NCBI GenBank assembly: GCA_016841875.1
Contig: JAENYG010000018.1
Coordinates: forward strand, 1 to 64,000
Source: Syntrophomonas sp.
GTDB taxonomy: Bacteria > Bacillota > Syntrophomonadia > Syntrophomonadales > Syntrophomonadaceae
Direction: 5' to 3'
Length of the DNA stretch: 64,000 nucleotides
Translations under genes and position numbers: made by a program
The notes under the pieces: model-generated
The model's database searches: none
What the model was told of the DNA's origin: nothing
Seen by the model: the letters and a program-made list of their open reading frames with translations, nothing else
In this document: one piece after another, positions 1-64,000 of the stretch
Layout of the letters: each line of letters opens with the position of its first letter
Position numbering within the stretch: the first letter of the stretch is position 1

Positions 1-2
1 GG

Positions 3-50
3 GATGACATTCTAGCTGACGAGTTATACCATGACATTATCACTGATTAA
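3..50 (+). CDS. C-terminal tail of a gene cut by the window start
   Basis: An open frame enters at base 3 and stops at TAA 48-50, giving about 15 acidic residues. It is too short to identify. The frame is open but that could be chance. The stretch from 51 to 431 carries a terminator at 241-270 and no other gene that I can see. Confidence 0.25.
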   Translation, partial: DDILADELYHDIITD

Positions 51-240
51 CAACATCCCCTGCTTCCCAGGATTGTATAAATGCCATTGATAGTATATAA
101 TTGCCATATAATGAAAATAAGAGAAAAATAAAATAAATTGCTAATTCATGTTTTTATACTATCGGTGACGTTTAGTAAATATAATAGCAGCAGCCGGAAA
201 AAACATGAATAAATGCCCATTACTTAAAGAGAGCCAGGAG

Positions 241-270
241 CCCCTTCTTGTTAGAAGGGGTTTTTATTTT
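241..270 (+). terminator. Intrinsic terminator
   Basis: Perfect 8-bp stem CCCCTTCT/AGAAGGGG with a 4-nt loop, followed directly by TTTTTATTTT. It is preceded at 229-244 by GAGAGCC..GAGCCCC, which resembles the motif in front of the two hairpins that follow the Com-like genes near 5.97 and 6.27 kb. Confidence 0.85.
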
Positions 271-431
271 GAGGGGGGTGAGGTTAAAAGGTTAGTTGAA
301 TCAAATCGTATGGTATGGATACTGATATTGATGCCAGTATGGTCAGGTTAGACATCGAGCTGCTCGTAGAGAAATCACTCTGTTATAATAAATAGTGAGA
401 ATATTATTAACAGAGTAAAGGAAGGGTTTTT

Positions 432-1637
432 ATGGGGTCTGGCTATATATTTAACTTGAGGTATCTAACCAGAATAGTTGCCATCCTGGTCGTGATAAGT
501 AGTATTACCTGGTGTCATTTGGCATGTTTTATTCCTGAGGTAGAGGTGCCAGTTGATAATCAGGAAGTACCGGATATAATAACGGAATCTAAACCGCTCA
601 GCAGCGATATAACTTTAGTTGCGGTTGGGGACTGCTTGATGCACAACACTCAGATTTGGTCAGGACAACAAGCAGATGGCACCTATAACTTTGATTGTTT
701 CTTCTCCGAGGTACAGGGCTTTATTGAGCAGGGAGATTATAGTTCGATATCCTTCGAGGCCCCTATGGCTGGATCTGAATCAGGCTATACGGGTTATCCC
801 TTGTTCAACAGCCCGGATGCCATTGCTGATACCTTCAAGAAATCTGGCTTTGATCTGGTTACCACTGCTAATAACCATGCCTTTGACCGGGGTTATGACG
901 GAGCTATGCGTACTCTTGATATTCTAAGGAAATCGGGTCTGGATACCGTTGGAACCTATGCCAGTGAAGAAGAAAGCAAGGCTTTTCTGATCAAAGATAT
1001 AATGGGAGTAAAAGTAGGGTATCTTGCTTATTCATATGGCACCAACGGAATACCGATACCTTCAGGAAACCCTTATTGCTTTAACTTACTGGATAGAGAC
1101 AAAATTTTGTCAGATATCGATCAACTCAGGTCTCAGGTAGATATACTCGTTTTAATTCTGCACTGGGGTAGTGAGTATATGTCTCAGCCCGATTCGGAAC
1201 AGGTAGAACTGGCCCATGAATTTCTGGCTGCAGGCGCTGATGTGATCCTGGGCAGCCATCCCCATGTTATTCAGCCTATGGAAATCGTTAAAATCAACGA
1301 TCAGGATAAACTGGTCATATATTCGATGGGAAATTTTATCAGTCATCAGAATGGATTAGAAAGGAACAGCGGTATCATATTAAACATGAAATTTAATAAG
1401 AATTTCAGTACTGGAGAAACCACGCTGGTTGAAGTTAAGTATATTCCTACCTATTCACATAATTATTTGGACCAGGGGATCAGAAAATTTCGAGTTATAC
1501 CGGTAGAAAAGGCTATAGATGACATCCTGGAGGGGAGAGAACCATACCTGAAAGAGCAGGATCTACCTCTATTAGAGCAGGTATTAGAATTAACGAAAAG
1601 CCAGCTGGGTGAAGAATTTATTGCCAATAATGATTAG
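432..1637 (+). CDS. CapA-family (PGA_cap) metallophosphatase-like exported protein
   Basis: Member of the CapA/PgsA poly-gamma-glutamate capsule family, which has a calcineurin-like metallophosphatase fold. Visible motifs: GDCLMH near residues 66-71, NNH with D..G at 147-156, HWG at 244-246 and GSHPH at 274-278. These are the metal-ligand blocks of the family. A hydrophobic segment at residues 12-31 anchors or exports it. A Cys at 32 follows it, but the preceding residues do not make a convincing lipobox. Length (401 aa) is normal for stand-alone CapA proteins. It stands alone, with no pgsB/C neighbours, so a role in polyglutamate synthesis is not supported. The substrate is unknown. The ATG follows AAAGGAAGGG. 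Confidence 0.85.
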   Translation: MGSGYIFNLRYLTRIVAILVVISSITWCHLACFIPEVEVPVDNQEVPDIITESKPLSSDITLVAVGDCLMHNTQIWSGQQADGTYNFDCFFSEVQGFIEQGDYSSISFEAPMAGSESGYTGYPLFNSPDAIADTFKKSGFDLVTTANNHAFDRGYDGAMRTLDILRKSGLDTVGTYASEEESKAFLIKDIMGVKVGYLAYSYGTNGIPIPSGNPYCFNLLDRDKILSDIDQLRSQVDILVLILHWGSEYMSQPDSEQVELAHEFLAAGADVILGSHPHVIQPMEIVKINDQDKLVIYSMGNFISHQNGLERNSGIILNMKFNKNFSTGETTLVEVKYIPTYSHNYLDQGIRKFRVIPVEKAIDDILEGREPYLKEQDLPLLEQVLELTKSQLGEEFIANND

Positions 1638-1752
1638 AACTGGTATGCATTTTTAGACGGAATACTATCGGTGTTCCTTTTTTAATAGCCGCTTTGAGCG
1701 TGAAAGTGATTTGTTGTACCAGGGGAACATAGATTAGAGAGGTGAATTAATT

Positions 1753-2934
1753 ATGACACTACCCTTGACAGGGATACGTATATTAGATTTGTCTCGTTAC
1801 CTGCCTGGACCATTCTGCACGCAGCTGCTGGCAGACTTCGGAGCAGAAGTTGTTAAGATAGAACAACCAGAGGTGGGTGACCCGGGAAGGTTGCTGGCTC
1901 CAGTAGTAAATGGCATCAGCACTCGTTTCTATACTGTTAATCGGAACAAAAAGAGTATTACGCTGGATATACGGAAAGAGGAAGGCCAGAGAGTATTTAA
2001 AAAATTAATACCCCAGTTCGATGTAGTAGTTGATCAATTTCGGCCTGGATTTATGGATGATCTGGGGATTGGATATGATGACATAAAGGGTATCAATGAT
2101 AGAATTATATTTTGTGCAATAAGCGGTTATGGACAGGATGGTCCCATGTACAAGGCAGCTGGACACGATATAAATTATTTGAATCTGGCCGGGGTAACTG
2201 GAACTACCGGAAGCCGTCAAGGTGCGCCAGCTATGTCTGGGGTACAGATTGCGGATATAGCCGCGGGGACTCTATATTCAGTAATAGCTATACTGCTGGC
2301 TCTTGCCAGCCGTGAAAAAACCGGCCGGGGGCAGATGTGTGATGTTTCTATGCTTGATGGAGCAGTTAGCCTGCTGGCCTATACTATGGGAGAATGGTCA
2401 GGAGATGGAATAATACCAGGGATTGCTGACGGTGTGTTATCCGGAGGATATGCATGTTATAACATATATGAAACCATGGACCACCGATATGTAAGTCTTG
2501 GGGCAGTGGAAAGAAAATTCTGGGCAGAATTCTGTGAGAAACTGGGTCTTCCCCATTATGCTGCTCGCCAGTGGAAAAAGGCTGAGCAGAAACAGATTAT
2601 AGACGAGGTTGCTGATGTGATGAAGCAAAAAACCAGGGATGAGTGGGTTGGATTTTTTGCCGAGAATGATATATGTTTCTCACCAGTACTGGATCTGCAG
2701 GAAATGAGTGAACATCCACAGGTACAGGCCCGGCGAATGGTTGAAAAGATTCCTGATCCCAGTGGGTCTGGAAAGATGATCGCACTAACCGGAGTCCCAA
2801 TCAAACTATCAGACACTCCCGGTGAGATTGTGCTCAACTTCCCCGGCCTGGGAGAACATAATGAAGAAATCTTGCAGGCCGCAGGTTATGGAGCTGACGA
2901 AATCAAGCATCTGCGCAGCAGCGGTATCATATAA
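1753..2934 (+). CDS. CaiB/BaiF family III CoA-transferase or alpha-methylacyl-CoA racemase
   Basis: Family III CoA-transferase fold, with the N-terminal LDLSRYLPGP and ADFGAEVVKIE block, the NKKSITLD block and GYGQDGP. Residues 137-142 read GHDINY, and an Asp (IADIAAG, residue 168) lies 30 residues after the His. From memory, this His/Asp pair and spacing match the catalytic pair of the mycobacterial alpha-methylacyl-CoA racemase (His126/Asp156). A racemase is therefore as likely as a formyl- or carnitine-type CoA transferase. Length 393 aa is usual for either. It is monocistronic: a spacer precedes it and a strong terminator follows 20 nt after the stop. The start has GAGAGGTGAATTAATT upstream of ATG. 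It probably prepares CoA esters for the beta-oxidation enzymes nearby (inference). Confidence 0.85.
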   Translation: MTLPLTGIRILDLSRYLPGPFCTQLLADFGAEVVKIEQPEVGDPGRLLAPVVNGISTRFYTVNRNKKSITLDIRKEEGQRVFKKLIPQFDVVVDQFRPGFMDDLGIGYDDIKGINDRIIFCAISGYGQDGPMYKAAGHDINYLNLAGVTGTTGSRQGAPAMSGVQIADIAAGTLYSVIAILLALASREKTGRGQMCDVSMLDGAVSLLAYTMGEWSGDGIIPGIADGVLSGGYACYNIYETMDHRYVSLGAVERKFWAEFCEKLGLPHYAARQWKKAEQKQIIDEVADVMKQKTRDEWVGFFAENDICFSPVLDLQEMSEHPQVQARRMVEKIPDPSGSGKMIALTGVPIKLSDTPGEIVLNFPGLGEHNEEILQAAGYGADEIKHLRSSGII

Positions 2935-2955
2935 TCAAGGAAATAGGCAATTAAT

Positions 2956-2990
2956 AAAAGCCCGGCTTGAAAAGGCCGGGCTTTTATTCG
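2956..2990 (+). terminator. Intrinsic terminator after the CoA-transferase/racemase gene
   Basis: An 11-bp stem, AAAAGCCCGGC (2956-2966) with GCCGGGCTTTT (2975-2985), ending in a T-run. The A-run on the 5' side makes it able to work in both directions. Confidence 0.9.
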
Positions 2991-2991
2991 A

Positions 2992-3018
2992 GGGACAAGG
3001 AATCTGTCTCCTTGTCCC
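2992..3018. repeat. Second inverted repeat next to the terminator
   Basis: GGGACAAGG (2992-3000) is an exact inverted repeat of CCTTGTCCC (3010-3018) with a 9-nt loop and no T-run. It could be a back-up terminator or an RNA end-protecting hairpin. The rest of the spacer to 3167 shows only the GGGGG-rich ribosome site of the next gene. Confidence 0.6.
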
Positions 3019-3167
3019 TTCTGCCCCTCTATTGTGCTAAAAGATAGTCGATTTGTAGCAGAGTTGGGGTTAATAACAGAAAATATGGGGTATGGTTTAT
3101 AGATCATGCATACTGAGGCTGTGTTATAATTAGCACAAGAAAGACTGGGGCTGGGGGGAAAATTTAA

Positions 3168-5267
3168 TTGAAAATAAAAGAATTTATAAAAGGGGAATTA
3201 ATATCCTTAACAGCTGATGTTACTATTCGAGAAGCGGTGAAGATACTTATTGATAACAAAATCGATGGAGCACCCGTAGTGGACGATGATTTCAAGCTCC
3301 AGGGTCTTTTTACTAAAAGCCATATATACCGGGCTATCGATCAAGATATGGATATGCAAACACCAGTAGGAGCAATTATGACCCGGGATGGCTTTATTGT
3401 AGGGCATCCGGAGGCGGATATTGATGATGTTATCTACCCTGGTTTAGGCCGCCTGCCAGTTATAGATGATGAGGGCCGGGTAATAGCATTGATTACACGT
3501 ACTGATCTGGCCGGAGTCTTTTATAATTCGTATCAAGTTCTAGCCAGTGAATTGGATACCATAATAGACTCTACGCATAATATGATTATCGCTACTGATT
3601 GTCAGGCCAGGATAAGAGTTTTCAACCGGGCAGCAGAAAGAATGCTGGATGTGAAAAGTGAAGATGTACGAGGTAGGCCTATCGTAGAAATTTTCCCCAA
3701 CAGCGGTCTGCCGGATACCATAAGAACCGGTGCTGAACAACCCCTGCAGAAGATAACTTTAAATAATCGGAACTTTATATCCAATCGCTCTCCGATTAAA
3801 AAAGATGGGGAACTTATTGGAGCTGTAGCGGTTCTGCAGGATATTTCCGAGTTAGAACAGATATCCCAGGAATTAAAATATGTTAAAGAATTGAATGAAG
3901 AGTTGGATGCCATAATTGAATCATCTTTTGATGGCCTATATATATCTGATGGGGATGGAAAAACACTGCGGGTGAATAAAGCCTTTGAAATGATCATGGG
4001 CATAAGCAAGGATGAGTTTCTAGGTAAGAATGTAGAACAGATAGAAAAGGAAGGTCTTGTTTCTGAATCCGTTACTTTCCTAACCCTGAAGAAGCGAAAA
4101 CCGGTTACTATAATACAGGAATCCAAAACCGGAAAAATCACGCTGGCTACCGGCAGTCCGGTTTATGATAAGAATGGCAATATTTTCAGAGTGGTATGTA
4201 ATGTCCGCGATATAACGGAACTCAATTTATTAAGGCAAAAACTGGAACAGGCGGAAGGACTGTCTCAGCATTATGAAAGCCAGCTGAGGACTTTGAAACT
4301 GCAGTTTATAGGTTCCAGCAATATGATTATTAATTCTAGTTCTATGCGAGATATACTGGAAGTGGTAAGCAGACTCGCGCAGGTAGATTCAACCACCTTA
4401 ATAACAGGTGAGTCAGGTACCGGCAAAGAGCTGATCGCAGAGACTATTCATAGCTACAGTGCTAGAAAAGATGAGCCCTTTATTAGAGTCAACTGCGGTG
4501 CGATTCCTGAAAATTTGCTGGAATCAGAATTGTTTGGTTATGAATATGGGGCTTTTTCTGGTGCCAGGCAGGAAGGAAAGCCGGGGTTTTTTGAACTGGC
4601 CAACGGGGGAACCATATTTTTGGATGAAATAGGGGAACTGCAGCTCAACCTGCAGGTTAAATTACTGCGGGCTATTCAGAGTAAGGAGATCACCCGGGTG
4701 GGAGGAGAAGCCGCTAAAAAAATAGATGTGAGAATTATTGCCGCTACCAACCGCAATTTGAGGGAAATGGTACAGAATAAGGAATTCCGGGAGGATTTGT
4801 ACTATCGTTTAAATGTAGTGCCTCTGAATGTGCCGCCATTAAGGGACAGGAGAGAAGACATTCCTCCTTTGATAACTCATTTTGTTCAGATCTTCAACCG
4901 TAAATACAATATGAACAAGAGGGTTGCTGCTGAAGTAATTGATCTTTTCATGGGATACAACTGGCCTGGTAATGTACGGGAACTAGAAAACCTTATTGAA
5001 AGAATGATTGTAGTTACACCCCATGATGTTATTAGTAAAGAAGATTTACCATTCCAGTTTGATAAAAATGCCCTCGACCATTCCTCTCAGGTTTTAGTAA
5101 GAGGTGTCATCCCGCTGCGCGAAGCTGTTGAAAGCACTGAAAAACAGCTGCTGGAAAGAGCCTATAATAATTATAGAACTACCCGGCAGATGGCAGGAGC
5201 CTTGAAAGTCAATGCGTCAACGATTGTCAGAAAAGCTGCTAAATATGGCTTGAATGTCAAGGATTAG
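3168..5267 (+). CDS. Sigma-54 enhancer-binding activator with CBS pair and two PAS domains
   Basis: Transcriptional activator of the NtrC/NifA class that drives sigma-54 RNA polymerase. Domain order: two CBS motifs (about 8-55 and 66-118, usually binding adenosyl nucleotides), PAS (about 128-230), PAS (about 245-355), a short coiled coil, AAA+ (about 380-620) with Walker A GESGTGKE at 414-421 and Walker B GTIFLDEIG at 481-489, and a Fis-type helix-turn-helix at the C-terminus (ending KVNASTIVRKAAKYG). The sigma-54 contact loop reads GAFSGA (461-466) rather than GAFTGA. It has no receiver domain, so it probably senses a ligand through CBS/PAS. The TTG start follows a G-rich site (CTGGGGGG). 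A sigma-54 promoter and paired palindromes lie immediately downstream, so the likely target is the beta-oxidation operon from 5.7 kb. Confidence 0.93.
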   Translation: MKIKEFIKGELISLTADVTIREAVKILIDNKIDGAPVVDDDFKLQGLFTKSHIYRAIDQDMDMQTPVGAIMTRDGFIVGHPEADIDDVIYPGLGRLPVIDDEGRVIALITRTDLAGVFYNSYQVLASELDTIIDSTHNMIIATDCQARIRVFNRAAERMLDVKSEDVRGRPIVEIFPNSGLPDTIRTGAEQPLQKITLNNRNFISNRSPIKKDGELIGAVAVLQDISELEQISQELKYVKELNEELDAIIESSFDGLYISDGDGKTLRVNKAFEMIMGISKDEFLGKNVEQIEKEGLVSESVTFLTLKKRKPVTIIQESKTGKITLATGSPVYDKNGNIFRVVCNVRDITELNLLRQKLEQAEGLSQHYESQLRTLKLQFIGSSNMIINSSSMRDILEVVSRLAQVDSTTLITGESGTGKELIAETIHSYSARKDEPFIRVNCGAIPENLLESELFGYEYGAFSGARQEGKPGFFELANGGTIFLDEIGELQLNLQVKLLRAIQSKEITRVGGEAAKKIDVRIIAATNRNLREMVQNKEFREDLYYRLNVVPLNVPPLRDRREDIPPLITHFVQIFNRKYNMNKRVAAEVIDLFMGYNWPGNVRELENLIERMIVVTPHDVISKEDLPFQFDKNALDHSSQVLVRGVIPLREAVESTEKQLLERAYNNYRTTRQMAGALKVNASTIVRKAAKYGLNVKD

Positions 5268-5285
5268 AGCTATTGATAACAAAAG

Positions 5286-5465
5286 TGTTGCACATCGGCA
5301 ACAGACGCTGCTAGAACGCAACAAAAACCACCGCAAAAAGCTGCTCCCTATCAATGCATGGTTCATACGTGCACGAATACAATTATCTATTAATAAAACC
5401 AATTTATGACAATTAATAATAAAATAGTATGAATATTTCATATAGGTTGTTGCTGTTTTGCAACG
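5286..5465. promoter_or_regulatory. Two upstream activator-binding palindromes
   Basis: TGTTGC-N6-GCAACA at 5286-5303 and TGTTGC-N6-GCAACG at 5448-5465 share half-sites and spacing. They lie about 240 and 80 bp upstream of the -24/-12 promoter at 5541, the usual distance range for enhancer-binding proteins. They are the best candidates for binding by the CBS-PAS activator encoded just upstream. The 5304-5447 stretch between them is AT-rich and holds no gene. Confidence 0.6.
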
Positions 5466-5540
5466 GTTGTTAGTGTTAGAACAAGTCGAAATATTTACGC
5501 AAATGGCAGTATAGCAAGATCAACTATAGATTTAGAAAGC

Positions 5541-5556
5541 TGGCAGGTTTCTTGCA
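5541..5556 (+). promoter_or_regulatory. Predicted sigma-54 (-24/-12) promoter
   Basis: TGGCAG-N5-TTGCA, with the invariant GG (5542-5543) and GC (5554-5555) separated by exactly 10 nt as sigma-54 requires. Transcription should begin near 5567-5569. That leaves a leader of about 180 nt before the first Com-like gene, containing a GGGATAGCG...CGTTATCCC stem at about 5671-5715. Confidence 0.8.
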
Positions 5557-5747
5557 GTACATATAGATGGAGACATATCCTTGATAAGCCACTCATAATA
5601 TATAGGAACCAAGCTAATTACAAAGAGATGAAATGTCAACTGACCATTTCTGCGAATTGCACTAGAGATAAGGGATAGCGTCTTATTACTAATATCACCC
5701 CTGACCGTTATCCCGGTAATTAATTAAACTGGAAGGGGTATTAAGCA

Positions 5748-5921
5748 GTGATAGACTTCAGGTGCAAAAACTGTAATCGTTTACTGGGAAAATATAAAGA
5801 ATGCAAGCAGCTTGAAATAAAATGTCCTCGTTGTGGATACAATAACCAGGTCTACTGGCAGGATGGAAGTTTATTGAAGGAAGGTAATGGAGTTAAGAAA
5901 ATCAGAGAAAAAAGAAGCTGA
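5748..5921 (+). CDS. Com-like zinc-finger protein, copy 1
   Basis: 57 residues with start GTG behind GGAAGGGG. Four cysteines are arranged as CKNC (residues 6-9) and CPRC (26-29), embedded in FRCKNCNRLLGKY and LEIKCPRCGYNN. This is the signature of the Mu Com family. Phage Mu Com is known to bind the mom mRNA and expose its ribosome site, so an RNA- or DNA-binding regulatory role is plausible here, but that is transfer from a distant relative. It is the first gene after the sigma-54 promoter and is followed 42 nt later by a hairpin whose 5' flank is repeated after the second copy. No phage genes lie nearby. Confidence 0.75.
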   Translation: MIDFRCKNCNRLLGKYKECKQLEIKCPRCGYNNQVYWQDGSLLKEGNGVKKIREKRS

Positions 5922-5963
5922 TGTCCATATAGTCGGTCATAAGATAATCAAATACATTTCTTA

Positions 5964-6010
5964 GAGAGCCTTAGAGCCCCATCCATTGATAATCGATTGG
6001 ATGGGGCTGT
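5964..6010 (+). terminator. Hairpin/attenuator 1 with a conserved 18-nt lead-in
   Basis: GAGAGCCTTAGAGCCCCA (5964-5981) begins the element. The 11-bp stem AGCCCCATCCA (5975-5985)/TGGATGGGGCT (5998-6008) is followed by a weak U-tract (GTCGTTTT). The same 18 bases precede hairpin 2 at 6262. It lies between the two Com-like genes, inside the presumed transcript of the beta-oxidation operon, so it must be partly read through if the operon is driven from 5541. Confidence 0.7.
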
Positions 6011-6051
6011 CGTTTTCTGAATGTTGTATATAAAGAAGGAGTGAGGGGGAT

Positions 6052-6228
6052 ATGAAGGAATTCAGGTGCAGAAAATGCCACAAGTTGCTGGGGAAATACC
6101 GGGGTAATCTGGAACTGGAAATAAAATGCCCGCGCTGCGGCGTAAACAACCATTTATTGCAGACTGAAAATCAATCTATTGCCTCAAGAAGGTTCGCTTT
6201 AACGGTTAAACCAGTTCTGGAAAGATAA
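6052..6228 (+). CDS. Com-like zinc-finger protein, copy 2
   Basis: 58 residues from ATG behind AAGAAGGAGTGAGGGG. CRKC (6-9) and CPRC (26-29) sit in the same framework as copy 1 (FRCRKCHKLLGKY, LELEIKCPRCGVNN). The first 33 residues are clearly paralogous. The C-terminal halves diverge completely, with a basic tail here (ASRRFALTVKPVLER). Copy 2 is followed after 33 nt by a second hairpin with the same lead-in as hairpin 1. The tandem gene-hairpin-gene-hairpin arrangement suggests duplication of a unit and perhaps regulation of read-through into the thiolase gene (inference). Confidence 0.75.
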   Translation: MKEFRCRKCHKLLGKYRGNLELEIKCPRCGVNNHLLQTENQSIASRRFALTVKPVLER

Positions 6229-6261
6229 AAAGAGACATTGGCATTAATTACATATAACAAT

Positions 6262-6314
6262 GAGAGCCTTAGAGCCCCACAAGATTATTTGATTATAATC
6301 TGTGGGGTTTTTTT
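6262..6314 (+). terminator. Intrinsic terminator/attenuator 2 with the conserved 18-nt lead-in
   Basis: GAGAGCCTTAGAGCCCCA (6262-6279) is identical to 5964-5981. It is followed by a stem joining CCCCACA.GATTAT to ATAATCTGTGGGG and a run of eight T. It looks stronger than hairpin 1. It stands between the second Com-like gene and the thiolase gene. Confidence 0.8.
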
Positions 6315-6334
6315 ATTGGGGAAGGAGGTGGAAG

Positions 6335-6388
6335 GTGAATAAATGCCCGCCAGCATATCTTCAGGTTCACAAGCCTGATCTGTGCTGA
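6335..6388 (+). CDS. Possible 17-codon leader peptide
   Basis: A GTG at 6335 sits 7 nt after GGAAGGAGGTG and opens a 17-codon frame ending TGA at 6388, just before the thiolase ribosome site. The strong Shine-Dalgarno with no longer gene behind it is the only evidence. The 13 bases TGAATAAATGCCC at its start also occur at 206-218 near the first terminator. It could be a translated leader or chance. Confidence 0.25.
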   Translation: MNKCPPAYLQVHKPDLC

Positions 6389-6435
6389 CATTTTAAATGA
6401 TGGAAAAGGATTTTTAGAAAAGGGGAGGATTAGTA

Positions 6436-7791
6436 ATGTCGGATTATGTTCAAAAACTAGATATGAAAAGAGCCGATTACCAGAAGAAAATACCCATAAC
6501 CGGTTTTGGGGAAAGAAAATGTACTTATGAAGGTATGGGCAAAAATGTTGGTAATATATACAAGAATTTTAGAGAAGTGGTATGCGTAGAAGCATGCCGT
6601 ACTCCTTATGGAGTAGTGGGTGGGAAATTAAAAGAATATGATGCTCCACAACTGGGTGCACTGGCTATAAAGGAAGTACTGAGGAGGACTAATGGTAAGG
6701 TAAAGCCTGAAGACATTGATTATGTATACATGGGTCAAGTAGTACCGGCTGGAAACGGTCAGATCCCAGGACGCCAGGCTACCATACTGGCCGGACTGCC
6801 GGAAGCGGTACCTGCCATATCGGTCAACAAAGTCTGTTCTTCTGGTATCAAAACTATTGATTTGGGAATTCAAGCCATTATGCTGGGCAAGGCAGATATA
6901 GTAATAGCCGGAGGGCAGGAAAGTATGAGCAACTGTCCTTATTCTCTGCCTAATATGAGGTATGGACAGCGTATGGGCCTGCTCAATACCCCCTGTGTAG
7001 ACTTGATGGTTTATGATGGCCTGTGGGATGCTTTCTACAACCGCCACATGGCAATCCATGGATCGGAAACATCTGATGAATTTGGCTTTACCCGTCAAGA
7101 TAATGATGAATGGGGCTACCTTTCTCAGAAGAGAGCGGTTGCCGCTATGGAAGCAGGAAGACTGGATGATGAAATCTTCCCGGTAGAAATCAAAAAAGGC
7201 AAAGAAGTTTTTGCTAAAGATGAAGGTCCCCGACCTCAGACTACTATGGAAGGCCTGCAGAAACTTCCGCCGGTATTCAATCACAAGAGTACGGTTACCG
7301 GAGAACCAGGGAGTGTAACAGCTGGAAACGCTCCTGGAGTTAATGACGGTGGAGATGTATGTCTCTTAATGAGCCGGGAAAAAGCTGATGAACTGGGGAT
7401 GAAACCGCTGTTTACCATTGTAGATTATGCAGAAGTATCACAGCCTACCAAGGATATTGCTACCGTACCTGGTCTTTCCATCAAGAAGGTACTGGATCAA
7501 AATGGAATGACCTACAAGGATGTTGATCTTATAGAAATCAATGAAGCCTTTGCCGCAGTTGTGCTGGTAAGTGCCGGCAGTGTTCTGGGCATGAGCAAAG
7601 AAGAGATGATTGAAAAGGTCAATGTAAATGGCAGTGCTATCGCTTATGGTCATCCTATCGGCGCAACTGGGGCCAGAATCGTTATGACCCTTGCTTATGA
7701 ACTGCGCCGCCGGGGCGGTGGATACGGAGTATGTGGAATTTGCTCCGGTCATGCTCAGGGCGATGCTATGCTGATCAAGGTTGAGCCATAG
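6436..7791 (+). CDS. Acetyl-CoA acetyltransferase (thiolase), N-terminally extended
   Basis: Catalyses reversible thiolysis of acetoacetyl-CoA to two acetyl-CoA, the last step of butyrate oxidation. Active-site blocks: nucleophile Cys134 in NKVCSSG, NEAFAAV, His406 in GHPIGATGAR and Cys436 in GICSGHAQG. The last block differs from the usual CxGGGxG loop. At 451 residues it is about 50 longer than a typical thiolase; the extra part is an N-terminal extension before REVVCVEACRTPYG. The ATG at 6436 has a good GGGGAGGATT site, so the extension appears to be translated. First enzyme gene of operon 1, with a 35-nt gap to the dehydrogenase. Confidence 0.95.
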   Translation: MSDYVQKLDMKRADYQKKIPITGFGERKCTYEGMGKNVGNIYKNFREVVCVEACRTPYGVVGGKLKEYDAPQLGALAIKEVLRRTNGKVKPEDIDYVYMGQVVPAGNGQIPGRQATILAGLPEAVPAISVNKVCSSGIKTIDLGIQAIMLGKADIVIAGGQESMSNCPYSLPNMRYGQRMGLLNTPCVDLMVYDGLWDAFYNRHMAIHGSETSDEFGFTRQDNDEWGYLSQKRAVAAMEAGRLDDEIFPVEIKKGKEVFAKDEGPRPQTTMEGLQKLPPVFNHKSTVTGEPGSVTAGNAPGVNDGGDVCLLMSREKADELGMKPLFTIVDYAEVSQPTKDIATVPGLSIKKVLDQNGMTYKDVDLIEINEAFAAVVLVSAGSVLGMSKEEMIEKVNVNGSAIAYGHPIGATGARIVMTLAYELRRRGGGYGVCGICSGHAQGDAMLIKVEP

Positions 7792-7829
7792 AAATCTTTT
7801 AAATAGTAATTGATAGGAGGCGAATTTTG

Positions 7830-8681
7830 GTGGAAATTAAGAAAGTTATGGTTATTGGAGCCGGTCAGATGGGTGGAGGAATAGCTCAGGTATCTGCTCA
7901 GACCGGTTGGGAAACCGTTCAATATGATATAAATATGGATCTGGTCAATAAGGGCATTGCGGTAATAGACAAAAATCTATCCCGCAATGTATCCAAAGGT
8001 AAGATGACTGAGGATGAAAAAGCAGCTATATTAGGCCGGATTAAGCCGTCTATAAGCCTTGAGGATGCAGCCGATTGCGACCTGGTAATAGAAGCTATCG
8101 TAGAAAATTTTGCTGTCAAGGAAAAAGTCTTTAAGGAATTGGACAGAATAGCACCTCCGCATGCTATCCTGGCTAGCAATACTTCATCCCTGCCTATTAC
8201 TCAAATTGCAGCAGTTACCAATCGTCCGGATAAGGTTATCGGCATGCATTTCATGAACCCGGTTCCGGTAATGAAGCTGGTTGAAGTAATCAGGGGTCTG
8301 GCTACTACTGATGAGGTATACCAGATAGTGGAAGAAGCTTCTATTAAAATGGGTAAAGTACCGGTATGGTGTAAAGACGTACCTGGCTTCGTATCCAACC
8401 GCGTACTGCAGGTAATGATCAATGAAGCTTTGTGGGAACTGTATGAAGGTGTAGCTCCGGCCGAAAACATTGACAATATTATGAAGTTGGGGATGAATCA
8501 TCCGATGGGACCCTGTGAACTGGCAGATTTGATCGGCCTGGACACTATTCTATCTATCCTTAATGTTATGTATGACGGTTATGGAGATCCTAAATATCGT
8601 CCTTCTCCTTTATTAAAACAGTATGTCAATGCCGGCTGGCTGGGCAGGAAAACTGGCAAAGGAATATTTGACTACAAGTAA
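7830..8681 (+). CDS. 3-hydroxybutyryl-CoA dehydrogenase
   Basis: NAD-dependent oxidation of (S)-3-hydroxybutyryl-CoA to acetoacetyl-CoA. The Rossmann motif IGAGQMGGGIAQ is at the N-terminus. Also visible are the SNTSSLP segment, the catalytic His in GMHFMNPVPVMKLVE and the C-terminal GRKTGKGIFDY typical of the short bacterial enzyme. Length (283 aa) matches Hbd. The start is GTG 7830, nine bases after AGGAGG; TTG 7827 is an alternative that adds one residue. It lies between thiolase and crotonase in the same operon, so substrate assignment to C4 rests on context as well as on family. Confidence 0.95.
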   Translation: MEIKKVMVIGAGQMGGGIAQVSAQTGWETVQYDINMDLVNKGIAVIDKNLSRNVSKGKMTEDEKAAILGRIKPSISLEDAADCDLVIEAIVENFAVKEKVFKELDRIAPPHAILASNTSSLPITQIAAVTNRPDKVIGMHFMNPVPVMKLVEVIRGLATTDEVYQIVEEASIKMGKVPVWCKDVPGFVSNRVLQVMINEALWELYEGVAPAENIDNIMKLGMNHPMGPCELADLIGLDTILSILNVMYDGYGDPKYRPSPLLKQYVNAGWLGRKTGKGIFDYK

Positions 8682-8722
8682 GCTCAAGAAGTTTTTACAA
8701 ACTGCAAGAAGGAGGAGTGAAG

Positions 8723-9505
8723 GTGGAATTTGCTAACATATTACTGGAAAAGGAGAACAGAGTAGCTGTTTTGAGTGTTAACCGGCCTAAAGCCTTAAAC
8801 GCTCTGAATAAGGACACCTTACTCGAAATCAAGGCCGCCGTGGAAGATGTCAGAGATGATGACTCTATCGATGTGTTGATCATTACCGGTTCGGGAGATA
8901 AATCATTCGTGGCTGGAGCTGACATAAGTTTCATGGTCAATATCAACGCCCTGGAAGGGCGGGAATTCGGCTTATTGGGGCAAGCTGTATTCCGGCTGAT
9001 AGAGTCCATCGAAAAGCCGGTTATCGCAGCCGTAAATGGATTCTGCCTGGGTGGTGGATGCGAACTGGCTATGGCCTGTGATATCCGGATAAGTTCAGAA
9101 AAGGGTAAATTCGGTCAGCCTGAAGTAGGTTTGGGGGTTACCCCCGGTTTCGGTGGAACCCAGCGTTTACCTAGAATTGTTGGACCCGGTATGGCCAAGC
9201 TGCTCCTATATACTGGAGATACTATAGATGCCATGGAAGCATTGAGGATCGGTCTGGTTGATCAAGTGGTTGCCAAAGAAGACCTGATGGACTTTGTGAA
9301 GGGAATAGCTAAAAGGATTGCTGCTAAAGGTCAATGCTCAGTAAGGTTCTGCAAAGTAGCAGTTAATGAAGGTATGCAGACCGATATAGACCGGGCCATG
9401 AGCATCGAGGCAGATTTATTCGGCTTATGTTTTGCTACCCTGGATCAAAAAGAAGGCATGGCGGCTTTTGTTGAGAAAAGAAAAGCCAACTTTATAGGTA
9501 AATAG
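8723..9505 (+). CDS. Enoyl-CoA hydratase/crotonase
   Basis: Hydrates crotonyl-CoA to 3-hydroxybutyryl-CoA. Crotonase-fold signature: FVAGADIS oxyanion-hole region, GGGCELAMACDIRI carrying the first catalytic Glu, and QPEVGLGVTPGFGGTQRLPR carrying the second. Both glutamates of true hydratases are present. Length 260 aa. I chose GTG 8723 because GGAGG at 8711-8715 lies 7 nt upstream; the GTG at 8717 would be only one base from that site. Third enzyme of operon 1, 20 nt before the acyl-CoA dehydrogenase. Confidence 0.93.
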   Translation: MEFANILLEKENRVAVLSVNRPKALNALNKDTLLEIKAAVEDVRDDDSIDVLIITGSGDKSFVAGADISFMVNINALEGREFGLLGQAVFRLIESIEKPVIAAVNGFCLGGGCELAMACDIRISSEKGKFGQPEVGLGVTPGFGGTQRLPRIVGPGMAKLLLYTGDTIDAMEALRIGLVDQVVAKEDLMDFVKGIAKRIAAKGQCSVRFCKVAVNEGMQTDIDRAMSIEADLFGLCFATLDQKEGMAAFVEKRKANFIGK

Positions 9506-9525
9506 AATTAGGGAGATGAGAATTT

Positions 9526-10674
9526 ATGGATTTTAGTTTAAGCGAAGAATCATTAATGATGCGAGACATGTTCCGCAAATTCGCCAAGAATGAAGTTGAG
9601 CCGCTGGCAGCGGAGCTGGATAAGACCCACGAATTCCCCATGAATAATTTCAAGAAAATGGCCGACCTGGGTTTGACCGGACTGCCAATCCCAGAGGAAT
9701 GGGGCGGAGCAGGAGCTTCATACCTTGACTTTGCAATGTTTGTAGAAGAGTTGGCCAAGTGCTGTGCTTCTACTGCCGTTATCATGAGTGTACATACTGG
9801 CTTGGGATGTATGAGTACCTATCTATATGGCAGCCAGAGATTAAAGGAAAAGTATCTGCGGGCTCTGTCAACCGGGGAAATCATAGGAGCTTATGCTCTC
9901 ACCGAACCTAATGCCGGTTCAGATGCTGCATCACTCAAATGTAAGGCTGAAGATAAGGGCGATCACTTCCTGGTCAATGGCAGCAAGATATTCATCACCA
10001 ATGGTGGGGTAGCAACAACTTATTGTACATTTGTAAAAACTGATCCTACCCAGCCTTCCGGCCGGGGAATTACCTGTCTGATAATTGAAAAAGACACCCC
10101 AGGATTTACTATGAGTAAACCGGTGGCAAAAATGGGCATGAGCGGTTCACCTACAGTTGAACTATATTTTGAGGATGTTAAAGTCCCCAAAGAAAATGTG
10201 CTGGGTGAGATCAATGACGGCTTTAAGGTAGCCATGGGGCTACTAGCCGGCGGCCGCATAACCATAGGTGCGCAGGGTCTGGGTATTGGTGAAGGCGCCC
10301 TGGACTATACCATCAACTATATTAAAGAAAGACAGCAGTTTGGCAAACCACTGGCAGCTAACCAGGGGGTTCAGTTTATGGTAGCTGATATGGCCACCGC
10401 CCTGGATGCAGCCCAGATGTTGATATACCGCGCTGCATGGCTGAAAGACAATGGACTGCCTCATAATGCTCAGGCTTCCATGGGTAAGAAGTTTGCTACT
10501 GATACGGGTATGGAAGTATGTACCAATTGTGTACAGCTCATGGGTGGTTATGGCTACTGCAGCGAATTCCCAATTGAGCGTATGATGAGAGACGTTAAGA
10601 TCACTCAGATATATGAAGGTTCCAATCAGATCCAGAGAATGATCATAGGCAGAGAAGTCATAGGTAAATGGTAA
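9526..10674 (+). CDS. Acyl-CoA (butyryl-CoA) dehydrogenase
   Basis: FAD-dependent alpha,beta-dehydrogenation of a short-chain acyl-CoA. The family signatures are AYALTEPNAGSDAAS (FAD/substrate binding), NGSKIFITNG and LMGGYGYCSEFPIERMMRD. The catalytic base is Glu364 in IYEGSNQIQR, the position expected for short-chain enzymes. 382 aa, full length. No etfAB genes follow it in this operon, so electrons must go to an electron-transfer flavoprotein encoded elsewhere. ATG behind GGGAGATGAG. A 44-nt imperfect hairpin follows the stop. Confidence 0.95.
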   Translation: MDFSLSEESLMMRDMFRKFAKNEVEPLAAELDKTHEFPMNNFKKMADLGLTGLPIPEEWGGAGASYLDFAMFVEELAKCCASTAVIMSVHTGLGCMSTYLYGSQRLKEKYLRALSTGEIIGAYALTEPNAGSDAASLKCKAEDKGDHFLVNGSKIFITNGGVATTYCTFVKTDPTQPSGRGITCLIIEKDTPGFTMSKPVAKMGMSGSPTVELYFEDVKVPKENVLGEINDGFKVAMGLLAGGRITIGAQGLGIGEGALDYTINYIKERQQFGKPLAANQGVQFMVADMATALDAAQMLIYRAAWLKDNGLPHNAQASMGKKFATDTGMEVCTNCVQLMGGYGYCSEFPIERMMRDVKITQIYEGSNQIQRMIIGREVIGKW

Positions 10675-10679
10675 AAAAA

Positions 10680-10724
10680 GGGATTTCCGGGGAACTTCAA
10701 TAAAAGTTCTCCCGGATAAACCCC
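10680..10724 (+). other. Intercistronic inverted repeat in beta-oxidation operon 1
   Basis: GGGATTTCCGGGGAACTT pairs imperfectly with AAGTTCTCCCGGATAAACCC around a short A/T loop. No T-run follows, so it is more likely a processing or mRNA-protecting hairpin than a terminator. The remaining 90 nt to the next gene show only its GGAGGAGG ribosome site. Confidence 0.5.
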
Positions 10725-10814
10725 ATAATAGAATCAATTACATTTTAAAAGTGCTTGTGGGAATTTGCAACACCCGGTTAGGTAAGGTAGTTAAATGAAG
10801 GAGGAGGTTCGAGA

Positions 10815-11792
10815 ATGGGAAAACCACAGAAAATCAATCTAAAAGAAGCTGCGAGTTTGATTCAGGATGGTGATATGTTATCCTTTAGCGGATTTACCAT
10901 CTGGCGTCGTCCAATGGCCCTTATCTATGAAATGGTCAGGCAGGGTAAAAAAGACCTGCACCTCTTTGAAGTAAACGGGGGTACTCATACTGAAGTGCTG
11001 GCTGGAGCTGGCGCAGTGAAAATGTGGGAGTCCTGCTGGGTTGGACATGAGCTTTACGGTAAACTAGGTGAAGGTATAGCTCGCGGACAGGTAGAAGGCA
11101 GCATACTGGTTGAAGATTACAGCCATGCTCATGTTGTCGCCAGGCTGCTCGCAGGAGCTTTTGGATTACCGTTCTTCCCCACTGCACTATCAATGGGGAC
11201 GGATATCTTAAATCCCAAGTTTGATATGCTGGGCAAAGCAGGTTTAAGAGACGGCTCCAATCCCAAGATACCGCTTAAGAAATATGATACTATCAAGGAT
11301 CCCATGTATGACATGGGAAATATCCTTTTGATGCCAGCAGCCAATCCCGACTGGGCATTAGTTTATGCTTCACAGGTGGGTGATGAAGGGACTCTTCGAG
11401 TATTATCACAGACCTATGTGGATCCGGAAGTAATCAAAGCTGCTGACAAGGTTATCGTAATCGCAGAAGAAATAGTACCGGACAGCTATCTCAGGGATGA
11501 ACCGGAAAAGAATATAGCAACGGGTTATGCAATAGACTATGTAGTTGAATGTCCGTGGGGGGCACATCCAACCGGTTCACAGTTCTTCTATGATGTTGAT
11601 GCAGATTTCATCCGGCAGTTCTATACCGCCTCCAAGAGCAAGGCTGCCTATGATAAATGGGCAGAGGAATGGATATTCGGAGTATCCGGGCATGAAGAAT
11701 ACCTGGAAAAACTGGGAGTTAACCGACTCCAGAACTTGAGAGCAAACTCCGTGTTAGGGTACTCAACTACCATGAAAAGGGGGACGAGATAA
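10815..11792 (+). CDS. CoA-transferase, subunit A (glutaconate CoA-transferase type)
   Basis: Family I CoA-transferase alpha subunit, 325 aa. It resembles the GctA branch rather than the shorter AtoD/ScoA branch: the protein starts KINLKEAASLIQDGDML and contains FSGFTIWRRPMAL and the VEDYSHAHVVARLLAGAFGLPF block. It works as a heteromer with the next gene and moves CoA between acids, for example from acetyl-CoA to incoming butyrate. ATG behind GGAGGAGG. Its stop TAA overlaps the ATG of the B subunit by one base (TAATG), implying coupled translation. Confidence 0.9.
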   Translation: MGKPQKINLKEAASLIQDGDMLSFSGFTIWRRPMALIYEMVRQGKKDLHLFEVNGGTHTEVLAGAGAVKMWESCWVGHELYGKLGEGIARGQVEGSILVEDYSHAHVVARLLAGAFGLPFFPTALSMGTDILNPKFDMLGKAGLRDGSNPKIPLKKYDTIKDPMYDMGNILLMPAANPDWALVYASQVGDEGTLRVLSQTYVDPEVIKAADKVIVIAEEIVPDSYLRDEPEKNIATGYAIDYVVECPWGAHPTGSQFFYDVDADFIRQFYTASKSKAAYDKWAEEWIFGVSGHEEYLEKLGVNRLQNLRANSVLGYSTTMKRGTR

Positions 11793-12598
11793 TGACTGCA
11801 CAGAAAGAATACGCCAAAGATTATAAACCTATTGATATGCTGGCGGTAGCAGCAGCCAGAGAGGTAACTGATGGTGATATTGTTTTCGCAGGTACTGGTC
11901 TTCCTATGCTGGCGATCATGCTGGCACAGTTAAGCGGGTCTCCCAACGCAGTATGTATCTATGAAGCCGGAAGTATTGATGGCAGACCGATAGATTTACC
12001 AACTTCTGTTGGAGATTCCCGGTGTGCCTATCAGGCAGCCTTGGCAGCAGGTTTAACTGAAACCTTCTACGGCCAGCTGCACAGCGGTTATGTGGATCTG
12101 GCGTTCCTGGGCGGAGCTGAAATCGACCAGTACGGCAACGTTAATACTACCGTAGTTGGTGACTATGCATCTCCCAGCAAGAGGTTTACCGGCAGCGGTG
12201 GAAACCCTGATATAAATTCCTTTGCTAAAAAGACCGTATTTATTATGTTACAGGAAAAAAGGCGTTTCAAAGAAAACGTTGATTATATAACATCACCGGG
12301 ATGGCGTCTGCCCAAATGGCCATCTGGCGAAATGGTACCCAAACAGGAAATATATGGAAAATACTTCCAGGGCGGCCCTTCGGCTGTAATAACCAATATG
12401 GGTGTTTTCCGCTTTGATGATAACGGTGTAATGTACCTGGATACTGTACATCCCGGTTTTACAGCTGAACAAGTCAAAGAAAACTGTTTGTTTGACCTCA
12501 ATATATCCCGGTGCAAAGGTGAGACAGAGGCCCCATCAGTAGAGGAGGTTGAACTCCTTTACACCAAGGTTGACCCGGAGGGCATCTTCTTGCCATAA
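11792..12598 (+). CDS. CoA-transferase, subunit B (catalytic)
   Basis: Beta subunit paired with the preceding gene, 268 aa. The covalent-intermediate glutamate of family I transferases is visible as Glu58 in YEAG (residues 57-60), after FAGTGLPMLA. The C-terminal NMGVFRFDDNGVMYLDTVHPG segment is typical of GctB-like subunits. Together A and B would activate the fatty acid at the start of the pathway. Last gene of operon 1: a terminator at 12637 follows, now split by a group II intron. Confidence 0.92.
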   Translation: MTAQKEYAKDYKPIDMLAVAAAREVTDGDIVFAGTGLPMLAIMLAQLSGSPNAVCIYEAGSIDGRPIDLPTSVGDSRCAYQAALAAGLTETFYGQLHSGYVDLAFLGGAEIDQYGNVNTTVVGDYASPSKRFTGSGGNPDINSFAKKTVFIMLQEKRRFKENVDYITSPGWRLPKWPSGEMVPKQEIYGKYFQGGPSAVITNMGVFRFDDNGVMYLDTVHPGFTAEQVKENCLFDLNISRCKGETEAPSVEEVELLYTKVDPEGIFLP

Positions 12599-12604
12599 AT
12601 CAGG

Positions 12605-12677
12605 ACCCCCTTTAATATAACCCTCTTAATGTTTGTGCACGACTTCAAGAACTTATTTTTGAAGTCGTGCCTTTCTT
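12605..12677 (+). terminator. Operon 1 terminator with conserved upstream box, interrupted by an intron
   Basis: Stem GCACGACTTCAA (12637-12648)/TTGAAGTCGTGC (12659-12670) followed by CTTTCTT. The outer group II intron begins at 12678, and the sequence after it resumes with TTTAAAA, so the intron sits inside the U-tract. Upstream, 12605-12629 (CCCCCTTTAATATAACCC..) nearly repeats 26207-26231, which precedes the equivalent terminator of operon 2. Confidence 0.8.
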
Positions 12678-13079
12678 GTGTGCCCGGCATGGGCGCAGTC
12701 TAACGGGTGAAAGTCCCTAGTGCGGGTTGATAGTACCAAGCACCTAGCCAAGGGCAAGGGTGTCCATCGCGAGGTGGAATCTGAAGGAAGCCGGAGGCAA
12801 ACTTCTGGTCTGACGAACAGAAATCACATCAGGCATACGTAGACTGGGTAAGGTTGCAAGACAAACTGAAGCCCCAAACTATCCGGAAGCTTACGGTGTA
12901 GATGTGGCAGATAGATGGAAGGAAAGACTGCGTCCTTACCCGGGGAGGTCTCACGGACGGGCGGAAACAGAGTAAGAAGCCCGGTTGAAACAAGATTTAT
13001 CGTGAGAAGTCAGCCGAGGCCATAGTACGGAGGCAGCGCGATGCCGAAGGAAGGGCTGAACCAAAGGAGGTGTGGGTCA

Positions 13080-13904
13080 ATGAAAGTTACTGAAAGTGAC
13101 AATTTAAAACACAGACAACTTCGAAATGAAGGCTATCTGCAAAGGGTATCTGCGGAACAGAAAGAGTATGCAGAAGTGTGCGAGTCACCTAAGATGACCG
13201 AAACCGACAGCACCAACACAAACCAGCAGAGGGAAGGATTGCTAGAGCAAATCTTGAGCAGAGACAATCTGAACCGTGCCTACAAGCAGGTCAAGAGAAA
13301 CAAAGGCGCGGGTGGAATTGATGGAATGCAGGTAGATGAACTTTTACCCTTCCTGAAAGGAAACAAGAATGAACTTGTGCAATCCCTCCAGGACGGCAAA
13401 TACCGTCCAAAACCCGTGCGCAGGGTAGAAATACCCAAAGAAAACGGGAAGACCAGAAAGCTGGGGATACCAACCGTCGTAGACAGGCTTATCCAACAAG
13501 CGATATGCCAAGTCTTGACCCCAATCTTTGAAGAGCAATTTTCAGACAACAGCTTCGGATTCAGACCGAAAAGGAGTGCGCATGATGCGCTTAGAAGATG
13601 CCAGACCAACATTACAGAGGGCTACAAATATGTAGTTGATATGGATTTGGAAAAGTATTTTGACACGGTCAACCAGAGCAAGCTCATCCAGATGCTGTCG
13701 GAAACGATAAAAGACGGACGGGTTATTTCACTTATCCATAAATTTCTGCGAGCAGGAGTCATGATAGGCGGAATATTTGAAGACAGCCCCAAAGGAGTGC
13801 CGCAAGGGGGGCCACTAAGCCCATTACTTGGGAACATTATGCTGAACGAATGCGACCATGAGCTGGAAAGGCGTGGACACCGGTTTGTGCGCTATGCGGA
13901 TGAC
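13080..13904 (+). CDS. Outer-intron reverse transcriptase, N-terminal part (interrupted)
   Basis: Reverse transcriptase of the outer intron up to the catalytic YADD. Visible RT blocks: GAGGIDGM, ..PKENGKTRKLGIPTVVDRLIQQA, FGFRPKRSAHDAL, VVDMDLEKYFDTVNQ, GVPQGGPLSPLLGNIMLNE and FVRYADD. The frame is cut right after YADD by the start of the inner intron; read-through adds about 15 unrelated residues and stops at 13949. ATG 13080 has AAAGGAGGTG seven bases upstream; an in-frame ATG at 13041 has a weaker site. Function would require splicing of the inner intron, which would rejoin it to the part from 15778. Confidence 0.85.
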
Positions 13905-13905
13905 C

Positions 13906-15778
13906 GTGCGCCACGAAGGCGCAGAGATGCAACCGAGCAGGTTGCATAATGCAGCCATGCTGCACAGAAGATGAGGGAAGGCCCCTCGAAGCCGCCATAC
14001 AGGTGGAGGCTTCAAACCACCTTAAGCTGCTGTGGACAAAAGCCATGGTGGTGAGCGTTAAGGAAAAGGCGAGGCTAGACCTCGTCAGGTATGTGCTAAG
14101 GAGACGAACACCAGTGAATCGCTGATAAAGTGTCGAAAGCGTAGGGACGTCATCAAAACCAGGGGGAGATCGTTAACCTGGGATAAGCCTGGAGGAAACC
14201 TGTTTACTGTCCAGGCGGTGACCGGCATGAAGGCGGCGTGAACTTAGCATAGGCTTCTGTGCGGAACGTGGGAACCTACGACTTTGATGTTAAGGGAGAA
14301 ATTCAAATGGAAGAACCACAAGGATGAGAGTACCGATGCGAAGTATAGGGGCGGAATAACCCGTAGTAGTGATGAAACTTCTGTAATGGGAGGGGAGCAA
14401 AGGGGTTGTGTTATCCAGTTTTTGAAAAATGGTCAACCGAAAGGGAGGAGCCAATGGACAAAACAAAGTCGTATAAAATCTCCAAACATGTAGTGCTGGA
14501 GGCATTCCAACGAGTAAAAGCGAACAAGGGAGCAGCCGGAATAGACGACGAAAGTTTGGAAGCATTCGAAGCAAAATTGAAGAACAATCTCTACAAGATT
14601 TGGAACCGAATGTCTTCCGGCAGCTATCTTCCCCCGCCTGTAAAAGCGGTGGAAATACCCAAGAAAACCGGGGGGAAAAGAATACTTGGAGTGCCCACTG
14701 TGGCAGACCGAGTAGCGCAGATGGCGGCCAAAATATATTTTGAGCCGCAAGTGGAACCACATTTCCATCCGGACTCTTATGGATACCGGCCTGGAAAATC
14801 GGCAACTGATGCGCTAGCCATTACCCGGCAGCGATGCTGGAGGTATGACTGGGTGCTGGAGTTCGATATCAAAGGTCTGTTTGACAACATCGACCATGAT
14901 TTGCTGATGAAGGCGGTCCGTAAGCATACCGATAATCCATGGGTTATACTCTACATTCAGAGATGGCTCAAAGCAACTTTTTTGATGCCAGATGGCACTG
15001 TCAAGGAACGGACCAAAGGCACTCCGCAGGGAGGCGTCATTAGTCCGGTTCTAGCCAACTTGTTTCTCCACTATGCGTTTGATATGTGGATGGTCCGGAA
15101 TCATTCCGACAAGCCATTCGCCCGTTATGCGGATGATGCTGTAACACACTGTCGCAGCAAGGAAGAAGCAGAGAAACTACATGACAGCTTAAAGGAACGG
15201 TTTGTGGAATGTGGATTGGAACTCCATCCGACAAAGACCCGTATTGTCTACTGTAAAGATGATGATCGGCGGGGAGAGCACCCGGAAACGAAGTTTGATT
15301 TTCTGGGATATACTTTTCAACCACGCAGGTCCAAAAACAAATACGGAAAATACTTTGTCAACTTTACCCCGGCAGTAAGTAACAAAGCGAAGAAGGCCAT
15401 GCGTCAAACCATTCATGATTGGCGTATGCATCTAAAAACGGACAAGACACTTGAAGACTTATCGCATATGTTCAATCCGGTAATTAGAGGCTGGATTAAC
15501 TATTATGGGCGCTTTTACAAATCGGAACTGTACTCCGTACTTAGGCACATGGACCAGGCTTTAGTTCGTTGGGTGCAACGAAAGTACAAGGAATTCGCCA
15601 CACATAAGCGGCGGGCTACTTATTGGCTTGGTAAGATTGCCAGACGGGAACCGAAGTTGTTTGCGCATTGGCAAATGGGGATTCGTCCTGCGGCTGGATA
15701 ATGGGAGCCGGATGAGCTGAGAGGTTCAAGTCCGGTTCTGAGAGGGCCTGGGGGTGGGATTCCCCCGGGCTACTTACC
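13906..15778 (+). mobile_element. Inner group II intron inserted in the YADD codons of the outer one
   Basis: Begins GTGCGCCACGAAGG at 13906. Domain V is GAGCCGGAT...TCCGGTTC at 15705-15738, and a GGGCCTGGGGG/CCCCCGGGC domain VI ends in ..CTACTTAC. Removing 1,873 nt rejoins the outer RT in frame as Y-A-D-D-L-M-I-F-C-K. A single C on either side makes the exact ends ambiguous by one base: a canonical AC end would put the boundary at 15777. Its own RT gene is intact. Confidence 0.85.
14454..15701 (+). CDS. Inner-intron reverse transcriptase/maturase
   Basis: 415 aa from ATG 14454, which follows GGGAGGAG. RT domain with GAAGIDDES, IPKKTGGKRILGVPTVADRVAQ, YGYRPGKSATDAL, EFDIKGLFDNIDHDLL, GTPQGGVISPVLANLFLHYAFD and FARYADDAV. 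The C-terminal maturase (domain X) part contains MFNPVIRGWINYYGRFYKSEL. It has no HNH endonuclease domain. It differs clearly in sequence from the outer intron's RT, so the two introns are of different lineages and this is not a self-insertion. The gene is complete, so this intron may still be active. Confidence 0.92.
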   Translation: MDKTKSYKISKHVVLEAFQRVKANKGAAGIDDESLEAFEAKLKNNLYKIWNRMSSGSYLPPPVKAVEIPKKTGGKRILGVPTVADRVAQMAAKIYFEPQVEPHFHPDSYGYRPGKSATDALAITRQRCWRYDWVLEFDIKGLFDNIDHDLLMKAVRKHTDNPWVILYIQRWLKATFLMPDGTVKERTKGTPQGGVISPVLANLFLHYAFDMWMVRNHSDKPFARYADDAVTHCRSKEEAEKLHDSLKERFVECGLELHPTKTRIVYCKDDDRRGEHPETKFDFLGYTFQPRRSKNKYGKYFVNFTPAVSNKAKKAMRQTIHDWRMHLKTDKTLEDLSHMFNPVIRGWINYYGRFYKSELYSVLRHMDQALVRWVQRKYKEFATHKRRATYWLGKIARREPKLFAHWQMGIRPAAG

Positions 15779-16362
15779 TGATGATTTTCTGCAAGAGCAA
15801 GAGAGCAGCCAGTCGCACGTTAGACCACATCCTCCCATACATCGAAGGAAAATTATTTCTGAGAGTGAATCGGGAGAAAACACAGGTAGCATACGTGGGC
15901 AAGGTCAAATATTTGGGGTACAGCTTCTACATCTGCAAAGGAGAAGGAAGGCTCAGAATACACCCCAAGAGTGTCCGAAAACTCAAGGATAAAATCCGGG
16001 AAATTACAGGACGCAGCAACGGGATGGGAATTGAGGCAAGAAAAATCCGGCTGAACCAGATGGTTCGAGGATGGATGAATTACTTCAAACTGGCAGATGC
16101 AAAGAAGCTAATACAGGGCTTAGATGAATGGATTAGAGCCCGCATACGGATGGGAACATGGAAACGATGGAAGAAAATCCGCACACGTTTCGAGAATCTC
16201 AAGCGCTCAGGAATCAAGGAAGAACAGGCATGGATGTGGGCAAATACAAGAAAAGGCTACTGGCGTACTGCCCATAGCCCAATCTTAACAAGAGCCTTAT
16301 CCAATGAGAGGTTCAAACGCGCCGGATACCTCAGTCTGACTGAATGTTACTCTGCAAAGTAA
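15778..16362 (+). CDS. Outer-intron reverse transcriptase, C-terminal part with maturase domain
   Basis: Continues the outer RT immediately after YADD: LMIFCKSKRAASRTLDHI, FLRVNREKTQVAYVGKVKYLGYSFY, then a maturase region with NQMVRGWMNYFKLADAKK and a C-terminal thumb-like segment. It has no start codon or ribosome site of its own; an upstream GTG at 15754 lies in inner-intron domain VI. It therefore depends on splicing. Together with the N-terminal part the protein would have about 470 residues, normal for a bacterial intron RT. I see no frameshift inside either half. Confidence 0.85.
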   Translation: MMIFCKSKRAASRTLDHILPYIEGKLFLRVNREKTQVAYVGKVKYLGYSFYICKGEGRLRIHPKSVRKLKDKIREITGRSNGMGIEARKIRLNQMVRGWMNYFKLADAKKLIQGLDEWIRARIRMGTWKRWKKIRTRFENLKRSGIKEEQAWMWANTRKGYWRTAHSPILTRALSNERFKRAGYLSLTECYSAK

Positions 16363-16453
16363 TGTGTAAACTTTGGAAGCGCCGTATACCGAACGGTACG
16401 TACGGTGCTGTGGGAGGTCGGCTACTCAATTAATGGGTAGCCTCCTACCCGAT

Positions 16454-16777
16454 TTTAAAAGCAATTGGCATAGCCCTTCCATCGAATAAATAATATAATC
16501 AACTGCCAGGGTTAATTAATTGGATAAACGGCGAAACCATGGTAATATATAGATTAGAAGCCATTATATATAATCGAACAGATTATTACTGCGGAAGTAG
16601 TAATTCTTTTCTTAGCGTCATGTCCAGCTGTGATTCGCACTCGCCGAATTCTTCCAGCAAAAATACACACAGCATTTTCTGTATCATTGCTAAAATACCA
16701 AGCATAGAAACAGCTGCATTTATAGAAACCCACAATTTTTAGATATAGGTTAATCCTTATAAAACCAGTATTAACTC
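16454..16777. other. Gene-free stretch between the intron and the second activator gene
   Basis: 324 AT-rich bases. The first part is the displaced end of the operon 1 terminator (TTTAAAA). A 67-codon frame at 16539-16742 has no ribosome site and an unlikely composition. I see no clear promoter or hairpin. Confidence 0.4.
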
Positions 16778-18175
16778 ATGAAATGGGGTGATGTTATATT
16801 AAACTGGGAAATGTTGGAGTTACTATTTGAGCAGAATCGTTATATGGCGGTAGTATTTTTAGACCAAGATGGAATTATTAAATACCTTAACGAAACCTAT
16901 CTAGAAATCCTTAATTTACCCCGGGATCAAGTGGTGGGAAAACATGTTTTGGAGATTACCCCCCACAGCCGGGCTTATATTACTCTGCAAACCGGCAAAG
17001 CTAAAGTAGGTTATGAGTGGATTGTGAACGGACACCATACTTTAGGTACCGCCCTGCCTATATTTGATGGGGATGAGGTTATCGGTGTATTTGGATATAC
17101 TATGTTCTTGGACCTGTGGGATGGCAAAAATATACTAGACGAAATTTTGTCCAATCTTAACCTGTATAAAGATGAAGTCCACAGGTTGCACAGTGCGGTC
17201 TACAAATTTGAAGATATTCACTATGCAAGCAAAGCCATGAGCGATATCATCATACTGGCCCGGCAGGTAGCCAACCATCCGCTGACTACAGTGCTCATTA
17301 CCGGTGAAAGCGGCACCGGCAAAGAACTTTTTGCCCATGCCATACATAATGCCAGCCGGCGCTGTCAAAGGCCTTTTGTCAGGGTTAACTGTGCAGCCAT
17401 CCCCGAAAACCTTCTGGAATCAGAACTATTCGGTTATGAAGAAGGGGCTTACACCGGTGCCAAAAAGGGTGGTAAGTTGGGCAAATTCGAATTGGCTGAT
17501 ATGGGTACCATATTCCTGGATGAGATTGCTGAAGTGCCGATTAATATGCAGAGCAAGCTGCTGTTCGTACTGCAGGAAGGGGTAGTAGAGAGATTAGGGG
17601 GAGTGCATCCCACTAAAATTAATGTCAGAGTGATTGCCGCTACCAATCGTGACCTGGAGAAGATGGTGAAATCTGGCAGCTTCCGTCAGGATTTATATTA
17701 TCGTTTGAACGTAGTGCATATTAAAATTCCGTCGTTGAGAGAAAGAGTTGAAGACATTCGCTTGATAACACCACACATAATGTGTAACCTGAGTCGACGT
17801 TTGAATATTTCAGCAAGAAAAATCGATGACTACGCCCTCGGATTGCTGTGTAAACATGCCTGGCCGGGTAATATCAGGGAGCTGGAGAATGTATTGGAAA
17901 GAAGCTTAATACTGGCTGAAATGGAAGGCTCCAGGGTGGTGTACAGCAGGCACATAAATATCTCTGATGAAGAATTTGGTTTTAATTTATCCGAAGATAA
18001 AAGTCTAAAAAATATGCTGGAGGAATATGAAAAAAAACTGCTGGCTAAAACTCTGGAAAACTGCCAGTTTGACGTTCCGGGTGCAGCCAGGCAGCTTAAT
18101 ATGGATCCTTCCTCGCTGTATAGAAAATTGAGAAAATTCGGTATATGCATAAAAAGGGAGTATTCTATTCATTAG
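16778..18175 (+). CDS. Sigma-54 enhancer-binding activator with one PAS domain
   Basis: Second activator of the NtrC class, 465 aa. An N-terminal PAS-like sensor (about 10-110, VVFLDQDGIIKYLNETYLEIL) is followed by AAA+ with Walker A GESGTGKE at 176-183, the sigma-54 loop GAYTGA at 223-228 and Walker B GTIFLDEIA at 243-251. It ends in a Fis-type helix-turn-helix (ARQLNMDPSSLYRKLRKFG). No ribosome site precedes ATG 16778, so the start is uncertain; ATG 16811 is a shorter choice. Its stop is 5 nt from two palindromes and about 200 nt from a sigma-54 promoter that opens beta-oxidation operon 2, its probable target. Confidence 0.92.
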   Translation: MKWGDVILNWEMLELLFEQNRYMAVVFLDQDGIIKYLNETYLEILNLPRDQVVGKHVLEITPHSRAYITLQTGKAKVGYEWIVNGHHTLGTALPIFDGDEVIGVFGYTMFLDLWDGKNILDEILSNLNLYKDEVHRLHSAVYKFEDIHYASKAMSDIIILARQVANHPLTTVLITGESGTGKELFAHAIHNASRRCQRPFVRVNCAAIPENLLESELFGYEEGAYTGAKKGGKLGKFELADMGTIFLDEIAEVPINMQSKLLFVLQEGVVERLGGVHPTKINVRVIAATNRDLEKMVKSGSFRQDLYYRLNVVHIKIPSLRERVEDIRLITPHIMCNLSRRLNISARKIDDYALGLLCKHAWPGNIRELENVLERSLILAEMEGSRVVYSRHINISDEEFGFNLSEDKSLKNMLEEYEKKLLAKTLENCQFDVPGAARQLNMDPSSLYRKLRKFGICIKREYSIH

Positions 18176-18180
18176 ACAAC

Positions 18181-18286
18181 TGGCAGTTTTGCCATAACGA
18201 CTCGGATAACTGGCAGTTTTGCCACAACACTTTTGTTTCTACCAGAACCCGCAACCAGGCGCAACCAATATTTCTAAAAATATTGG
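18181..18286. promoter_or_regulatory. Paired activator-binding palindromes upstream of operon 2
   Basis: Two identical 14-bp palindromes TGGCAGTTTTGCCA lie at 18181-18194 and 18211-18224, 30 bp apart (about three helix turns), so a dimer pair could bind one face. They are 150-190 bp upstream of the -24/-12 element. Further on, CCAATATTT-N4-AAATATTGG (18265-18286) is an AT-rich palindrome that could be a DNA-bending site. The half-sites differ from those upstream of operon 1, consistent with two different activators. Confidence 0.65.
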
Positions 18287-18371
18287 TATAAATACCAGAA
18301 ATAATCAATCGCAGAATAATAAACATCGAGCCAGAATACCTTTTAATAGGGGTTCCGGTTCTTATTTTTTC

Positions 18372-18387
18372 TGGCATATATATTGCT
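18372..18387 (+). promoter_or_regulatory. Predicted sigma-54 promoter of beta-oxidation operon 2
   Basis: TGGCAT-N5-TTGCT, with GG (18373-18374) and GC (18385-18386) exactly 10 nt apart. The start of transcription should fall near 18398. That excludes an ATG at 18407 as a normal start and supports TTG 18479 for the first gene. Confidence 0.85.
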
Positions 18388-18478
18388 AAATAGATAGTCA
18401 ACACTGATGGAGGGGGGATTGATTCAAGATAAAACTGGAGACGACTTAGATTCAATAAACATGAAGGAGGGAAAGGAA

Positions 18479-19621
18479 TTGAGTTTTGGATTTACTTATA
18501 ACGAAGACCAACTGGCATTACAGCGAACGGTAAGAAAGTTTGCTGAAAATGAAATTGTTCCGGTAAGACATGATTATGATGAATCGGAAGAATTTCCCTG
18601 GCCAGAAGTTAAGAAAATGCATGAGTTGGGTATTTTTTGTATGAATGCACCTGAGAAATACAATGGCATGACATTTGGCAATGTAACGCTCTGTATGGTC
18701 TGTGAAGAGATATGCAAAGCCTGTTTAGGAATAGGCATTACTCCATTGGTCAATATGCTGGCTTCAGAACCAGTTCTGTATGGTGGAAATGAAGAGCAGT
18801 GGGACTGGTGGTACCCGAGAATCTGTGATGAGGGAAAACTCGCTGCTTATGCCGTAACTGAACCTGGTGCAGGGTCTGACGTGGCAGGTGTATCTACCAC
18901 GGTCAAGAAGGATGGAGATTATTATATTCTAAATGGCACTAAATGCTTCATCACCAACGGTCGGCATGCTTCTCAATTATGCGTCCTGGCTACCCATGAT
19001 AAGAGCAAAGGGAATCGGGCGCAGTCCTTTTTCATGGTAGATACCAGTACCGAAGGGGTTTCCTTTGGTAAAAGTGAACATAAAATGGGCATGCGCTGTT
19101 CAGAAACCTCGGAGGTGATTTTTGATAATGTAAAAGTACACAAGAAATTCCTTATTGGGGCAGAAGGAGATGGATTTAAGCTGGCCATGAAGTCCTTTAA
19201 TTCTTCCCGGCCATTTATAGCATCCGCATCGGTAGGCGTAGCCAGTGGAGCTTTTGAATTTGCCAGGGATTATGCCAAGGAGAGAAAGGCCTTTGGGAAA
19301 CCTATTGCCAGTTTTCAGGCCATTCAATTCATACTAGCAGATATGGCCATGGAGATCGAAGCATCGCGTCTTTTGTGGCAGAAAGCAGCCTGGCTCTTAG
19401 ATGAAGGCTTGATGGCAGCCGAACTTTCGGCTATATGCAAATGCTATGCAGCCGATATGGCCATGAAAGTGACCACGGATGCAGTGCAGATACTGGGAGG
19501 ATATGGATTCTGCCGGGACTATCCAGTGGAAAAAATGATGAGAGATGCCAAGATACTGCAGATTTTCGAAGGCACCTCCCAAATACAGCGGGTAATAATC
19601 GCTAAAGACGTTCTTTCCTAG
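18479..19621 (+). CDS. Acyl-CoA dehydrogenase, operon 2
   Basis: FAD-dependent short-chain acyl-CoA dehydrogenase, 380 aa. Motifs: AYAVTEPGAGSDVAGV, NGTKCFITNG, ILGGYGFCRDYPVEKMMRD and catalytic Glu364 in IFEGTSQIQR. It is a diverged paralog of the operon 1 enzyme. I chose TTG 18479: AAGGAGGG lies 7 nt upstream, the protein then begins in register with the other paralog, and an ATG at 18407 would sit only about 10 nt from the predicted transcription start. First gene of operon 2. Confidence 0.92.
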   Translation: MSFGFTYNEDQLALQRTVRKFAENEIVPVRHDYDESEEFPWPEVKKMHELGIFCMNAPEKYNGMTFGNVTLCMVCEEICKACLGIGITPLVNMLASEPVLYGGNEEQWDWWYPRICDEGKLAAYAVTEPGAGSDVAGVSTTVKKDGDYYILNGTKCFITNGRHASQLCVLATHDKSKGNRAQSFFMVDTSTEGVSFGKSEHKMGMRCSETSEVIFDNVKVHKKFLIGAEGDGFKLAMKSFNSSRPFIASASVGVASGAFEFARDYAKERKAFGKPIASFQAIQFILADMAMEIEASRLLWQKAAWLLDEGLMAAELSAICKCYAADMAMKVTTDAVQILGGYGFCRDYPVEKMMRDAKILQIFEGTSQIQRVIIAKDVLS

Positions 19622-19658
19622 AGAGATATAAGAAAATAACCGAAGGAGGAGTATTTAT

Positions 19659-20615
19659 ATGAAGTTTGAACCTATTCCTATCCGGAAGGGGAGAGCTAAA
19701 CCGCCAGCCTATAAAATAATGACTGCTAAGGAAGCTGTCACAGAATTTATCCAGGACGGCTGCTACCTGGGCATGTCCGTTAGTGCCGCACCGGCTGCCT
19801 TAATATGGGAAATTGTTCGTCAGAAGGATAGAATAAAGAACCTCAGTTTGAGTATAACCAGTCAAATTGGAATGTCTTCGGCCCTGATAGGCTCTGGATT
19901 AGTCAGCAAAATCGAGATGGCCTATAACTGGGGAGGCATTGAAGGTGAAGATAAAGTTTTCCGGCGGGCAGTGGAAAAAGGGATTCCCCGGCCCCTGGAA
20001 GTTGAAGATTACAGCAACTACGGATGTGCCATGAGATGGGAAGCAGCTTCCATAGGTTTGGATTTTATGCCGGTTAAATCCCAATTAGGATCTGATATTA
20101 TCAAAAACAACCCCCGGATTAAGGTTATAGATGATCCTTATACCGGAAAACCTGTATCCCTGGTACCTGCTTCCAACCCGGACGTTGGCATAATGCATTG
20201 TTCTCGAGCTGATGAAATTGGTAATGTTCAATGTTATGGCATGTATGGTAATACCGATCTGCTGGCGCGGGCTTCTAAAAAGGTCATAGTCAGTGTAGAA
20301 GAGATCGTCACCCAGGCAGAGATCCGTCGTATGCCTAACCTTACCGTGATTCCTTACTATTACGTGGATGCCATAGTGCAGGCACCTTTTGGAGCTCACT
20401 GGCGGGAGTCTAACTTCTATTACCATCACGATTTGGCCTTCGGCCTGGATGCTTACCGCCAATTTGCCACCAAAGAAGGTTTTGATGCCTGGGCCGATAA
20501 ATATATCCACGGCACTAAAGATTGGGATGAGTACTGTAAAGTGGTAGGTTATGACCGTTTGAATCGATTGAGACTCAGTGAAGGCAAATATCAGAAATTT
20601 GGAGAGGTGAGGTGA
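19659..20615 (+). CDS. CoA-transferase subunit A, operon 2
   Basis: Alpha subunit of a family I CoA-transferase of the GctA type, 318 aa, paralogous to the one at 10.8 kb. Shared landmarks: MTAKEAVTEFIQDG, the VEDYSNYGCAMRWEAASIGLDFMP block and VVGYDRLNRLR near the C-terminus. ATG behind GAAGGAGGAG. It ends 5 nt before the B subunit. The divergence from operon 1 suggests a different acid specificity, which the sequence alone cannot name. Confidence 0.9.
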   Translation: MKFEPIPIRKGRAKPPAYKIMTAKEAVTEFIQDGCYLGMSVSAAPAALIWEIVRQKDRIKNLSLSITSQIGMSSALIGSGLVSKIEMAYNWGGIEGEDKVFRRAVEKGIPRPLEVEDYSNYGCAMRWEAASIGLDFMPVKSQLGSDIIKNNPRIKVIDDPYTGKPVSLVPASNPDVGIMHCSRADEIGNVQCYGMYGNTDLLARASKKVIVSVEEIVTQAEIRRMPNLTVIPYYYVDAIVQAPFGAHWRESNFYYHHDLAFGLDAYRQFATKEGFDAWADKYIHGTKDWDEYCKVVGYDRLNRLRLSEGKYQKFGEVR

Positions 20616-20620
20616 TATTA

Positions 20621-21493
20621 ATGGCTGAGTATGCAAAAGATTATTCTTTGCCAGAATTGATGGCGGCTTCAGTAGCCCGGGAAATAAATGACGGGGAATT
20701 ATGCTTCATAGGGGTAGGAATGCCATTGATGGCAGCTACCATAGCCAAATTCACCCATGCCCCCAATTTTAATATGATGGTCGAATACGGGGCAGTTGGG
20801 CCATCTCCCAGAAGGTTACCTATGTGTGTCGACTGTGCAGTAAATAATGAAAGAGCTTATTATACCGGTACCCAGCGCGAGGTAATGGGGGCCCAGCAAG
20901 CTGGTTTTGTAGATGCTGCCTGTATAAGCGGAGCCCAGATAGACAAATACGGTAATCTGAATTCTACCTGCATCGGGGATTATCAAAACCTCAAAGTGCG
21001 TTTGGCCGGCAGTGGGGGCGCCAATGACCTATCATCATCTGCCAACCGCACCATAATCATGATGCGTCAGGATGGCCGTAATTTCGTTAATAAACTTGAT
21101 TATATCACTTCTCCCGGGTACCTGGATGGTCCTGGAGCCAGGGAAAAGGCTGGACTGCTGGGAGGGGGGCCACATGTGGCAGTTACTACCATGGGCGTAT
21201 ATCGTTTCGATAATGAAACCCGGGAGATGTATCTGGAAAAAATACATCCGGGTGTCAAACTGGAGGATATCAAACGCTCTATACAGTGGGATATTGCCGT
21301 ATCCCCTAATTTAATAGAAACCGAACCTCCAACCGAAGAACAGGTAATGGTCATGCGTACTCTGGATCCGCTGAAAGTGTATCTGGGGAATGGGAGAGAA
21401 GTGCTGGCCGGTGATTTCGAGGCCTTTATGAAGATGTTTGAAGATAGTTACTGGCCTATGACTGAACTAATGAAGAAAAAAGGACTGCTGTAA
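20621..21493 (+). CDS. CoA-transferase subunit B, operon 2
   Basis: Beta subunit, 290 aa from ATG 20621; an upstream GTG at 20612 would overlap subunit A, and the GAGGTGAGGTGAT site fits 20621. The catalytic glutamate is most likely Glu55 in VEYG, where the operon 1 paralog has YEAG. The C-terminal third is about 20 residues longer than the paralog (..FEAFMKMFEDSYWPMTELMKKKG). The gap to the dehydrogenase gene is 20 nt. Confidence 0.9.
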   Translation: MAEYAKDYSLPELMAASVAREINDGELCFIGVGMPLMAATIAKFTHAPNFNMMVEYGAVGPSPRRLPMCVDCAVNNERAYYTGTQREVMGAQQAGFVDAACISGAQIDKYGNLNSTCIGDYQNLKVRLAGSGGANDLSSSANRTIIMMRQDGRNFVNKLDYITSPGYLDGPGAREKAGLLGGGPHVAVTTMGVYRFDNETREMYLEKIHPGVKLEDIKRSIQWDIAVSPNLIETEPPTEEQVMVMRTLDPLKVYLGNGREVLAGDFEAFMKMFEDSYWPMTELMKKKGLL

Positions 21494-21513
21494 AAGAAAG
21501 AGGGGGAGAACAT

Positions 21514-22371
21514 ATGACAGTGAAGAAACTGGGCGTACTGGGAGCAGGCACCATGGGAGCAGGAATCGCCCAGGTCGGAGCGCAGGCCGGCCTGCAGGTG
21601 ACTCTGGTTGACATTGACCAAAAGTTTGTAGATAAGGCCCTGGCGGGCATGAAGAAGAATTGGGAAAAATCAGTTGCCAAAGGTAAACTCAGTGAGGAGG
21701 CTATGAAAAAATACCTGGACAATATCCAGATCAGCTGCAGTAATGATGATTTAAAGGATTGTGATCTGCTCATTGAGGTAATTGTTGAAAACATTGATAT
21801 TAAGAAGAAGGTTTTTAAGGAATTAAATGAAATTTGTTCACCCGATACGGTTTTTGCTTCTAATACTTCCGGCTTTAGTATAACGGAGATCGGGGTAGCC
21901 AGCGGCCGGCCGGAGAAGATGGTAGGAATGCACTTCTTCAATCCGGTACCAGTAATGAAGCTGGTAGAAGTAATACCTGGGGTAGAAACTAGTCCAGATA
22001 CTATTGCTCTGGCCACGGAAACCTGCCAGGTAATCGGTAAAACACCGATTCCGGCTAAAGAAGCACCGGGCTTTATCGTCAACCGTCTGCTGGTTCCCTA
22101 CCTTAATGATGCTGCTCATGCTTATGATGAAGGTGTAGCATCAGTTGAAGCAATCGATGAGGCCATGAAATTGGGGGCTAATATGCCCATTGGCCCATTG
22201 GCTTTGTGCGATCTGGTGGGGATAGATGTACTGTTGAATGTGGTCGAGTATTTTTACAAAGAGTTTGGTGATCCCAAATTTAGACCGGCTCAGGCATTGA
22301 AAAACAAGGTTCGGGCCGGGCACTATGGAATTAAAACCGGCAAAGGTTTTTATGACTATGCCACTAAATGA
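21514..22371 (+). CDS. 3-hydroxyacyl-CoA dehydrogenase, operon 2
   Basis: NAD-dependent 3-hydroxyacyl-CoA dehydrogenase, 285 aa, short bacterial form. Rossmann motif LGAGTMGAGIAQ, SNTSGFSI, catalytic His in GMHFFNPVPVMKLVEV, and GIKTGKGFYDY at the end. Clearly a paralog of the operon 1 enzyme. ATG behind AGAGGGGGAG. A long intercistronic hairpin follows before the HMG-CoA-synthase-like gene. Confidence 0.94.
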   Translation: MTVKKLGVLGAGTMGAGIAQVGAQAGLQVTLVDIDQKFVDKALAGMKKNWEKSVAKGKLSEEAMKKYLDNIQISCSNDDLKDCDLLIEVIVENIDIKKKVFKELNEICSPDTVFASNTSGFSITEIGVASGRPEKMVGMHFFNPVPVMKLVEVIPGVETSPDTIALATETCQVIGKTPIPAKEAPGFIVNRLLVPYLNDAAHAYDEGVASVEAIDEAMKLGANMPIGPLALCDLVGIDVLLNVVEYFYKEFGDPKFRPAQALKNKVRAGHYGIKTGKGFYDYATK

Positions 22372-22381
22372 CGATAAAATG

Positions 22382-22475
22382 AATACCAGGTAAAAAAAGG
22401 AGGGGCTGGCATATATTAATGAACAAAAATTGCTGGGAGCATTACACTCTTCTTTGTAGCCCCCCTGGTATTTTC
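22382..22475 (+). other. Large intercistronic hairpin, possible attenuator
   Basis: AATACCAGG (22382-22390) pairs with CCTGGTATT (22464-22472), and GGGGCT (22402-22407) with AGCCCC (22458-22463), enclosing about 50 nt; TTTTC follows. It divides operon 2 into a beta-oxidation part and an HMGS-like/thiolase part, and could reduce expression of the downstream half. Confidence 0.6.
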
Positions 22476-22503
22476 AAAACAATGGAAGAGGAGGTAAGCA
22501 AGA

Positions 22504-23913
22504 ATGGTTGGAATTATTGGCTTTGGAGCATATGTTCCCTTTAACCGTCTAAACCGAGCCCATATCAAGGACACTTTCGGAGCTCCAGTTCCCAAAGGCG
22601 AAAAGGCTGTGGCTAACTATGACGAAGACAGTATTACCATGGGAGCCATGGCGGCCCTCGATTGCAGTGCCAACCTGGATACTAAAAGCATTGATGCTGT
22701 GTACTTTGCTACTACTACCGCTCCTTATAAGGAAAAGCAAAGTGCGGCTACCATTGCTGGCGTACTGGATACCAGGCTGGATATAAGGACCGCGGATTTT
22801 TGTGATTCTTTACGGGCAGGTTCCTCGGCTATTCTGGCCGGGGTAGATGCAGCTATGCAAGGCTTAAATACAATGGTAGTTGCAGGTGAATGCCGACTGG
22901 GATATTCTGCTGGTTCATATGAAAACCATTTCGGAGATGGAGCAGCAGCATTTCTGATCGGGAATAACCATGTTATTGCTGAGTATATCGACAGCTGCAG
23001 CATTTCGATAGATTTCCACGATTTGTGGCGAGCTGATGATGAAAGGTTTGTGCATAGCTGGGAAGAAAGATTTTGCATTAACCAGGGCTATAACCAGTTT
23101 GTCAGTGACTCAGTGCAGGGTGTTTTAAAGAAGACCGGCTTAACCCCGGGTGATTTCAGTAAAATTGTCCTTTATGGAGTTACTCCTCGGTATCAGGGAC
23201 AAATCGCTGCCAAGCTGGGTTTTGCACCGGCTCAGATCCAGGACAGTCTATATAACCAGGTGGGGAACACTGGGACTGCCAATGCCCCCATGATGTTGGC
23301 TGCTGCTCTGGAGGAGGCCAAGCCGAACGATTATATTATGCTGGTCAGCTACGGTGAAGGTAGTGACGCCATAGTTTTTAAGGTGAGTGATGAGATTGCC
23401 AATTTTTTTCCCGCATGCGGCTTAAAGGGGTACATTGAAAACAAAAAAGTCACCATGAACTATGGAAAATATCTGCGTTGGAGAGAACTGATTGAAACAG
23501 AACCAGCTAAAAGACCAGTACAAAAGAGATCATCATTGCCTGATATGTATCGTAATCGCAAGAAAAATCTGGGATTTTATGGAGTTGTCTGTAAAAATTG
23601 CGGAACCGTTCAATTTCCGCCCTCCCGGATATGTATCGAATGCCGAACTATAGATCAGATGGAAGACTACCGGCTTTATGGTAAACCCGCCCGGGTGGCC
23701 ACATTTACAGTTGATTATCTGGCGGAGTCCCTTGATCCACCGACCATAGTAGCAGTAGTTGACTTCGAAGGTGGAGGACGTCTGATTTGTTATCTGGTCG
23801 ATTGTGATCCGGATGAGGTGAAGGTAGGTATGGAGGTGAAGATGTCATTCCGCCACATATTCACGGTTGACAGCATCCGTACTTATTTCTGGAAAGCCGT
23901 ACCAAAACTGTAA
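22504..23913 (+). CDS. HMG-CoA-synthase-like protein fused to a DUF35 (zinc ribbon/OB) domain
   Basis: 469 aa. Residues 1-300 have the fold of archaeal-type HMG-CoA synthase (start GIIGFGAYVPFNRL, then VYFATTTAPYKEKQ, ADFCDSLRAGSSAI, GDGAAAF, LGF..IQ, NTGTANAPMMLAAALEEAKP, YGEGSDA). Residues 355-469 form a DUF35 module with a zinc ribbon (CKNCG...CIEC) and an OB fold. Against archaeal sequences as I remember them, the catalytic Glu, Cys and His positions appear to be Thr, Leu and Tyr, so true HMG-CoA synthesis is doubtful. In archaea, thiolase, HMGS and DUF35 form one complex; here two of the three are fused and the thiolase is next door. A role in an acyl-condensing or thiolytic complex is inference. 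Confidence 0.85.
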   Translation: MVGIIGFGAYVPFNRLNRAHIKDTFGAPVPKGEKAVANYDEDSITMGAMAALDCSANLDTKSIDAVYFATTTAPYKEKQSAATIAGVLDTRLDIRTADFCDSLRAGSSAILAGVDAAMQGLNTMVVAGECRLGYSAGSYENHFGDGAAAFLIGNNHVIAEYIDSCSISIDFHDLWRADDERFVHSWEERFCINQGYNQFVSDSVQGVLKKTGLTPGDFSKIVLYGVTPRYQGQIAAKLGFAPAQIQDSLYNQVGNTGTANAPMMLAAALEEAKPNDYIMLVSYGEGSDAIVFKVSDEIANFFPACGLKGYIENKKVTMNYGKYLRWRELIETEPAKRPVQKRSSLPDMYRNRKKNLGFYGVVCKNCGTVQFPPSRICIECRTIDQMEDYRLYGKPARVATFTVDYLAESLDPPTIVAVVDFEGGGRLICYLVDCDPDEVKVGMEVKMSFRHIFTVDSIRTYFWKAVPKL

Positions 23914-23930
23914 AGATAGGAGTGAATGAA

Positions 23931-25112
23931 ATGGCCATAGGAATTAAAGATAGAGCTGCGGTAATTGGAATGGGATGTACTAAATTTGGCGAACGTTATG
24001 ACCGCAACCTGGAAGATTTGATGATAGAAGCAATAGATGAGTGTTTAGAAGATGCTGGGATAGAATTCAATGATATAGATGCGTTCTGGTTCGGAACATT
24101 TACTTCCGGTATGGCGGGATTAGCATTTTCCAATCGAATGAAATCCCACTATAAGCCGGTAACCCGTCTGGAAAATATGTGCTGTACAGGATTGGATAGC
24201 TTTCGTAATGCCTGTTATGGTGTAGTCGCAGGGGCCTACGATGTAGTAATGGCTATAGGGGCGGAAAAGTTGAAGGATGGCGGATACAGCGGTCTGGAAG
24301 TTCCTACAGAAGATTCTGACCGTACCTTACCAGATCTGACCGCACCATCACGGTTTGCTTTTGTTGCTCCAGCCTATGCTCATAAATATGGCCTGGATAT
24401 GCAGCAGATGAAAGAAGTTATGGCGCGCATAGCCTGGAAGAACCACAAAAATGGGGCACTGAATCCTAAAGCTCAATACCGGGCCGAAGTATCGATGGAA
24501 AGTATTCTTAAATCTCCGATCATTTGCAGCCCCATGGGGGTTATGGATTGTTCGGGAGTATCGGATGGTGCGGCCTGCGCCATCATTACCCGCACAGAGG
24601 ATGCCAAAAAGTACCGGAAAGATCCCATGTATGTTAAGGGGATTCAGATTGCGGCCGGTCCTGGCCATAGTGAAAAACATCAGAGTTATGATTTCACCAC
24701 CGCATTTGAAACCTATTATGCCGGGCAGGCAGCGTATCGTGAAGCAGGAATTACCAATCCGCGGGAACAGATCAGTTTGGCTGAAGTTCATGATTGTTTT
24801 ACACCTACTGAGTTGATCATATATGAGGATTTGCAGTTCAGTGAACGTGGTCAGGGCTGGAAAGATGCTATGAATGGATTTTTTGACCTGGATGGGGGGC
24901 TTCCGGTGAATCCGGACGGAGGCTTGAAATCGTTTGGTCATCCCATAGGTGCCAGCGGTATACGGATGCTGTATGAATCCTGGCTGCAGTTTCATGGTCG
25001 AGCAGGCAAACGGCAGCTGGAAAATCCCAGAATAGGTCTGGCTCAAAATCTGGGTGGGCAGCCCTATTCATGTGTAGTCGGGGTAGGTATTGTAGGAAAT
25101 GAGTTAGGGTAG
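23931..25112 (+). CDS. SCP2-type thiolase
   Basis: 393 aa, thiolase of the SCP-x/archaeal type. The nucleophile Cys is in MCCTGLDS, the His of the HDCF loop is in EVHDCFTP, and a second His is in FGHPIGASG; the C-terminal LGGQPYSCVVG carries another Cys. All key residues are present, unlike in the preceding gene. This family usually works with a DUF35 partner, as in the BbsAB benzoylsuccinyl-CoA thiolase or archaeal acetoacetyl-CoA thiolase complexes; that domain is fused to the upstream gene, 17 nt away. ATG 23931 is chosen because AGGAG lies 9 nt upstream; GTG 23922 is too close to it. Probably the thiolysis step of operon 2. Confidence 0.9.
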   Translation: MAIGIKDRAAVIGMGCTKFGERYDRNLEDLMIEAIDECLEDAGIEFNDIDAFWFGTFTSGMAGLAFSNRMKSHYKPVTRLENMCCTGLDSFRNACYGVVAGAYDVVMAIGAEKLKDGGYSGLEVPTEDSDRTLPDLTAPSRFAFVAPAYAHKYGLDMQQMKEVMARIAWKNHKNGALNPKAQYRAEVSMESILKSPIICSPMGVMDCSGVSDGAACAIITRTEDAKKYRKDPMYVKGIQIAAGPGHSEKHQSYDFTTAFETYYAGQAAYREAGITNPREQISLAEVHDCFTPTELIIYEDLQFSERGQGWKDAMNGFFDLDGGLPVNPDGGLKSFGHPIGASGIRMLYESWLQFHGRAGKRQLENPRIGLAQNLGGQPYSCVVGVGIVGNELG

Positions 25113-25115
25113 AGA

Positions 25116-25331
25116 ATGGGTACTCTAGAACAATTCGCGGATTATTTTTGCCCTTATGTGGGGCAACAGGTGCATATTCGAATAATTTATAATTGTTCTA
25201 ATACCCGGATATGTCAGATCAATATCGAACCGGCTTTTTATGAATGTCTGCTAAGTGAAAACTGTCCGGGCAATAAATTGAAAGATGAAGGCTGCCTGCT
25301 GTTTCAGTTTCATGATATAGGTGATGAATAG
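25116..25331 (+). CDS. Small cysteine-containing protein of unknown function
   Basis: 71 residues, not recognised. The ATG is 3 nt after the thiolase stop, and the frame fills most of the gap before the crotonase gene; no other frame there is open. It has five cysteines and an acidic C-terminus (LFQFHDIGDE), with no membrane segment or signal peptide. The tight spacing suggests translational coupling and a role with the thiolase/HMGS-like pair, but nothing else supports a function. Confidence 0.55.
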   Translation: MGTLEQFADYFCPYVGQQVHIRIIYNCSNTRICQINIEPAFYECLLSENCPGNKLKDEGCLLFQFHDIGDE

Positions 25332-25373
25332 GGTGGGCGAAAGTGATAAATGTGTAAGGGGAGGTGGTTTAAG

Positions 25374-26153
25374 ATGGAATTTAAAACGATAAGCTTGAGC
25401 TTCGATGAAGGGGTTTGCACCCTGACTTTGAATAGTCCTGAAACTATGAACGCTCTCAGCAGTGAGTTGATCAGTGAGCTGGCGGCCGCTATTGATATGG
25501 TGATTTTAGATAAACAATTGCGAGTATTGGTTATTACTGGTAACCAGAAGGTTTTTGCGGCCGGGGGAGATATTAAAGCTATGGTTTCCTGCAATCCAGA
25601 GCAGGCCAGAGCATATATAGAACCTATTCACCAGGTGTTTGATAAAATTGCCAATTTACCCCAGCCTACTATAGCAGCTGTTTCAGGGTTTGCCTTTGGC
25701 GGAGGAGTAGAGCTGAGTCTTACCTGTGATTTTCGCATAGCAGCGGAAAATGCTAAATTCGGGTTCCCGGAAATTAATCTGGGCATTTTCCCAGCCGCCG
25801 GTGGCAGTCAGAGGCTTCCCCGGCTGATAGGTACCCAGAGGACGAAAAGTTTAATGTTCTCCGGGGATACCATAGATGCAACAGCGGCCTTATCCTTTGG
25901 ACTTGTGGATCAGGTAGTGCCTACCGAAACGCTTATGGAGGAGGTAAAGAAGTTTGCCGCCCAACTGAGCAAAAAACCTCCGCTGGCTTTGATGAAACTA
26001 AAAGAGTCGATTCAGCAGGGTATGAATACTGATATCTGCACTGCTTTGATCATGGAGATGGATAAATGCTGCAGTCTTTTTGCCAGCCAGGATCAGAAAG
26101 AAGGTATGCAGGCATTTATGGAACGGCGACCGGCAGTTTTCAAAGGGGAATAA
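25374..26153 (+). CDS. Enoyl-CoA hydratase/crotonase, operon 2
   Basis: 259 aa from ATG 25374, behind GGGGAGGTGG. Crotonase signature with both catalytic glutamates: FGGGVELSLTCDFRI and FPEINLGIFPAAGGSQRLPR; the oxyanion region is FAAGGDIKAM. Paralog of the operon 1 enzyme. Last gene of operon 2, followed by a terminator. With this gene operon 2 carries every enzyme class needed for one turn of beta-oxidation plus CoA transfer. Confidence 0.93.
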   Translation: MEFKTISLSFDEGVCTLTLNSPETMNALSSELISELAAAIDMVILDKQLRVLVITGNQKVFAAGGDIKAMVSCNPEQARAYIEPIHQVFDKIANLPQPTIAAVSGFAFGGGVELSLTCDFRIAAENAKFGFPEINLGIFPAAGGSQRLPRLIGTQRTKSLMFSGDTIDATAALSFGLVDQVVPTETLMEEVKKFAAQLSKKPPLALMKLKESIQQGMNTDICTALIMEMDKCCSLFASQDQKEGMQAFMERRPAVFKGE

Positions 26154-26205
26154 TGTGAAGACCACGATGGTTTATGGGGGCCTGGATGCTCCTTAACCAT
26201 ATCTC

Positions 26206-26278
26206 AACCCCCTTCAATATAACCCATTAATACTTCGCAGGACTTCAAGACCAGTAGTGATCTTGAAGTTCTGCTTTT
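26206..26278 (+). terminator. Operon 2 terminator with conserved upstream box
   Basis: Stem GCAGGACTTCAAGA (26237-26250)/TCTTGAAGTTCTGC (26261-26274) then TTTT. The preceding CCCCCTTCAATATAACCC..TTAAT (26207-26231) nearly matches 12605-12629 before the operon 1 terminator, and the stem cores (GACTTCAAGA) are also shared. The two operon ends are therefore related. Confidence 0.85.
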
Positions 26279-26366
26279 CTGTACTCTCTGTTTTGGTGCC
26301 CGAAGTAGAGCTAAAATAGGTTAAAATAGGTTATAGGAAATTTTATGAAAAGGATGGATATTACCT

Positions 26367-28322
26367 ATGGAACATTTCCCAGCCCTCTTTGCTCCGATCC
26401 AGGTAGGTGATCTGACGTTGAAAAACCGTATTATTATGGCCCCTATGCTGGTAGGTTATGGACATCTGGACGGCAGGGTGAGTGACTCTATTATCGATTA
26501 TTATGAGGCTCGGGCTCAGGGTGGTGCAGGGCTGATAATTGTGGAAGCCGCATGTATTGACAGCCCTGCCGGACAAGAAGGACTTGGACAACTCAATATT
26601 GATAATGATCGCTATGTTGAAGGCCTGGCCCGGTTGTCCCATAGTATTAAGAGACATGGAGCGCGAGCTTTTATTCAGCTTTTTCATGCTGGTCGGCAGA
26701 CCACCAGTAAAATAACTGGTCAGCAGCCGGTTGCTCCTTCACCGGTTCCCTGTCGGATTACTGCTGAGCTTCCCCGGCAGCTGGAAATACCAGAAATACA
26801 AGCCCTGGAAAACAAATTTATTAAGGCTGCCGCTTATGCCCGAACAGCAGGTTTCGAGGGAGTGGAAATCCATGCTGCGCATGGATATTTAATCAATCAG
26901 TTTCTATCAGGACACAGCAATCAACGAAATGACTCCTATGGTGGAAGTCTGCAAAATCGGATGAGAATTTTACTCAATATCATAAGTGGAATCAGACATT
27001 CAACACCTGACCTGGCAGTATCGGTCAGAATAAATATCGATGATTTTGTGCCCGGTGGGTTGCAGCCTGATGAGAGCAGTATTATATGCCGTTACCTGGA
27101 GCAAGCCGGAGTTAACATGATAAACTGCACCTGCGGCACTTATGAATCAGGACTTACCAGTATAGAACCCTCCTCCTATCCGGAAGGATGGAAAATTTAC
27201 CTGGCGGAAGAAATAAAAAAAGCGGTATCTATACCAGTGGCTGGTGGTGGTATGGTCAGCAGTCCGAGGTTTGCCAGTGAGTTGGTAGAAAAAGGCCGCT
27301 GTGATCTAGTTTATCTGGGGAGGAGTCTCCTGGCTGATGCCCAATGGATCGATAAAGCCCGGCTAGGAAAAATAACAGATATCAGGCCCTGTATCAGGTG
27401 CAATCAATGTATTGGGAGCAATTTTCAAGGCTTGCCGGTAAGCTGTACGGTAAACCCGCACTCCGGGAGGGAAAGCCAATTCAGTCATTCCGGGATAAAA
27501 CCGGCCGTAAAAAGTCGGGTCGCTGTAATAGGGAGCGGCCCGGCCGGACTTCAGACGGCTCTTTCGCTTTCCCGTTTGGGCTTGGAGGTGCATCTGTATG
27601 AAAAGGAAGTACAAGCCGGAGGTCTGATGAATCTGGCCGGTATTCCACCTCATAAACAGAGGGTAGCTGAACTGAGAGATTATATGCTTCGTCAGCTAAA
27701 GCAAAGCAGGATAGAGAAGAATTTTGGCCATGAATTTACCATCGCTGATGTAGATGAGATCCAGCCGGATGATATTGTGCTGGCTACCGGCTCAATTCCG
27801 CTGTTGCCAGATATAGAAGGCCTGGAGAAAAGTAGATATTGTACCCTGGAAGAGATTCTAAACAAAAAAGTACAGCTCAAATCACAACATGCAATAGTCA
27901 TAGGCGGGGGAGAAAATGGGTGCGAAACTGCAGACTTTTTACTGGAATCAGGTAATCAGGTTACTATTATCGAACAGGGCAGCATTTTAGCTGCCGGCAT
28001 GGAGAAAAAGAACCGGAGAGATTTGATGAATAGGCTCAGTGAGGGTGGAGTAGTTAAAAGGACTTCCTGTCAGGTCATTAGAATAGATCATAAGCTGTTG
28101 TGGATTAGTGATGGGAAAGGTGAGCCGGAGAAGATGGAAGCGGATGCCATTGTTCTAGCAGCTGGTTATAAACCTTATCATCCCTTGTATATGCAGTTAA
28201 GGACCTTTAATGATAATCTGTTTGTAATCGGTGATGCATTAAGGGTCAGAGGTTTTAAGAGCGCTATACTGGAAGGCGAAATGACAGCCTATACGATTGC
28301 TCGGAAAAATCTTGCTAAGTAA
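26367..28322 (+). CDS. Old-yellow-enzyme flavoprotein (2,4-dienoyl-CoA reductase/NADH:flavin oxidoreductase type)
   Basis: 651 aa, full FadH-like architecture. FMN TIM barrel (about 1-330, with LKNRIIMAPM, HAGRQT, HAAHGYLINQFLS and YGGSLQNRMR), a 4Fe-4S ligand set CIRCNQC...C at about 342-360, an FAD Rossmann motif GSGPAGLQ near 386 and an NAD(P) motif GGGENGCE near 511. Such enzymes reduce enoate or dienoyl-CoA groups with NAD(P)H. The weak AAAAGGATGG precedes ATG by about 10 nt. It is separated from operon 2 by a terminator, so it has its own promoter. Actual substrate unknown. Confidence 0.92.
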   Translation: MEHFPALFAPIQVGDLTLKNRIIMAPMLVGYGHLDGRVSDSIIDYYEARAQGGAGLIIVEAACIDSPAGQEGLGQLNIDNDRYVEGLARLSHSIKRHGARAFIQLFHAGRQTTSKITGQQPVAPSPVPCRITAELPRQLEIPEIQALENKFIKAAAYARTAGFEGVEIHAAHGYLINQFLSGHSNQRNDSYGGSLQNRMRILLNIISGIRHSTPDLAVSVRINIDDFVPGGLQPDESSIICRYLEQAGVNMINCTCGTYESGLTSIEPSSYPEGWKIYLAEEIKKAVSIPVAGGGMVSSPRFASELVEKGRCDLVYLGRSLLADAQWIDKARLGKITDIRPCIRCNQCIGSNFQGLPVSCTVNPHSGRESQFSHSGIKPAVKSRVAVIGSGPAGLQTALSLSRLGLEVHLYEKEVQAGGLMNLAGIPPHKQRVAELRDYMLRQLKQSRIEKNFGHEFTIADVDEIQPDDIVLATGSIPLLPDIEGLEKSRYCTLEEILNKKVQLKSQHAIVIGGGENGCETADFLLESGNQVTIIEQGSILAAGMEKKNRRDLMNRLSEGGVVKRTSCQVIRIDHKLLWISDGKGEPEKMEADAIVLAAGYKPYHPLYMQLRTFNDNLFVIGDALRVRGFKSAILEGEMTAYTIARKNLAK

Positions 28323-28342
28323 TTTAGTCAGGGAGTGCAGAT

Positions 28343-29089
28343 TTGAGTATATTTAATGATACAACTATTGCAGCAGATGAACTACAGCGGATCAAGGTGT
28401 TAAGTTTATTTGAAGAACAAGCTTACGAACATGGTTACCAGTACATTGCAGGTCTGGACGAGGTTGGCCGGGGGCCGATTGCCGGACCGGTGGTAGCTGG
28501 AGCAGTTATACTGCCTGAGGGCTTCGTTCTGGCGGGAGTCGATGATTCAAAAAAACTGACTGCTAAGAAGAGAAGCAGTCTGGCTGGAGAAATAAAAAAG
28601 CAGGCCCTGGCCTGGTCGGTGGTATCTATTTATCCAGCCTGCCTAGACCAGATAAATATTCTGAATGCTACTCGCCAGGCCATGACGTTAGCGGTAAGCC
28701 ATCTAAATATAGAACCGGATTATTTACTTATCGATGCGTTAAAATTAGACGATATACATATTAAACAGAGGGCGATAATAAAGGGTGACAGCCTGAGCAT
28801 TTCTATTGCCTGTGCCTCTATCATCGCCAAAGTAGATCGAGATGAATCAATGCAGGAATTTGACTCCATTTTTCCAGGATACAATTTTTCGAAACATAAG
28901 GGCTATGCCACCCGGGAACACCTGGAGAAACTATTTGATCTGGGGCCCTGCATGATTCATCGGAAGAGTTTTGAACCGGTAAAATCAATGCTTTCAGGAG
29001 GGAATAATGAACAGCAGCAGCCAGGTCTCTTTAGCCAGGATGATATTGAATGTTTCCACCCCGGCAGATCAGGGGCTGAGTCTAAATAA
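28343..29089 (+). CDS. rnhB: Ribonuclease HII
   Basis: Removes ribonucleotides from DNA-RNA hybrids. 248 aa. Catalytic blocks: GLDEVGRGPIAGPVVAGAV (two acidic ligands), DDSKKLT, the Asp of LLIDALKL and SIIAKVDRD, followed by HKGYATREH. TTG start behind CAGGGAGTG. Its 3' end overlaps the next gene by 83 nt. The order rnhB, ylqG-like, ylqH-like is conserved with Bacillus subtilis (from memory), which supports all three calls. Confidence 0.95.
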   Translation: MSIFNDTTIAADELQRIKVLSLFEEQAYEHGYQYIAGLDEVGRGPIAGPVVAGAVILPEGFVLAGVDDSKKLTAKKRSSLAGEIKKQALAWSVVSIYPACLDQINILNATRQAMTLAVSHLNIEPDYLLIDALKLDDIHIKQRAIIKGDSLSISIACASIIAKVDRDESMQEFDSIFPGYNFSKHKGYATREHLEKLFDLGPCMIHRKSFEPVKSMLSGGNNEQQQPGLFSQDDIECFHPGRSGAESK

Positions 29090-30689
29090 GGGTGAAATAT
29101 TGCAGGGTCTGGTTCAGACTATAAAGGATGGAGGCCTCTTGACCCTGTTATTAAAAGGCAGAATGATCGAGGCCGTAACCCAGGTGCCGGTAAACACCGG
29201 AGAGGAGCTTTTTCTCCAGGTGGATGGCTTTAAGGACGGTCGGGTATTTTTGAAAGTACTTACCCCGGTTGAACTCCAGCAGGCTCAGAGTGCCAACCTG
29301 GCTTCCAGTCTGCTAGACATGGGTATAACTCCCGGGAAAGATAATCTGTTGATGGCCCAGGTGCTCTTGGATAATAACCTGCCGGTAACCCCGGATAATT
29401 TAAGCTCCCTGAGCCGGGCGGCAGTAATACTAGGTGGTATAAATGAGACCAACCTACAAGCGGCAGCCTTTACTTTAAGCCGGGGCCTAAAAATGGACCA
29501 GCAGATTCTGCCGGCAGTTAAACAGCTGCTCGATCCAAATAGCAGCCTGGCCAAGATCGTAGAATCACTGTTAAAAAACATTGATCTTATTGAAGAGCAG
29601 GCTCCTCAGGGAAAAGTGATCGCAGATACTGCAGAAAAAGCGGAAGTGCTTGCACGGCAGGTGGGAAATAATAACGGCGAGATGAATAAACCAGCTGTTT
29701 TAACTGGAGAACGTGAACCGATAAGCAGGTCAAACATCAATGTCGTTTCCGAAGGACGTGAACCGATAAGCAGGGCAAACAACATAGCCGTTTCCGAAGG
29801 ACGTGAATCGATGACCAGGCCGAACACCATGGGCGTTCCCAGAGGGAATCAGAATGATGAACTGGAAGGGGTAAGGCAGCCTCCCATACTGGGAAATTAT
29901 GCTGTGGCCCAGGGATCGGCAGAGGAAAACAGAATTGAGAGCGCAAACACCAGAGCCCAGGCAGCAATTATACCTGCAGGTCGAGAAGAAATGGCTTCCG
30001 ACTTAATCAAGCAGCTGCCCTTCTTAAAGGAATTAATAGAACAGATCACTGTTAAAATACAGGATGGAACCGGGGAATCGGTAGAAAAATTAAAGAATAT
30101 GCTCTATTCCGAAAGAGACATTTTAAGAGGAATCATGATCCTGGAAGAAATAGCTAAGAACGAACCGGAACCTCAGAAGAATTCACTAATAAATGAATTC
30201 TTGAACCGGCTGGAGACTCTGGATAAGGAACTAGCTGGCCCAAAGATATTCAATTTTACCAGCAGAGGGTTGGTTGATAATAGCGCAAATTGTTATTATT
30301 TCTCGGTCCCCGTGCAGATAGACGATAAAACCCATCTGTGTGAGCTCCGCTTGAATAAGGAACCTGGTAAAAAAAGCCTGAACGACCTGGAAAATATCAA
30401 GCTGGTGGTGGCCCTTGAAACCGGGCGGATGGGCAGGGTATTATTCCATATCAACTGGTACCGTCGGGGAAGTATTGAACTACAGGGGGTAGTTGAAAAA
30501 ATGGGAGTAAAAAAACACCTGGAAGAAAACCTGGCCGTTCTCATCAGCAGTCTTGAGGGTCTGGGATATATCATAAATAATCAGGGGATCAAAGTGGCTG
30601 AAAACTTAGGGGAAACTGAAAGCCTTAAAACGGGTCTGTTAAATAATACTGAAAAGATTAAGACATTTTCTATAGATATAACCATATAG
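29007..30689 (+). CDS. YlqG-like protein, FliK-type hook-length-control relative
   Basis: 560 aa, ATG behind AGGAGGG inside the end of rnhB. No signal peptide. The N-terminal 200 residues are rich in Leu/Gln with OB-like periodicity. The middle (about 233-285) carries three 15-residue repeats of the GREPISR type. The C-terminal 180 residues (NFTSRGLVDNSANCYYFSVPVQID, GRVLFHINWYRRGSIELQG) are the most conserved-looking part and recall FliK C-terminal domains. The position between rnhB and a FlhB-cytoplasmic-domain gene matches ylqG of Bacillus. The function is not established in any organism that I know of. Confidence 0.7.
   Translation: MNSSSQVSLARMILNVSTPADQGLSLNKGEILQGLVQTIKDGGLLTLLLKGRMIEAVTQVPVNTGEELFLQVDGFKDGRVFLKVLTPVELQQAQSANLASSLLDMGITPGKDNLLMAQVLLDNNLPVTPDNLSSLSRAAVILGGINETNLQAAAFTLSRGLKMDQQILPAVKQLLDPNSSLAKIVESLLKNIDLIEEQAPQGKVIADTAEKAEVLARQVGNNNGEMNKPAVLTGEREPISRSNINVVSEGREPISRANNIAVSEGRESMTRPNTMGVPRGNQNDELEGVRQPPILGNYAVAQGSAEENRIESANTRAQAAIIPAGREEMASDLIKQLPFLKELIEQITVKIQDGTGESVEKLKNMLYSERDILRGIMILEEIAKNEPEPQKNSLINEFLNRLETLDKELAGPKIFNFTSRGLVDNSANCYYFSVPVQIDDKTHLCELRLNKEPGKKSLNDLENIKLVVALETGRMGRVLFHINWYRRGSIELQGVVEKMGVKKHLEENLAVLISSLEGLGYIINNQGIKVAENLGETESLKTGLLNNTEKIKTFSIDITI
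29711..29838 (+). repeat. 45-bp tandem repeat within the ylqG-like gene
   Basis: Units begin at 29711, 29756 and 29801 with ACGTGAAYCGAT; the third is partial and diverged. In frame they encode 15-residue units GREPISRxNxxxVSE. The period is a multiple of three, so copy-number change keeps the frame. It is probably a flexible linker. Confidence 0.8.
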
Positions 30690-30702
30690 AGGTGGAACAC
30701 TT

Positions 30703-30969
30703 ATGGAAGAAAAGAAATTGGACAAAGCGGTAGCACTTCGCTATGACCGGGATAGAGACCTGGCTCCGGTAGTAGCAGCCAAGGGAAGAGGTTTGATAGC
30801 GGAGCGGATAAAAACTATAGCTGAAGAAAATGGTATTCCGCTGCAGGAAGATCAAGCCCTGGCAGAATACCTGATGTCGCTGGATCTCTATGAAGAAATT
30901 CCACCTGAATTATACCAGGTTATTGCCGAGATACTGGCCTTTATTTACAGTATGGATAAAAAATATTAA
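30703..30969 (+). CDS. FlhB C-terminal-domain-like protein (YlqH/FhlB type)
   Basis: 88 aa resembling only the cytoplasmic export-switch domain of FlhB/YscU: KAVALRYDRDRDLAPVVAAKGRGLIAERI, then AEENGIPLQEDQALAEYL and PPELYQVIAEILAFIY. It has no membrane part and lacks the NPTH autocleavage site. Such orphan domains (YlqH, FhlX) can interact with the flagellar export gate, but no flagellar genes are in this window. ATG behind AGAGGTGG, 13 nt after the ylqG-like stop, so co-transcribed. Confidence 0.9.
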   Translation: MEEKKLDKAVALRYDRDRDLAPVVAAKGRGLIAERIKTIAEENGIPLQEDQALAEYLMSLDLYEEIPPELYQVIAEILAFIYSMDKKY

Positions 30970-30981
30970 CCGGGGTACTTT

Positions 30982-31332
30982 ATGAAAAAAGAACTGGGTA
31001 ACTACGGAGAGGAACGGGCTGCCCGTTATCTGCGGAATAAAGGTTACAAAATAATCACCAGAAATTACTATACCCGCTATGGTGAGCTGGATATCGTGTG
31101 TGAAAAGAAACAGGAAATCATTTTCGTGGAAGTTAAGACCAGAAAAAGCGTCAGCTACGGAACTCCTGAAGAAGCAGTCACCTATAGGAAAATGCAAAAT
31201 ATAAAAAAAGCCGCTATGATTTACTTGAATGAAGGGCAGCAGGCGTTTCGGGGAATTCGTTTTGATGTGATTACCATTCTTATTGATAATAAGAATAAAG
31301 AGATGATCAACCATATCGAGAATGCGTTTTAG
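30982..31332 (+). CDS. UPF0102 (YraN-like) nuclease-fold protein
   Basis: 116 aa. Family signature: GNYGEERAARYLRNKGYKIITRNYYTRYGELDIVCE, then EIIFVEVKTRKS, the D..ExK pattern of the PD-(D/E)XK nuclease fold. It is usually a neighbour of rnhB in Firmicutes. Biochemical role unproven; predicted Holliday-junction-resolvase-like. ATG 12 nt after the previous stop. Confidence 0.92.
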   Translation: MKKELGNYGEERAARYLRNKGYKIITRNYYTRYGELDIVCEKKQEIIFVEVKTRKSVSYGTPEEAVTYRKMQNIKKAAMIYLNEGQQAFRGIRFDVITILIDNKNKEMINHIENAF

Positions 31333-31340
31333 AGGTGAGT

Positions 31341-32207
31341 ATGATAGTAAAACGGCCGCGTATTGGAGCACATCTATCTATCGGCAGGGGACTGGACAAA
31401 ACCGCAGATGAAGCTGTTGAAAGAGGTATCGAAACGCTGCAGATATTTCTGCGTAATCCCAGAGGCCGGGGGGCCAGAAAATTCATCAGCAAAGAGATAG
31501 ACTATTTTATAAAAAAGCTGGCTGAAAGTGATATCACCCCGTTGGCAGTACATATCCCTTATATATGCAACCCGGCAGCGGTAAAAGAAGAATTATATCA
31601 GTTTGCGCTGGAGACTATACGGCACGATTTAGAACGATGCAGTTCAGTAAGAGGAGATTTTCTGGTACTGCATCCTGGCTCATACACTACGTCATCCATG
31701 GATATTGGGATAGAAAGGGCAGCTGAGCTGTTGAACCAGGTATTGGATGAATATACGGGTGAGACTATGATCCTGTTGGAGACCATGGCAGGACAGGGGA
31801 CAGAAATAGGCAGTCAGTTTCAGCAATTGCTGGCAATTATGAACCGTATAACCCGGCAAGATAAAATAGGAATTTGTCTGGATACCTGTCACCTGTGGGC
31901 AGCTGGCTATGACTGCAGCAGTGATGAAGGCATAGATGAGATACTGCTGCTGGCAGACGGAAGTTTTGGATTTGATAAGATCAAATTGATACATGCTAAC
32001 GATAGTAATAGTCCGTTGGCTTCCCACAAAGACCGACACGCACATATAGGGGAAGGTTTTATAGGATTGGAAGGCTTTCAAAAACTTATTCAAAAGGAAT
32101 CTTTGCAAGATATCCCCTTTATTGTAGAAACACCTGCTGAAAAACTGCAGGAAGATATCGATAGTTTAAAAAGATTAAGAGACCAGGGCATTAAGTATAG
32201 AGGATAG
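31341..32207 (+). CDS. nfo: Endonuclease IV (AP endonuclease)
   Basis: Cleaves DNA at abasic sites. TIM-barrel AP endonuclease 2 family with zinc-ligand blocks: IGAHLSIGRGL, ILRNP-like IFLRNPRG, AVHIPY, LVLHPGSYT, LLETMAGQGTEIG, ICLDTCHLWAAGYD, IHANDSNSPLASHKDRHAHIGEG and FIVETP. About 288 aa, full length. ATG 31341 follows AGAGGTGA; GTG 31335 is an alternative. Last gene of the rnhB run; nothing obvious terminates it before the next small gene. Confidence 0.95.
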   Translation: MIVKRPRIGAHLSIGRGLDKTADEAVERGIETLQIFLRNPRGRGARKFISKEIDYFIKKLAESDITPLAVHIPYICNPAAVKEELYQFALETIRHDLERCSSVRGDFLVLHPGSYTTSSMDIGIERAAELLNQVLDEYTGETMILLETMAGQGTEIGSQFQQLLAIMNRITRQDKIGICLDTCHLWAAGYDCSSDEGIDEILLLADGSFGFDKIKLIHANDSNSPLASHKDRHAHIGEGFIGLEGFQKLIQKESLQDIPFIVETPAEKLQEDIDSLKRLRDQGIKYRG

Positions 32208-32337
32208 TCGATCATTATTAAAGGAAAACTGGCAGGAAACGATGACCTGATAAAGAAGTAGTAATTATGTTCTGGTTCTACAAGAAAATTCGAAATAGAT
32301 GATGGTAATAGATACATATAAAGGGGGGGCGTGCCTG

Positions 32338-32499
32338 ATGATGAATTTTGGACCCTGGGAAATTGCATTTATCCTGTTACTCATTGGTCTTTTGGTCTTA
32401 CCTTTAATGGTGGTGTTAAAGATGCTATCCATGGAAAAAAGGATGACTATTATTGAAGAACATTTAAGAAAACCAGACCAACAAGATGAGTTATTCTAA
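32338..32499 (+). CDS. Small single-span membrane protein with a TatA-like N-terminus
   Basis: 53 aa from ATG 32338 behind AAAGGGGGGG. One hydrophobic helix (FGPWEIAFILLLIGLLVLPLM) followed by a charged segment (EKRMTIIEEHL). Its start recalls the TatA at 63.0 kb (GPWELIFILLIALIVV). It lacks the FG hinge and the long amphipathic helix needed in TatA, so I do not call it one. Function unknown. Confidence 0.6.
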   Translation: MMNFGPWEIAFILLLIGLLVLPLMVVLKMLSMEKRMTIIEEHLRKPDQQDELF

Positions 32500-32639
32500 C
32501 CCTGTGTAAGAGAGCATAACATTTTTATTGTGGCATTCTGGCATTATATGGAATGCAGCAATGGATTTAAATACCTGGCCTGGCAGGGAGGAATTTCTGC
32601 AGCGAATGGAGAATTTATATTTCAACAAATTTATATTAT

Positions 32640-32790
32640 CTCCGAGCTTTTTTACCTACGGTGCAGCTAGGGTAAAAAAGCCGATGGGTATACCTGGAAA
32701 CAGGCCTGCCTCCCATGTTGGAAAGGAGAACGCCGCGATCATCAGTGTGCCTGGGATGGGAGTTTTTCGCCTACCCGGGTTTTTTTTGTT
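32640..32790 (+). ncRNA. Moco/Tuco-riboswitch-like leader, copy 1, with terminator
   Basis: First of four related leaders. Conserved parts: CTCCGAGC at 32640, helix A GCTTTTTTACC (32646-32656)/GGTAAAAAAGC, CCGATGGGT, helix B CCTG-GAAA-CAGG, GCCTCCC, then TTGGAAAGGAG near 32718-32728 and CGCCGCG. An intrinsic terminator follows: CCTGGG...CCCGGG ending in TTTTTTTT (about 32751-32789). It stands before the operon of the Ig-like protein and the FecCD-type importer. The class is assigned from memory of the Moco consensus; ligand unproven. Confidence 0.7.
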
Positions 32791-32821
32791 TATTTTCTAA
32801 TTTCGTTGAGGAGGGAATTTG

Positions 32822-33601
32822 GTGACAAGGAGAAGTTTTGGGAGTAGAAAATGTTTTTTTATTGTTGCTTTGTTGTTGGTGATATTTCTGGCTGCTCCAG
32901 TTCTAGCAGCTGATGGAGACGGAACTGGTGGAGGAGATGAGCCTTTGACTTTGGAGTCTTCGAGTATCGCTGATGGAACTGCCGGGGTTGACATTGCCAC
33001 TGATCGGATTACATTAACCTTCAGTAAAAATGTTGTTAATATGACAGTAAAGGATAATAATGCCGCCTGTTTCGCAATCACTGCCGATGGTGCTGCGGTA
33101 CCGTTTACAGTAGAAATGGCAGATGATCAGCTTTATCGGGAACTGAGGCGTGATATTGTACTGCGGTTTAGTGCTGAGCTGAGGCCTGCTGCGGCATATT
33201 CGGTAACGGTATCTCCTAACTTGATGTCTAAAAGCGGAGTATATCTAGGTGAGGAAGTTACGGTGAAGTTTACAACTGCAGGCAATATAATAACGGCTGC
33301 ACCTGACCAACCTGTTGTCGATAGTAGTGAAAAAGCTGCTGGGGAAGAAGATCATAGCCAGATTACTCCAGACCTGGAGAAGGAGGCAGAAGTTATTATC
33401 GACCAAGAAGCATCAGATACTGAAGATATCCTGGTTAGTACTGAAGGAGAAACGGCTGCCGAAGAAGCTACCGGCGGAACGATTGAAGACAAAAATGCTT
33501 CAGAATCTGCCGGAGGAAACAATATCCCCATAATACTAGCGATTACTGCGATCATCATTATGGCAGCTTATATATTAATTAGAAAAAAACAAAAAAACTG
33601 A
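32822..33601 (+). CDS. Exported, membrane-anchored protein with an SbsA-type Ig-like domain
   Basis: 259 aa. N-terminal signal peptide (FFIVALLLVIFLAAPVLAA), an Ig-like domain at about 38-145 of the SbsA/Big_5 kind (starting with TAGVDIATDRITLTFSKNV and ending VTVKFTTAG), a long acidic Glu/Ala/Thr-rich linker, and a C-terminal transmembrane helix with a basic tail (IPIILAITAIIIMAAYILIRKKQKN). So it is a cell-surface protein held at its C-terminus. GTG 32822 follows GAGGAGGGA; TTG 32819 is equivalent. As first gene after the riboswitch-like leader and just before an ABC importer, it may help capture the metal oxyanion or chelate (inference). Confidence 0.75.
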   Translation: MTRRSFGSRKCFFIVALLLVIFLAAPVLAADGDGTGGGDEPLTLESSSIADGTAGVDIATDRITLTFSKNVVNMTVKDNNAACFAITADGAAVPFTVEMADDQLYRELRRDIVLRFSAELRPAAAYSVTVSPNLMSKSGVYLGEEVTVKFTTAGNIITAAPDQPVVDSSEKAAGEEDHSQITPDLEKEAEVIIDQEASDTEDILVSTEGETAAEEATGGTIEDKNASESAGGNNIPIILAITAIIIMAAYILIRKKQKN

Positions 33602-33646
33602 TGATTTAGAAGTTATTGTAATTGATATAAAGAACCGGAGGACTTA

Positions 33647-34654
33647 GTGAAGAAGAAAATATGCGCCTTAATTTTTATTACCGCTCCCCTGTTGGTGATC
33701 TTTTTTTCTCTATTTATCGGTAGATATCCGGTTTCCGTCACCAAGGTTCTGCAGGTACTCTGGTCAGGAAACACAGCTTCCACCGGGGGACCGCCTGATG
33801 TTTTAAACACTTTGATCTGGCAGATCAGAATGCCGCGTGCGATTCTGGGTGCTATGGTGGGGGGATGCCTGGCTATAAGCGGGGCTGCTTTTCAGGGTTT
33901 ATTCAGAAATCCCCTGGTGAGTTCAGGAATATTGGGAGTAAGTGCAGGTGCGGGTTTTGGTGCCGCCCTATCCATTCTGATCTTCCACTCGGTTACAGCA
34001 GCTACCTATGTTTTTGCATTTGTGTTCGGACTGCTGGCGGTATTTCTTAGTTTTTTGATAAGTAAGGTATACAATTCTTCGCCTACCATCATGCTGGTTC
34101 TAGGTGGTGTAATTGTAGGATCAATATTTTCCGCTTTAATATCCTTTGCGAAATATGCGGCTGATCCTTATGAAGAATTACCGGCCATAGTATTCTGGTT
34201 AATGGGAAGTCTGGCTAATTCCAGTTATAAGGACATTCTGGTGGCAGGAATTCCAATGCTATTAGGTATAATCGGTCTAGTACTTATACGTTGGAGAATA
34301 AACGTGCTTTCCATGGGGGACCGAGAAGCCCATGCCCTGGGCATTAATCTGGCAGTTGACAAAGGGCTGGTTATCATATGCTCTACACTAGCTGCTGCGG
34401 GAGCTGTTTGTGTTAGCGGGGTGATCGGATGGGTGGGACTGGTGATCCCTCATATTGCCCGGATGTTAGTAGGTAATGACAACCGAGTCTTGATCCCCAC
34501 CAGTTTATCGCTAGGGGCATGTTTTATGGTTTTGGTAGATGATGTGGGCCGGATTATTACCGGTTCTGAGATGCCGTTGGGGATACTAACTTCATTGATA
34601 GGGGCACCTTTCTTTATATGGCTGCTGAAAAAAACTAAAGCAGGTGGATGGTGA
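33647..34654 (+). CDS. FecCD/BtuC-type ABC importer permease
   Basis: 335 aa, about ten transmembrane helices. Family blocks: RMPRAILGAMVGGCLAISGAAFQGLFRNPL, GVSAGAGFGA, FWLMGSL, CVSGVIGWVGLVIPHIARMLVGNDNR and the C-terminal EMPLGILTSLIGAPFF. This family usually carries siderophores, cobalamin or heme, but the MolBCA branch imports molybdate/tungstate. The leader RNA shared with the two oxyanion importers nearby supports Mo/W. GTG behind CCGGAGGAC. Confidence 0.93.
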   Translation: MKKKICALIFITAPLLVIFFSLFIGRYPVSVTKVLQVLWSGNTASTGGPPDVLNTLIWQIRMPRAILGAMVGGCLAISGAAFQGLFRNPLVSSGILGVSAGAGFGAALSILIFHSVTAATYVFAFVFGLLAVFLSFLISKVYNSSPTIMLVLGGVIVGSIFSALISFAKYAADPYEELPAIVFWLMGSLANSSYKDILVAGIPMLLGIIGLVLIRWRINVLSMGDREAHALGINLAVDKGLVIICSTLAAAGAVCVSGVIGWVGLVIPHIARMLVGNDNRVLIPTSLSLGACFMVLVDDVGRIITGSEMPLGILTSLIGAPFFIWLLKKTKAGGW

Positions 34655-34658
34655 TAGT

Positions 34659-35465
34659 ATGGCATTGGTAGAAGTTTTAGACGGAGCATTTGCTTATAAT
34701 AAAACCCGGATTTTTACTAACATCAACCTGTCAGTTGAGCAAGGTGATATATTCTGCCTGCTGGGGCCCAATGGGTGTGGCAAGACCACCTTGATAGATT
34801 GTATCCTGGGCATGCATATGCTGGATGAAGGAAAAATATTAATAAATGGCCTGGATGCCCAAAAATTCCATCCCGGTGAGTTGGCCAGATATGTAGCTTA
34901 CGTTCCACAGAACCATGAGCGTACTTTCCCTTACAAGGTTTTAGATATCGTACAGATGGGACGTGCGGCATATACTGGCAGGTTTTCTTCTCCAAGTCAG
35001 CAGGACCAGGATATAGCTGCAGAGTCACTGGCTATGGTAGGACTAATAAATCTAAAAGACCGCCCTTATACACAGCTCAGCGGCGGTGAGGGTCAATTGG
35101 TGATGCTGGCCAGGGCACTGGCCCAACAGACTCCATTGATCATAATGGACGAACCCACTGCTCATCTTGATTTTAAACATGAGATGCTGGTTCTGGAAAC
35201 GATTCTAGATCTAGTGAAAAATCAGAATTTAACTGTTATCATGGCTACACATTTTCCTAATCATGCTTTCTGGTTCGAGAATAATGGTCTGAAAACCCGG
35301 GTGGCGCTAATGCATGAAGAGCATTTTATTGAAGTCGGGCCGCCTATGGATGTGATTTGTGAAAAAAATATGAGATTGCTCTATAACATTGATACCAGGC
35401 TGCTTTCGTTCCGGGTAAATGAGTTAGGTGAAATGCATCAGATTGTACCGGTTAAAACTTTATAA
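34659..35465 (+). CDS. FecE/BtuD-type ABC importer ATPase
   Basis: 268 aa. Walker A GPNGCGKTT, Q-loop YVPQNHE, signature LSGGEGQLVMLARAL and Walker B LIIMDEPTAHLD with a following H-loop (MATHFPNHAF). It energises the permease encoded immediately upstream. ATG 34659 is 4 nt beyond the permease stop and just behind GGTGAT; an in-frame ATG at 34644 would overlap the permease gene. Confidence 0.94.
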   Translation: MALVEVLDGAFAYNKTRIFTNINLSVEQGDIFCLLGPNGCGKTTLIDCILGMHMLDEGKILINGLDAQKFHPGELARYVAYVPQNHERTFPYKVLDIVQMGRAAYTGRFSSPSQQDQDIAAESLAMVGLINLKDRPYTQLSGGEGQLVMLARALAQQTPLIIMDEPTAHLDFKHEMLVLETILDLVKNQNLTVIMATHFPNHAFWFENNGLKTRVALMHEEHFIEVGPPMDVICEKNMRLLYNIDTRLLSFRVNELGEMHQIVPVKTL

Positions 35466-35493
35466 TTGAAAAAGGCAGAGGGAGAGGGAGGAT

Positions 35494-36624
35494 ATGATGT
35501 TAATACTTATGCAAAAAACAAGATTAATAAGCATAGTGACTGTTCTTATTCTGATCAGTGTTTTCTTTATCACTGGCTGTGCACCGTCAGGTGGTCAGGA
35601 TTCAGCCGGAGAACAGAAGACGGGACAGCAGGTTAGGGTGGTCAGAGATTATCTGGATAGGGATGTTGAGGTTCCCCTCGAAGTAAAAAGGATAGCCACC
35701 CTGTATGCTTATACGGGATACGTAACGACTATGCTGGGTCGTGGACAGGATATAGTGGCTATAAACAATGGTTTGAGCCGGGATGTGCTTTTGAATATGG
35801 TATGCCCCGGGATTGGAGAAAACCCGATACCTTTTAGCAGTTCTTCAATTAATATTGAGGAACTGCTAAAAGCGGAACCGGATCTGGTGTTTATTAAAGG
35901 TGACGTGGGTACCAATGCTGCCGAAGTAGAAAAACTTAACAAGTTTAATATACCCTATGTGGTTATTGATTGTAACAATATCGAAGAGCAGATGAGATCA
36001 ATAGAAATAATGGGTGAGGTATTAGGATGCCAGGAACAAGCCCGCAAGTATAATGAATATTTCCAGCAGTGCATTGATCGGGTCCAGACGGTGGTGAAAA
36101 ATATTCCTGAAGAGCAGCGGGTAAGGGTATTCCACTCGATAAATGAGGCCAGCCGGACAGATGTAGCTAACACCCTCCCGGCAGATTGGATGGAGAAGAC
36201 AGGGGTTATCAATGTGTCGTTAGATAAAGACCTTAGATTGGTAGAAGGAAAATATTTCGCCAGCCTGGAACAGATACTGCTCTGGGATCCGGATGTGATA
36301 ATTGCCAACGAAGCCGGAGTAGCAGATTATATACTCACCAACCCTCAATGGGCACCCCTTAAAGCAGTCCAAAATCAGAAGGTCTACCAGATGCCTATCG
36401 GCATTTCTCGCTGGGGCCACCCAGGGGGGCTGGAAACTCCGCTGGCCATCCTATGGACAGCTAAAACAGTTTACCCGGAATACTTTTCGGATCTGGATAT
36501 AGAGGCCGAAGCTAAAACATTTTACCAAGAATTTTTTAATTACGAAGTTTCAGATGAATTAATACAGCAGATTCTAGCCGCTGCCGACATGAGACAGGTA
36601 AAAAACGAGAGACCTCAAGAGTAG
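35494..36624 (+). CDS. ABC importer substrate-binding lipoprotein (FecB/BtuF/MolA type)
   Basis: 376 aa. Lipobox FITGC gives a lipid-modified Cys at residue 29. The rest is the two-lobed periplasmic-binding-like fold with a rigid linking helix: DYLDRDVEVPLEVKRIATLYAYTGYVTTMLG, LLKAEPDLVFI, LLWDPDVIIANE. It delivers substrate to the permease/ATPase pair upstream. Clusters of this class bind metal chelates or, in MolA, bare molybdate. ATG behind GGGAGAGGGAGG. Last gene of the operon; I find no convincing terminator directly after it. Confidence 0.92.
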   Translation: MMLILMQKTRLISIVTVLILISVFFITGCAPSGGQDSAGEQKTGQQVRVVRDYLDRDVEVPLEVKRIATLYAYTGYVTTMLGRGQDIVAINNGLSRDVLLNMVCPGIGENPIPFSSSSINIEELLKAEPDLVFIKGDVGTNAAEVEKLNKFNIPYVVIDCNNIEEQMRSIEIMGEVLGCQEQARKYNEYFQQCIDRVQTVVKNIPEEQRVRVFHSINEASRTDVANTLPADWMEKTGVINVSLDKDLRLVEGKYFASLEQILLWDPDVIIANEAGVADYILTNPQWAPLKAVQNQKVYQMPIGISRWGHPGGLETPLAILWTAKTVYPEYFSDLDIEAEAKTFYQEFFNYEVSDELIQQILAAADMRQVKNERPQE

Positions 36625-36689
36625 GGATAATTTAAGCTCCTATTATCTAATAATGAGCTGGAGTACAGCTTATTAATAATTTCAACTTT

Positions 36690-36912
36690 TGCACTTGGCC
36701 AGGGGTGAGCACGATGTGGTCTGAGCAAGGAAGGAAAGCTTAGCTGTAACCGGAATACAGCTTGAATATCTAGTGCGGCTTAAATTAATTATCTGCCCTT
36801 GATTGGGCAATTAGAGACCGGCTGCGTCATTAATCACGACCAACGGGAGTATGGGTTGTGCCCGGAGGGCCGGAGAGTGCGGCGTGATAAAGCATCATGA
36901 TCGCCTGCTCCA
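36690..36912. ncRNA. Candidate structured RNA in a 363-bp gene-free stretch
   Basis: Between two convergent genes (36625-36987). Helices visible by eye: GAGCA (36707-36711)/TGCTC (36906-36910) closing the whole; AGCTGTA (36742-36748)/TACAGCT (36756-36762); TGCCC (36794-36798)/GGGCA (36805-36809); ATCACG (36833-36838)/CGTGAT (36883-36888). AGTGCGGC occurs twice. The region is more GC-rich than the flanks and has no open frame of note. I do not recognise the family; it could also be a degenerate mobile element. Confidence 0.35.
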
Positions 36913-36987
36913 AAGTCGTTATTATGTCAAGAGCGAAAGTTGTGTTATTTAATAGAGAGTAATGCGGTATATTTCATCTATGTTATT

Positions 36988-37977
36988 TTAATTGGCCCGC
37001 TCCAGTTGATCCAGGTATTCCCTGGAACCTATCAAAACCAGGGTATCTCCTTCATGGATAATAGTATTGCCGCGAACATTGATCATAAACTCAGAATCTC
37101 GAATAATGGCAATGATGGTCATTTTATCCTGATTACCCAGCAGGGTTACAATGTTCTTGCCTATCAGGGATGATCCCGGAACCACGTTAAATTCTTCAAT
37201 ATTAATATGTTCATTTTTTGAGGTGTAGAGCGTATCAATAAGACCAACCGTGAGGGGTTTTACCATAGCCATGGCCATTTGCGAACCAGCTATGAGGGTA
37301 GGGGCAATCACCTTGTCAGCACCTGCCCGGCGCAGTTTTTTCATGGTTTCTGGATTTTCTGCTCTGGATACGATTTTTATCTCAGGATTTACGGAGCGGG
37401 CGGTCAGGGTGATAAATAAATTATAGGCATCATCCGGTAAGGCACATACAATACCTGCTGCCTTCTCTATACCCAGCTCCAGCAGAACCTCATCCTGATT
37501 GGGATCACCGGTTACGGCGGGATGTCCTTTTTCCCGGTTCTTTTCCACCACTTCAGGATCAATATCCACCAGTATATAAGGTACTTTTTCATCTTTCAAA
37601 GCAATTGCTACGTTGCTGCCTACCCGGCCTGCACCACAAATAATGATATGATTTTCCAGGTTTTTAATATACTTATCCTTTTTGTTTTTATCCATAATAT
37701 TACTAATCTGCCTTTCCAGTAATGTATTAGTTATGGCTCCCAGAGCATAAGCAACGACTCCAACACCAATCAGGAGTATTATAAGAAGAAATAATCTTCC
37801 GGCTGGTGTGATAGGGACCAGGTCGCCATAACCGGTAGTAGTGAGGCTTACCACGATAACCCATAATGCATCAAATACCGGCCAATTTTCCAGATAGGCC
37901 AGCCCCAGAGTCCCAGCTACCGTAACTCCTATAAGTGATAGTATAGCACTTAATAATCTTAGTTTGGCTTCTGACAA
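36988..37977 (-). CDS. Potassium channel with RCK (TrkA-N and TrkA-C) domains
   Basis: About 329 aa. Two transmembrane helices flank a pore with the selectivity filter TTTGYGDLVP. Then come a TrkA-N Rossmann domain (IICGAGRVGSNVAIALKDEKVPYILVDIDPE) and a TrkA-C domain (VVPGSSLIGKNIVTL.. to VLIGSREYLDQLERAN). This is an MthK/Kch-like ligand-gated K+ channel. I prefer TTG at 37977 because GGGGAG lies just upstream; an ATG at 38010 adds 11 residues but has no ribosome site. It faces the metal-transport operons convergently and seems unrelated to them. Confidence 0.92.
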   Translation of the reverse strand: MSEAKLRLLSAILSLIGVTVAGTLGLAYLENWPVFDALWVIVVSLTTTGYGDLVPITPAGRLFLLIILLIGVGVVAYALGAITNTLLERQISNIMDKNKKDKYIKNLENHIIICGAGRVGSNVAIALKDEKVPYILVDIDPEVVEKNREKGHPAVTGDPNQDEVLLELGIEKAAGIVCALPDDAYNLFITLTARSVNPEIKIVSRAENPETMKKLRRAGADKVIAPTLIAGSQMAMAMVKPLTVGLIDTLYTSKNEHINIEEFNVVPGSSLIGKNIVTLLGNQDKMTIIAIIRDSEFMINVRGNTIIHEGDTLVLIGSREYLDQLERAN

Positions 37978-38294
37978 ATTAACTCCCCAATTCAACTTTA
38001 ACATTAGCAATGCTGCAGTATTAAAATAGTCCTATGGTTGTCTTTTCTCACATCTATTTGAAGCAGCAGTTCAATTCTGTTTATTGTGAACATATAAATT
38101 GTACAAGAAAAAACGAAGATTGCGCAAGGGATGATATGTTGAAGACAATATTTGTACAATTGTTCTTAAATAGCATTCGTATATTCAGGGTGTTAAGTTA
38201 TTTATCGAAAAAAGATATGCATTTATGAAGGGAATACCATAAAGTTTGACGAATAATGGGAAGAAACAGAAAAAACCAAATATAATAAGATGTT

Positions 38295-38514
38295 CTTCGA
38301 GCTGAAAAATCTAAAGGTGCAAAAGCTTATGATTTACAGCCGATGGGTTAGAATGGAAATGTTCTGGCCTCCCGTGTTTGGAAAGAAGAGCTGATTGGTT
38401 GATAAATAGGTGTTTTTGACACGTTTACGGTGTCTTTCCATTTACTTATTTATGACCAGCATTCAATTGAAGTATGGCCAGCACGGGATAATCCATGTGC
38501 TGGTTATTTATTTT
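38295..38514 (+). ncRNA. Moco/Tuco-riboswitch-like leader, copy 2, with terminator
   Basis: CTTCGAGC at 38295, helix A (GCTG.AAATC with GATTT.CAGC), AGCCGATGGGT, helix B AGAA-TGGAAATG-TTCT, GGCCTCCCGTG and TTTGGAAAGAAGAG. Downstream are a small hairpin GACAC/GTGTC (38418-38434) and an intrinsic terminator CCAGCAC (38478-38484)/GTGCTGG (38497-38503) with a T-rich tail. It precedes the Wtp-type tungstate/molybdate importer by 100 nt. The upstream part of this 600-bp gene-free stretch (37978-38294) shows nothing else clear. Confidence 0.7.
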
Positions 38515-38614
38515 AGGGCGTAATTTAAGGTAATTACTATCTAAGGAGGGATGTTTTTAAGTCTAAAGGGATGGATCACTTAACATAGAATTTGAAAGAG
38601 GAGGAGAGTATAGA

Positions 38615-39631
38615 ATGTTTAAGAAAAGGACCTGGATAATATTTATGCTGTTACTATTTGCAGTTACTTGCGTGCTGGGAGGGTGTGGAGGAAGTAATGC
38701 CACTAATCCGGAACCAGCTCCAGAACAGGCAACTGAATTAGAAGGTACGGTAGTAATATACCATGCTGGAAGTCTGGCTATACCTTTTGAAGCTCTGGAG
38801 ACAGAGTTCGAGACTCTTCATCCCAAAGTAGATATTCAGAGAACGTCAGGTGGCAGTACCGCTCTCGGCCGTCAGATAGTAGATCTGGGAGACAAAGTGG
38901 ATATATTTGCTTCAGCAGATTATACCATTATTGATAATGCGCTTATGCCGGATTATGCGACCTGGGATGCCCTTTTTGCAAACAACTCCATGGTGATCAT
39001 GTATACCGATCAGAGTAAGTATGCTGATGAAATAACCAAAGATAACTGGTATGAAATCTTATTAAGAGATGGTGTCAATTATGGACACAGCAACCCCAAT
39101 GATGATCCCTGCGGATACCGGAGCGTTCTATGCTGGCAGCTGGCAGAATTGAAATATGAACAAGAAGGTTTATATCAGCAGTTGTGTGATAGCTGTCCGG
39201 ATGAAAATATCCGTCCCAAATCAGTTGAACTCATATCTCTGCTTGAAACTGGAGCACTGGATTATGCCTTTGAATATGAGAGTGTCGCCCGGCAGCATGC
39301 TGCGGCTAACCAGGCATTCAAGTGGGTGGAACTGCCCAGTAAGGTTAACCTCAGTAACATAGAAGATTCAGAAATTTATGCACAAGCTACTTTGGAAACT
39401 GCCGGTTCTGCTCCAGGAGAAACAGTGACTAGAGTGGGAGAACCTATAGTTTATGGGATCACTATGCCTAATTCAGGTGAGAATACAGAATTGGCTATAG
39501 AGTTCTTGAAATTCTTCTTTGATAAAGAACAGGGTCTCAAGTTACTTGAAGATAACGGCCAACCGGTTCTTGATCCAATAATAGTAAATGGAGATGGTTT
39601 CCCAGAAGATTTAAATACCTTAATACAATAG
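38615..39631 (+). CDS. wtpA: Tungstate/molybdate-binding lipoprotein, WtpA type
   Basis: 338 aa. Lipobox VLGGC gives a lipidated Cys at residue 24. Type II binding-protein fold with the oxyanion-site blocks YHAGSLAIPFEALE, RTSGGSTALGRQI, DIFASADYTIID, DDPCGYRSVLCWQLAE and YAFEYESVARQH, all typical of WtpA rather than ModA. WtpA proteins bind tungstate and molybdate tightly. ATG behind AAGAGGAGGAG. Followed by a hairpin and the permease and ATPase genes. Confidence 0.93.
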   Translation: MFKKRTWIIFMLLLFAVTCVLGGCGGSNATNPEPAPEQATELEGTVVIYHAGSLAIPFEALETEFETLHPKVDIQRTSGGSTALGRQIVDLGDKVDIFASADYTIIDNALMPDYATWDALFANNSMVIMYTDQSKYADEITKDNWYEILLRDGVNYGHSNPNDDPCGYRSVLCWQLAELKYEQEGLYQQLCDSCPDENIRPKSVELISLLETGALDYAFEYESVARQHAAANQAFKWVELPSKVNLSNIEDSEIYAQATLETAGSAPGETVTRVGEPIVYGITMPNSGENTELAIEFLKFFFDKEQGLKLLEDNGQPVLDPIIVNGDGFPEDLNTLIQ

Positions 39632-39654
39632 AGTCTTTAGTTGGAATTATTACA

Positions 39655-39679
39655 GGAGGTCAGGTGAAGCCTGACCTCC
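39655..39679 (+). other. Intercistronic hairpin after the binding-protein gene
   Basis: Perfect 10-bp stem GGAGGTCAGG/CCTGACCTCC with a 5-nt loop and no T-run. Such hairpins often stabilise the binding-protein mRNA relative to the permease part of importer operons. Confidence 0.7.
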
Positions 39680-39700
39680 ACTTTACTTCTGGAGGCAATA

Positions 39701-40498
39701 ATGAATCGAAAAAGGACGGAATCATTATTCATAGTATCTTTTATTACCGGCACAATTATTATGCTGTTCTGTATATACCCGCTCATCAGTACCTTGTTTT
39801 GGACTGAACCGGGAGTTATATTTGATACCTTTAAAGACAAGCAAGTCTTACAGTCCATTTACTTAAGTATGGGGGCAGCAACCATAACTACCATTGTTGC
39901 TTTTATTCTCGGGGTGCCTTTTGCGTATGTCCTGGCTAGAAAAGAATTTAGATTCAAGAGCCTGGTGGAGAGTATAGTAGATATACCTATTGTAATACCA
40001 CATCCCGTAGCCGGGATCTGTCTTTTGACTGTTATCAGCCCCCGCAGCTGGACCGGGCAATTGATGGAAAAGGCAGGTATCGAGGTGCTGGGAACCGTTG
40101 CAGCTATTGTGCTGGCCATGACCTTTGTAAGCATGCCTTTCTTGATCAATGCTGCCAAAGAGGCATTTAAATGGGTACCGCCTCGGATGGAGAATGTATC
40201 CCGCACTCTGGGAGCCAGCCATACCCAGACGTTTTTTCTAATAACTTTTTCTCTGGCCTGGAGGGACATATTGAGCGGTATGATATTGACCTGGGCCCGT
40301 GCTATCAGTGAATTCGGGGCAGTAATAATTTTAGCTTATCATCCCATGATAGCACCGACCGTGATTTATGAACGCTTTACCGCATATGGGATGATGTATG
40401 CTGTTCCGGTAGCAGTGATCTTAATAATATTGTGTTTGATCATGTTTATTATTTTGAGGCTTTTGGCATCAACCCGCAGGGAGGGGGAAAGCATATGA
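39701..40498 (+). CDS. wtpB: Tungstate/molybdate ABC permease, WtpB type
   Basis: 265 aa, six predicted transmembrane helices. It carries the binding-protein-dependent permease EAA-loop: NVSRTLGASHTQTFFLITFSLAWRDILSGMILTWARAISEFGAVIILAYHP. Partner of WtpA upstream and the ATPase downstream. ATG behind CTGGAGGCA. Its stop overlaps the ATG of the ATPase gene (ATGA), so the two are translationally coupled. Confidence 0.93.
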   Translation: MNRKRTESLFIVSFITGTIIMLFCIYPLISTLFWTEPGVIFDTFKDKQVLQSIYLSMGAATITTIVAFILGVPFAYVLARKEFRFKSLVESIVDIPIVIPHPVAGICLLTVISPRSWTGQLMEKAGIEVLGTVAAIVLAMTFVSMPFLINAAKEAFKWVPPRMENVSRTLGASHTQTFFLITFSLAWRDILSGMILTWARAISEFGAVIILAYHPMIAPTVIYERFTAYGMMYAVPVAVILIILCLIMFIILRLLASTRREGESI

Positions 40499-41517
40499 TA
40501 GAAGTAAAAAACTTATTCCTCCAACTGGGCGAGTTCAACATAAAAGATCTTAGCCTTTCTATAAACACGGGTGAGTATTTTGTCCTCCTGGGACCGACCG
40601 GGAGTGGTAAGACTGTACTATTGGAATCTATTGCTGGATTAAAGTCTATTCAGGCGGGGAGCATTTATATTAATAAAGAGGAGGTTACCGGAAAAAAACC
40701 AGAGGATCGGAATATTTCGATTTGCTACCAGGATCTGGCATTATTTCCGCATATGCGGGTCAAGGACAATATCAAATATGGCCTCCGTTTTCGGAGGGAT
40801 ACTAATACGCTGAAATATGAGAAGAATTTTGAGATACTGATAGAGTTATTAAGGATAAACCATATACTGGATAGATATCCGGTGTTTTTAAGCGGGGGTG
40901 AAAAGCAGCGGGTAGCCTTAGCCCGGGCCCTGATTGTAGATCCAGATATTCTTCTGCTGGATGAACCCCTGACTGCCCTGGATTCAGGGATGAAAGCTAC
41001 AATAGAAGAAGAGCTGAAAAATATACATGAAACTTTAAAAATTACTATACTTATGGTCACCCATGATTTCAAAGAAGCCTACTACCTGGCGGACCGGGTT
41101 GGAATAATCAAAGATGGCAGTATCATGCAGATTGGTCCGATTGAGGAGGTGTTTGAAAAACCTACTTCGATTTGTACGGCTGATTTTGTGGGTATGAAAA
41201 ACCTGCTGAAGATCGATGAACTTAAGAAAAAACCAGTATTTGAAGTGCTATTAAAACAAATTGAAAACAGTGCAGAATTCATCGGTATCAGGCCGGAAAA
41301 TATCGTAATAAGCAATAAAATCATAGACGACTGTTGCAGTATTTTCGGGAGAATATCCCATATCAGAAATAATGGTATATATCGTGAAATAGATATTAGC
41401 AGCCATGGAGTTGAGTTCAAGGCTTACTTGACTGCCAACAGTTATAATGATCTTCAGCTCTTTAAAGGAAAAGAAGTTTTTTTTGGAATAGATATTTCAA
41501 GGGTCGCTATCATATAA
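40495..41517 (+). CDS. wtpC: Tungstate/molybdate ABC ATPase with C-terminal TOBE-like domain, WtpC type
   Basis: 340 aa from ATG 40495, behind GGGAGGGGG. Walker A GPTGSGKTV, Q-loop CYQDLALFPHM, signature LSGGEKQRVALARAL, Walker B ILLLDEPLTALD and H-loop VTHDFKEA. The C-terminal 100 residues (FIGIRPENIVIS.. onward) resemble the TOBE/MOP oxyanion-sensing module, suggesting trans-inhibition by intracellular molybdate or tungstate. The operon ends in a GC-rich hairpin 3 nt later. Confidence 0.93.
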   Translation: MIEVKNLFLQLGEFNIKDLSLSINTGEYFVLLGPTGSGKTVLLESIAGLKSIQAGSIYINKEEVTGKKPEDRNISICYQDLALFPHMRVKDNIKYGLRFRRDTNTLKYEKNFEILIELLRINHILDRYPVFLSGGEKQRVALARALIVDPDILLLDEPLTALDSGMKATIEEELKNIHETLKITILMVTHDFKEAYYLADRVGIIKDGSIMQIGPIEEVFEKPTSICTADFVGMKNLLKIDELKKKPVFEVLLKQIENSAEFIGIRPENIVISNKIIDDCCSIFGRISHIRNNGIYREIDISSHGVEFKAYLTANSYNDLQLFKGKEVFFGIDISRVAII

Positions 41518-41520
41518 AAG

Positions 41521-41545
41521 GCCGCTTTGCTGATAGCAAAGCGGC
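41521..41545. terminator. Shared terminator between convergent Wtp and Mod operons
   Basis: Perfect 10-bp stem GCCGCTTTGC/GCAAAGCGGC with loop TGATA. On the plus strand the tail is only moderately T-rich; on the minus strand a CTTTTATA tail follows. It probably serves both directions. Confidence 0.75.
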
Positions 41546-41590
41546 TCATACTCTTGACAAACTCAACAAGATGGCAGGGCGCCTTTTATA

Positions 41591-42310
41591 TCAGCTTCCC
41601 AGGAAACACCAGCGTTCCAGGCCCATGAGTTTTGTTGCTGCAGCACCTGTAGTGCCAAAGAATAAAGCAGGTTTATCGTAGCAGTAATCGGTGATAGTTG
41701 CATTAACTACAGTACTGCCGGTGGCGACGATGAGATCACACCAATCCAGTACCTCGCGAGTTGCTCCGGGACCTTCGATCAGCACCCCGGATTTGATCTG
41801 GCCAATGTTATCTGCATCTAGGTCTACTGCGCGCACTTCAAATACCTCTTGCAGTTTTTCCAGCATAGCCGGCTGAAATCCTATGAGCGCTACTCTGGGG
41901 GTTCCGAATTTATCCTTGATATGCTGTGCCAATTCCAGCGAACAGCGTTCGGGATCCTCATTATGGCAGTGAATGGTCTTATCAACCTGACCCAGGTATC
42001 TAAGTACTGCATTCATAGTGGATATTAAGACCGCCCGATCTAAGTTGCTCTCCGGTTTTTTAGCCAGTACCTCTTTTAAAGTCCCCTGGAAATCCCCAGC
42101 CATATCGGTAAAAGCCTGCCCCTTTTGATCTTTGAATACCGCCTGCATTAGTTTTTCTTTTCCTTTCACAATAGGATAATCCTGGCGCTGTGGGCTGCCG
42201 ATAGCTTCCTCGACAGATAGGGTTCGGCCGGTAACAAGTATTTCTTCATCCAGAAGTCCGTTTTTCTCGACGATTTGCCGAAATTTATCTATCAGCTGAT
42301 CATAAAACAA
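41591..42310 (-). CDS. DUF364 (putative heavy-metal chelation) protein
   Basis: 239 aa of the DUF364 family: N-terminal LSVEEAIGSPQRQDYPIVKGKE, central TMNAVLRYLG, C-terminal Rossmann-like half with VALIGFQPAMLEKL, VRAVDLDADNIG, CDLIVATGSTVVNATI and FFGTTGAAATKLMG. Members often sit beside molybdate or iron importers and were proposed to chelate metal, but no activity is established. Here it is the last gene of the modABC operon, 29 nt after the ATPase gene, so a role in handling imported Mo/W is reasonable inference. Confidence 0.85.
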   Translation of the reverse strand: MFYDQLIDKFRQIVEKNGLLDEEILVTGRTLSVEEAIGSPQRQDYPIVKGKEKLMQAVFKDQKGQAFTDMAGDFQGTLKEVLAKKPESNLDRAVLISTMNAVLRYLGQVDKTIHCHNEDPERCSLELAQHIKDKFGTPRVALIGFQPAMLEKLQEVFEVRAVDLDADNIGQIKSGVLIEGPGATREVLDWCDLIVATGSTVVNATITDYCYDKPALFFGTTGAAATKLMGLERWCFLGS

Positions 42311-42339
42311 CTAATCAACACCTCCTGTAATTAATTTGA

Positions 42340-43374
42340 TTATAACACGTGTACGGCAGCACTCTTAAATGTAACCCAAACCGGCACATCCTTCTGCAAT
42401 CCCATTTCTTCAACTGCCTGCATGGTTACCAGGGCTGTAAGAGCAACGCCAGCATCGACCGTTACCCGGTATAAAGGTCCCTGATGAATCATATTAATAA
42501 TTTTACCCGGTATATTATTCTGGGCACTGGAAAACAATTTTTCACGGGAAAGAATAATATCTTCCGGGCGTATGGTCAAGGTTGAGGGACCAGTTTTATC
42601 TATGATAGTCTCAATATTTATGCTGTTTGATATTTCAATAGTTTTTCCGCGGGCATTTCCCTCGATAATATTTTCTGCACCTACAAAATCAGCTACAAAA
42701 TGTGAATTGGGATGACGAAAGACTTCCATAGGCTTTCCAACCTGCATAATCTCACCATTATGCAGGACTCCCACCTGGCTGCCCAGAGCCATGGCTTCTG
42801 AGAAATCATGGGTGATATGCAGAGTGGTGGTTTTTAAATTATCATGGATCCTGCGTAGTTCTTCCTGGAATATCTGCTTGGTGCGGGGATCTAGAGCACT
42901 GAGAGGTTCGTCTAAGAGCAGTATGCGGGGAGAAGTTACCAGTGCTCTGGCAATTGCAGTTCTTTGCTGTTCTCCTCCGCTCAGGGTAGAGGGAAACCTA
43001 TCCAGAAGATATTCAATATTAAGAAAATCAACAATTTCTTTAAAACGTTTATTCCCTTCGTTAACATCAATACCCCGGCATTTAATACCGAAAAAAATAT
43101 TTTCTTTTACAGTGAGATGAGGGAATAATGCATAATCCTGATAAACAAAACCAATACTGCGCTGTTCCGGGTATAAATCACTGATTTTTGTGTCACCAAA
43201 CCAGATGGATCCCTTATCAGGTTGATACATACCGGCGATTAATTCCAGCAGTACTGTTTTCCCGGTACCGGTTGGTCCCAGCACGATGAAGTATTCATCT
43301 TTTTCTATATTGAGGTTTATATCAGTAAGTTCAAATGAACCTAGTTTTTTAGAAAGATTTTCAATTCGCAGCAA
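42340..43374 (-). CDS. modC: Molybdate/tungstate ABC ATPase with C-terminal TOBE-like domain
   Basis: 344 aa. Walker A GPTGTGKTV, Q-loop VYQDYALFPHLT, signature LSGGEQQRTAIARAL, Walker B ILLLDEPLSALD and H-loop ITHDFSEA. After residue 240, TIRPEDIILS and VALTALVTMQAVEEMG indicate a TOBE/MOP oxyanion-binding module. Related to the WtpC at 40.5 kb but clearly distinct. The gap from the permease gene is 15 nt, with GAGGGGAGGGG as ribosome site. Confidence 0.92.
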   Translation of the reverse strand: MLRIENLSKKLGSFELTDINLNIEKDEYFIVLGPTGTGKTVLLELIAGMYQPDKGSIWFGDTKISDLYPEQRSIGFVYQDYALFPHLTVKENIFFGIKCRGIDVNEGNKRFKEIVDFLNIEYLLDRFPSTLSGGEQQRTAIARALVTSPRILLLDEPLSALDPRTKQIFQEELRRIHDNLKTTTLHITHDFSEAMALGSQVGVLHNGEIMQVGKPMEVFRHPNSHFVADFVGAENIIEGNARGKTIEISNSINIETIIDKTGPSTLTIRPEDIILSREKLFSSAQNNIPGKIINMIHQGPLYRVTVDAGVALTALVTMQAVEEMGLQKDVPVWVTFKSAAVHVL

Positions 43375-43389
43375 AATAACCCCTCCCCT

Positions 43390-44214
43390 CTAATACAGGC
43401 TGCTTCGTGACAGTTCATACTGCTTGCCGCCCATGATCTCAAAGAGGAACAGGGAAAGCACAGATATTATTATTAATATGCTGGCTGCGGCCAGAGCCAG
43501 TTTAAGATCGCCGCAGGACATGTTCAAAAACAGGGATACTGGTAAAGTTTCAGTTTTTAAGCGGGTGGCCCCGGCCAGCATCAAAGCTGCACCAAATTCT
43601 CCCAGGGCACGGGCCCAGGTGATAACAATTCCTGCCATAAGACCGCTGCGGGCCAGAGGAAGGGTTATTTTGAAAAAAGCCTGCAGACGGCTGCAGCCCA
43701 GAGTTCTGGCTACAAATTCCATGCGGGGGTCGATATCGTTCATAGTCGAACCCAGTACCTTGATCATATAGGGGACATTAACAAAAAACTGGGCCAGTAT
43801 GATACCCAGGGGAGTAAAAATGAATTGTATTCCTCTGGCAGCCAGTGCATGTCCAAAGTCGGTAGTGCCAAACAGCAGTAATAAGGCTACCCCGGATACT
43901 ATAGGCGGCAGAGCTATGGGGATATCCAGCACCGTACTTACGAAGCGTTTCCCAAAAAATTCAAGGCGGGACATACCGTAGGACACCGGTACAGCTACAG
44001 CTATACAGAGCAAGGTCGAGATAATTGAGGTAGCAAAGCTCAGCTTAATAGCAAACTGAATTTCCCGGGAAAGGATACTGGGTATGATATTAGGTAATCC
44101 CTTCAGAAGTACCATGGAAATAGCTAGAATGATAAAGCCGGTAAGAAATGCGATACTGATCGATATGACGGCAGTAAATAAGATATTCTGTCCTCTTACT
44201 TCTGATTTTTCCAT
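43390..44214 (-). CDS. modB: Molybdate/tungstate ABC permease
   Basis: 274 aa with six transmembrane helices. EAA loop FVARTLGCSRLQAFFKITLPLARSGLMAGIVITWARALGEFGAALMLAGATRLKTETLP, the segment that sits on the ATPase and is typical of ModB/CysT-like permeases. ATG behind AAAGGAGC. Separated from the binding-protein gene by 111 nt holding a nested hairpin. Confidence 0.92.
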   Translation of the reverse strand: MEKSEVRGQNILFTAVISISIAFLTGFIILAISMVLLKGLPNIIPSILSREIQFAIKLSFATSIISTLLCIAVAVPVSYGMSRLEFFGKRFVSTVLDIPIALPPIVSGVALLLLFGTTDFGHALAARGIQFIFTPLGIILAQFFVNVPYMIKVLGSTMNDIDPRMEFVARTLGCSRLQAFFKITLPLARSGLMAGIVITWARALGEFGAALMLAGATRLKTETLPVSLFLNMSCGDLKLALAAASILIIISVLSLFLFEIMGGKQYELSRSSLY

Positions 44215-44254
44215 TAATAAAAGCTCCTTTGTTGCAATATAAGAGGTTGTAGAA

Positions 44255-44295
44255 GTAAAGCAGCCAACACCGAAAGCGGTGTTAAACTGCTTTAC
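44255..44295 (-). other. Nested intercistronic hairpin between the modA and modB genes
   Basis: Outer arms GTAAAGCAG (44255-44263)/CTGCTTTAC (44287-44295) enclose inner arms AACACCG/CGGTGTT with an AAAG loop. Only a short T-poor tail follows. It probably sets a higher level of binding protein than of permease, like the hairpin at 39.66 kb. Confidence 0.7.
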
Positions 44296-44325
44296 TAGTT
44301 ACCTCCATACTATAGGCTGAACTGC

Positions 44326-45138
44326 TTATTGTATGACTTGAAAACCATATTTTTCATAGATGGCTTTTCCTTCCGGTCCGGCTACAAAATCAGCAAATTG
44401 CTGAGCCAATTCAAGTTTTTCTGATGTTTTCAAGACACAGACAGGAAGAGTCTTAACCTGGTTTGATTCATCAGGAATTTGGATCATCTCCACATCTTCA
44501 ACGCCTTGAACATTATCTTCCCATATAATAGTGCAGTCTGCCTGCTTCATTGAAAGGTATACCAGGAGCTCATTGACAGTAGCAGTAGTAGCAACAGTAT
44601 TAGCAGATACTGCCTCATACAAGCCATTTTCGGTCAGCATCTTCTTGGCAGTTTTACCGATAGCAGCTGCTTCAGGATCACCCAGTACTATTTTCAGCCC
44701 GGGAACTGCCATATCTTCAAGACTATGGATATTGGCTGGATTCCCTTCAGGAACAGCAATAACCGGGATATGGTAAGCGAAATTTACCATACTCACAATT
44801 AGATCTTTTTCCTGGGCAGCCTGGCCGTAGTATACGTCACCCGGTGTCCAGGCATCGCCCTGTCCGGTTAACTCGATCTGGCTTAGATTCTGGGCTGAAC
44901 CAGCATAGGAGTATTCTATCATAATATTGTACTTTTCTTCGAAAACCTGACCGATCTCATCCATAGGTTTACGAAGTCCAGCCCCGCTATATACCAGCAG
45001 GCTGTCTGTCGGCTCGGTAACGGCTGGTTCTGATGAGGCTTCCTGAGAAGGGGTATCTGTACTGCTGCTGCATCCAATCAAAGTACTCAGAGCAAAGATA
45101 AGTAAAAAGACCATTAATATTTTTTTGTTTCTAAACAT
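44326..45138 (-). CDS. modA: Molybdate-binding lipoprotein
   Basis: 270 aa. Lipobox LIGC gives a lipidated Cys at residue 23. ModA/type II binding fold: LLVYSGAGLRKPMDEIGQVFEEKYNIMIEYSYAGSAQNLSQIELTGQGDAWTPGD, then VPGLKIVLGDPEAAAIGKTAKKML and a Pro/Glu-rich C-terminal lobe. First gene of the minus-strand operon (modA, modB, modC, DUF364), directly behind a riboswitch-like leader. ATG behind AAAGGATTGGG. Confidence 0.92.
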   Translation of the reverse strand: MFRNKKILMVFLLIFALSTLIGCSSSTDTPSQEASSEPAVTEPTDSLLVYSGAGLRKPMDEIGQVFEEKYNIMIEYSYAGSAQNLSQIELTGQGDAWTPGDVYYGQAAQEKDLIVSMVNFAYHIPVIAVPEGNPANIHSLEDMAVPGLKIVLGDPEAAAIGKTAKKMLTENGLYEAVSANTVATTATVNELLVYLSMKQADCTIIWEDNVQGVEDVEMIQIPDESNQVKTLPVCVLKTSEKLELAQQFADFVAGPEGKAIYEKYGFQVIQ

Positions 45139-45211
45139 TCTCCCAATCCTTTCTTTTTTATAAATCGAACATTCCTATAAAACTGCCTAAATTCACTCCC
45201 TTCTCCAGAAA

Positions 45212-45423
45212 ATAAAAAAGTCTTTTCGTAATTGGAAAAGACTGCGCCTTCAACGTGTTGACAAAATTTTCTTCAAGCATAAATAATGCAGTTATAGATG
45301 CTAAAAGTGAAAGTCAAGCTGCGCATAACTCCTTTCCAAACACGGGAGGCATGATCGTTTCCAGTCATACCCTAGCGACCCGGGTACCATAGCCATTAGC
45401 ATTAGGATTGCCGGGCTCGGAAT
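45212..45423 (-). ncRNA. Moco/Tuco-riboswitch-like leader, copy 3, with terminator
   Basis: Read on the minus strand: TTCCGAGCC, helix A GCCCGG/CCGGGT, GCTAGGGT, helix B ATGA-CTGGAAACG-ATCAT, GCCTCCCGTG, TTTGGAAAGGAG (45329-45340). The intrinsic terminator is AGTCTTTTC (minus copy of 45235-45243)/GAAAAGACT (45219-45227) with a T-run. Located 75 nt before modA. The other half of this 560-bp gene-free stretch, up to the aldehyde dehydrogenase gene at 45700, is AT-rich and without clear structure. Confidence 0.7.
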
Positions 45424-45699
45424 TACAGCTTATAATATTCAGTTTGCCGATTATTCTTCGATGCATGATCGTATGATTGCGTATAATTTTTAACTTAATG
45501 GGTATATGTCTATTATACATGAATTATCTGCTTGGATAAATTAAAAATATATCCCCTGCCATATATTTTAGTTAAGGTCAAATAGATCAAGACAAATCAC
45601 AGGTTTCCCAAAATGAGGGAAAAACAGGAATATATGAATTTCAGTACTATATTTACGTTAAAATAGAATTAAATCTAATTTACTTGGATGGAGGGTAAT

Positions 45700-47085
45700 A
45701 TGCTTAATGATCAAGAGTACGGCGGCTTGTTAGAGCGACAGCGGAATTATTTCAAGCAGGGTAATACCAGAAATCTAGATTTTAGAATTGCTCAGTTAAT
45801 TACCTTAAAAAGGATAATCAAGGCAAGTGAGAATGATCTGTTGGAAGCATTAAGATTAGACCTGGGTAAATGCAGTGTGGAAGGCTATGTAACTGAGATA
45901 AATATTTTGCTTCACGAAATAGATTATATGATCAAAAAGATAAGGTGCTTTAGCAGACCCACTAGAGTAAAGACTTCCCTTATTTACCCTGGGGCCAGGA
46001 GCACAATATACAGCGAACCACGGGGAGTAGTTCTAATAATAGCTCCCTGGAATTATCCGGTGCTGTTACTGCTGACACCACTGGTGGGAGCCATGGCAGC
46101 AGGGAATTGTGCAGTTTTAAAACCTTCCGAGTTTGCTCCGAATGTTTCAAAACTGATGGCAAAAATTATCAGCGAGAATTTTTCTGGTGAATATATTACA
46201 TTAATTGAAGGTGATTCTGAGGCAGCGCAGAGGCTGCTGCAGGATAAGTTCGATTATATATTTTTTACAGGAGGTTTAAGGGTAGGGAAAATGATCATGC
46301 AGGCAGCAGCCCAACACATCACACCGGTAACGTTAGAGCTGGGAGGCAAGAGTCCCTGCATAGTTGACCGGGATATCCATCTTGATATAACAGCTCGGAG
46401 AATAGTCTGGGGGAAGTTCATTAATGCCGGGCAGACTTGTATCGCTCCTGATTATCTGCTGGTACACAAAGACATCCGCAATGAACTGCTGAATAAAATT
46501 ACAGAAATCATTAGAGATTTCTATGGTAGCTGCTCCATTGAATCTAAGCATTATTCACGTATTGTTAATGACCGGCATTTTATGAGACTTACGGGATTGC
46601 TGGAGGAAGGAAACATTATTATTGGAGGAGAGACCAACCGGGAAGAAAGATACATAGCCCCTACGGTTATTGTTGATGTCCCCCTGAGTGGACAGCTGAT
46701 GCAGGAGGAAATATTCGGACCGATCCTTCCTGTTTTTGAATATGAGACTCTTGAAGAAGTAGTTGATATAGTTAATGACAGGCCTAAACCGCTGGCGTTA
46801 TATTTCTTTTCTCACAACCGAGAAAAACAGGACTTCATTCTGAAAGCAAGCCAGTCTGGTGGTGTATGTATAAATGATACTCTAATACACACCAGCAGTT
46901 GCGAACTGCCTTTTGGGGGAGTAGGAGAAAGCGGGATAGGGAGTTATCATGGGAGAGCATCCTTTGATACATTTTCTCATCGTAAAAGTGTTATGAGAAA
47001 TACTTTTCGTATTGATATGGAAATGAAGTATCCTCCATATAAATTATCATTTAAAAACCTGAAAAGACTGATGAAGTTTATGTAA
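45700..47085 (+). CDS. Aldehyde dehydrogenase
   Basis: 461 aa, class-3-like NAD(P)-dependent aldehyde dehydrogenase. Motifs: IIAPWNYPVLLLLTPLVGAMAAGNCAVLKPSE, FFTGGLRVGK, catalytic Glu in VTLELGGKSP, catalytic Cys in NAGQTCIAPDY, EEIFGPILPVFEY and LPFGGVGESGIGSYHGRASFDTFSHRKSV. ATG 45700 follows GGAGGG by 5 nt; an earlier ATG at 45688 overlaps that site. It may interconvert fatty aldehydes and acids. Its 3' end is immediately followed by the terminator of a transcript coming from the opposite strand. Confidence 0.93.
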   Translation: MLNDQEYGGLLERQRNYFKQGNTRNLDFRIAQLITLKRIIKASENDLLEALRLDLGKCSVEGYVTEINILLHEIDYMIKKIRCFSRPTRVKTSLIYPGARSTIYSEPRGVVLIIAPWNYPVLLLLTPLVGAMAAGNCAVLKPSEFAPNVSKLMAKIISENFSGEYITLIEGDSEAAQRLLQDKFDYIFFTGGLRVGKMIMQAAAQHITPVTLELGGKSPCIVDRDIHLDITARRIVWGKFINAGQTCIAPDYLLVHKDIRNELLNKITEIIRDFYGSCSIESKHYSRIVNDRHFMRLTGLLEEGNIIIGGETNREERYIAPTVIVDVPLSGQLMQEEIFGPILPVFEYETLEEVVDIVNDRPKPLALYFFSHNREKQDFILKASQSGGVCINDTLIHTSSCELPFGGVGESGIGSYHGRASFDTFSHRKSVMRNTFRIDMEMKYPPYKLSFKNLKRLMKFM

Positions 47086-47099
47086 AGCATAGCCTGGAT

Positions 47100-47128
47100 A
47101 AAAAAAAGCCCGCTTTAGTCAAAGCGGG
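47100..47128 (-). terminator. Intrinsic terminator reading on the minus strand
   Basis: Minus strand: CCCGCTTT-GACT-AAAGCGGG followed by CTTTTTTTT. On the plus strand no T-run follows, so it mainly ends a minus-strand transcript. The only candidate source is the riboswitch-like leader at 47305-47406. Confidence 0.85.
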
Positions 47129-47304
47129 TAGAAAAAGATTGGGATTGTATGCAAAAGCTCCGAAGAGCCTTTTACCAAAATAAAAAATCGCGCCTATGAA
47201 ATAGATAGACACGACAAATTTCCAATTATACCAGCATAACAGTAATGGCAATAATGCGCACCAAAAACACACATGCCAGCCAACACAGGCATAATTAAAT
47301 AAGA

Positions 47305-47406
47305 TCTTGTCTCCTTTCCACAATAAGGGGAGGCACAGGTGTTTCCTCCTGCACCCAGGTCAATAAACCATAGCAGTGCATGCCTTAGGCATATTAACTC
47401 GGAGTC
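47305..47406 (-). ncRNA. Moco/Tuco-riboswitch-like element, copy 4, without an evident target gene
   Basis: Minus strand: CTCCGAG (47398-47404), helix A GTTAATA/TATTGAC, CTGGGT, helix B GCAGG-AGGAAACA-CCTG, GCCTCCC and TGTGGAAAGGAG (47311-47322). Downstream are about 180 nt, a UUCG-capped hairpin (47152-47173) and a strong terminator at 47100. No known gene follows. A weak 81-codon hydrophobic frame (47323 down to 47078) begins inside the aptamer and runs through the terminator, so I do not accept it as it stands. In the rest of this 710-bp stretch I see an inverted repeat at 47487. Confidence 0.6.
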
Positions 47407-47486
47407 CTATAAGATTATAGTAAGTCTAGCACAATAGATTTAATTATTCAATATTAACCTGTGAGAAAAATAACATAATTTAACTA

Positions 47487-47561
47487 TTGATTCCACTGCA
47501 AAAAGTAATATTCGTGATATATTCAAAAAAGTTATCTTTAGGGTTTTTACAGTGGAATCAA
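47487..47561. repeat. Long inverted repeat, 18-bp arms
   Basis: TTGATTCCACTGCAAAAA (47487-47504) and TTTTTACAGTGGAATCAA (47544-47561) are inverted repeats matching at 17 of 18 positions around 39 AT-rich bases. A further 7-bp hairpin TACCCCG/CGGGGTA lies at 47596-47623. The first could be a small non-autonomous element or an operator pair; no target-site duplication is obvious. Confidence 0.7.
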
Positions 47562-47795
47562 CATGTATATCAGAAAAAAACTGAGAGTTGATCTGTACCC
47601 CGGGGCAGTCTCTTTTCGGGGTATTAGTAATTTATTATATGCGATAAGATTCAAATTAAATTGTGTGCTTAATCTGACACATTAATTAGGCAGTTTTATT
47701 AAGGCGGAGCAGGCTGTTTCTATTATAATCGGCAGGGAAAGTACAGCTTGGTGCAGAAATATTTTAGTGCTATTCATAATATAGGGAGGATGCCC

Positions 47796-48386
47796 ATGGA
47801 ATTTTTCAAAGGCATACGGGGTCAGCGTTCCCGAAAGAAAATGGCCAAACAACGAGAAAAGGCTGAAGAGAGCAGGCAGAAAAAAAAAGAGCGCAGAGAA
47901 CAGATGGACAAAATCCATTCCTTGATAAAGCTTAACCGGGAGAACAGAAAAGAAATCCAGCAAATAACCGGAGAGATGAATCCTTCACTGGGTAAAGCTG
48001 CCCGTGCTTACCACAATGTACTGGATACAATTGATAATTATATAGAAAGTCGTGATAATGGTCTGAACCGGATGCTGTTTGCTGACAATGCATCAGATAT
48101 ACATAAAGGAGACCACTTATTTGTACAGCGACCAGGTTTTACTCACCATGGTATTTATATGGGAGAAAATCTGGTACTTCATTATCATATGAGCAAAGTT
48201 AAAATAACCGGGTTTGAAGAATTTGCCGAAGGAGCAAAAATACAAAAAAGAAGTGATGAAGAAAGTCCCACCGCCTATTCCGCGGATGAGATCATTAAAA
48301 GAGGCCTGAGCAGGTTTGGCGAAAGCGATTATAATATTGTTTTCAACAACTGTGAACACTTTGTCCGCTGGGCCAGGAATGGGTAG
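47796..48386 (+). CDS. LRAT/NlpC-P60-like domain protein with basic coiled-coil N-terminus
   Basis: 196 aa. Residues 1-50 are almost all Lys/Arg/Glu/Gln (RSRKKMAKQREKAEESRQKK..), a predicted charged coiled coil. Residues 95-196 form an LRAT domain: HKGDHLFVQRPGFTHHGIYMG with the catalytic His, and NNCEHFVRWARNG with the catalytic Cys. LRAT-fold enzymes transfer or hydrolyse acyl groups on lipids or proteins; the bacterial members are poorly studied. ATG 47796 follows AGGGAGGA by 6 nt. A terminator follows at 48417. Confidence 0.85.
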   Translation: MEFFKGIRGQRSRKKMAKQREKAEESRQKKKERREQMDKIHSLIKLNRENRKEIQQITGEMNPSLGKAARAYHNVLDTIDNYIESRDNGLNRMLFADNASDIHKGDHLFVQRPGFTHHGIYMGENLVLHYHMSKVKITGFEEFAEGAKIQKRSDEESPTAYSADEIIKRGLSRFGESDYNIVFNNCEHFVRWARNG

Positions 48387-48416
48387 CGCTAGGTCAGGCA
48401 TGAATTTAATAAACTG

Positions 48417-48446
48417 GTGTCAGGAGAACCACCGTCCTCCTGACAC
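48417..48446. terminator. Bidirectional terminator between convergent genes
   Basis: Perfect 10-bp stem GTGTCAGGAG (48417-48426)/CTCCTGACAC (48437-48446) with a 10-nt loop, between the ends of the LRAT gene (plus) and the stalk-domain gene (minus). Confidence 0.8.
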
Positions 48447-48453
48447 TCTGATT

Positions 48454-49365
48454 CTAAAAGATGTCTGATAGATCCGGAATAAGTTCCGAAAGGTCTGGTA
48501 TAAGTTCTGAAACATCCGGTATGAGTTTTGATAAATCTGGTATTACAGGTTCCAGGGGAAAATCAGGATAGTTTTGCTGCATAAACTCCTCATATGCATC
48601 AGATGTATTTGTTTCATCGCTTATGGTGGTATCTTTGACTCTGAAGCTCTCATATATTTCGGTGATCCCATCACTATGCTTTTTAAATGGAGTAGTAACA
48701 ATAAGCTGATCAATTGTATGTACTCCATTATCTTCCAGCTTTTCAACTATTTCCTCAGCATCGGAGCAATCTCCAGCAACTATAAGGGTAGTTTCTTCCT
48801 CGTCATCATAGGAAGCTATGATCAACATGGCCAGGTCTTCACAGCCATTAAAGATGTGGACTTCCATATGAACATTGTTTACATTTTCAATATTTATTTC
48901 ACTGTGAGAGTTTACCATGATAGTCCTGGAGTTCCCAAACCAGTCAATATTGCTGCCAAAAGCATCGCTGATAAACCGCAGAGGCACAAAGGTGCGCCCG
49001 TTGATTATTCGGGCCGGAACATCGATCGCTACAGCCTTGCCATCAATAGTGGGCGAACACGAGCCGACAGTTATTTTAATTTCAACATCATCTTTGATAG
49101 CAATGACCGTTGAGCTGGATTCATCCCAGTAAACAGGTACCCCCATGGCTTCAAAGATAGCTCGCAGAGGAACCAGGGTGCGATCATTTTCGATTACCGG
49201 AGGATCATCAAAGATCAACTTATGACCGTTAACATATACTTTGATATCATCACTGCTTGCCTGGGCAGGCATTACGCAAATGGCAGACAGGAGCAGCACC
49301 GCTAAAAACAGAACGCTAAACTTGTAACGTAAAAGATACTTATTCATAGGAAACCTTCCTTTCAA
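48454..49365 (-). CDS. Exported protein: copper-amine-oxidase N-domain plus degenerate metallo-beta-lactamase-like part
   Basis: 303 aa. Signal peptide ending AQA (about residue 36). Residues 40-150 form two copper-amine-oxidase N-terminal (stalk) repeats (VYVNGHKLIFDDPPVIENDRTLVPLRAIFEAMG and ARIINGRTFVPLRFISDAFG). Residues 165-240 recall a ComEC-type metallo-beta-lactamase domain: TTLIVAGDCSD, then VHTIDQLIVTTPFKKHSDGITEIYESFRV, where HxHxDH is expected and most ligands are missing. The C-terminus has four LIPDLSEL-type 7-residue repeats. Probably cell-wall associated; enzymatic activity is unlikely. Alone on its strand. Confidence 0.75.
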   Translation of the reverse strand: MKGRFPMNKYLLRYKFSVLFLAVLLLSAICVMPAQASSDDIKVYVNGHKLIFDDPPVIENDRTLVPLRAIFEAMGVPVYWDESSSTVIAIKDDVEIKITVGSCSPTIDGKAVAIDVPARIINGRTFVPLRFISDAFGSNIDWFGNSRTIMVNSHSEINIENVNNVHMEVHIFNGCEDLAMLIIASYDDEEETTLIVAGDCSDAEEIVEKLEDNGVHTIDQLIVTTPFKKHSDGITEIYESFRVKDTTISDETNTSDAYEEFMQQNYPDFPLEPVIPDLSKLIPDVSELIPDLSELIPDLSDIF

Positions 49366-49478
49366 TTCGTGCTTTTTTCCATTTTAATACAAATGAAGTC
49401 AGCCATCAACTTATGAATGATAACCTATCTATTCTATACGCTAAGTGCCACGATTTATCTGCCATTTTCGGCTAATTA

Positions 49479-50888
49479 CTAAGGTTTTGACTGCTCACCT
49501 TCCACAGCTTCACTGCCAGTGTGCAGCTTACCGCGGGAATAGGAAAAATAAATTCCTACTAGGCAGAGTAGGGTGAAGATGCTGAAGGTAATATGACTGC
49601 TGTTCAGGAAGAGTTCATAAGTGGCGGGTGATATTTGGGCCCTGCCTATATATAGAGTAATCATCAGTGTGGCCAGGGCCATACTAAAATTCTGTCCCAA
49701 AAGGCGCATAGTTGAGACTGATCCAGATGCAATTCCATAATACTGCCTGGAGACCGAACCCATAATGGCATTGGTATTGGGGGATCCAAAGAGCGCAAAG
49801 CCAATCCCAAGTACAATCAAGGCAGTGATGATATAAGGAAGCGGGGTCTCGGAATGTAAGAATATCAATAAAAATAAACCCAGGGAGGTAGATGCCATAC
49901 CCAGGGATGAAATAAGGCGGGGCTCAATCTTATCTGATAGATTGCCCGCCACTGGTGATAAAATAGCCTGGATGATGGGCTGTACTATCAAAACCAGGCC
50001 TGCAGTCTGGGGAGGCATTCCTTTTATATACTGCAAATAAAGGCTCAATAAAAAAGTTACTCCGGCGGTTGCTCCGTAATTAATGAGAGCTGCTATATTA
50101 GAAAAAGCAAATACCCGGTTATTTTTAAACAGGCGTACATTAAATACGGGATATTTTGCAGTTAACTGGCTTTTAACAAAAGCAACACCTCCCAGCATAC
50201 CTATAAGCAGATACAATATGCCGGATGCTGCTGGAAGCAGTGTTAGCCCATAAGTTATGGCTATAACACTAAGCGCATAGATCAGGCTGCCCTTGATATC
50301 CAATTTTTCTTCCCGGGCGTCGGCCCACTCTCCTTTCAAGGAGTACAGGGTTAAAAGTAAAGTGATTAAGCCTAGGGGAGCCGACATATAGAAGATACTT
50401 CTCCAACCCAGATGGGCAGTAAGCAATCCACCCAGGGTAGGGCCGCTGGCCAGACCGATATACACCATAGACACGTTCACTCCCAGAGCTTTGCCGCGTT
50501 CCTGAGGCGGGTAAACTGATGTAAGGATAGCGACTGCAGTAGTCATAACAATGGAACCTCCCAGTCCCTGAAAGATCCGCATCAATATCAACCAATCGAT
50601 GGTAGGAACAAAGGCAGATAAGAGTGAAGCCAGGGTGAATACCAATATTCCTATGATAAAGAGTTTTTTTCGGCCATAGATATCTGCAATTTTTCCAGCC
50701 GGCATAAGGAATACTGCCGTGGACAAAAGATAAGAGGTGGCGATCCAGCTAAGCATTACCGCGTTAGCGGCGAAATCTCTCTGTATAGAGGGGAGAGCTA
50801 TATTAGTTGCGGACAGCATAAACGGGGTTAAAAATGAAGCTATAGCGATAGTCAGTAATACTTGATTTTTCGAAAGATTGTTTCCCAT
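49479..50888 (-). CDS. MFS drug exporter, DHA2 (EmrB/QacA-like) family
   Basis: 469 aa from ATG 50888 (GGGAG 8 nt upstream; GTG 50903 and ATG 50894 are alternatives). Fourteen-helix DHA2 transporter: FMLSATNIALPSIQRDF (motif D1), GKIADIYGRKKLFIIG (motif A), LILMRIFQGLGGSIVMTTAVAIL and GPTLGGLLTAHLGWRSIFYMSAPLGL (motif C). Proton-driven export of hydrophobic compounds. No adjacent regulator gene. The 280 bp upstream hold only AT-rich promoter-like sequence. Confidence 0.92.
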   Translation of the reverse strand: MGNNLSKNQVLLTIAIASFLTPFMLSATNIALPSIQRDFAANAVMLSWIATSYLLSTAVFLMPAGKIADIYGRKKLFIIGILVFTLASLLSAFVPTIDWLILMRIFQGLGGSIVMTTAVAILTSVYPPQERGKALGVNVSMVYIGLASGPTLGGLLTAHLGWRSIFYMSAPLGLITLLLTLYSLKGEWADAREEKLDIKGSLIYALSVIAITYGLTLLPAASGILYLLIGMLGGVAFVKSQLTAKYPVFNVRLFKNNRVFAFSNIAALINYGATAGVTFLLSLYLQYIKGMPPQTAGLVLIVQPIIQAILSPVAGNLSDKIEPRLISSLGMASTSLGLFLLIFLHSETPLPYIITALIVLGIGFALFGSPNTNAIMGSVSRQYYGIASGSVSTMRLLGQNFSMALATLMITLYIGRAQISPATYELFLNSSHITFSIFTLLCLVGIYFSYSRGKLHTGSEAVEGEQSKP

Positions 50889-51184
50889 CTGCATTTCTCC
50901 CACAAATTCATATTATTTTACTTAATTTAATGCGACTATGACTATTATAAAACTTATAAGGATGAGGTGGAAGGGGCAAGCGCTTCCTGCTGAACTTATT
51001 CTGAATAACAAAAAAACTTAGAAATATTTAAGTGATTTCGTCTATGATAGCACTGAAATATAACATTGGATGAATAGTTGTATTAATAGACTGAACTTGG
51101 TAAAATTAAATGTAATATTATGGAAATGAAGTGGCGTTTGAAGGCAACTAGTAAAGAGATGTTTGGATTAAGTGGGGGATCTAA

Positions 51185-51478
51185 TTGAAAAAAGCTGTCT
51201 TATATAGTTTAGCAATTTTTATTCTGTCCGGAGTTATAGCTATTATTTTAAGGGCAATGGATTGGTTGATCAATATACCTTTTGCAGCTGGAATGTTGTT
51301 TTTGGCTATGGCTATAATAACTTCGGGATCACTGGGGAGCGGTTACCAGGTCAGGGCCATAAACTATTCCGAAAGCCGCGAAGACAGACAGGAAAGGCAT
51401 GAACGCGAGAATACTCTGCTCATTATGGGATTAATCAACCTGTTCGGTGCGATTATCATTTATCTGCTGCTCAGGTGA
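51185..51478 (+). CDS. Small three-helix membrane protein
   Basis: 97 aa, TTG start behind GTGGGGGAT. Hydrophobic helices at about 4-22, 30-46 and 78-96, separated by a charged loop (ESREDRQERHEREN). It looks like the small DUF5316/DUF3899-type membrane proteins of Firmicutes, but I am not certain of the family. Monocistronic. Confidence 0.7.
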   Translation: MKKAVLYSLAIFILSGVIAIILRAMDWLINIPFAAGMLFLAMAIITSGSLGSGYQVRAINYSESREDRQERHERENTLLIMGLINLFGAIIIYLLLR

Positions 51479-51528
51479 AAAGCAGAAATTTACTATCTTT
51501 TGATACTGTATATTTTTGTCGCTTCCGG

Positions 51529-52335
51529 TCAGGGAATCTTTACGAATCGGGGCTTTCTTTGTTGATAAGCGTTAATATATTTAAAACCTACTTCTCTGAG
51601 GAGGGTATAGGCATCATTAAAATCTGCGCAAAGATCCCGGGGGCTGTGTGCGTCAGAGCCTACAGTTATGATTTCGCCGCCCAGTTTTTTATAACGCCTT
51701 ATTATGTCCTCCTGGGGATGCATGTGCTGCAGGCCATACCGATATCCCGAGGTATTAATCTCGATACCTTGACCATTATAAATAAGAGTCCGCAGAATTT
51801 TATCAATTACTTGTGAATGCTCATGGTAAGAAAGCACCTTAGAGTCATAATCCCCATATCGGACTATAAAATCCAGGTGCCCGTAAACATTGAAATTAGA
51901 AGGCTTTTTTATGCTTTGCAGTACGTTTTCAAAATATCTCTGATAGGCAGTATTCCTTTCCTTGCCATCAAAAAAAGCACCGGTATAAAAATCAAGCTGG
52001 TCGGCCATATGAGTGGAATAAATCACGAAATCAAATCTTATGCGAGACAGCAATTCCTCAATCTTAGATTCAACATGCGGCTGAAAGCCTATTTCTACAC
52101 CCATCAAGACTTTTATATCCCGGCGATATTTTTCTTTAACATGCCTAAAGTGTTCCAGATATTCTTCAAAATCAATTTTTTCAAAAACAGGATCAGCATA
52201 ATCATAGTCAACATGATCGGTAAAAACCAGTTCAGTTAATCCCAGCTCTATTGCTCGCTTAACCATCGATTCCATGGGGGCTTCACTGTCCCCGGAAAAA
52301 TCTGTATGGGTATGATAATCGGCAAAATAACGCAT
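51529..52335 (-). CDS. PHP-domain phosphatase, HisJ/histidinol-phosphatase family
   Basis: 268 aa. PHP metal-site blocks: DYHTHTDFSGD at the N-terminus, ELVFTDHVDYD, GVEIGFQPH, DFVIYSTHMAD, YGHLDFIVRYG, IEINTSGYRYG and ITVGSDAHSPRDLCADF. All metal ligands expected for the family are present. Hydrolyses histidinol phosphate or a related phosphoester; no his genes are nearby to confirm. ATG behind AGAGGGGATATT. Confidence 0.9.
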   Translation of the reverse strand: MRYFADYHTHTDFSGDSEAPMESMVKRAIELGLTELVFTDHVDYDYADPVFEKIDFEEYLEHFRHVKEKYRRDIKVLMGVEIGFQPHVESKIEELLSRIRFDFVIYSTHMADQLDFYTGAFFDGKERNTAYQRYFENVLQSIKKPSNFNVYGHLDFIVRYGDYDSKVLSYHEHSQVIDKILRTLIYNGQGIEINTSGYRYGLQHMHPQEDIIRRYKKLGGEIITVGSDAHSPRDLCADFNDAYTLLREVGFKYINAYQQRKPRFVKIP

Positions 52336-52472
52336 TTAATATCCCCTCTTGAATAATCGCAACCTAATCCATCTATATATTATAGCACCAGTGTCACGTC
52401 CCTCGCCCCTCTTGTATTTTTATCCCATATAAGTTAATTTATGTATATATGCTTTGAGGGTTGTGGTTGTTT

Positions 52473-54005
52473 ATGCTGGCTAAATTAAATTCTATGGTCT
52501 TAACCGGGGTTGACGCTGTACCGGTAAGAGTTGAAATAGATGTTCAAGGCGGTCTGCCTACCGTTGAAATTGTGGGGTTGGCTTCTACATCTGTAAAAGA
52601 AGCTCGTGAAAGAGTACGATCGGCCATCAAAAATACCGGCTTCGAATTCCCCAACCGCAGAATAGTAATTAACCTTTCACCTGCCGACATGAAGAAGGAG
52701 GGAACCCATTTTGACCTGCCTATTGCCCTGGGTATTCTCCTGGCATCTGGGCAAATAGAGACTACTCTGACTGATTTTTGTTATATGGCCGGGGAACTTT
52801 CTTTGTACGGTGACCTGCAGAAGATAGCTGGAGTCCTGCCTATGGCTTTGGAGCTTGCTAACTTTGACCATCCGATCGATTTCATCATACCTTCCGAAAA
52901 CGCTGGAGAAGCAGCTCTGGTAGAAGAAGTGCGAACGTTTACCGTCTCCAGTCTCAAGGAAGCTGTGGACTTTATGACTTCAAGCGGAGAACTGCCTATG
53001 GTAGAGGTCAAGAATATGAAACAAATAAGCCAGAGGAGCAAAATATTTGATTTTGCCGATGTGAGAGGTCAGGATATCGCCAAGCGTGCCCTGCAGATAG
53101 CGGCTGCCGGACACCACAATGTGCTGCTGATCGGTCCTCCTGGCTCAGGAAAGACTATGTTGGCCCGCCGGATACCTGGAATCCTCCCGGAGATGACCCG
53201 CAGCGAAATCCTGGAGACCACTCGCATATATTCAGTTTCCAATCTGCTCAATGAAGAGAGGCCGTTAATCCAAGACCGGCCTTTCAGGGCACCGCATAAA
53301 AATGCTTCAGCGGTAAGTATCATCGGTGGGGGCAAGGACCCGCGTCCTGGAGAAATCAGCCTGGCGCACAATGGTGTGCTCTTCATGGATGAATTGCCTG
53401 AGTTCAACCGTGAGGTTCTGGAATCCCTCCGTCAGCCGCTGGAAGATAAAACCGTTACCATCGCACGAGCTCTGGCCACTTATACCTATCCCTGTAATTT
53501 CAGCCTGGTAGCAGCCATGAACCCCTGCCCGTGCGGCTACTTTGGTTCTGATACGGAATGCCTGTGTACTCCTACTCAGATACAAAAATATCTCAACCGA
53601 ATCAGTGGACCCCTTTTGGACCGCATGGATATGCACATAGAAATACCAAGAGTAAAATATGAAGAACTGCAGGATAAGGCAGCCGGGGAGGATTCCTCTT
53701 CGATGCGGGAAAGAGTTAACCGTGCTCAAGAGATTCAGGGAATACGATTCAAAGATCTTGATATTAACTTCAATGCCCAGATGCGTCCGGGAGAAATCCG
53801 CAGATACTGCCAACTGGATGAAAATTCGCAGCAGATTTTTAAAAAGGCTTTCAATACCTTGAAAATGAGTGCCCGGGCTTACGATCGGATACTAAAGGTA
53901 GCCCGTTCCATAGCTGACCTGGAAAATTCGGATACTATTACCCTCAACCACCTGTCAGAAGCACTGCGCTACAGGAGTTTGGACAGGAAATATTGGAACA
54001 TGTAA
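52473..54005 (+). CDS. YifB/ComM-type Mg-chelatase-like AAA+ ATPase
   Basis: 510 aa. N-terminal Lon-protease-like half (MLAKLNSMVLTGVDAVPVRVEIDVQGGLPTVEIVGLAS), AAA+ with Walker A GPPGSGKTM and Walker B VLFMDELPEF, a Cys-rich loop NPCPCGYFGSDTECLC and a C-terminal Mg-chelatase lid domain. ComM of this family is a branch-migration helicase in natural transformation. I use ATG 52473, matching family starts; the GAGGG site lies a little far upstream, so TTG 52467 is possible. Confidence 0.93.
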   Translation: MLAKLNSMVLTGVDAVPVRVEIDVQGGLPTVEIVGLASTSVKEARERVRSAIKNTGFEFPNRRIVINLSPADMKKEGTHFDLPIALGILLASGQIETTLTDFCYMAGELSLYGDLQKIAGVLPMALELANFDHPIDFIIPSENAGEAALVEEVRTFTVSSLKEAVDFMTSSGELPMVEVKNMKQISQRSKIFDFADVRGQDIAKRALQIAAAGHHNVLLIGPPGSGKTMLARRIPGILPEMTRSEILETTRIYSVSNLLNEERPLIQDRPFRAPHKNASAVSIIGGGKDPRPGEISLAHNGVLFMDELPEFNREVLESLRQPLEDKTVTIARALATYTYPCNFSLVAAMNPCPCGYFGSDTECLCTPTQIQKYLNRISGPLLDRMDMHIEIPRVKYEELQDKAAGEDSSSMRERVNRAQEIQGIRFKDLDINFNAQMRPGEIRRYCQLDENSQQIFKKAFNTLKMSARAYDRILKVARSIADLENSDTITLNHLSEALRYRSLDRKYWNM

Positions 54006-54161
54006 GTACAAGTAAGACCAGCTAACTGAAGTCAAGCAGTTTTAATAAATAGGTTAGTATCTTAAAATGGACGCAAAGCAGCACCTCGATCTTCGAGTAA
54101 CTAACATATGCTATTAAGTATCAATCTAAGCAACCCGATATAGTCTTTGAGCAAATAGGGT

Positions 54162-54206
54162 CTTTTGTTCTTCTGGTGTTATCAGAACAAAGGGCCTCTG
54201 TCTTTT
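54162..54206 (+). terminator. Possible terminator downstream of the ComM-like gene
   Basis: CTTTTGTTCT (54162-54171) pairs with AGAACAAAG (54184-54192) with one bulge; GGCC and a T-run at 54201-54206 follow. It borders the IS110 remnant, so it may belong to that element. Confidence 0.4.
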
Positions 54207-54586
54207 TAATATTGCAAAAACAATTTATTCATTATTGCGCCTAATGCCTGCTTTTTTGGTTTTGAAGTAATTTTTCCCTGGTAATAGTCATGAAGTACTG
54301 AATTAATACAACTGCCGTTAGGATTTTTCCTGATGGCTACGGTGGCTGCTATGTAAAGTGCCCTGCGAATGTAAGGTGACCCCCGTTTGGTTAATCTGTT
54401 TTTTGTTCCGGTGAAGTTACCGGATTGTCTGACTGATGGATCAATACCGCAGTAAGCCTTAAGCTGTTTGGCATTTTTAAATCGCTTAATGTCACCTATT
54501 TCAGCTGCGATTATAGGGGCCAGGTTTTCTCCGATACCTGGAATCGTTTTTAGCAGCCCCCCACAATCTTCCATAAAATATAACAA
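54206..54586 (-). pseudogene. IS110-family transposase, C-terminal fragment
   Basis: About 120 residues of the IS116/IS110/IS902 C-terminal domain: LLKTIPGIGENLAPIIAAEIGDIKRF, KAYCGIDPSVRQSGNFTGTKNRLTKRGSPYIRRALY (helix-hairpin-helix plus catalytic-Ser region). The N-terminal DEDD half is absent: upstream of about 54565 on this strand the similarity ends and the sequence is AT-rich. No intact element ends are visible. A decayed remnant. Confidence 0.85.
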
Positions 54587-54685
54587 TTTGAATATAAAAA
54601 GAAAATAATCCGGGTTTTTTACCGAGATGTTCCAGCAATGTTGTATAATTGGTATATAAGAAAGTTGGAAGACGAAGGACTGACA

Positions 54686-54841
54686 GTGGCTGAAAACGTT
54701 ATAATATTAGGGGCGGGAGCTTCTTTTAATGATCTCCCTGTATAATTTCTTTGAGGTTGTTGAAGATTTATTAAAGCCTAAAAAATTCAATCAAGAAACT
54801 TCAGAGATGGCTATTACATCAAAATTAAATTTATTGATATA
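54686..54841 (+). pseudogene. Fragment resembling the start of a SIR2-like gene
   Basis: GTG 54686 opens AENVIILGAGASFNDLPV then stops at 54745. A shifted frame continues NFFEVVEDLLKPKKF to a stop at 54841. The glycine motif VIILGAGASF is the typical N-terminus of SIR2-like NAD-binding domains of anti-phage proteins. Both the frameshift and the short length show it is broken. With the neighbouring IS110 fragment it suggests an eroded accessory insertion. Confidence 0.45.
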
Positions 54842-54959
54842 ATTCTATTAGGGAGTGTAGTTACGATGGCTTTAATCCAGTTGTCGAAACTGCTTTTTTA
54901 TTATTTAAATTTATCCCTTAAAATACTATTTATAAATTCACAAGCAAGGAGAATGATTT

Positions 54960-55475
54960 ATGTTCAAAGTGAATGATTATGTTGTGTATGGCTTAACGGG
55001 AGTATGCCAGATTACAGATATTAGAAAAGACGAGCATATCAGTAATGATGAAACCCAATACTATGTTTTAAACCCCGTTTACGATAGTAATATGACCATT
55101 ATGGTCCCTGTAAATAATCAAAATATTTTGATCAGGTCGATCATTACTAAAGATGATGTATTATCGTTAATAGCGAAGATGCCAGAAATGGAAACCGTTT
55201 GGATTGAGGATGAGAGACAAAGAAAAGCTAATTTTAAAGCTGCTCTTAGATCAGGAAAAAATGAAGAATGGGTAAAACTCATTAGGACGCTATATCTGGA
55301 AAAAGAAGCAAGATCCGTCATTGGTAAAAAACTAACCAAAACAGATGAAGACATAATGAATGCAGCTGAAAAACAACTAAATCAAGAATTTGCAATAGTT
55401 TTGAACATTTCACCCGACGAGGTTGTTCCCTATATTCTTGAACATATTTCGCAAAACAATGAGAGTACAAATTAA
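54960..55475 (+). CDS. CarD/TRCF-type RNA-polymerase-binding regulator
   Basis: 171 aa. The N-terminal 60 residues form the CarD RNA-polymerase interaction domain (MFKVNDYVVYGLTGVCQITDI, YYVLNPVYDSNMTIMVPV). The helical C-terminus (EDERQRKANFKAALRSGKNEEWVKLIRTLYLEKEARS) is the DNA-contacting part of CarD proteins. It modulates promoter opening, often of rRNA genes or stress genes. ATG behind AAGGAGAATGATTT. Monocistronic, next to decayed accessory DNA. Confidence 0.9.
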   Translation: MFKVNDYVVYGLTGVCQITDIRKDEHISNDETQYYVLNPVYDSNMTIMVPVNNQNILIRSIITKDDVLSLIAKMPEMETVWIEDERQRKANFKAALRSGKNEEWVKLIRTLYLEKEARSVIGKKLTKTDEDIMNAAEKQLNQEFAIVLNISPDEVVPYILEHISQNNESTN

Positions 55476-55767
55476 ATTGTGCTTTTACACTTTCTAATAC
55501 AATTTAGAAAGGAAGGCTTTAAATGGTATAGAAATAACTAGTAGTTCGCGCTGAATTAAAGCAATCAACGCTTTTTAATAAATTACTTCAATTATCTCTT
55601 TTACCGTGTCACATTTATATGCCCACAGATAAATCCAAAAAATGTGACCATTATTATCAAAGGAAGCAGTTACTATGATAAAGAAGTAGAATCTGGTTCC
55701 AGACAATTTCCTGTTACCAGATGTTTATGATAAAGTTACATAATAGTAAGACAAGGGAGGCCGTATT

Positions 55768-56304
55768 ATGCTGAATATTTTAAGCAAGCGGAGGAGTATT
55801 CGCAAATATAGAGAGGATAACATTGAGCCGGAAAAGATTGAACAATTGATAAAGGCAGCCCTCTTGGCACCATCTTCAAGAAATTTAAAACCATGGGAAT
55901 TCATAGTGGTAGATGATAGAGACCTGCTGAAAAAGCTGGCTGAAAGCAAAGAACACGGTTCTGCTTTTCTTAAGGGAGCAGCTCTGGGAATTGTTGTTCT
56001 GGCAGACCCGGAAAAATGTGATGTATGGATAGAAGATGCTTCTATTGCTTCTATAATACTGCATCTGATGGCAGAATCTATGGGACTGGGTTCATGCTGG
56101 ATTCAGATCCGGGAAAGGCGGCATGATGCTCACCAGATGGCAGAGGATTATGTTAAAGATTTATTAAAGATCCCAGATACATATAAGGTTGAATCGATTA
56201 TAGCGGTGGGCTACCCTGCTGAACAAAAATCTCCCCATAGTGAAAGTGCAATCCAATACAGTAAAGTTTATTTAAATGGCTATGGTATCCCATACCAATT
56301 ATAG
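55768..56304 (+). CDS. Nitroreductase-family protein
   Basis: 178 aa. FMN-dependent nitroreductase fold: LSKRRSIRKYREDNIEPEKIEQLIKAALLAPSSRNLKPWEFIVVDD at the N-terminus and VESIIAVGYPAEQKSPH near the end. A short member of the family; electron acceptor unknown. ATG behind AGGGAGGCCG. The 290 bp upstream contain an inverted pair TGTCACATTT/AAATGTGACC (about 55606-55650) that might be an operator. Confidence 0.9.
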   Translation: MLNILSKRRSIRKYREDNIEPEKIEQLIKAALLAPSSRNLKPWEFIVVDDRDLLKKLAESKEHGSAFLKGAALGIVVLADPEKCDVWIEDASIASIILHLMAESMGLGSCWIQIRERRHDAHQMAEDYVKDLLKIPDTYKVESIIAVGYPAEQKSPHSESAIQYSKVYLNGYGIPYQL

Positions 56305-56344
56305 TGTGCTAGTAAACTGATGCGTACATTTTCAGGCAGGTGGT

Positions 56345-56539
56345 TTAACCAAACTTCATAATGTATGTTTGGACAGCAACGATAATAAAAATTATGATAA
56401 GGCCGATCCACCAAATTTTCCATATGGTACTTATATTCTTCTTGCGTTTCTCTAACTTAATTTCCATCTCTTTCGCTAATTTTTCTTCTCTCTTTTTTTC
56501 CATCTCTATTTCCATATTTTTTTTCCGGTCTTTTTTCAA
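56345..56539 (-). CDS. Small membrane protein with highly charged N-terminus
   Basis: 64 aa. Residues 1-36 are nearly all Lys/Glu/Met (a predicted coiled coil), then one transmembrane helix (IWWIGLIIIFIIVAVQTYIM). TTG 56539 is the likely start because GAGGTGATAAT precedes it; the frame extends to GTG 56548, which lies inside that site. No family recognised. Confidence 0.6.
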   Translation of the reverse strand: MKKDRKKNMEIEMEKKREEKLAKEMEIKLEKRKKNISTIWKIWWIGLIIIFIIVAVQTYIMKFG

Positions 56540-56711
56540 AATTATCACCTCAGATATACTATTCTTTCCAGGGGATTGATTTCCTCTATGCTTACAGGAA
56601 AACTGAAAATAGGCAGGGCTAATTTAGGAAGAGCTTCATTCCGCTGCAGGTTGACAAAAAGAACTCGTCCCATTGACACTTTTTCACACGAACTGCTGCT
56701 CGTGACACCAG

Positions 56712-56951
56712 TCAGAAGAAACGGGTGGTTGCCACAGAAACATAGTTTGCGATGTGCTGCACGATGTAATCAATACCGGTCACCGGATTGGGAACCTTCA
56801 TATTTAAGCTGATCATAATAGTGATAATCATGCCGGGAATCAATAAACCAACAAATGCAATCAATTCGCGCTGTTGCTTTTTTTTGATCAGATCTGGTAT
56901 TTCTATCAGACCGATGATAATGAATATAAAAATCGCCAGTAATACCAGCAC
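56712..56951 (-). CDS. Small two-helix membrane protein at the end of the germination operon
   Basis: 79 aa, GTG start 7 nt after AGGGGAG. Helices at about 2-17 and 33-50 separated by a basic loop (KKKQQREL). It lies 99 nt downstream of the second gerAB-like gene on the same strand. Small extra membrane subunits occur beside Ger receptors in Bacilli (GerD/fourth-subunit types), but I see no specific similarity. Confidence 0.55.
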   Translation of the reverse strand: MLVLLAIFIFIIIGLIEIPDLIKKKQQRELIAFVGLLIPGMIITIMISLNMKVPNPVTGIDYIVQHIANYVSVATTRFF

Positions 56952-57049
56952 ATAAGCACTCCCCTTATTACCGAATATATACTTGTTTACCAGTTAGGCT
57001 ATCCTGGACCGATCATTTTATACCTTCCCTTTTAAGATATGAGAAAGGT

Positions 57050-58147
57050 TCAGGCACTTGCCCGAGCTGTTCTGCCAGCGAGAGCTTTCTTGATCCGGTC
57101 GATAGTAAGGGTCAACGCGGGCAGAAATGCCTGGAATAAAACTGCATAATAAAGATACGTTCTTTCATGAAAAATAAAATTTTCAATAGAACTGTTAAAC
57201 TGTATTAGGCTCAAAAGGAACATCAAGGTTCCCAGCGGCAGCACGATAGATGTATAACTGCGGAGTTTGAAGATCTGAGCAATCCCCAGGGCTACTGCAT
57301 ATAATATAACCGAGGCTTTTAGCACTCCCAGGGCTAAATCAGCAGTTGCTCCGACAACGTCGATACGGGTGATGATCCCGAAAATATCAACCCGGCGGAT
57401 AACTTCATATCCCGGATAAGTTGCGGTTGCCAGGTTATTTCCCAGACCAGAGATAACATATACATTAAATATAGTACCAAACATACAGGTTAGTGCTAGA
57501 GCTGTAATTATTGAACGTTTTATTTTTGAATAGTCATTAGCGCTCTTTATTATCATTGTAAACACAATGATTTCACCAAATGGGAAAATAGTCACCTCAT
57601 AATTGGCCTTTAAAAATTCCCCGGCGCCGATGCTATTTATGGGTAATAAATTGGCCAGATCAATGTTATTGGAAACTAGAATAAAGACTAGCGGAAGAAG
57701 CAAAAAAGAGAAAATTACGATAATCAAGCTACAGCGGGCCATGACTTCAATTCCGTTTCTGACCAGGTACGCAACCAGTGCTGTTGTAATCAGGAGAAAA
57801 ACTGAAGGAGGGGTTACACGCATAATCGTAGACATAAAATCTCCAAAGTCTCTTAAAACAATCGCACCCAGATGAAAGAAATACCACAGGTACATAAAGG
57901 AAAATATTTTTCCACATAAAGGCCCCAGGATGACATCGTTAATCTCCACCAGGGTCTTACCAGGATAGTCACCGGTCAGCTTTATTACTATCCACACCAT
58001 TGGGGATGCCATAGCCAGCCCGGTTATTACTGTCAGCCAGGAAGCACTTCCAGCGTTTAGGCCGGGGGATAGTACCACCGAAGACCCCAGCATAGAGCCT
58101 ATGATCAAAGCCGTCAATTGAGTTGAGGATATTCTAACTTGTTCCAG
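57050..58147 (-). CDS. Spore germination receptor subunit B (GerAB type), copy 2
   Basis: About 365 aa, amino-acid-permease-like protein with ten transmembrane helices: GSMLGSSVVLSPGLNAGSASWLTVITG, IKLTGDYPGKTLVEINDVILGPLCGKI, YLWYFFHLGAIVLRDFGDF. B subunits of Ger receptors bind the germinant. The frame aligned with the paralog upstream continues N-terminally (VRISSTQL against KISSYQL) beyond TTG 58117 to a CTG at 58147, 9 nt after GGAGGG, with no ATG/GTG/TTG there. A CTG start is therefore likely. Gap from copy 1 is 28 nt. Confidence 0.88.
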   Translation of the reverse strand: MEQVRISSTQLTALIIGSMLGSSVVLSPGLNAGSASWLTVITGLAMASPMVWIVIKLTGDYPGKTLVEINDVILGPLCGKIFSFMYLWYFFHLGAIVLRDFGDFMSTIMRVTPPSVFLLITTALVAYLVRNGIEVMARCSLIIVIFSFLLLPLVFILVSNNIDLANLLPINSIGAGEFLKANYEVTIFPFGEIIVFTMIIKSANDYSKIKRSIITALALTCMFGTIFNVYVISGLGNNLATATYPGYEVIRRVDIFGIITRIDVVGATADLALGVLKASVILYAVALGIAQIFKLRSYTSIVLPLGTLMFLLSLIQFNSSIENFIFHERTYLYYAVLFQAFLPALTLTIDRIKKALAGRTARASA

Positions 58148-58175
58148 GTCTATTCACCCTCCGTTTCTATATTTA

Positions 58176-59279
58176 TTAAGAAGAAAAAGATACTGCTCCC
58201 TTTATTTTCTTCCTGACCTGGCTTACCAACAAGGTCAGCAGGGGGAGAAAGAGTTGGAACAGAAGTGCGTAATACGGATAAGTCTGGTAGTGAAACACAA
58301 AATTATCTGTTGCATTGGGGAACTGCAAAATACTGAGGTCAAATATTAGCAGACCAATGGGCAGCACCACCGGGGTGTAAGTGCGCAGATTTAAGATCTG
58401 GGAGGTTCCCAGTACAGTCGCATAATACATAACCGCCATTTTCATGATTCCCAATAATAATCCGGCTGATGCTCCTAATATATCTACCCGGGTTATGATA
58501 TGAGCTATATCGGTGCGGTAGATCATCGCATGGATGGGATAGGTTACGATATCGGCGAGATTATCCAATGCTGTGATGGTAAGGAGACTGAGGGCCAGCA
58601 GATTTAATGCCGCCAGAGTCATGCCTAAGATTATTGATGAGCTCAGCTTTTTTTGGTTGTTTAGAAAAGCAGCCACCATAAGAAATACAATAATTTCTCC
58701 AAAAGGGAAAATCCCAGTTTGGAAGCTGGCCTTCATGAAATCCCGGGCCGAAATGTCCAGGATGGGCAGCAGAGTGCTAAAATCCATTTCATTACTAATG
58801 GTGCTGCTTATGAAAACCAGGGTGAGCATAATTAATGGAAAAATGACAGTTGCACAGTGTACAATCACCTCGAGGCCGCTGCGTACCATGTAGGCCACCA
58901 GGGCTACACTGATAAACACAAAGACCGCGACTGGGGTCAATGGCAGCATGGTAGCAGAAAGGAAATCGGCAAAATCACGGACCGCTATAGACCCCAGGTG
59001 GAAGAAATACCAGATGTATAACAGGGATACTATCCTGCCTATAATAGAGCCGTAAATACAATCGTTGATTTCGATCAAATTTTTCCCGGGATAATCATGG
59101 GCCAGTTTGATGACTATCATAGCTACAATAAGAGCTGCAGTGAAACCTGCTATATAAGCCAGCCAGGCATCATTACCAGCTTCTCTTCCCGGATAGAGAA
59201 TAACTGCTGAACCTGACATAGAAGTAAAAATAAGTATTATTAGCTGATAAGAGCTGATTTTGCCCTTTTCTATACTCAT
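58176..59279 (-). CDS. Spore germination receptor subunit B (GerAB type), copy 1
   Basis: 367 aa with ten transmembrane helices. Same blocks as copy 2: SGSAVILYPGREAGNDAWLAYIAG, HDYPGKNLIEINDCIYGSIIGRI, IWYFFHLGSIAVRDFADF. It follows the GerAC gene by 8 nt. The two B paralogs are well diverged, especially in the first and last thirds, so they may give one receptor two germinant specificities. Confidence 0.9.
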   Translation of the reverse strand: MSIEKGKISSYQLIILIFTSMSGSAVILYPGREAGNDAWLAYIAGFTAALIVAMIVIKLAHDYPGKNLIEINDCIYGSIIGRIVSLLYIWYFFHLGSIAVRDFADFLSATMLPLTPVAVFVFISVALVAYMVRSGLEVIVHCATVIFPLIMLTLVFISSTISNEMDFSTLLPILDISARDFMKASFQTGIFPFGEIIVFLMVAAFLNNQKKLSSSIILGMTLAALNLLALSLLTITALDNLADIVTYPIHAMIYRTDIAHIITRVDILGASAGLLLGIMKMAVMYYATVLGTSQILNLRTYTPVVLPIGLLIFDLSILQFPNATDNFVFHYQTYPYYALLFQLFLPLLTLLVSQVRKKIKGAVSFSS

Positions 59280-59287
59280 ACTAGCGG

Positions 59288-60496
59288 CTATCCTTCTTTT
59301 TTTCCTTTAATGCTCTGCAGTATCATGTTGGGACGGACCAGAGTAGTTTGCGCCTCAATTTCCACTTCCAGGGAAGGAAATATTTCCTCCCAATCCGGCT
59401 TCATTTTCTTCCATTCTTGGGGATATTTTTTGTACACTGCGTCACCAAATCCAAAAATATCAGCTTTCAATGTCCGAGCTTGTTTCAGAGATAATAGAAT
59501 ATCTCTGCGGATAGCTTCTGCCTGGCGCTGGTTGATGCTATTCCAGGTATTTTCATCAAGTACATCGACGTAGCAATTGGCATCTCCCAGAGACCCGCTC
59601 ACTTTTATATCTATCTTGATTTTAAGCCGTCCATCCGATATTTGCGGTTTTATCTTCGCACTGGAGTTCAATATTTCTATTCCTAACTGGCCTTTACTAT
59701 CCGGAGCTTCAACTACCAGCAGCCCACTTTCAAATTGATCTATTGCCAACAGCATTCCCCTGGTCTCTAGTTCATTAAGGGTTCCTATCATTTTACCATC
59801 TTGATTGAAAACCGCTGTGCCGGAGAGGAGTGGGATCTTTTCATCATTTTCATCAACAAGTTCTATTAATGACATAACCGGAGCTGTGGCTTCACTCAAC
59901 ATCCGGTTGCTGAATTCATAAAGATCAACCGCCGAGGCCTTACCGGTATATTTGCGGTTTTCAATCAGACTGGCGATATTCACAGCTGGAATAGGTTCTA
60001 GCTTGGACTCCATCTCCAGGATATCACTGGCTTTACCTTTACTGACCAAAACCCAGGTAGAAACCCGCGGTTCAGCATCCCGCAGAAAGAAATCCAAATA
60101 CTGTCTGACCCCACTTTCTCTGGCCAGGTCTTCAGAGAAAACGATTATTTGATTATGAGCCCAATACAGCTTGTGGGTTGACTGTTGAGAAGCATTGCGG
60201 ATGCAATCGAAGACAGTTTGCCCGGTAGTCTTGATGTTCCAGTAGGGAGGTGCCGCGATGGTCGAGTGGACAGCAACAGGAGCCAGGGTATCCAGATTAA
60301 TAACCTGGGTGGTCATGTCAATCCCAACCTTTGACTGTGGTTTATCAAAAGCGGCACCGGTGGCGATGGCCAGCGAAGATAGCTCATTTCTATCCCAGCA
60401 CCCGCCCAGGGCGAACATTAGAATCAGTACCAGAGATATAACCTTTATGGTGGTAAACTTACCATAACTGTGCAGGATTCTCACCTCTTCTGCCAA
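59288..60496 (-). CDS. Spore germination receptor subunit C (GerAC type) lipoprotein
   Basis: 402 aa. Lipobox ALGGC with lipidated Cys33, followed by WDRNELSSLAI, the hallmark of GerAC. Three-domain extracellular fold with WAHNQIIVFSEDLAR, YLDFFLRDAEPR, SGTAVFNQDGKMIG and C-terminal ADIFGFGDAVYKKYPQEWK. Anchored outside the inner spore membrane and assembled with A and B subunits. The start is uncertain: TTG 60496 has only a weak site, and GTG 60484 is an alternative. Confidence 0.9.
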   Translation of the reverse strand: MAEEVRILHSYGKFTTIKVISLVLILMFALGGCWDRNELSSLAIATGAAFDKPQSKVGIDMTTQVINLDTLAPVAVHSTIAAPPYWNIKTTGQTVFDCIRNASQQSTHKLYWAHNQIIVFSEDLARESGVRQYLDFFLRDAEPRVSTWVLVSKGKASDILEMESKLEPIPAVNIASLIENRKYTGKASAVDLYEFSNRMLSEATAPVMSLIELVDENDEKIPLLSGTAVFNQDGKMIGTLNELETRGMLLAIDQFESGLLVVEAPDSKGQLGIEILNSSAKIKPQISDGRLKIKIDIKVSGSLGDANCYVDVLDENTWNSINQRQAEAIRRDILLSLKQARTLKADIFGFGDAVYKKYPQEWKKMKPDWEEIFPSLEVEIEAQTTLVRPNMILQSIKGKKEG

Positions 60497-60536
60497 ATAC
60501 TCTAGCTTGGCCTTACTATTAATTGAGTCCAGGCTG

Positions 60537-62138
60537 CTAATTTTTTTCCGGTGGAGCTGGTTTCAAGTGTTCACCCTGCCTGGTAGGATTACGGTTTCCT
60601 ATCAATTGTGGGCGCTTTATCATAGTCCATAAAGGAGCCCTGATAAAGCTGTCTTTAAGGTCCCCGATGATCAGGGGTGCTACTGGTGCAAGATAGGGAA
60701 ATCCGAAGGAACGCAGGGATGCCAAATGAACCAGAACTGCCAGCAGACCGATAACTATGCCGAAAGCACCCAGGGCCCCGGCCAGAAGAACCAGGAGAAA
60801 CCTGAGCAGGGTCGCTGCATCGGTGTGGGTAACCACCAGGAAAGATGAGACAGCCGTTACTGCTATCACAATGATCATGGTTTGATCTACCAGACCTGCT
60901 TGCACCGCGGCCTGTCCTATCACCAGAGCTCCGACTATGCTGACCGCCTGCCCTACCTGCTGGGGCAGCCTTAAACCTCCTTCCCGCAGGATCTCGAACA
61001 TCACTCCCATCAGAAGAGCCTCCACCAGGGCAGGGAAGGGGGTACCCTGTACAGACAGGGCCATAGTGATCAACAGTGGGGTGGGAATGAATTCTTGATG
61101 ATAGGTTAACAGGGATACATAGACGGCCGGGGCCAGGATACTCAAGAAAAAGGCCATAAATCTTATTAATCTAACGAAGCTGGCGTAGTAGGCCCGCGAA
61201 TAATAGTCCTCGGCCGCCTGGAATCCTTCAATAAAGAGCATAGGAACCGTCAAGACAAATGGGGTGCCGTCTACCAGTATGGCGGCACGTCCCTCCAATA
61301 TACGGGCAGCTGCTATGTCTGGCTTTTCGGTATTGCCCACCGTAGAAAATATAGAAAAAGGCGCATCTTCTATGAATTGCTCAATATAACCGGATTCCAG
61401 GATGGCATCAGTCTTTATGCGGCTCAGACGAGCCTTCACCTCTTCTACTAGTTCTGGACTGGTTACTCCTTTTAGATAAGCCACTGCTACATTGGTGCGG
61501 GTCTGTTCCCCGATCACCATCTGCTCTATAGTCATATTAGGATTCAATATTTTTCTGCGTAAAAGGGCGGTGTTAAAGCGCATATTCTCAGTGAAACCTT
61601 CTCTGGGTCCCCTGACTACCTTTTCGACGGATGGTTCCTGTACCGAGCGGGCCTGCCATCCTTTGGTATCTATATCTAGAGCGGCTGCAAAGCCATCCAG
61701 GAGTAAAATAGTATTTCCATATAATGATCTCTTAAATACCTCATCAAATAGAGTTATATTTCTTACGTCACTTACTGATAGCAGGATATTTCTCAAATCT
61801 CCGAGATTGTCCAATGAGAATTTGTGTTCTCCAGTGACAATATGCATATCATACATAAGCGGCTTGATGATATTTTCATTGATAATTGTTTTATCCACCA
61901 TTCCATCCACAAAAACCAGAGCTGCGTTATAAGAATATTGGGGACCAAAATTGAACTTCCTGATAATAATGTCCGGACTTTGCCCCAGAGTATTTCTTAT
62001 TATTTTAAGGTTTTCTTCCAGATTTGCTGAAAGCGCCGGCCCGGCTGGCTTTTGGGGGGCGTTCTGTCTATTCTGCTCTTTTGCATTTAAATTATGCAGC
62101 TGCATAGCCCGGGCTTTTTTCTTGAAAAATCCGAACAT
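60537..62138 (-). CDS. Spore germination receptor subunit A (GerAA/SpoVAF type)
   Basis: 533 aa from ATG 62138, behind AGGAGGATTTCT. A long cytoplasmic N-terminal part (KIIRNTLGQSPDIIIRKF.., then RGPREGFTENMRFNTALLRRKI), the GRAAILVDGTPFVLTVPMLFIEGFQAAEDYYSR junction and five or six membrane helices ending in a basic tail. First gene of the operon A-C-B-B-small protein. GerA-type receptors release ions and trigger germination on binding nutrients. Confidence 0.93.
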   Translation of the reverse strand: MFGFFKKKARAMQLHNLNAKEQNRQNAPQKPAGPALSANLEENLKIIRNTLGQSPDIIIRKFNFGPQYSYNAALVFVDGMVDKTIINENIIKPLMYDMHIVTGEHKFSLDNLGDLRNILLSVSDVRNITLFDEVFKRSLYGNTILLLDGFAAALDIDTKGWQARSVQEPSVEKVVRGPREGFTENMRFNTALLRRKILNPNMTIEQMVIGEQTRTNVAVAYLKGVTSPELVEEVKARLSRIKTDAILESGYIEQFIEDAPFSIFSTVGNTEKPDIAAARILEGRAAILVDGTPFVLTVPMLFIEGFQAAEDYYSRAYYASFVRLIRFMAFFLSILAPAVYVSLLTYHQEFIPTPLLITMALSVQGTPFPALVEALLMGVMFEILREGGLRLPQQVGQAVSIVGALVIGQAAVQAGLVDQTMIIVIAVTAVSSFLVVTHTDAATLLRFLLVLLAGALGAFGIVIGLLAVLVHLASLRSFGFPYLAPVAPLIIGDLKDSFIRAPLWTMIKRPQLIGNRNPTRQGEHLKPAPPEKN

Positions 62139-62319
62139 AGAAATCCTCCTTCGATCTATACATGAATAATATTTCATAAATAGGTTGGATTTATGTAACT
62201 ATTACCGAAGGTTACTATTTTTACCGGACCGTAATTATTTGTATAATTTCACCTTTTCTATGGCAACATAAGATTGTCGGAAAAGCATAGTATTATCGAT
62301 TAAGGAAGGGAGTTTTTAT

Positions 62320-62661
62320 ATGAGTGGGAGCTGGATAGGAACTATTGTCCGCTTCGTAGTATCAGCCATAGTTTTGATGTTAGTAGCTTATTTAGTACCT
62401 GGTATAAGAGTAGCAGGTTTCGTAGGGGCAATTCTTGCCGCAATAGTAATTGCAGGTATCGGTTATCTGATAGAGATGGGATTTGGTGATCGGATTTCCC
62501 CTCGTTCGCGTGGATTCGTGGGATTTATCACCGCTGCGGTAGTAATTTACCTGGCGCAGTTTATTATTCCTAATTATCTATCAATATCTTTGATTGGAAG
62601 CCTTCTGGCGGCATTAGTGATAGGACTGGTAGATGCGTTTGTTCCGACCGAACTGCGGTAA
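62320..62661 (+). CDS. Phage-holin-4_2-type (YvlD-like) membrane protein
   Basis: 113 aa, four transmembrane segments: WIGTIVRFVVSAIVLMLVAYLVPGIRVAGFVGAILAAIVIAGIGYLIE, then RSRGFVGFITAAVVIYLAQFIIPNYLSISLIGSLLAALVIGLVDAFVPTE. It matches the small PF04020-type proteins, which despite the name are common in non-phage contexts. ATG behind AAGGAAGGGAG. Followed by a terminator at 62715. Confidence 0.85.
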   Translation: MSGSWIGTIVRFVVSAIVLMLVAYLVPGIRVAGFVGAILAAIVIAGIGYLIEMGFGDRISPRSRGFVGFITAAVVIYLAQFIIPNYLSISLIGSLLAALVIGLVDAFVPTELR

Positions 62662-62714
62662 CTACTGTTATAGGTTTATAAAATTTTAAAACCAGTAAAG
62701 AACTCAAGAAATAT

Positions 62715-62754
62715 GTCCATATAGAAATGATTTGGTTTCTTTATGGACTTTTTC
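62715..62754 (+). terminator. Intrinsic terminator
   Basis: GTCCATATAGAAA (62715-62727)/TTTCTTTATGGAC (62736-62748), 12 of 13 paired, followed by TTTTTC. The rest of the 360-bp gene-free stretch to 63022 shows no further clear feature. Confidence 0.85.
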
Positions 62755-63022
62755 TTATAATAATCATTGTCGGCCAGGTCGACATATTATCGTGCAGTTG
62801 AGCGGATGAAGTAGTACCTGTTAGCTTCAATGGTTATTAAAATACAGCATTGCCCCTTCCAAAGTTAATTATCAGCCTCTCTGCTCCTCGGCCCGGTAGG
62901 GTATTGATGAAAAATTAAACATTGCTAATATGAAGAAATACAAGTAAAATAAATAGCGAATATAGTAGGCAGATGAGTCATAGCTATTGTATCTCCAGCT
63001 GCCTGGTAAAGGAGATAATAAC

Positions 63023-63346
63023 ATGTTCGGATTTATAGGGAACATAGGACCCTGGGAATTAATATTTATTTTATTAATTGCTTTGATTGTGGTAGGGCCA
63101 GGCAAACTGCCTGAAGTTGCCAAAGGCATGGGGAAGGCCGCCCGCGAATTCAAGAAGGCTACCAGTGGAGTCCAAAAAGAAATAAATGATGTTATGAAGT
63201 TTGATGATGACAAGCCAAATACGGTAAAGAAGGAATATGAAGCCATCATCAATACCAAGAAGGAAGCTGCGGTAGAGAAGACAGAGCCTGCAGCCGAGGA
63301 AAAAATCGAAGAAGAGACTGAAGTTAAGGATGCTAGCCAGGCGTAA
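63023..63346 (+). CDS. tatA: Sec-independent protein translocase TatA
   Basis: 107 aa from ATG 63023, behind AAAGGAGAT. One N-terminal helix (IGPWELIFILLIALIVVGPGKLP) with the hinge and the amphipathic helix EVAKGMGKAAREFKKATSG of TatA/E, then an acidic tail rich in Glu/Ala/Lys. It forms the pore-like part of the twin-arginine pathway that exports folded, often molybdopterin- or FeS-containing proteins. No tatC adjacent. Confidence 0.93.
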   Translation: MFGFIGNIGPWELIFILLIALIVVGPGKLPEVAKGMGKAAREFKKATSGVQKEINDVMKFDDDKPNTVKKEYEAIINTKKEAAVEKTEPAAEEKIEEETEVKDASQA

Positions 63347-63390
63347 TTTGCCGGGGCAGCTTAAAGTCAATTAATAATACAGTTTAATAC

Positions 63391-63535
63391 TCTTATCTAG
63401 AGAGGTGGAGGGAAAGGCCCGATGAAGCCCGGCAACCGCCCATTGAGGTAAGGTGCCAATTCCTGCAGGATAATCCTGAAAGATGAGAGGGGGAAACAGA
63501 TTCATGGACCCTCTCATGTGAGGGTTTTTGTTTTG
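63391..63535 (+). ncRNA. SAM-I (S-box) riboswitch with terminator
   Basis: Canonical S-box pieces in order: P1 CTCTTATC (63391-63398) pairing with GATGAGAG (63482-63489), AGAGGTGGAGGGA, GCCCGATGAAGCCCGGCAACC, GGTGCCAATTCCTGC and GAAAGATGAGAG. The expression platform is ACCCTC (63508-63513)/GAGGGT (63520-63525) with a T-run, alternative to pairing with the GAGAGGGGG of P1. SAM should stop transcription of the metH-type gene that follows. Confidence 0.95.
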
Positions 63536-63571
63536 CCAGCCTTTACCTGGCCCAGAAACAGGGGGGATAAA

Positions 63572-64000
63572 ATGACTATCAAGGATATTAATAGTATATT
63601 GAAAGACAGAATTTTGGTGCTGGATGGAGCTATAGGAACCATGCTCCAGGATCGAGGACTGCAGCCTGGACAATGCCCGGAATTATTTGGTATTGAAAAC
63701 CCGGCGATACTGGCTGAAATTCATTACCAGTATGTGCAGGCCGGATCAGATATTATTCAGACCAATACCTTCGGTGGAAACCGCTGCAAACTGTCTGAAT
63801 ACGGCCTGGCTGAAAAAGTGGATGAAATAAATGCTGAAGCGGTCAAGATAGCCAGACAGGGAGCCAAAAATAAAGCCCTGGTAGCAGCTTCGATTGGCCC
63901 TACCGGCAAGCTGCTCTATCCTATGGGGGATGTGGATTTTGATTACTTATATCAGGTTTTTTCTGAACAGATGTCGGCCTGTGAAAAGGCTGGAGCGGAC
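63572..64000 (+). CDS. metH: Methionine synthase, homocysteine-binding domain (partial)
   Basis: The first 143 codons before the window ends. Homocysteine S-methyltransferase domain: LVLDGAIGTMLQDRGL, HYQYVQAGSDIIQTNTFGGNRCKL, AASIGPTGKLL. The zinc-ligand cysteines and any cobalamin or folate domains lie beyond the window, so it could be full MetH or a short MtrA/BHMT-type fusion. ATG behind GGGGGGATAA. The S-box leader fits methionine biosynthesis. Confidence 0.88.
   Translation, partial: MTIKDINSILKDRILVLDGAIGTMLQDRGLQPGQCPELFGIENPAILAEIHYQYVQAGSDIIQTNTFGGNRCKLSEYGLAEKVDEINAEAVKIARQGAKNKALVAASIGPTGKLLYPMGDVDFDYLYQVFSEQMSACEKAGAD

Follow-up and report, generated by a model that had tools for sequence, protein, structure and literature searches.

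A predicted Tuco-type riboswitch ahead of a conserved putative small RNA complementary to formate dehydrogenase mRNA in Syntrophomonas

Riboswitches and importer operons of the locus

The window (the whole stretch of 64,000 nucleotides of Syntrophomonas sp. DNA that was analysed) carries three importer operons, each preceded by a structured leader RNA. A fourth copy of this leader, copy 4, has no gene behind it and faces the 3' end of a convergent aldehyde dehydrogenase (ALDH) gene (Table 1). The initial annotation had described the four leaders as copies of a single element, and a scan of the 64 kb against 4227 Rfam families found all four at the same positions and on the same strands as matches to RF01055, the Moco/Tuco riboswitch. 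Each match covers the whole model (position 1 to 135) with E ≤ 7e-15, and the scores of 70.2–73.7 bits are about twice the gathering score of 36.

Table 1. Features of the riboswitch and importer region, in order along the window
Feature	Position	Strand	Basis or score
Copy 1, P3-less RF01055 aptamer before Big_5 protein and FecCD-type importer	32628-32744	+	73.7 bits
Terminator-like hairpin of copy 1, followed by 8 T	32750-32779	+	sequence
Copy 1 operon: Big_5 protein, FecCD permease, ATPase, Peripla_BP_2 binding protein	32819-36624	+	Pfam, NCBIfam
Copy 2, P3-less RF01055 aptamer before wtpABC	38283-38404	+	71.9 bits
Terminator-like hairpin of copy 2	38478-38503	+	sequence
wtpABC tungstate importer	38615-41517	+	WtpA NCBIfam NF003196, 370.5 bits (cut-off 355)
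modABC and DUF364 gene	41591-45138	-	TIGR01256 ModA, 87.3 bits (cut-off 62.5); TIGR01581 permease; PF04016
Copy 3 terminator	45219-45243	-	sequence; P1 3' strand pairs with terminator 5' arm, z = -2.8
Copy 3, P3-less RF01055 aptamer before modABC	45434-45313	-	70.3 bits
Convergent ALDH gene between copies 3 and 4	45688-47085	+	NCBIfam aldehyde dehydrogenases
Putative sRNA module	47174-47101	-	hairpin 47174-47152, linker 47151-47129, terminator hairpin 47128-47109 and T-run
fdh-complementary stretch CAATCCCAATCTTTTTCTACCCGCTT	47147-47122	-	26-bp predicted duplex with fdh mRNA
Terminator between aptamer and module (expression platform), GTCGTGTCTAT...ATAGGCGCGAT and T-run	47215-47187	-	terminator scan
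Copy 4, P3-less RF01055 aptamer, putative sRNA leader	47416-47295	-	70.2 bits

The helices of copies 1–4 are the published P1, P2, P4 and P5. P2, including its tetraloop receptor, corresponds to what had been called helix A, and P4, with a GAAA loop, to helix B; the GCCTCCC and TGGAAAGRAG segments fall within P4/P5 and P1 in the Rfam model. The CGCCG part of copy 1, previously thought to be lacking in the other copies, is not a separate domain and sits in the variable 3' flank of P1. In the RF01055 alignment the P3 columns are gapped in all four copies, which places them in the P3-less type. Regulski et al. 2008 (PMC2408646) assigned this type to the tungsten cofactor (Tuco) and found it almost only in organisms with Tuco metabolism; for S. 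wolfei they list at least 15 copies, with tandem and triple arrangements. The genome of the window (genus Syntrophomonas) contains 18 RF01055 copies. The initial annotation had offered either a Moco/Tuco variant or a new Mo/W-responsive class. Because the scores are about twice the threshold and loss of P3 is a described Tuco-type form, the first of these holds and a new class is ruled out. Copies 1–3, ahead of importers, are new members of a known riboswitch class.

As had been noted, copies 1–3 each run into a terminator-like hairpin ahead of an importer operon (FecCD-type, Wtp and Mod, respectively). The first gene behind copy 1, however, encodes a Big_5 (Ig-like) protein, and the FecCD permease comes next (Pfam). 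The genes under P3-less copies are for uptake or use of W/Mo, namely the WtpABC, ModABC and FecCD-type importers and, elsewhere in the genome, formate dehydrogenase (fdh) and TupA. Several RF01055 copies are located ahead of surface proteins or hydrogenase. Surface-protein genes (SLH, fn3, Big_5) lie behind many of them (G000:C15:63738, C21:19655, C21:6509-7259, which is a triple, C39:247 and 518, and 32819-33601 of the window) and form an unexplained part of the Mo/W regulon.

A tandem of a P3-less and then a P3-containing aptamer precedes an fdh operon in all five genomes of the genus (G000:C34:153188-153606, locus L157; G001:C4, G002:C136, G003:C17 and G004:C25), and may act as a two-input switch for Tuco and Moco. 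The last gene behind modABC (41591-42310, minus strand; see also loci L169 and L174) encodes a DUF364 protein, and in G002 a gene that is similar, judged by the start of its sequence, lies behind a copy-4-type riboswitch and the putative sRNA. The DUF364 gene is a candidate Mo/W-linked gene. The window also contains group II intron domains (two Intron_gpII matches, 12763-16453, plus strand) and a SAM riboswitch (63390-63489, plus strand).

A conserved module behind copy 4

Between copy 4 and the ALDH gene there is a terminator, followed by a 74-nt module that consists of a hairpin, the single-stranded stretch CAUACAAUCCCAAUCUUUUUCUA and a second terminator. Terminators had been annotated for copies 1–3 only; copy 4 has one too, with another after it, and the scan finds these two where shuffled sequences give 0.3. 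The fold of the module has a z of -4.2. No promoter of the type tested was found ahead of copy 4 on its strand. When the five genus genomes are aligned, a stretch of about 110 nt downstream of the aptamer is near-invariant between diverging flanks: the first terminator is kept in all five, and the linker is invariant and single-stranded between the hairpin and the second terminator. A riboswitch with a terminator, then a noncoding RNA with a terminator of its own, is the layout of a riboswitch-regulated sRNA. An 81-aa frame on the minus strand (47323-47078) was rejected as a gene, since it is broken by indels between relatives and the RNA block is kept, and an Rfam match to ncS025 at 47171-47099 (30.6 bits, cut-off 46) was attributed to chance resemblance between terminators.

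A covariance model of the module (R2) was built from the genus Syntrophomonas only, without reference to fdh. The module of copy 4, which is among the sequences used to build R2, scores 95.5 bits. R2 matches are present in 35 of the 54 family genomes at E ≤ 0.1, although the weakest include fdh sites and probably some chance hits; one weak match (L263, among those near 25-29 bits) proved to be an fdh target site and not an sRNA. An Rfam scan of the surroundings placed 30 of the 42 module copies with at least 31 bits 51-175 nt downstream of RF01055 on the same strand, often behind two tandem aptamers and otherwise behind one. Counting one weaker copy (30.0 bits), the riboswitch-linked module occurs in 13 genera of the family. 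Among its carriers there is G037, a single contig of 2,936,195 bases that we take to be S. wolfei Goettingen, and in two other families of the order three of four module matches are again located behind RF01055. In other genera, the linked aptamers lack P3 wherever the segment is readable. Of 31 linked loci, 30 have a terminator between the aptamer and the module. Hairpin loops differ from module to module, but the linker is retained.

Six RF01055 copies are crowded into about 1.3 kb of one contig (G032:C37, locus L229, 1659-2936), with both strands represented, and two of the six stand ahead of the sRNA module. A match to the linker pattern in G032:C14, around which the two hairpins and the terminator were not seen, was taken as chance.

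The remaining 12 of the 42 module copies have no riboswitch. These riboswitch-free copies are often found a few kilobases behind a second fdh gene on the same strand (L342, at G037:C1:2080674, and L345, L341, L343, L344 and L256), and in one fully read case at the 3' end of the operon. They are possibly 3'-UTR-derived sRNAs for cross-control of fdh isoenzymes.

Complementarity to formate dehydrogenase mRNA

The search for targets combined pattern matching in whole genomes with duplex energies computed for about 110 kb of the own genome. Allowing one mismatch at most to the full 17-nt pattern or to the 15-nt one, the own genome has only three matches to the linker besides the linker itself. Two of them are antisense inside formate dehydrogenase genes (best family TIGR01553, N-terminal parts only), and the third is located just 3' of the stop codon of a third fdh-type gene. 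The putative sRNA sequence CAAUCCCAAUCUUUUUCUACCCGCUU can pair over 26 bp with AAGUGGGUAGAAAAAGAUUGGGAUUG, the codons for KWVEKDWDW of an FdnG-type fdh, with a duplex energy of -45.6 kcal/mol, compared with -30.1 for the best other site in the roughly 110 kb. The site is well inside the coding region, away from the ribosome site.

Across genera the target site is formed by the codons for KWxEKDWDW. The same pairing is found in nearly all genomes that have both the sRNA and fdh, with z mostly between -4 and -13; pairing is weaker or has mismatches in genus g12 and in G001, G009, G043 and G060. The target in G037, at about 911 kb, is probably fdh2, going by gene position and numbering. Fdh2 is a membrane-bound formate dehydrogenase implicated in interspecies electron transfer (PMC5101538). 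No RF01055 was found near fdh in the 20 fdh loci scanned, and control in trans would therefore fill a gap.

There is evidence of selection on the pairing. Pairing of sRNAs with their own fdh is stronger than in combinations shuffled across genera (p = 0.00065, 12 genera), and in genus g4, as well as in G057 of another family, an fdh codon change from GAU to GAA is matched by a change from AAUC to AUUC in the sRNA. The target codons are nearly fixed (GAA in 48/50, AAA in 50/50, GAA in 36/37, GAT in 33/37 and 34/38), above all 38 background conserved two-fold columns of the gene (maximum 84%), an unusually strong synonymous constraint. The amino acid is variable at three of the five target columns, and these were judged less strictly than the background set. 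The complementarity is conserved beyond chance and kept by matched changes, which is what marks a base-pairing sRNA, and the sRNA-fdh pairing is strongly supported at the level of sequence.

A proposed tungsten-sparing switch, known systems and alternatives

We consider it likely that copies 1–4 are Tuco-type riboswitches with terminator platforms, with the tungsten cofactor as presumed ligand, and that copy 4 gates a base-pairing sRNA with a tungsten-sparing role; transcription of this RNA, the OFF direction of the switch, and repression and its route are predictions. Copies 1–3 would control oxyanion importers in cis. With bound tungsten cofactor, transcription from copy 4 would stop at the first terminator; without it, read-through into the 74-nt module would follow and end at the second terminator. 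The linker of the module would then base-pair with the KWxEKDWDW codons in the coding region of the FdnG-type fdh mRNA, most likely repressing fdh, probably through mRNA decay or blocked elongation. Cells short of the W/Mo cofactor would thus import more metal and no longer make an enzyme that needs it. Pairing between the P1 3' strand and the 5' arm of the terminator, as expected of an OFF switch, is seen in many loci and gives moderate support, averaging z = -1.7 across 28 loci but close to chance at copy 4; it is the weakest link in the mechanism. The ALDH gene is not thought to belong to it. With slightly less confidence, though still on the likely side, we extend the proposal to the order: a Tuco-riboswitch-gated, often tandem, anti-fdh sRNA that would, with no protein sensor, tip syntrophic butyrate degraders from formate towards hydrogen.

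If true, cofactor sensing would be joined to metalloenzyme sparing by RNA alone. The predicted target belongs to the formate dehydrogenases that serve interspecies formate transfer. With such a switch, syntrophic bacteria could shut down synthesis of the metal enzyme under scarcity of the tungsten cofactor. It would also give a role to an orphan riboswitch with no other evident purpose, a member of a class described in 2008.

The proposed metal-sparing logic is that of RyhB-type sRNAs. RyhB is made when the metal is scarce and represses the mRNAs of metal-using enzymes, but it is controlled by the protein Fur, whereas the sensor here would be a riboswitch. LhrC and RsaE/RoxS, multi-copy UCCC/C-rich sRNAs of Firmicutes, are alike in having a C/U-rich single-stranded seed between hairpins, an end terminator and several copies per genome; they mostly bind the ribosome sites of many mRNAs, in contrast to the 20-29 bp match of the putative sRNA inside one gene family. 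Few riboswitches are known to gate trans-acting RNAs, and those that respond to B12 lead to sequestration of a protein: EutX of Enterococcus faecalis and Rli55 of Listeria are controlled by B12 riboswitches and, when B12 is lacking, lower the B12-dependent pathway (PMC7602753). The common logic, on the side of copy 4 a proposed one, is that a cofactor riboswitch terminates the sRNA when the cofactor is present. Cofactor and sequence differ, and EutX and Rli55 sequester the regulator EutV whereas the copy 4 sRNA is complementary to an enzyme mRNA, which suggests a route other than ANTAR protein sequestration. The four aptamers themselves belong to a known class, whose P3-less type and multi-copy and tandem use in S. 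wolfei are already covered by the portions of the 2008 report cited above (PMC2408646); the new part is that copy 4 leads into a conserved putative sRNA, and an aptamer controlling a noncoding RNA is not described in those portions. Literature searches in a limited library found no anti-fdh sRNA gated by a Tuco riboswitch.

Among other explanations, it is unlikely, though worth weighing, that the sRNA is real but serves to increase fdh expression, or to adjust one formate dehydrogenase relative to another, instead of sparing metal. The direction of the effect is itself a prediction with moderate antiterminator support, and the frequent position of riboswitch-free copies at the 3' end of a second fdh operon also fits isoenzyme cross-control. 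However, a terminator after the aptamer in 30 of 31 loci is typical of OFF switches, and long pairing deep in a coding region, as predicted here, is more usual for repression or decay.

There is very little to be said for copy 4 as a functionless remnant, i.e. the upstream half of a tandem pair before modABC that was cut off by the arrival of ALDH. Such a tandem does exist in G004, where copy-4-type and copy-3-type aptamers precede modABC with no ALDH gene between them. However, in the near relative G003, where copies 3 and 4 are split by ALDH as in the window, aptamer, terminator and module are near-invariant too, and P3-less riboswitches stand ahead of the module in 13 genera, as well as in two other families, with no need for modABC. 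It is just as improbable that the module is no RNA regulator at all but a recurring terminator or a copied piece of the fdh antisense strand. It does contain a terminator, and its linker is fdh antisense sequence, but a copied fragment would be expected to drift, whereas sRNA and target change together, the target codons are constrained, and the linker is kept while the hairpin loops vary.

The tungsten-sparing sRNA also has to be set against copy 4 as an antisense-acting riboswitch on the ALDH gene, a kind of control that has been proposed with an excess for Moco riboswitches (PMC9943018). The likeness lies in the convergent layout, with copy 4 facing a gene, but this is the least probable of the readings considered: the predicted transcript, behind two terminators, ends at 47101, short of the ALDH stop at 47085 and without overlap, its complement is fdh elsewhere in the genome, and the aptamer-module unit is kept in genomes without ALDH at this place. 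Both of these readings of copy 4, the plain remnant and the ALDH antisense riboswitch, were rejected.
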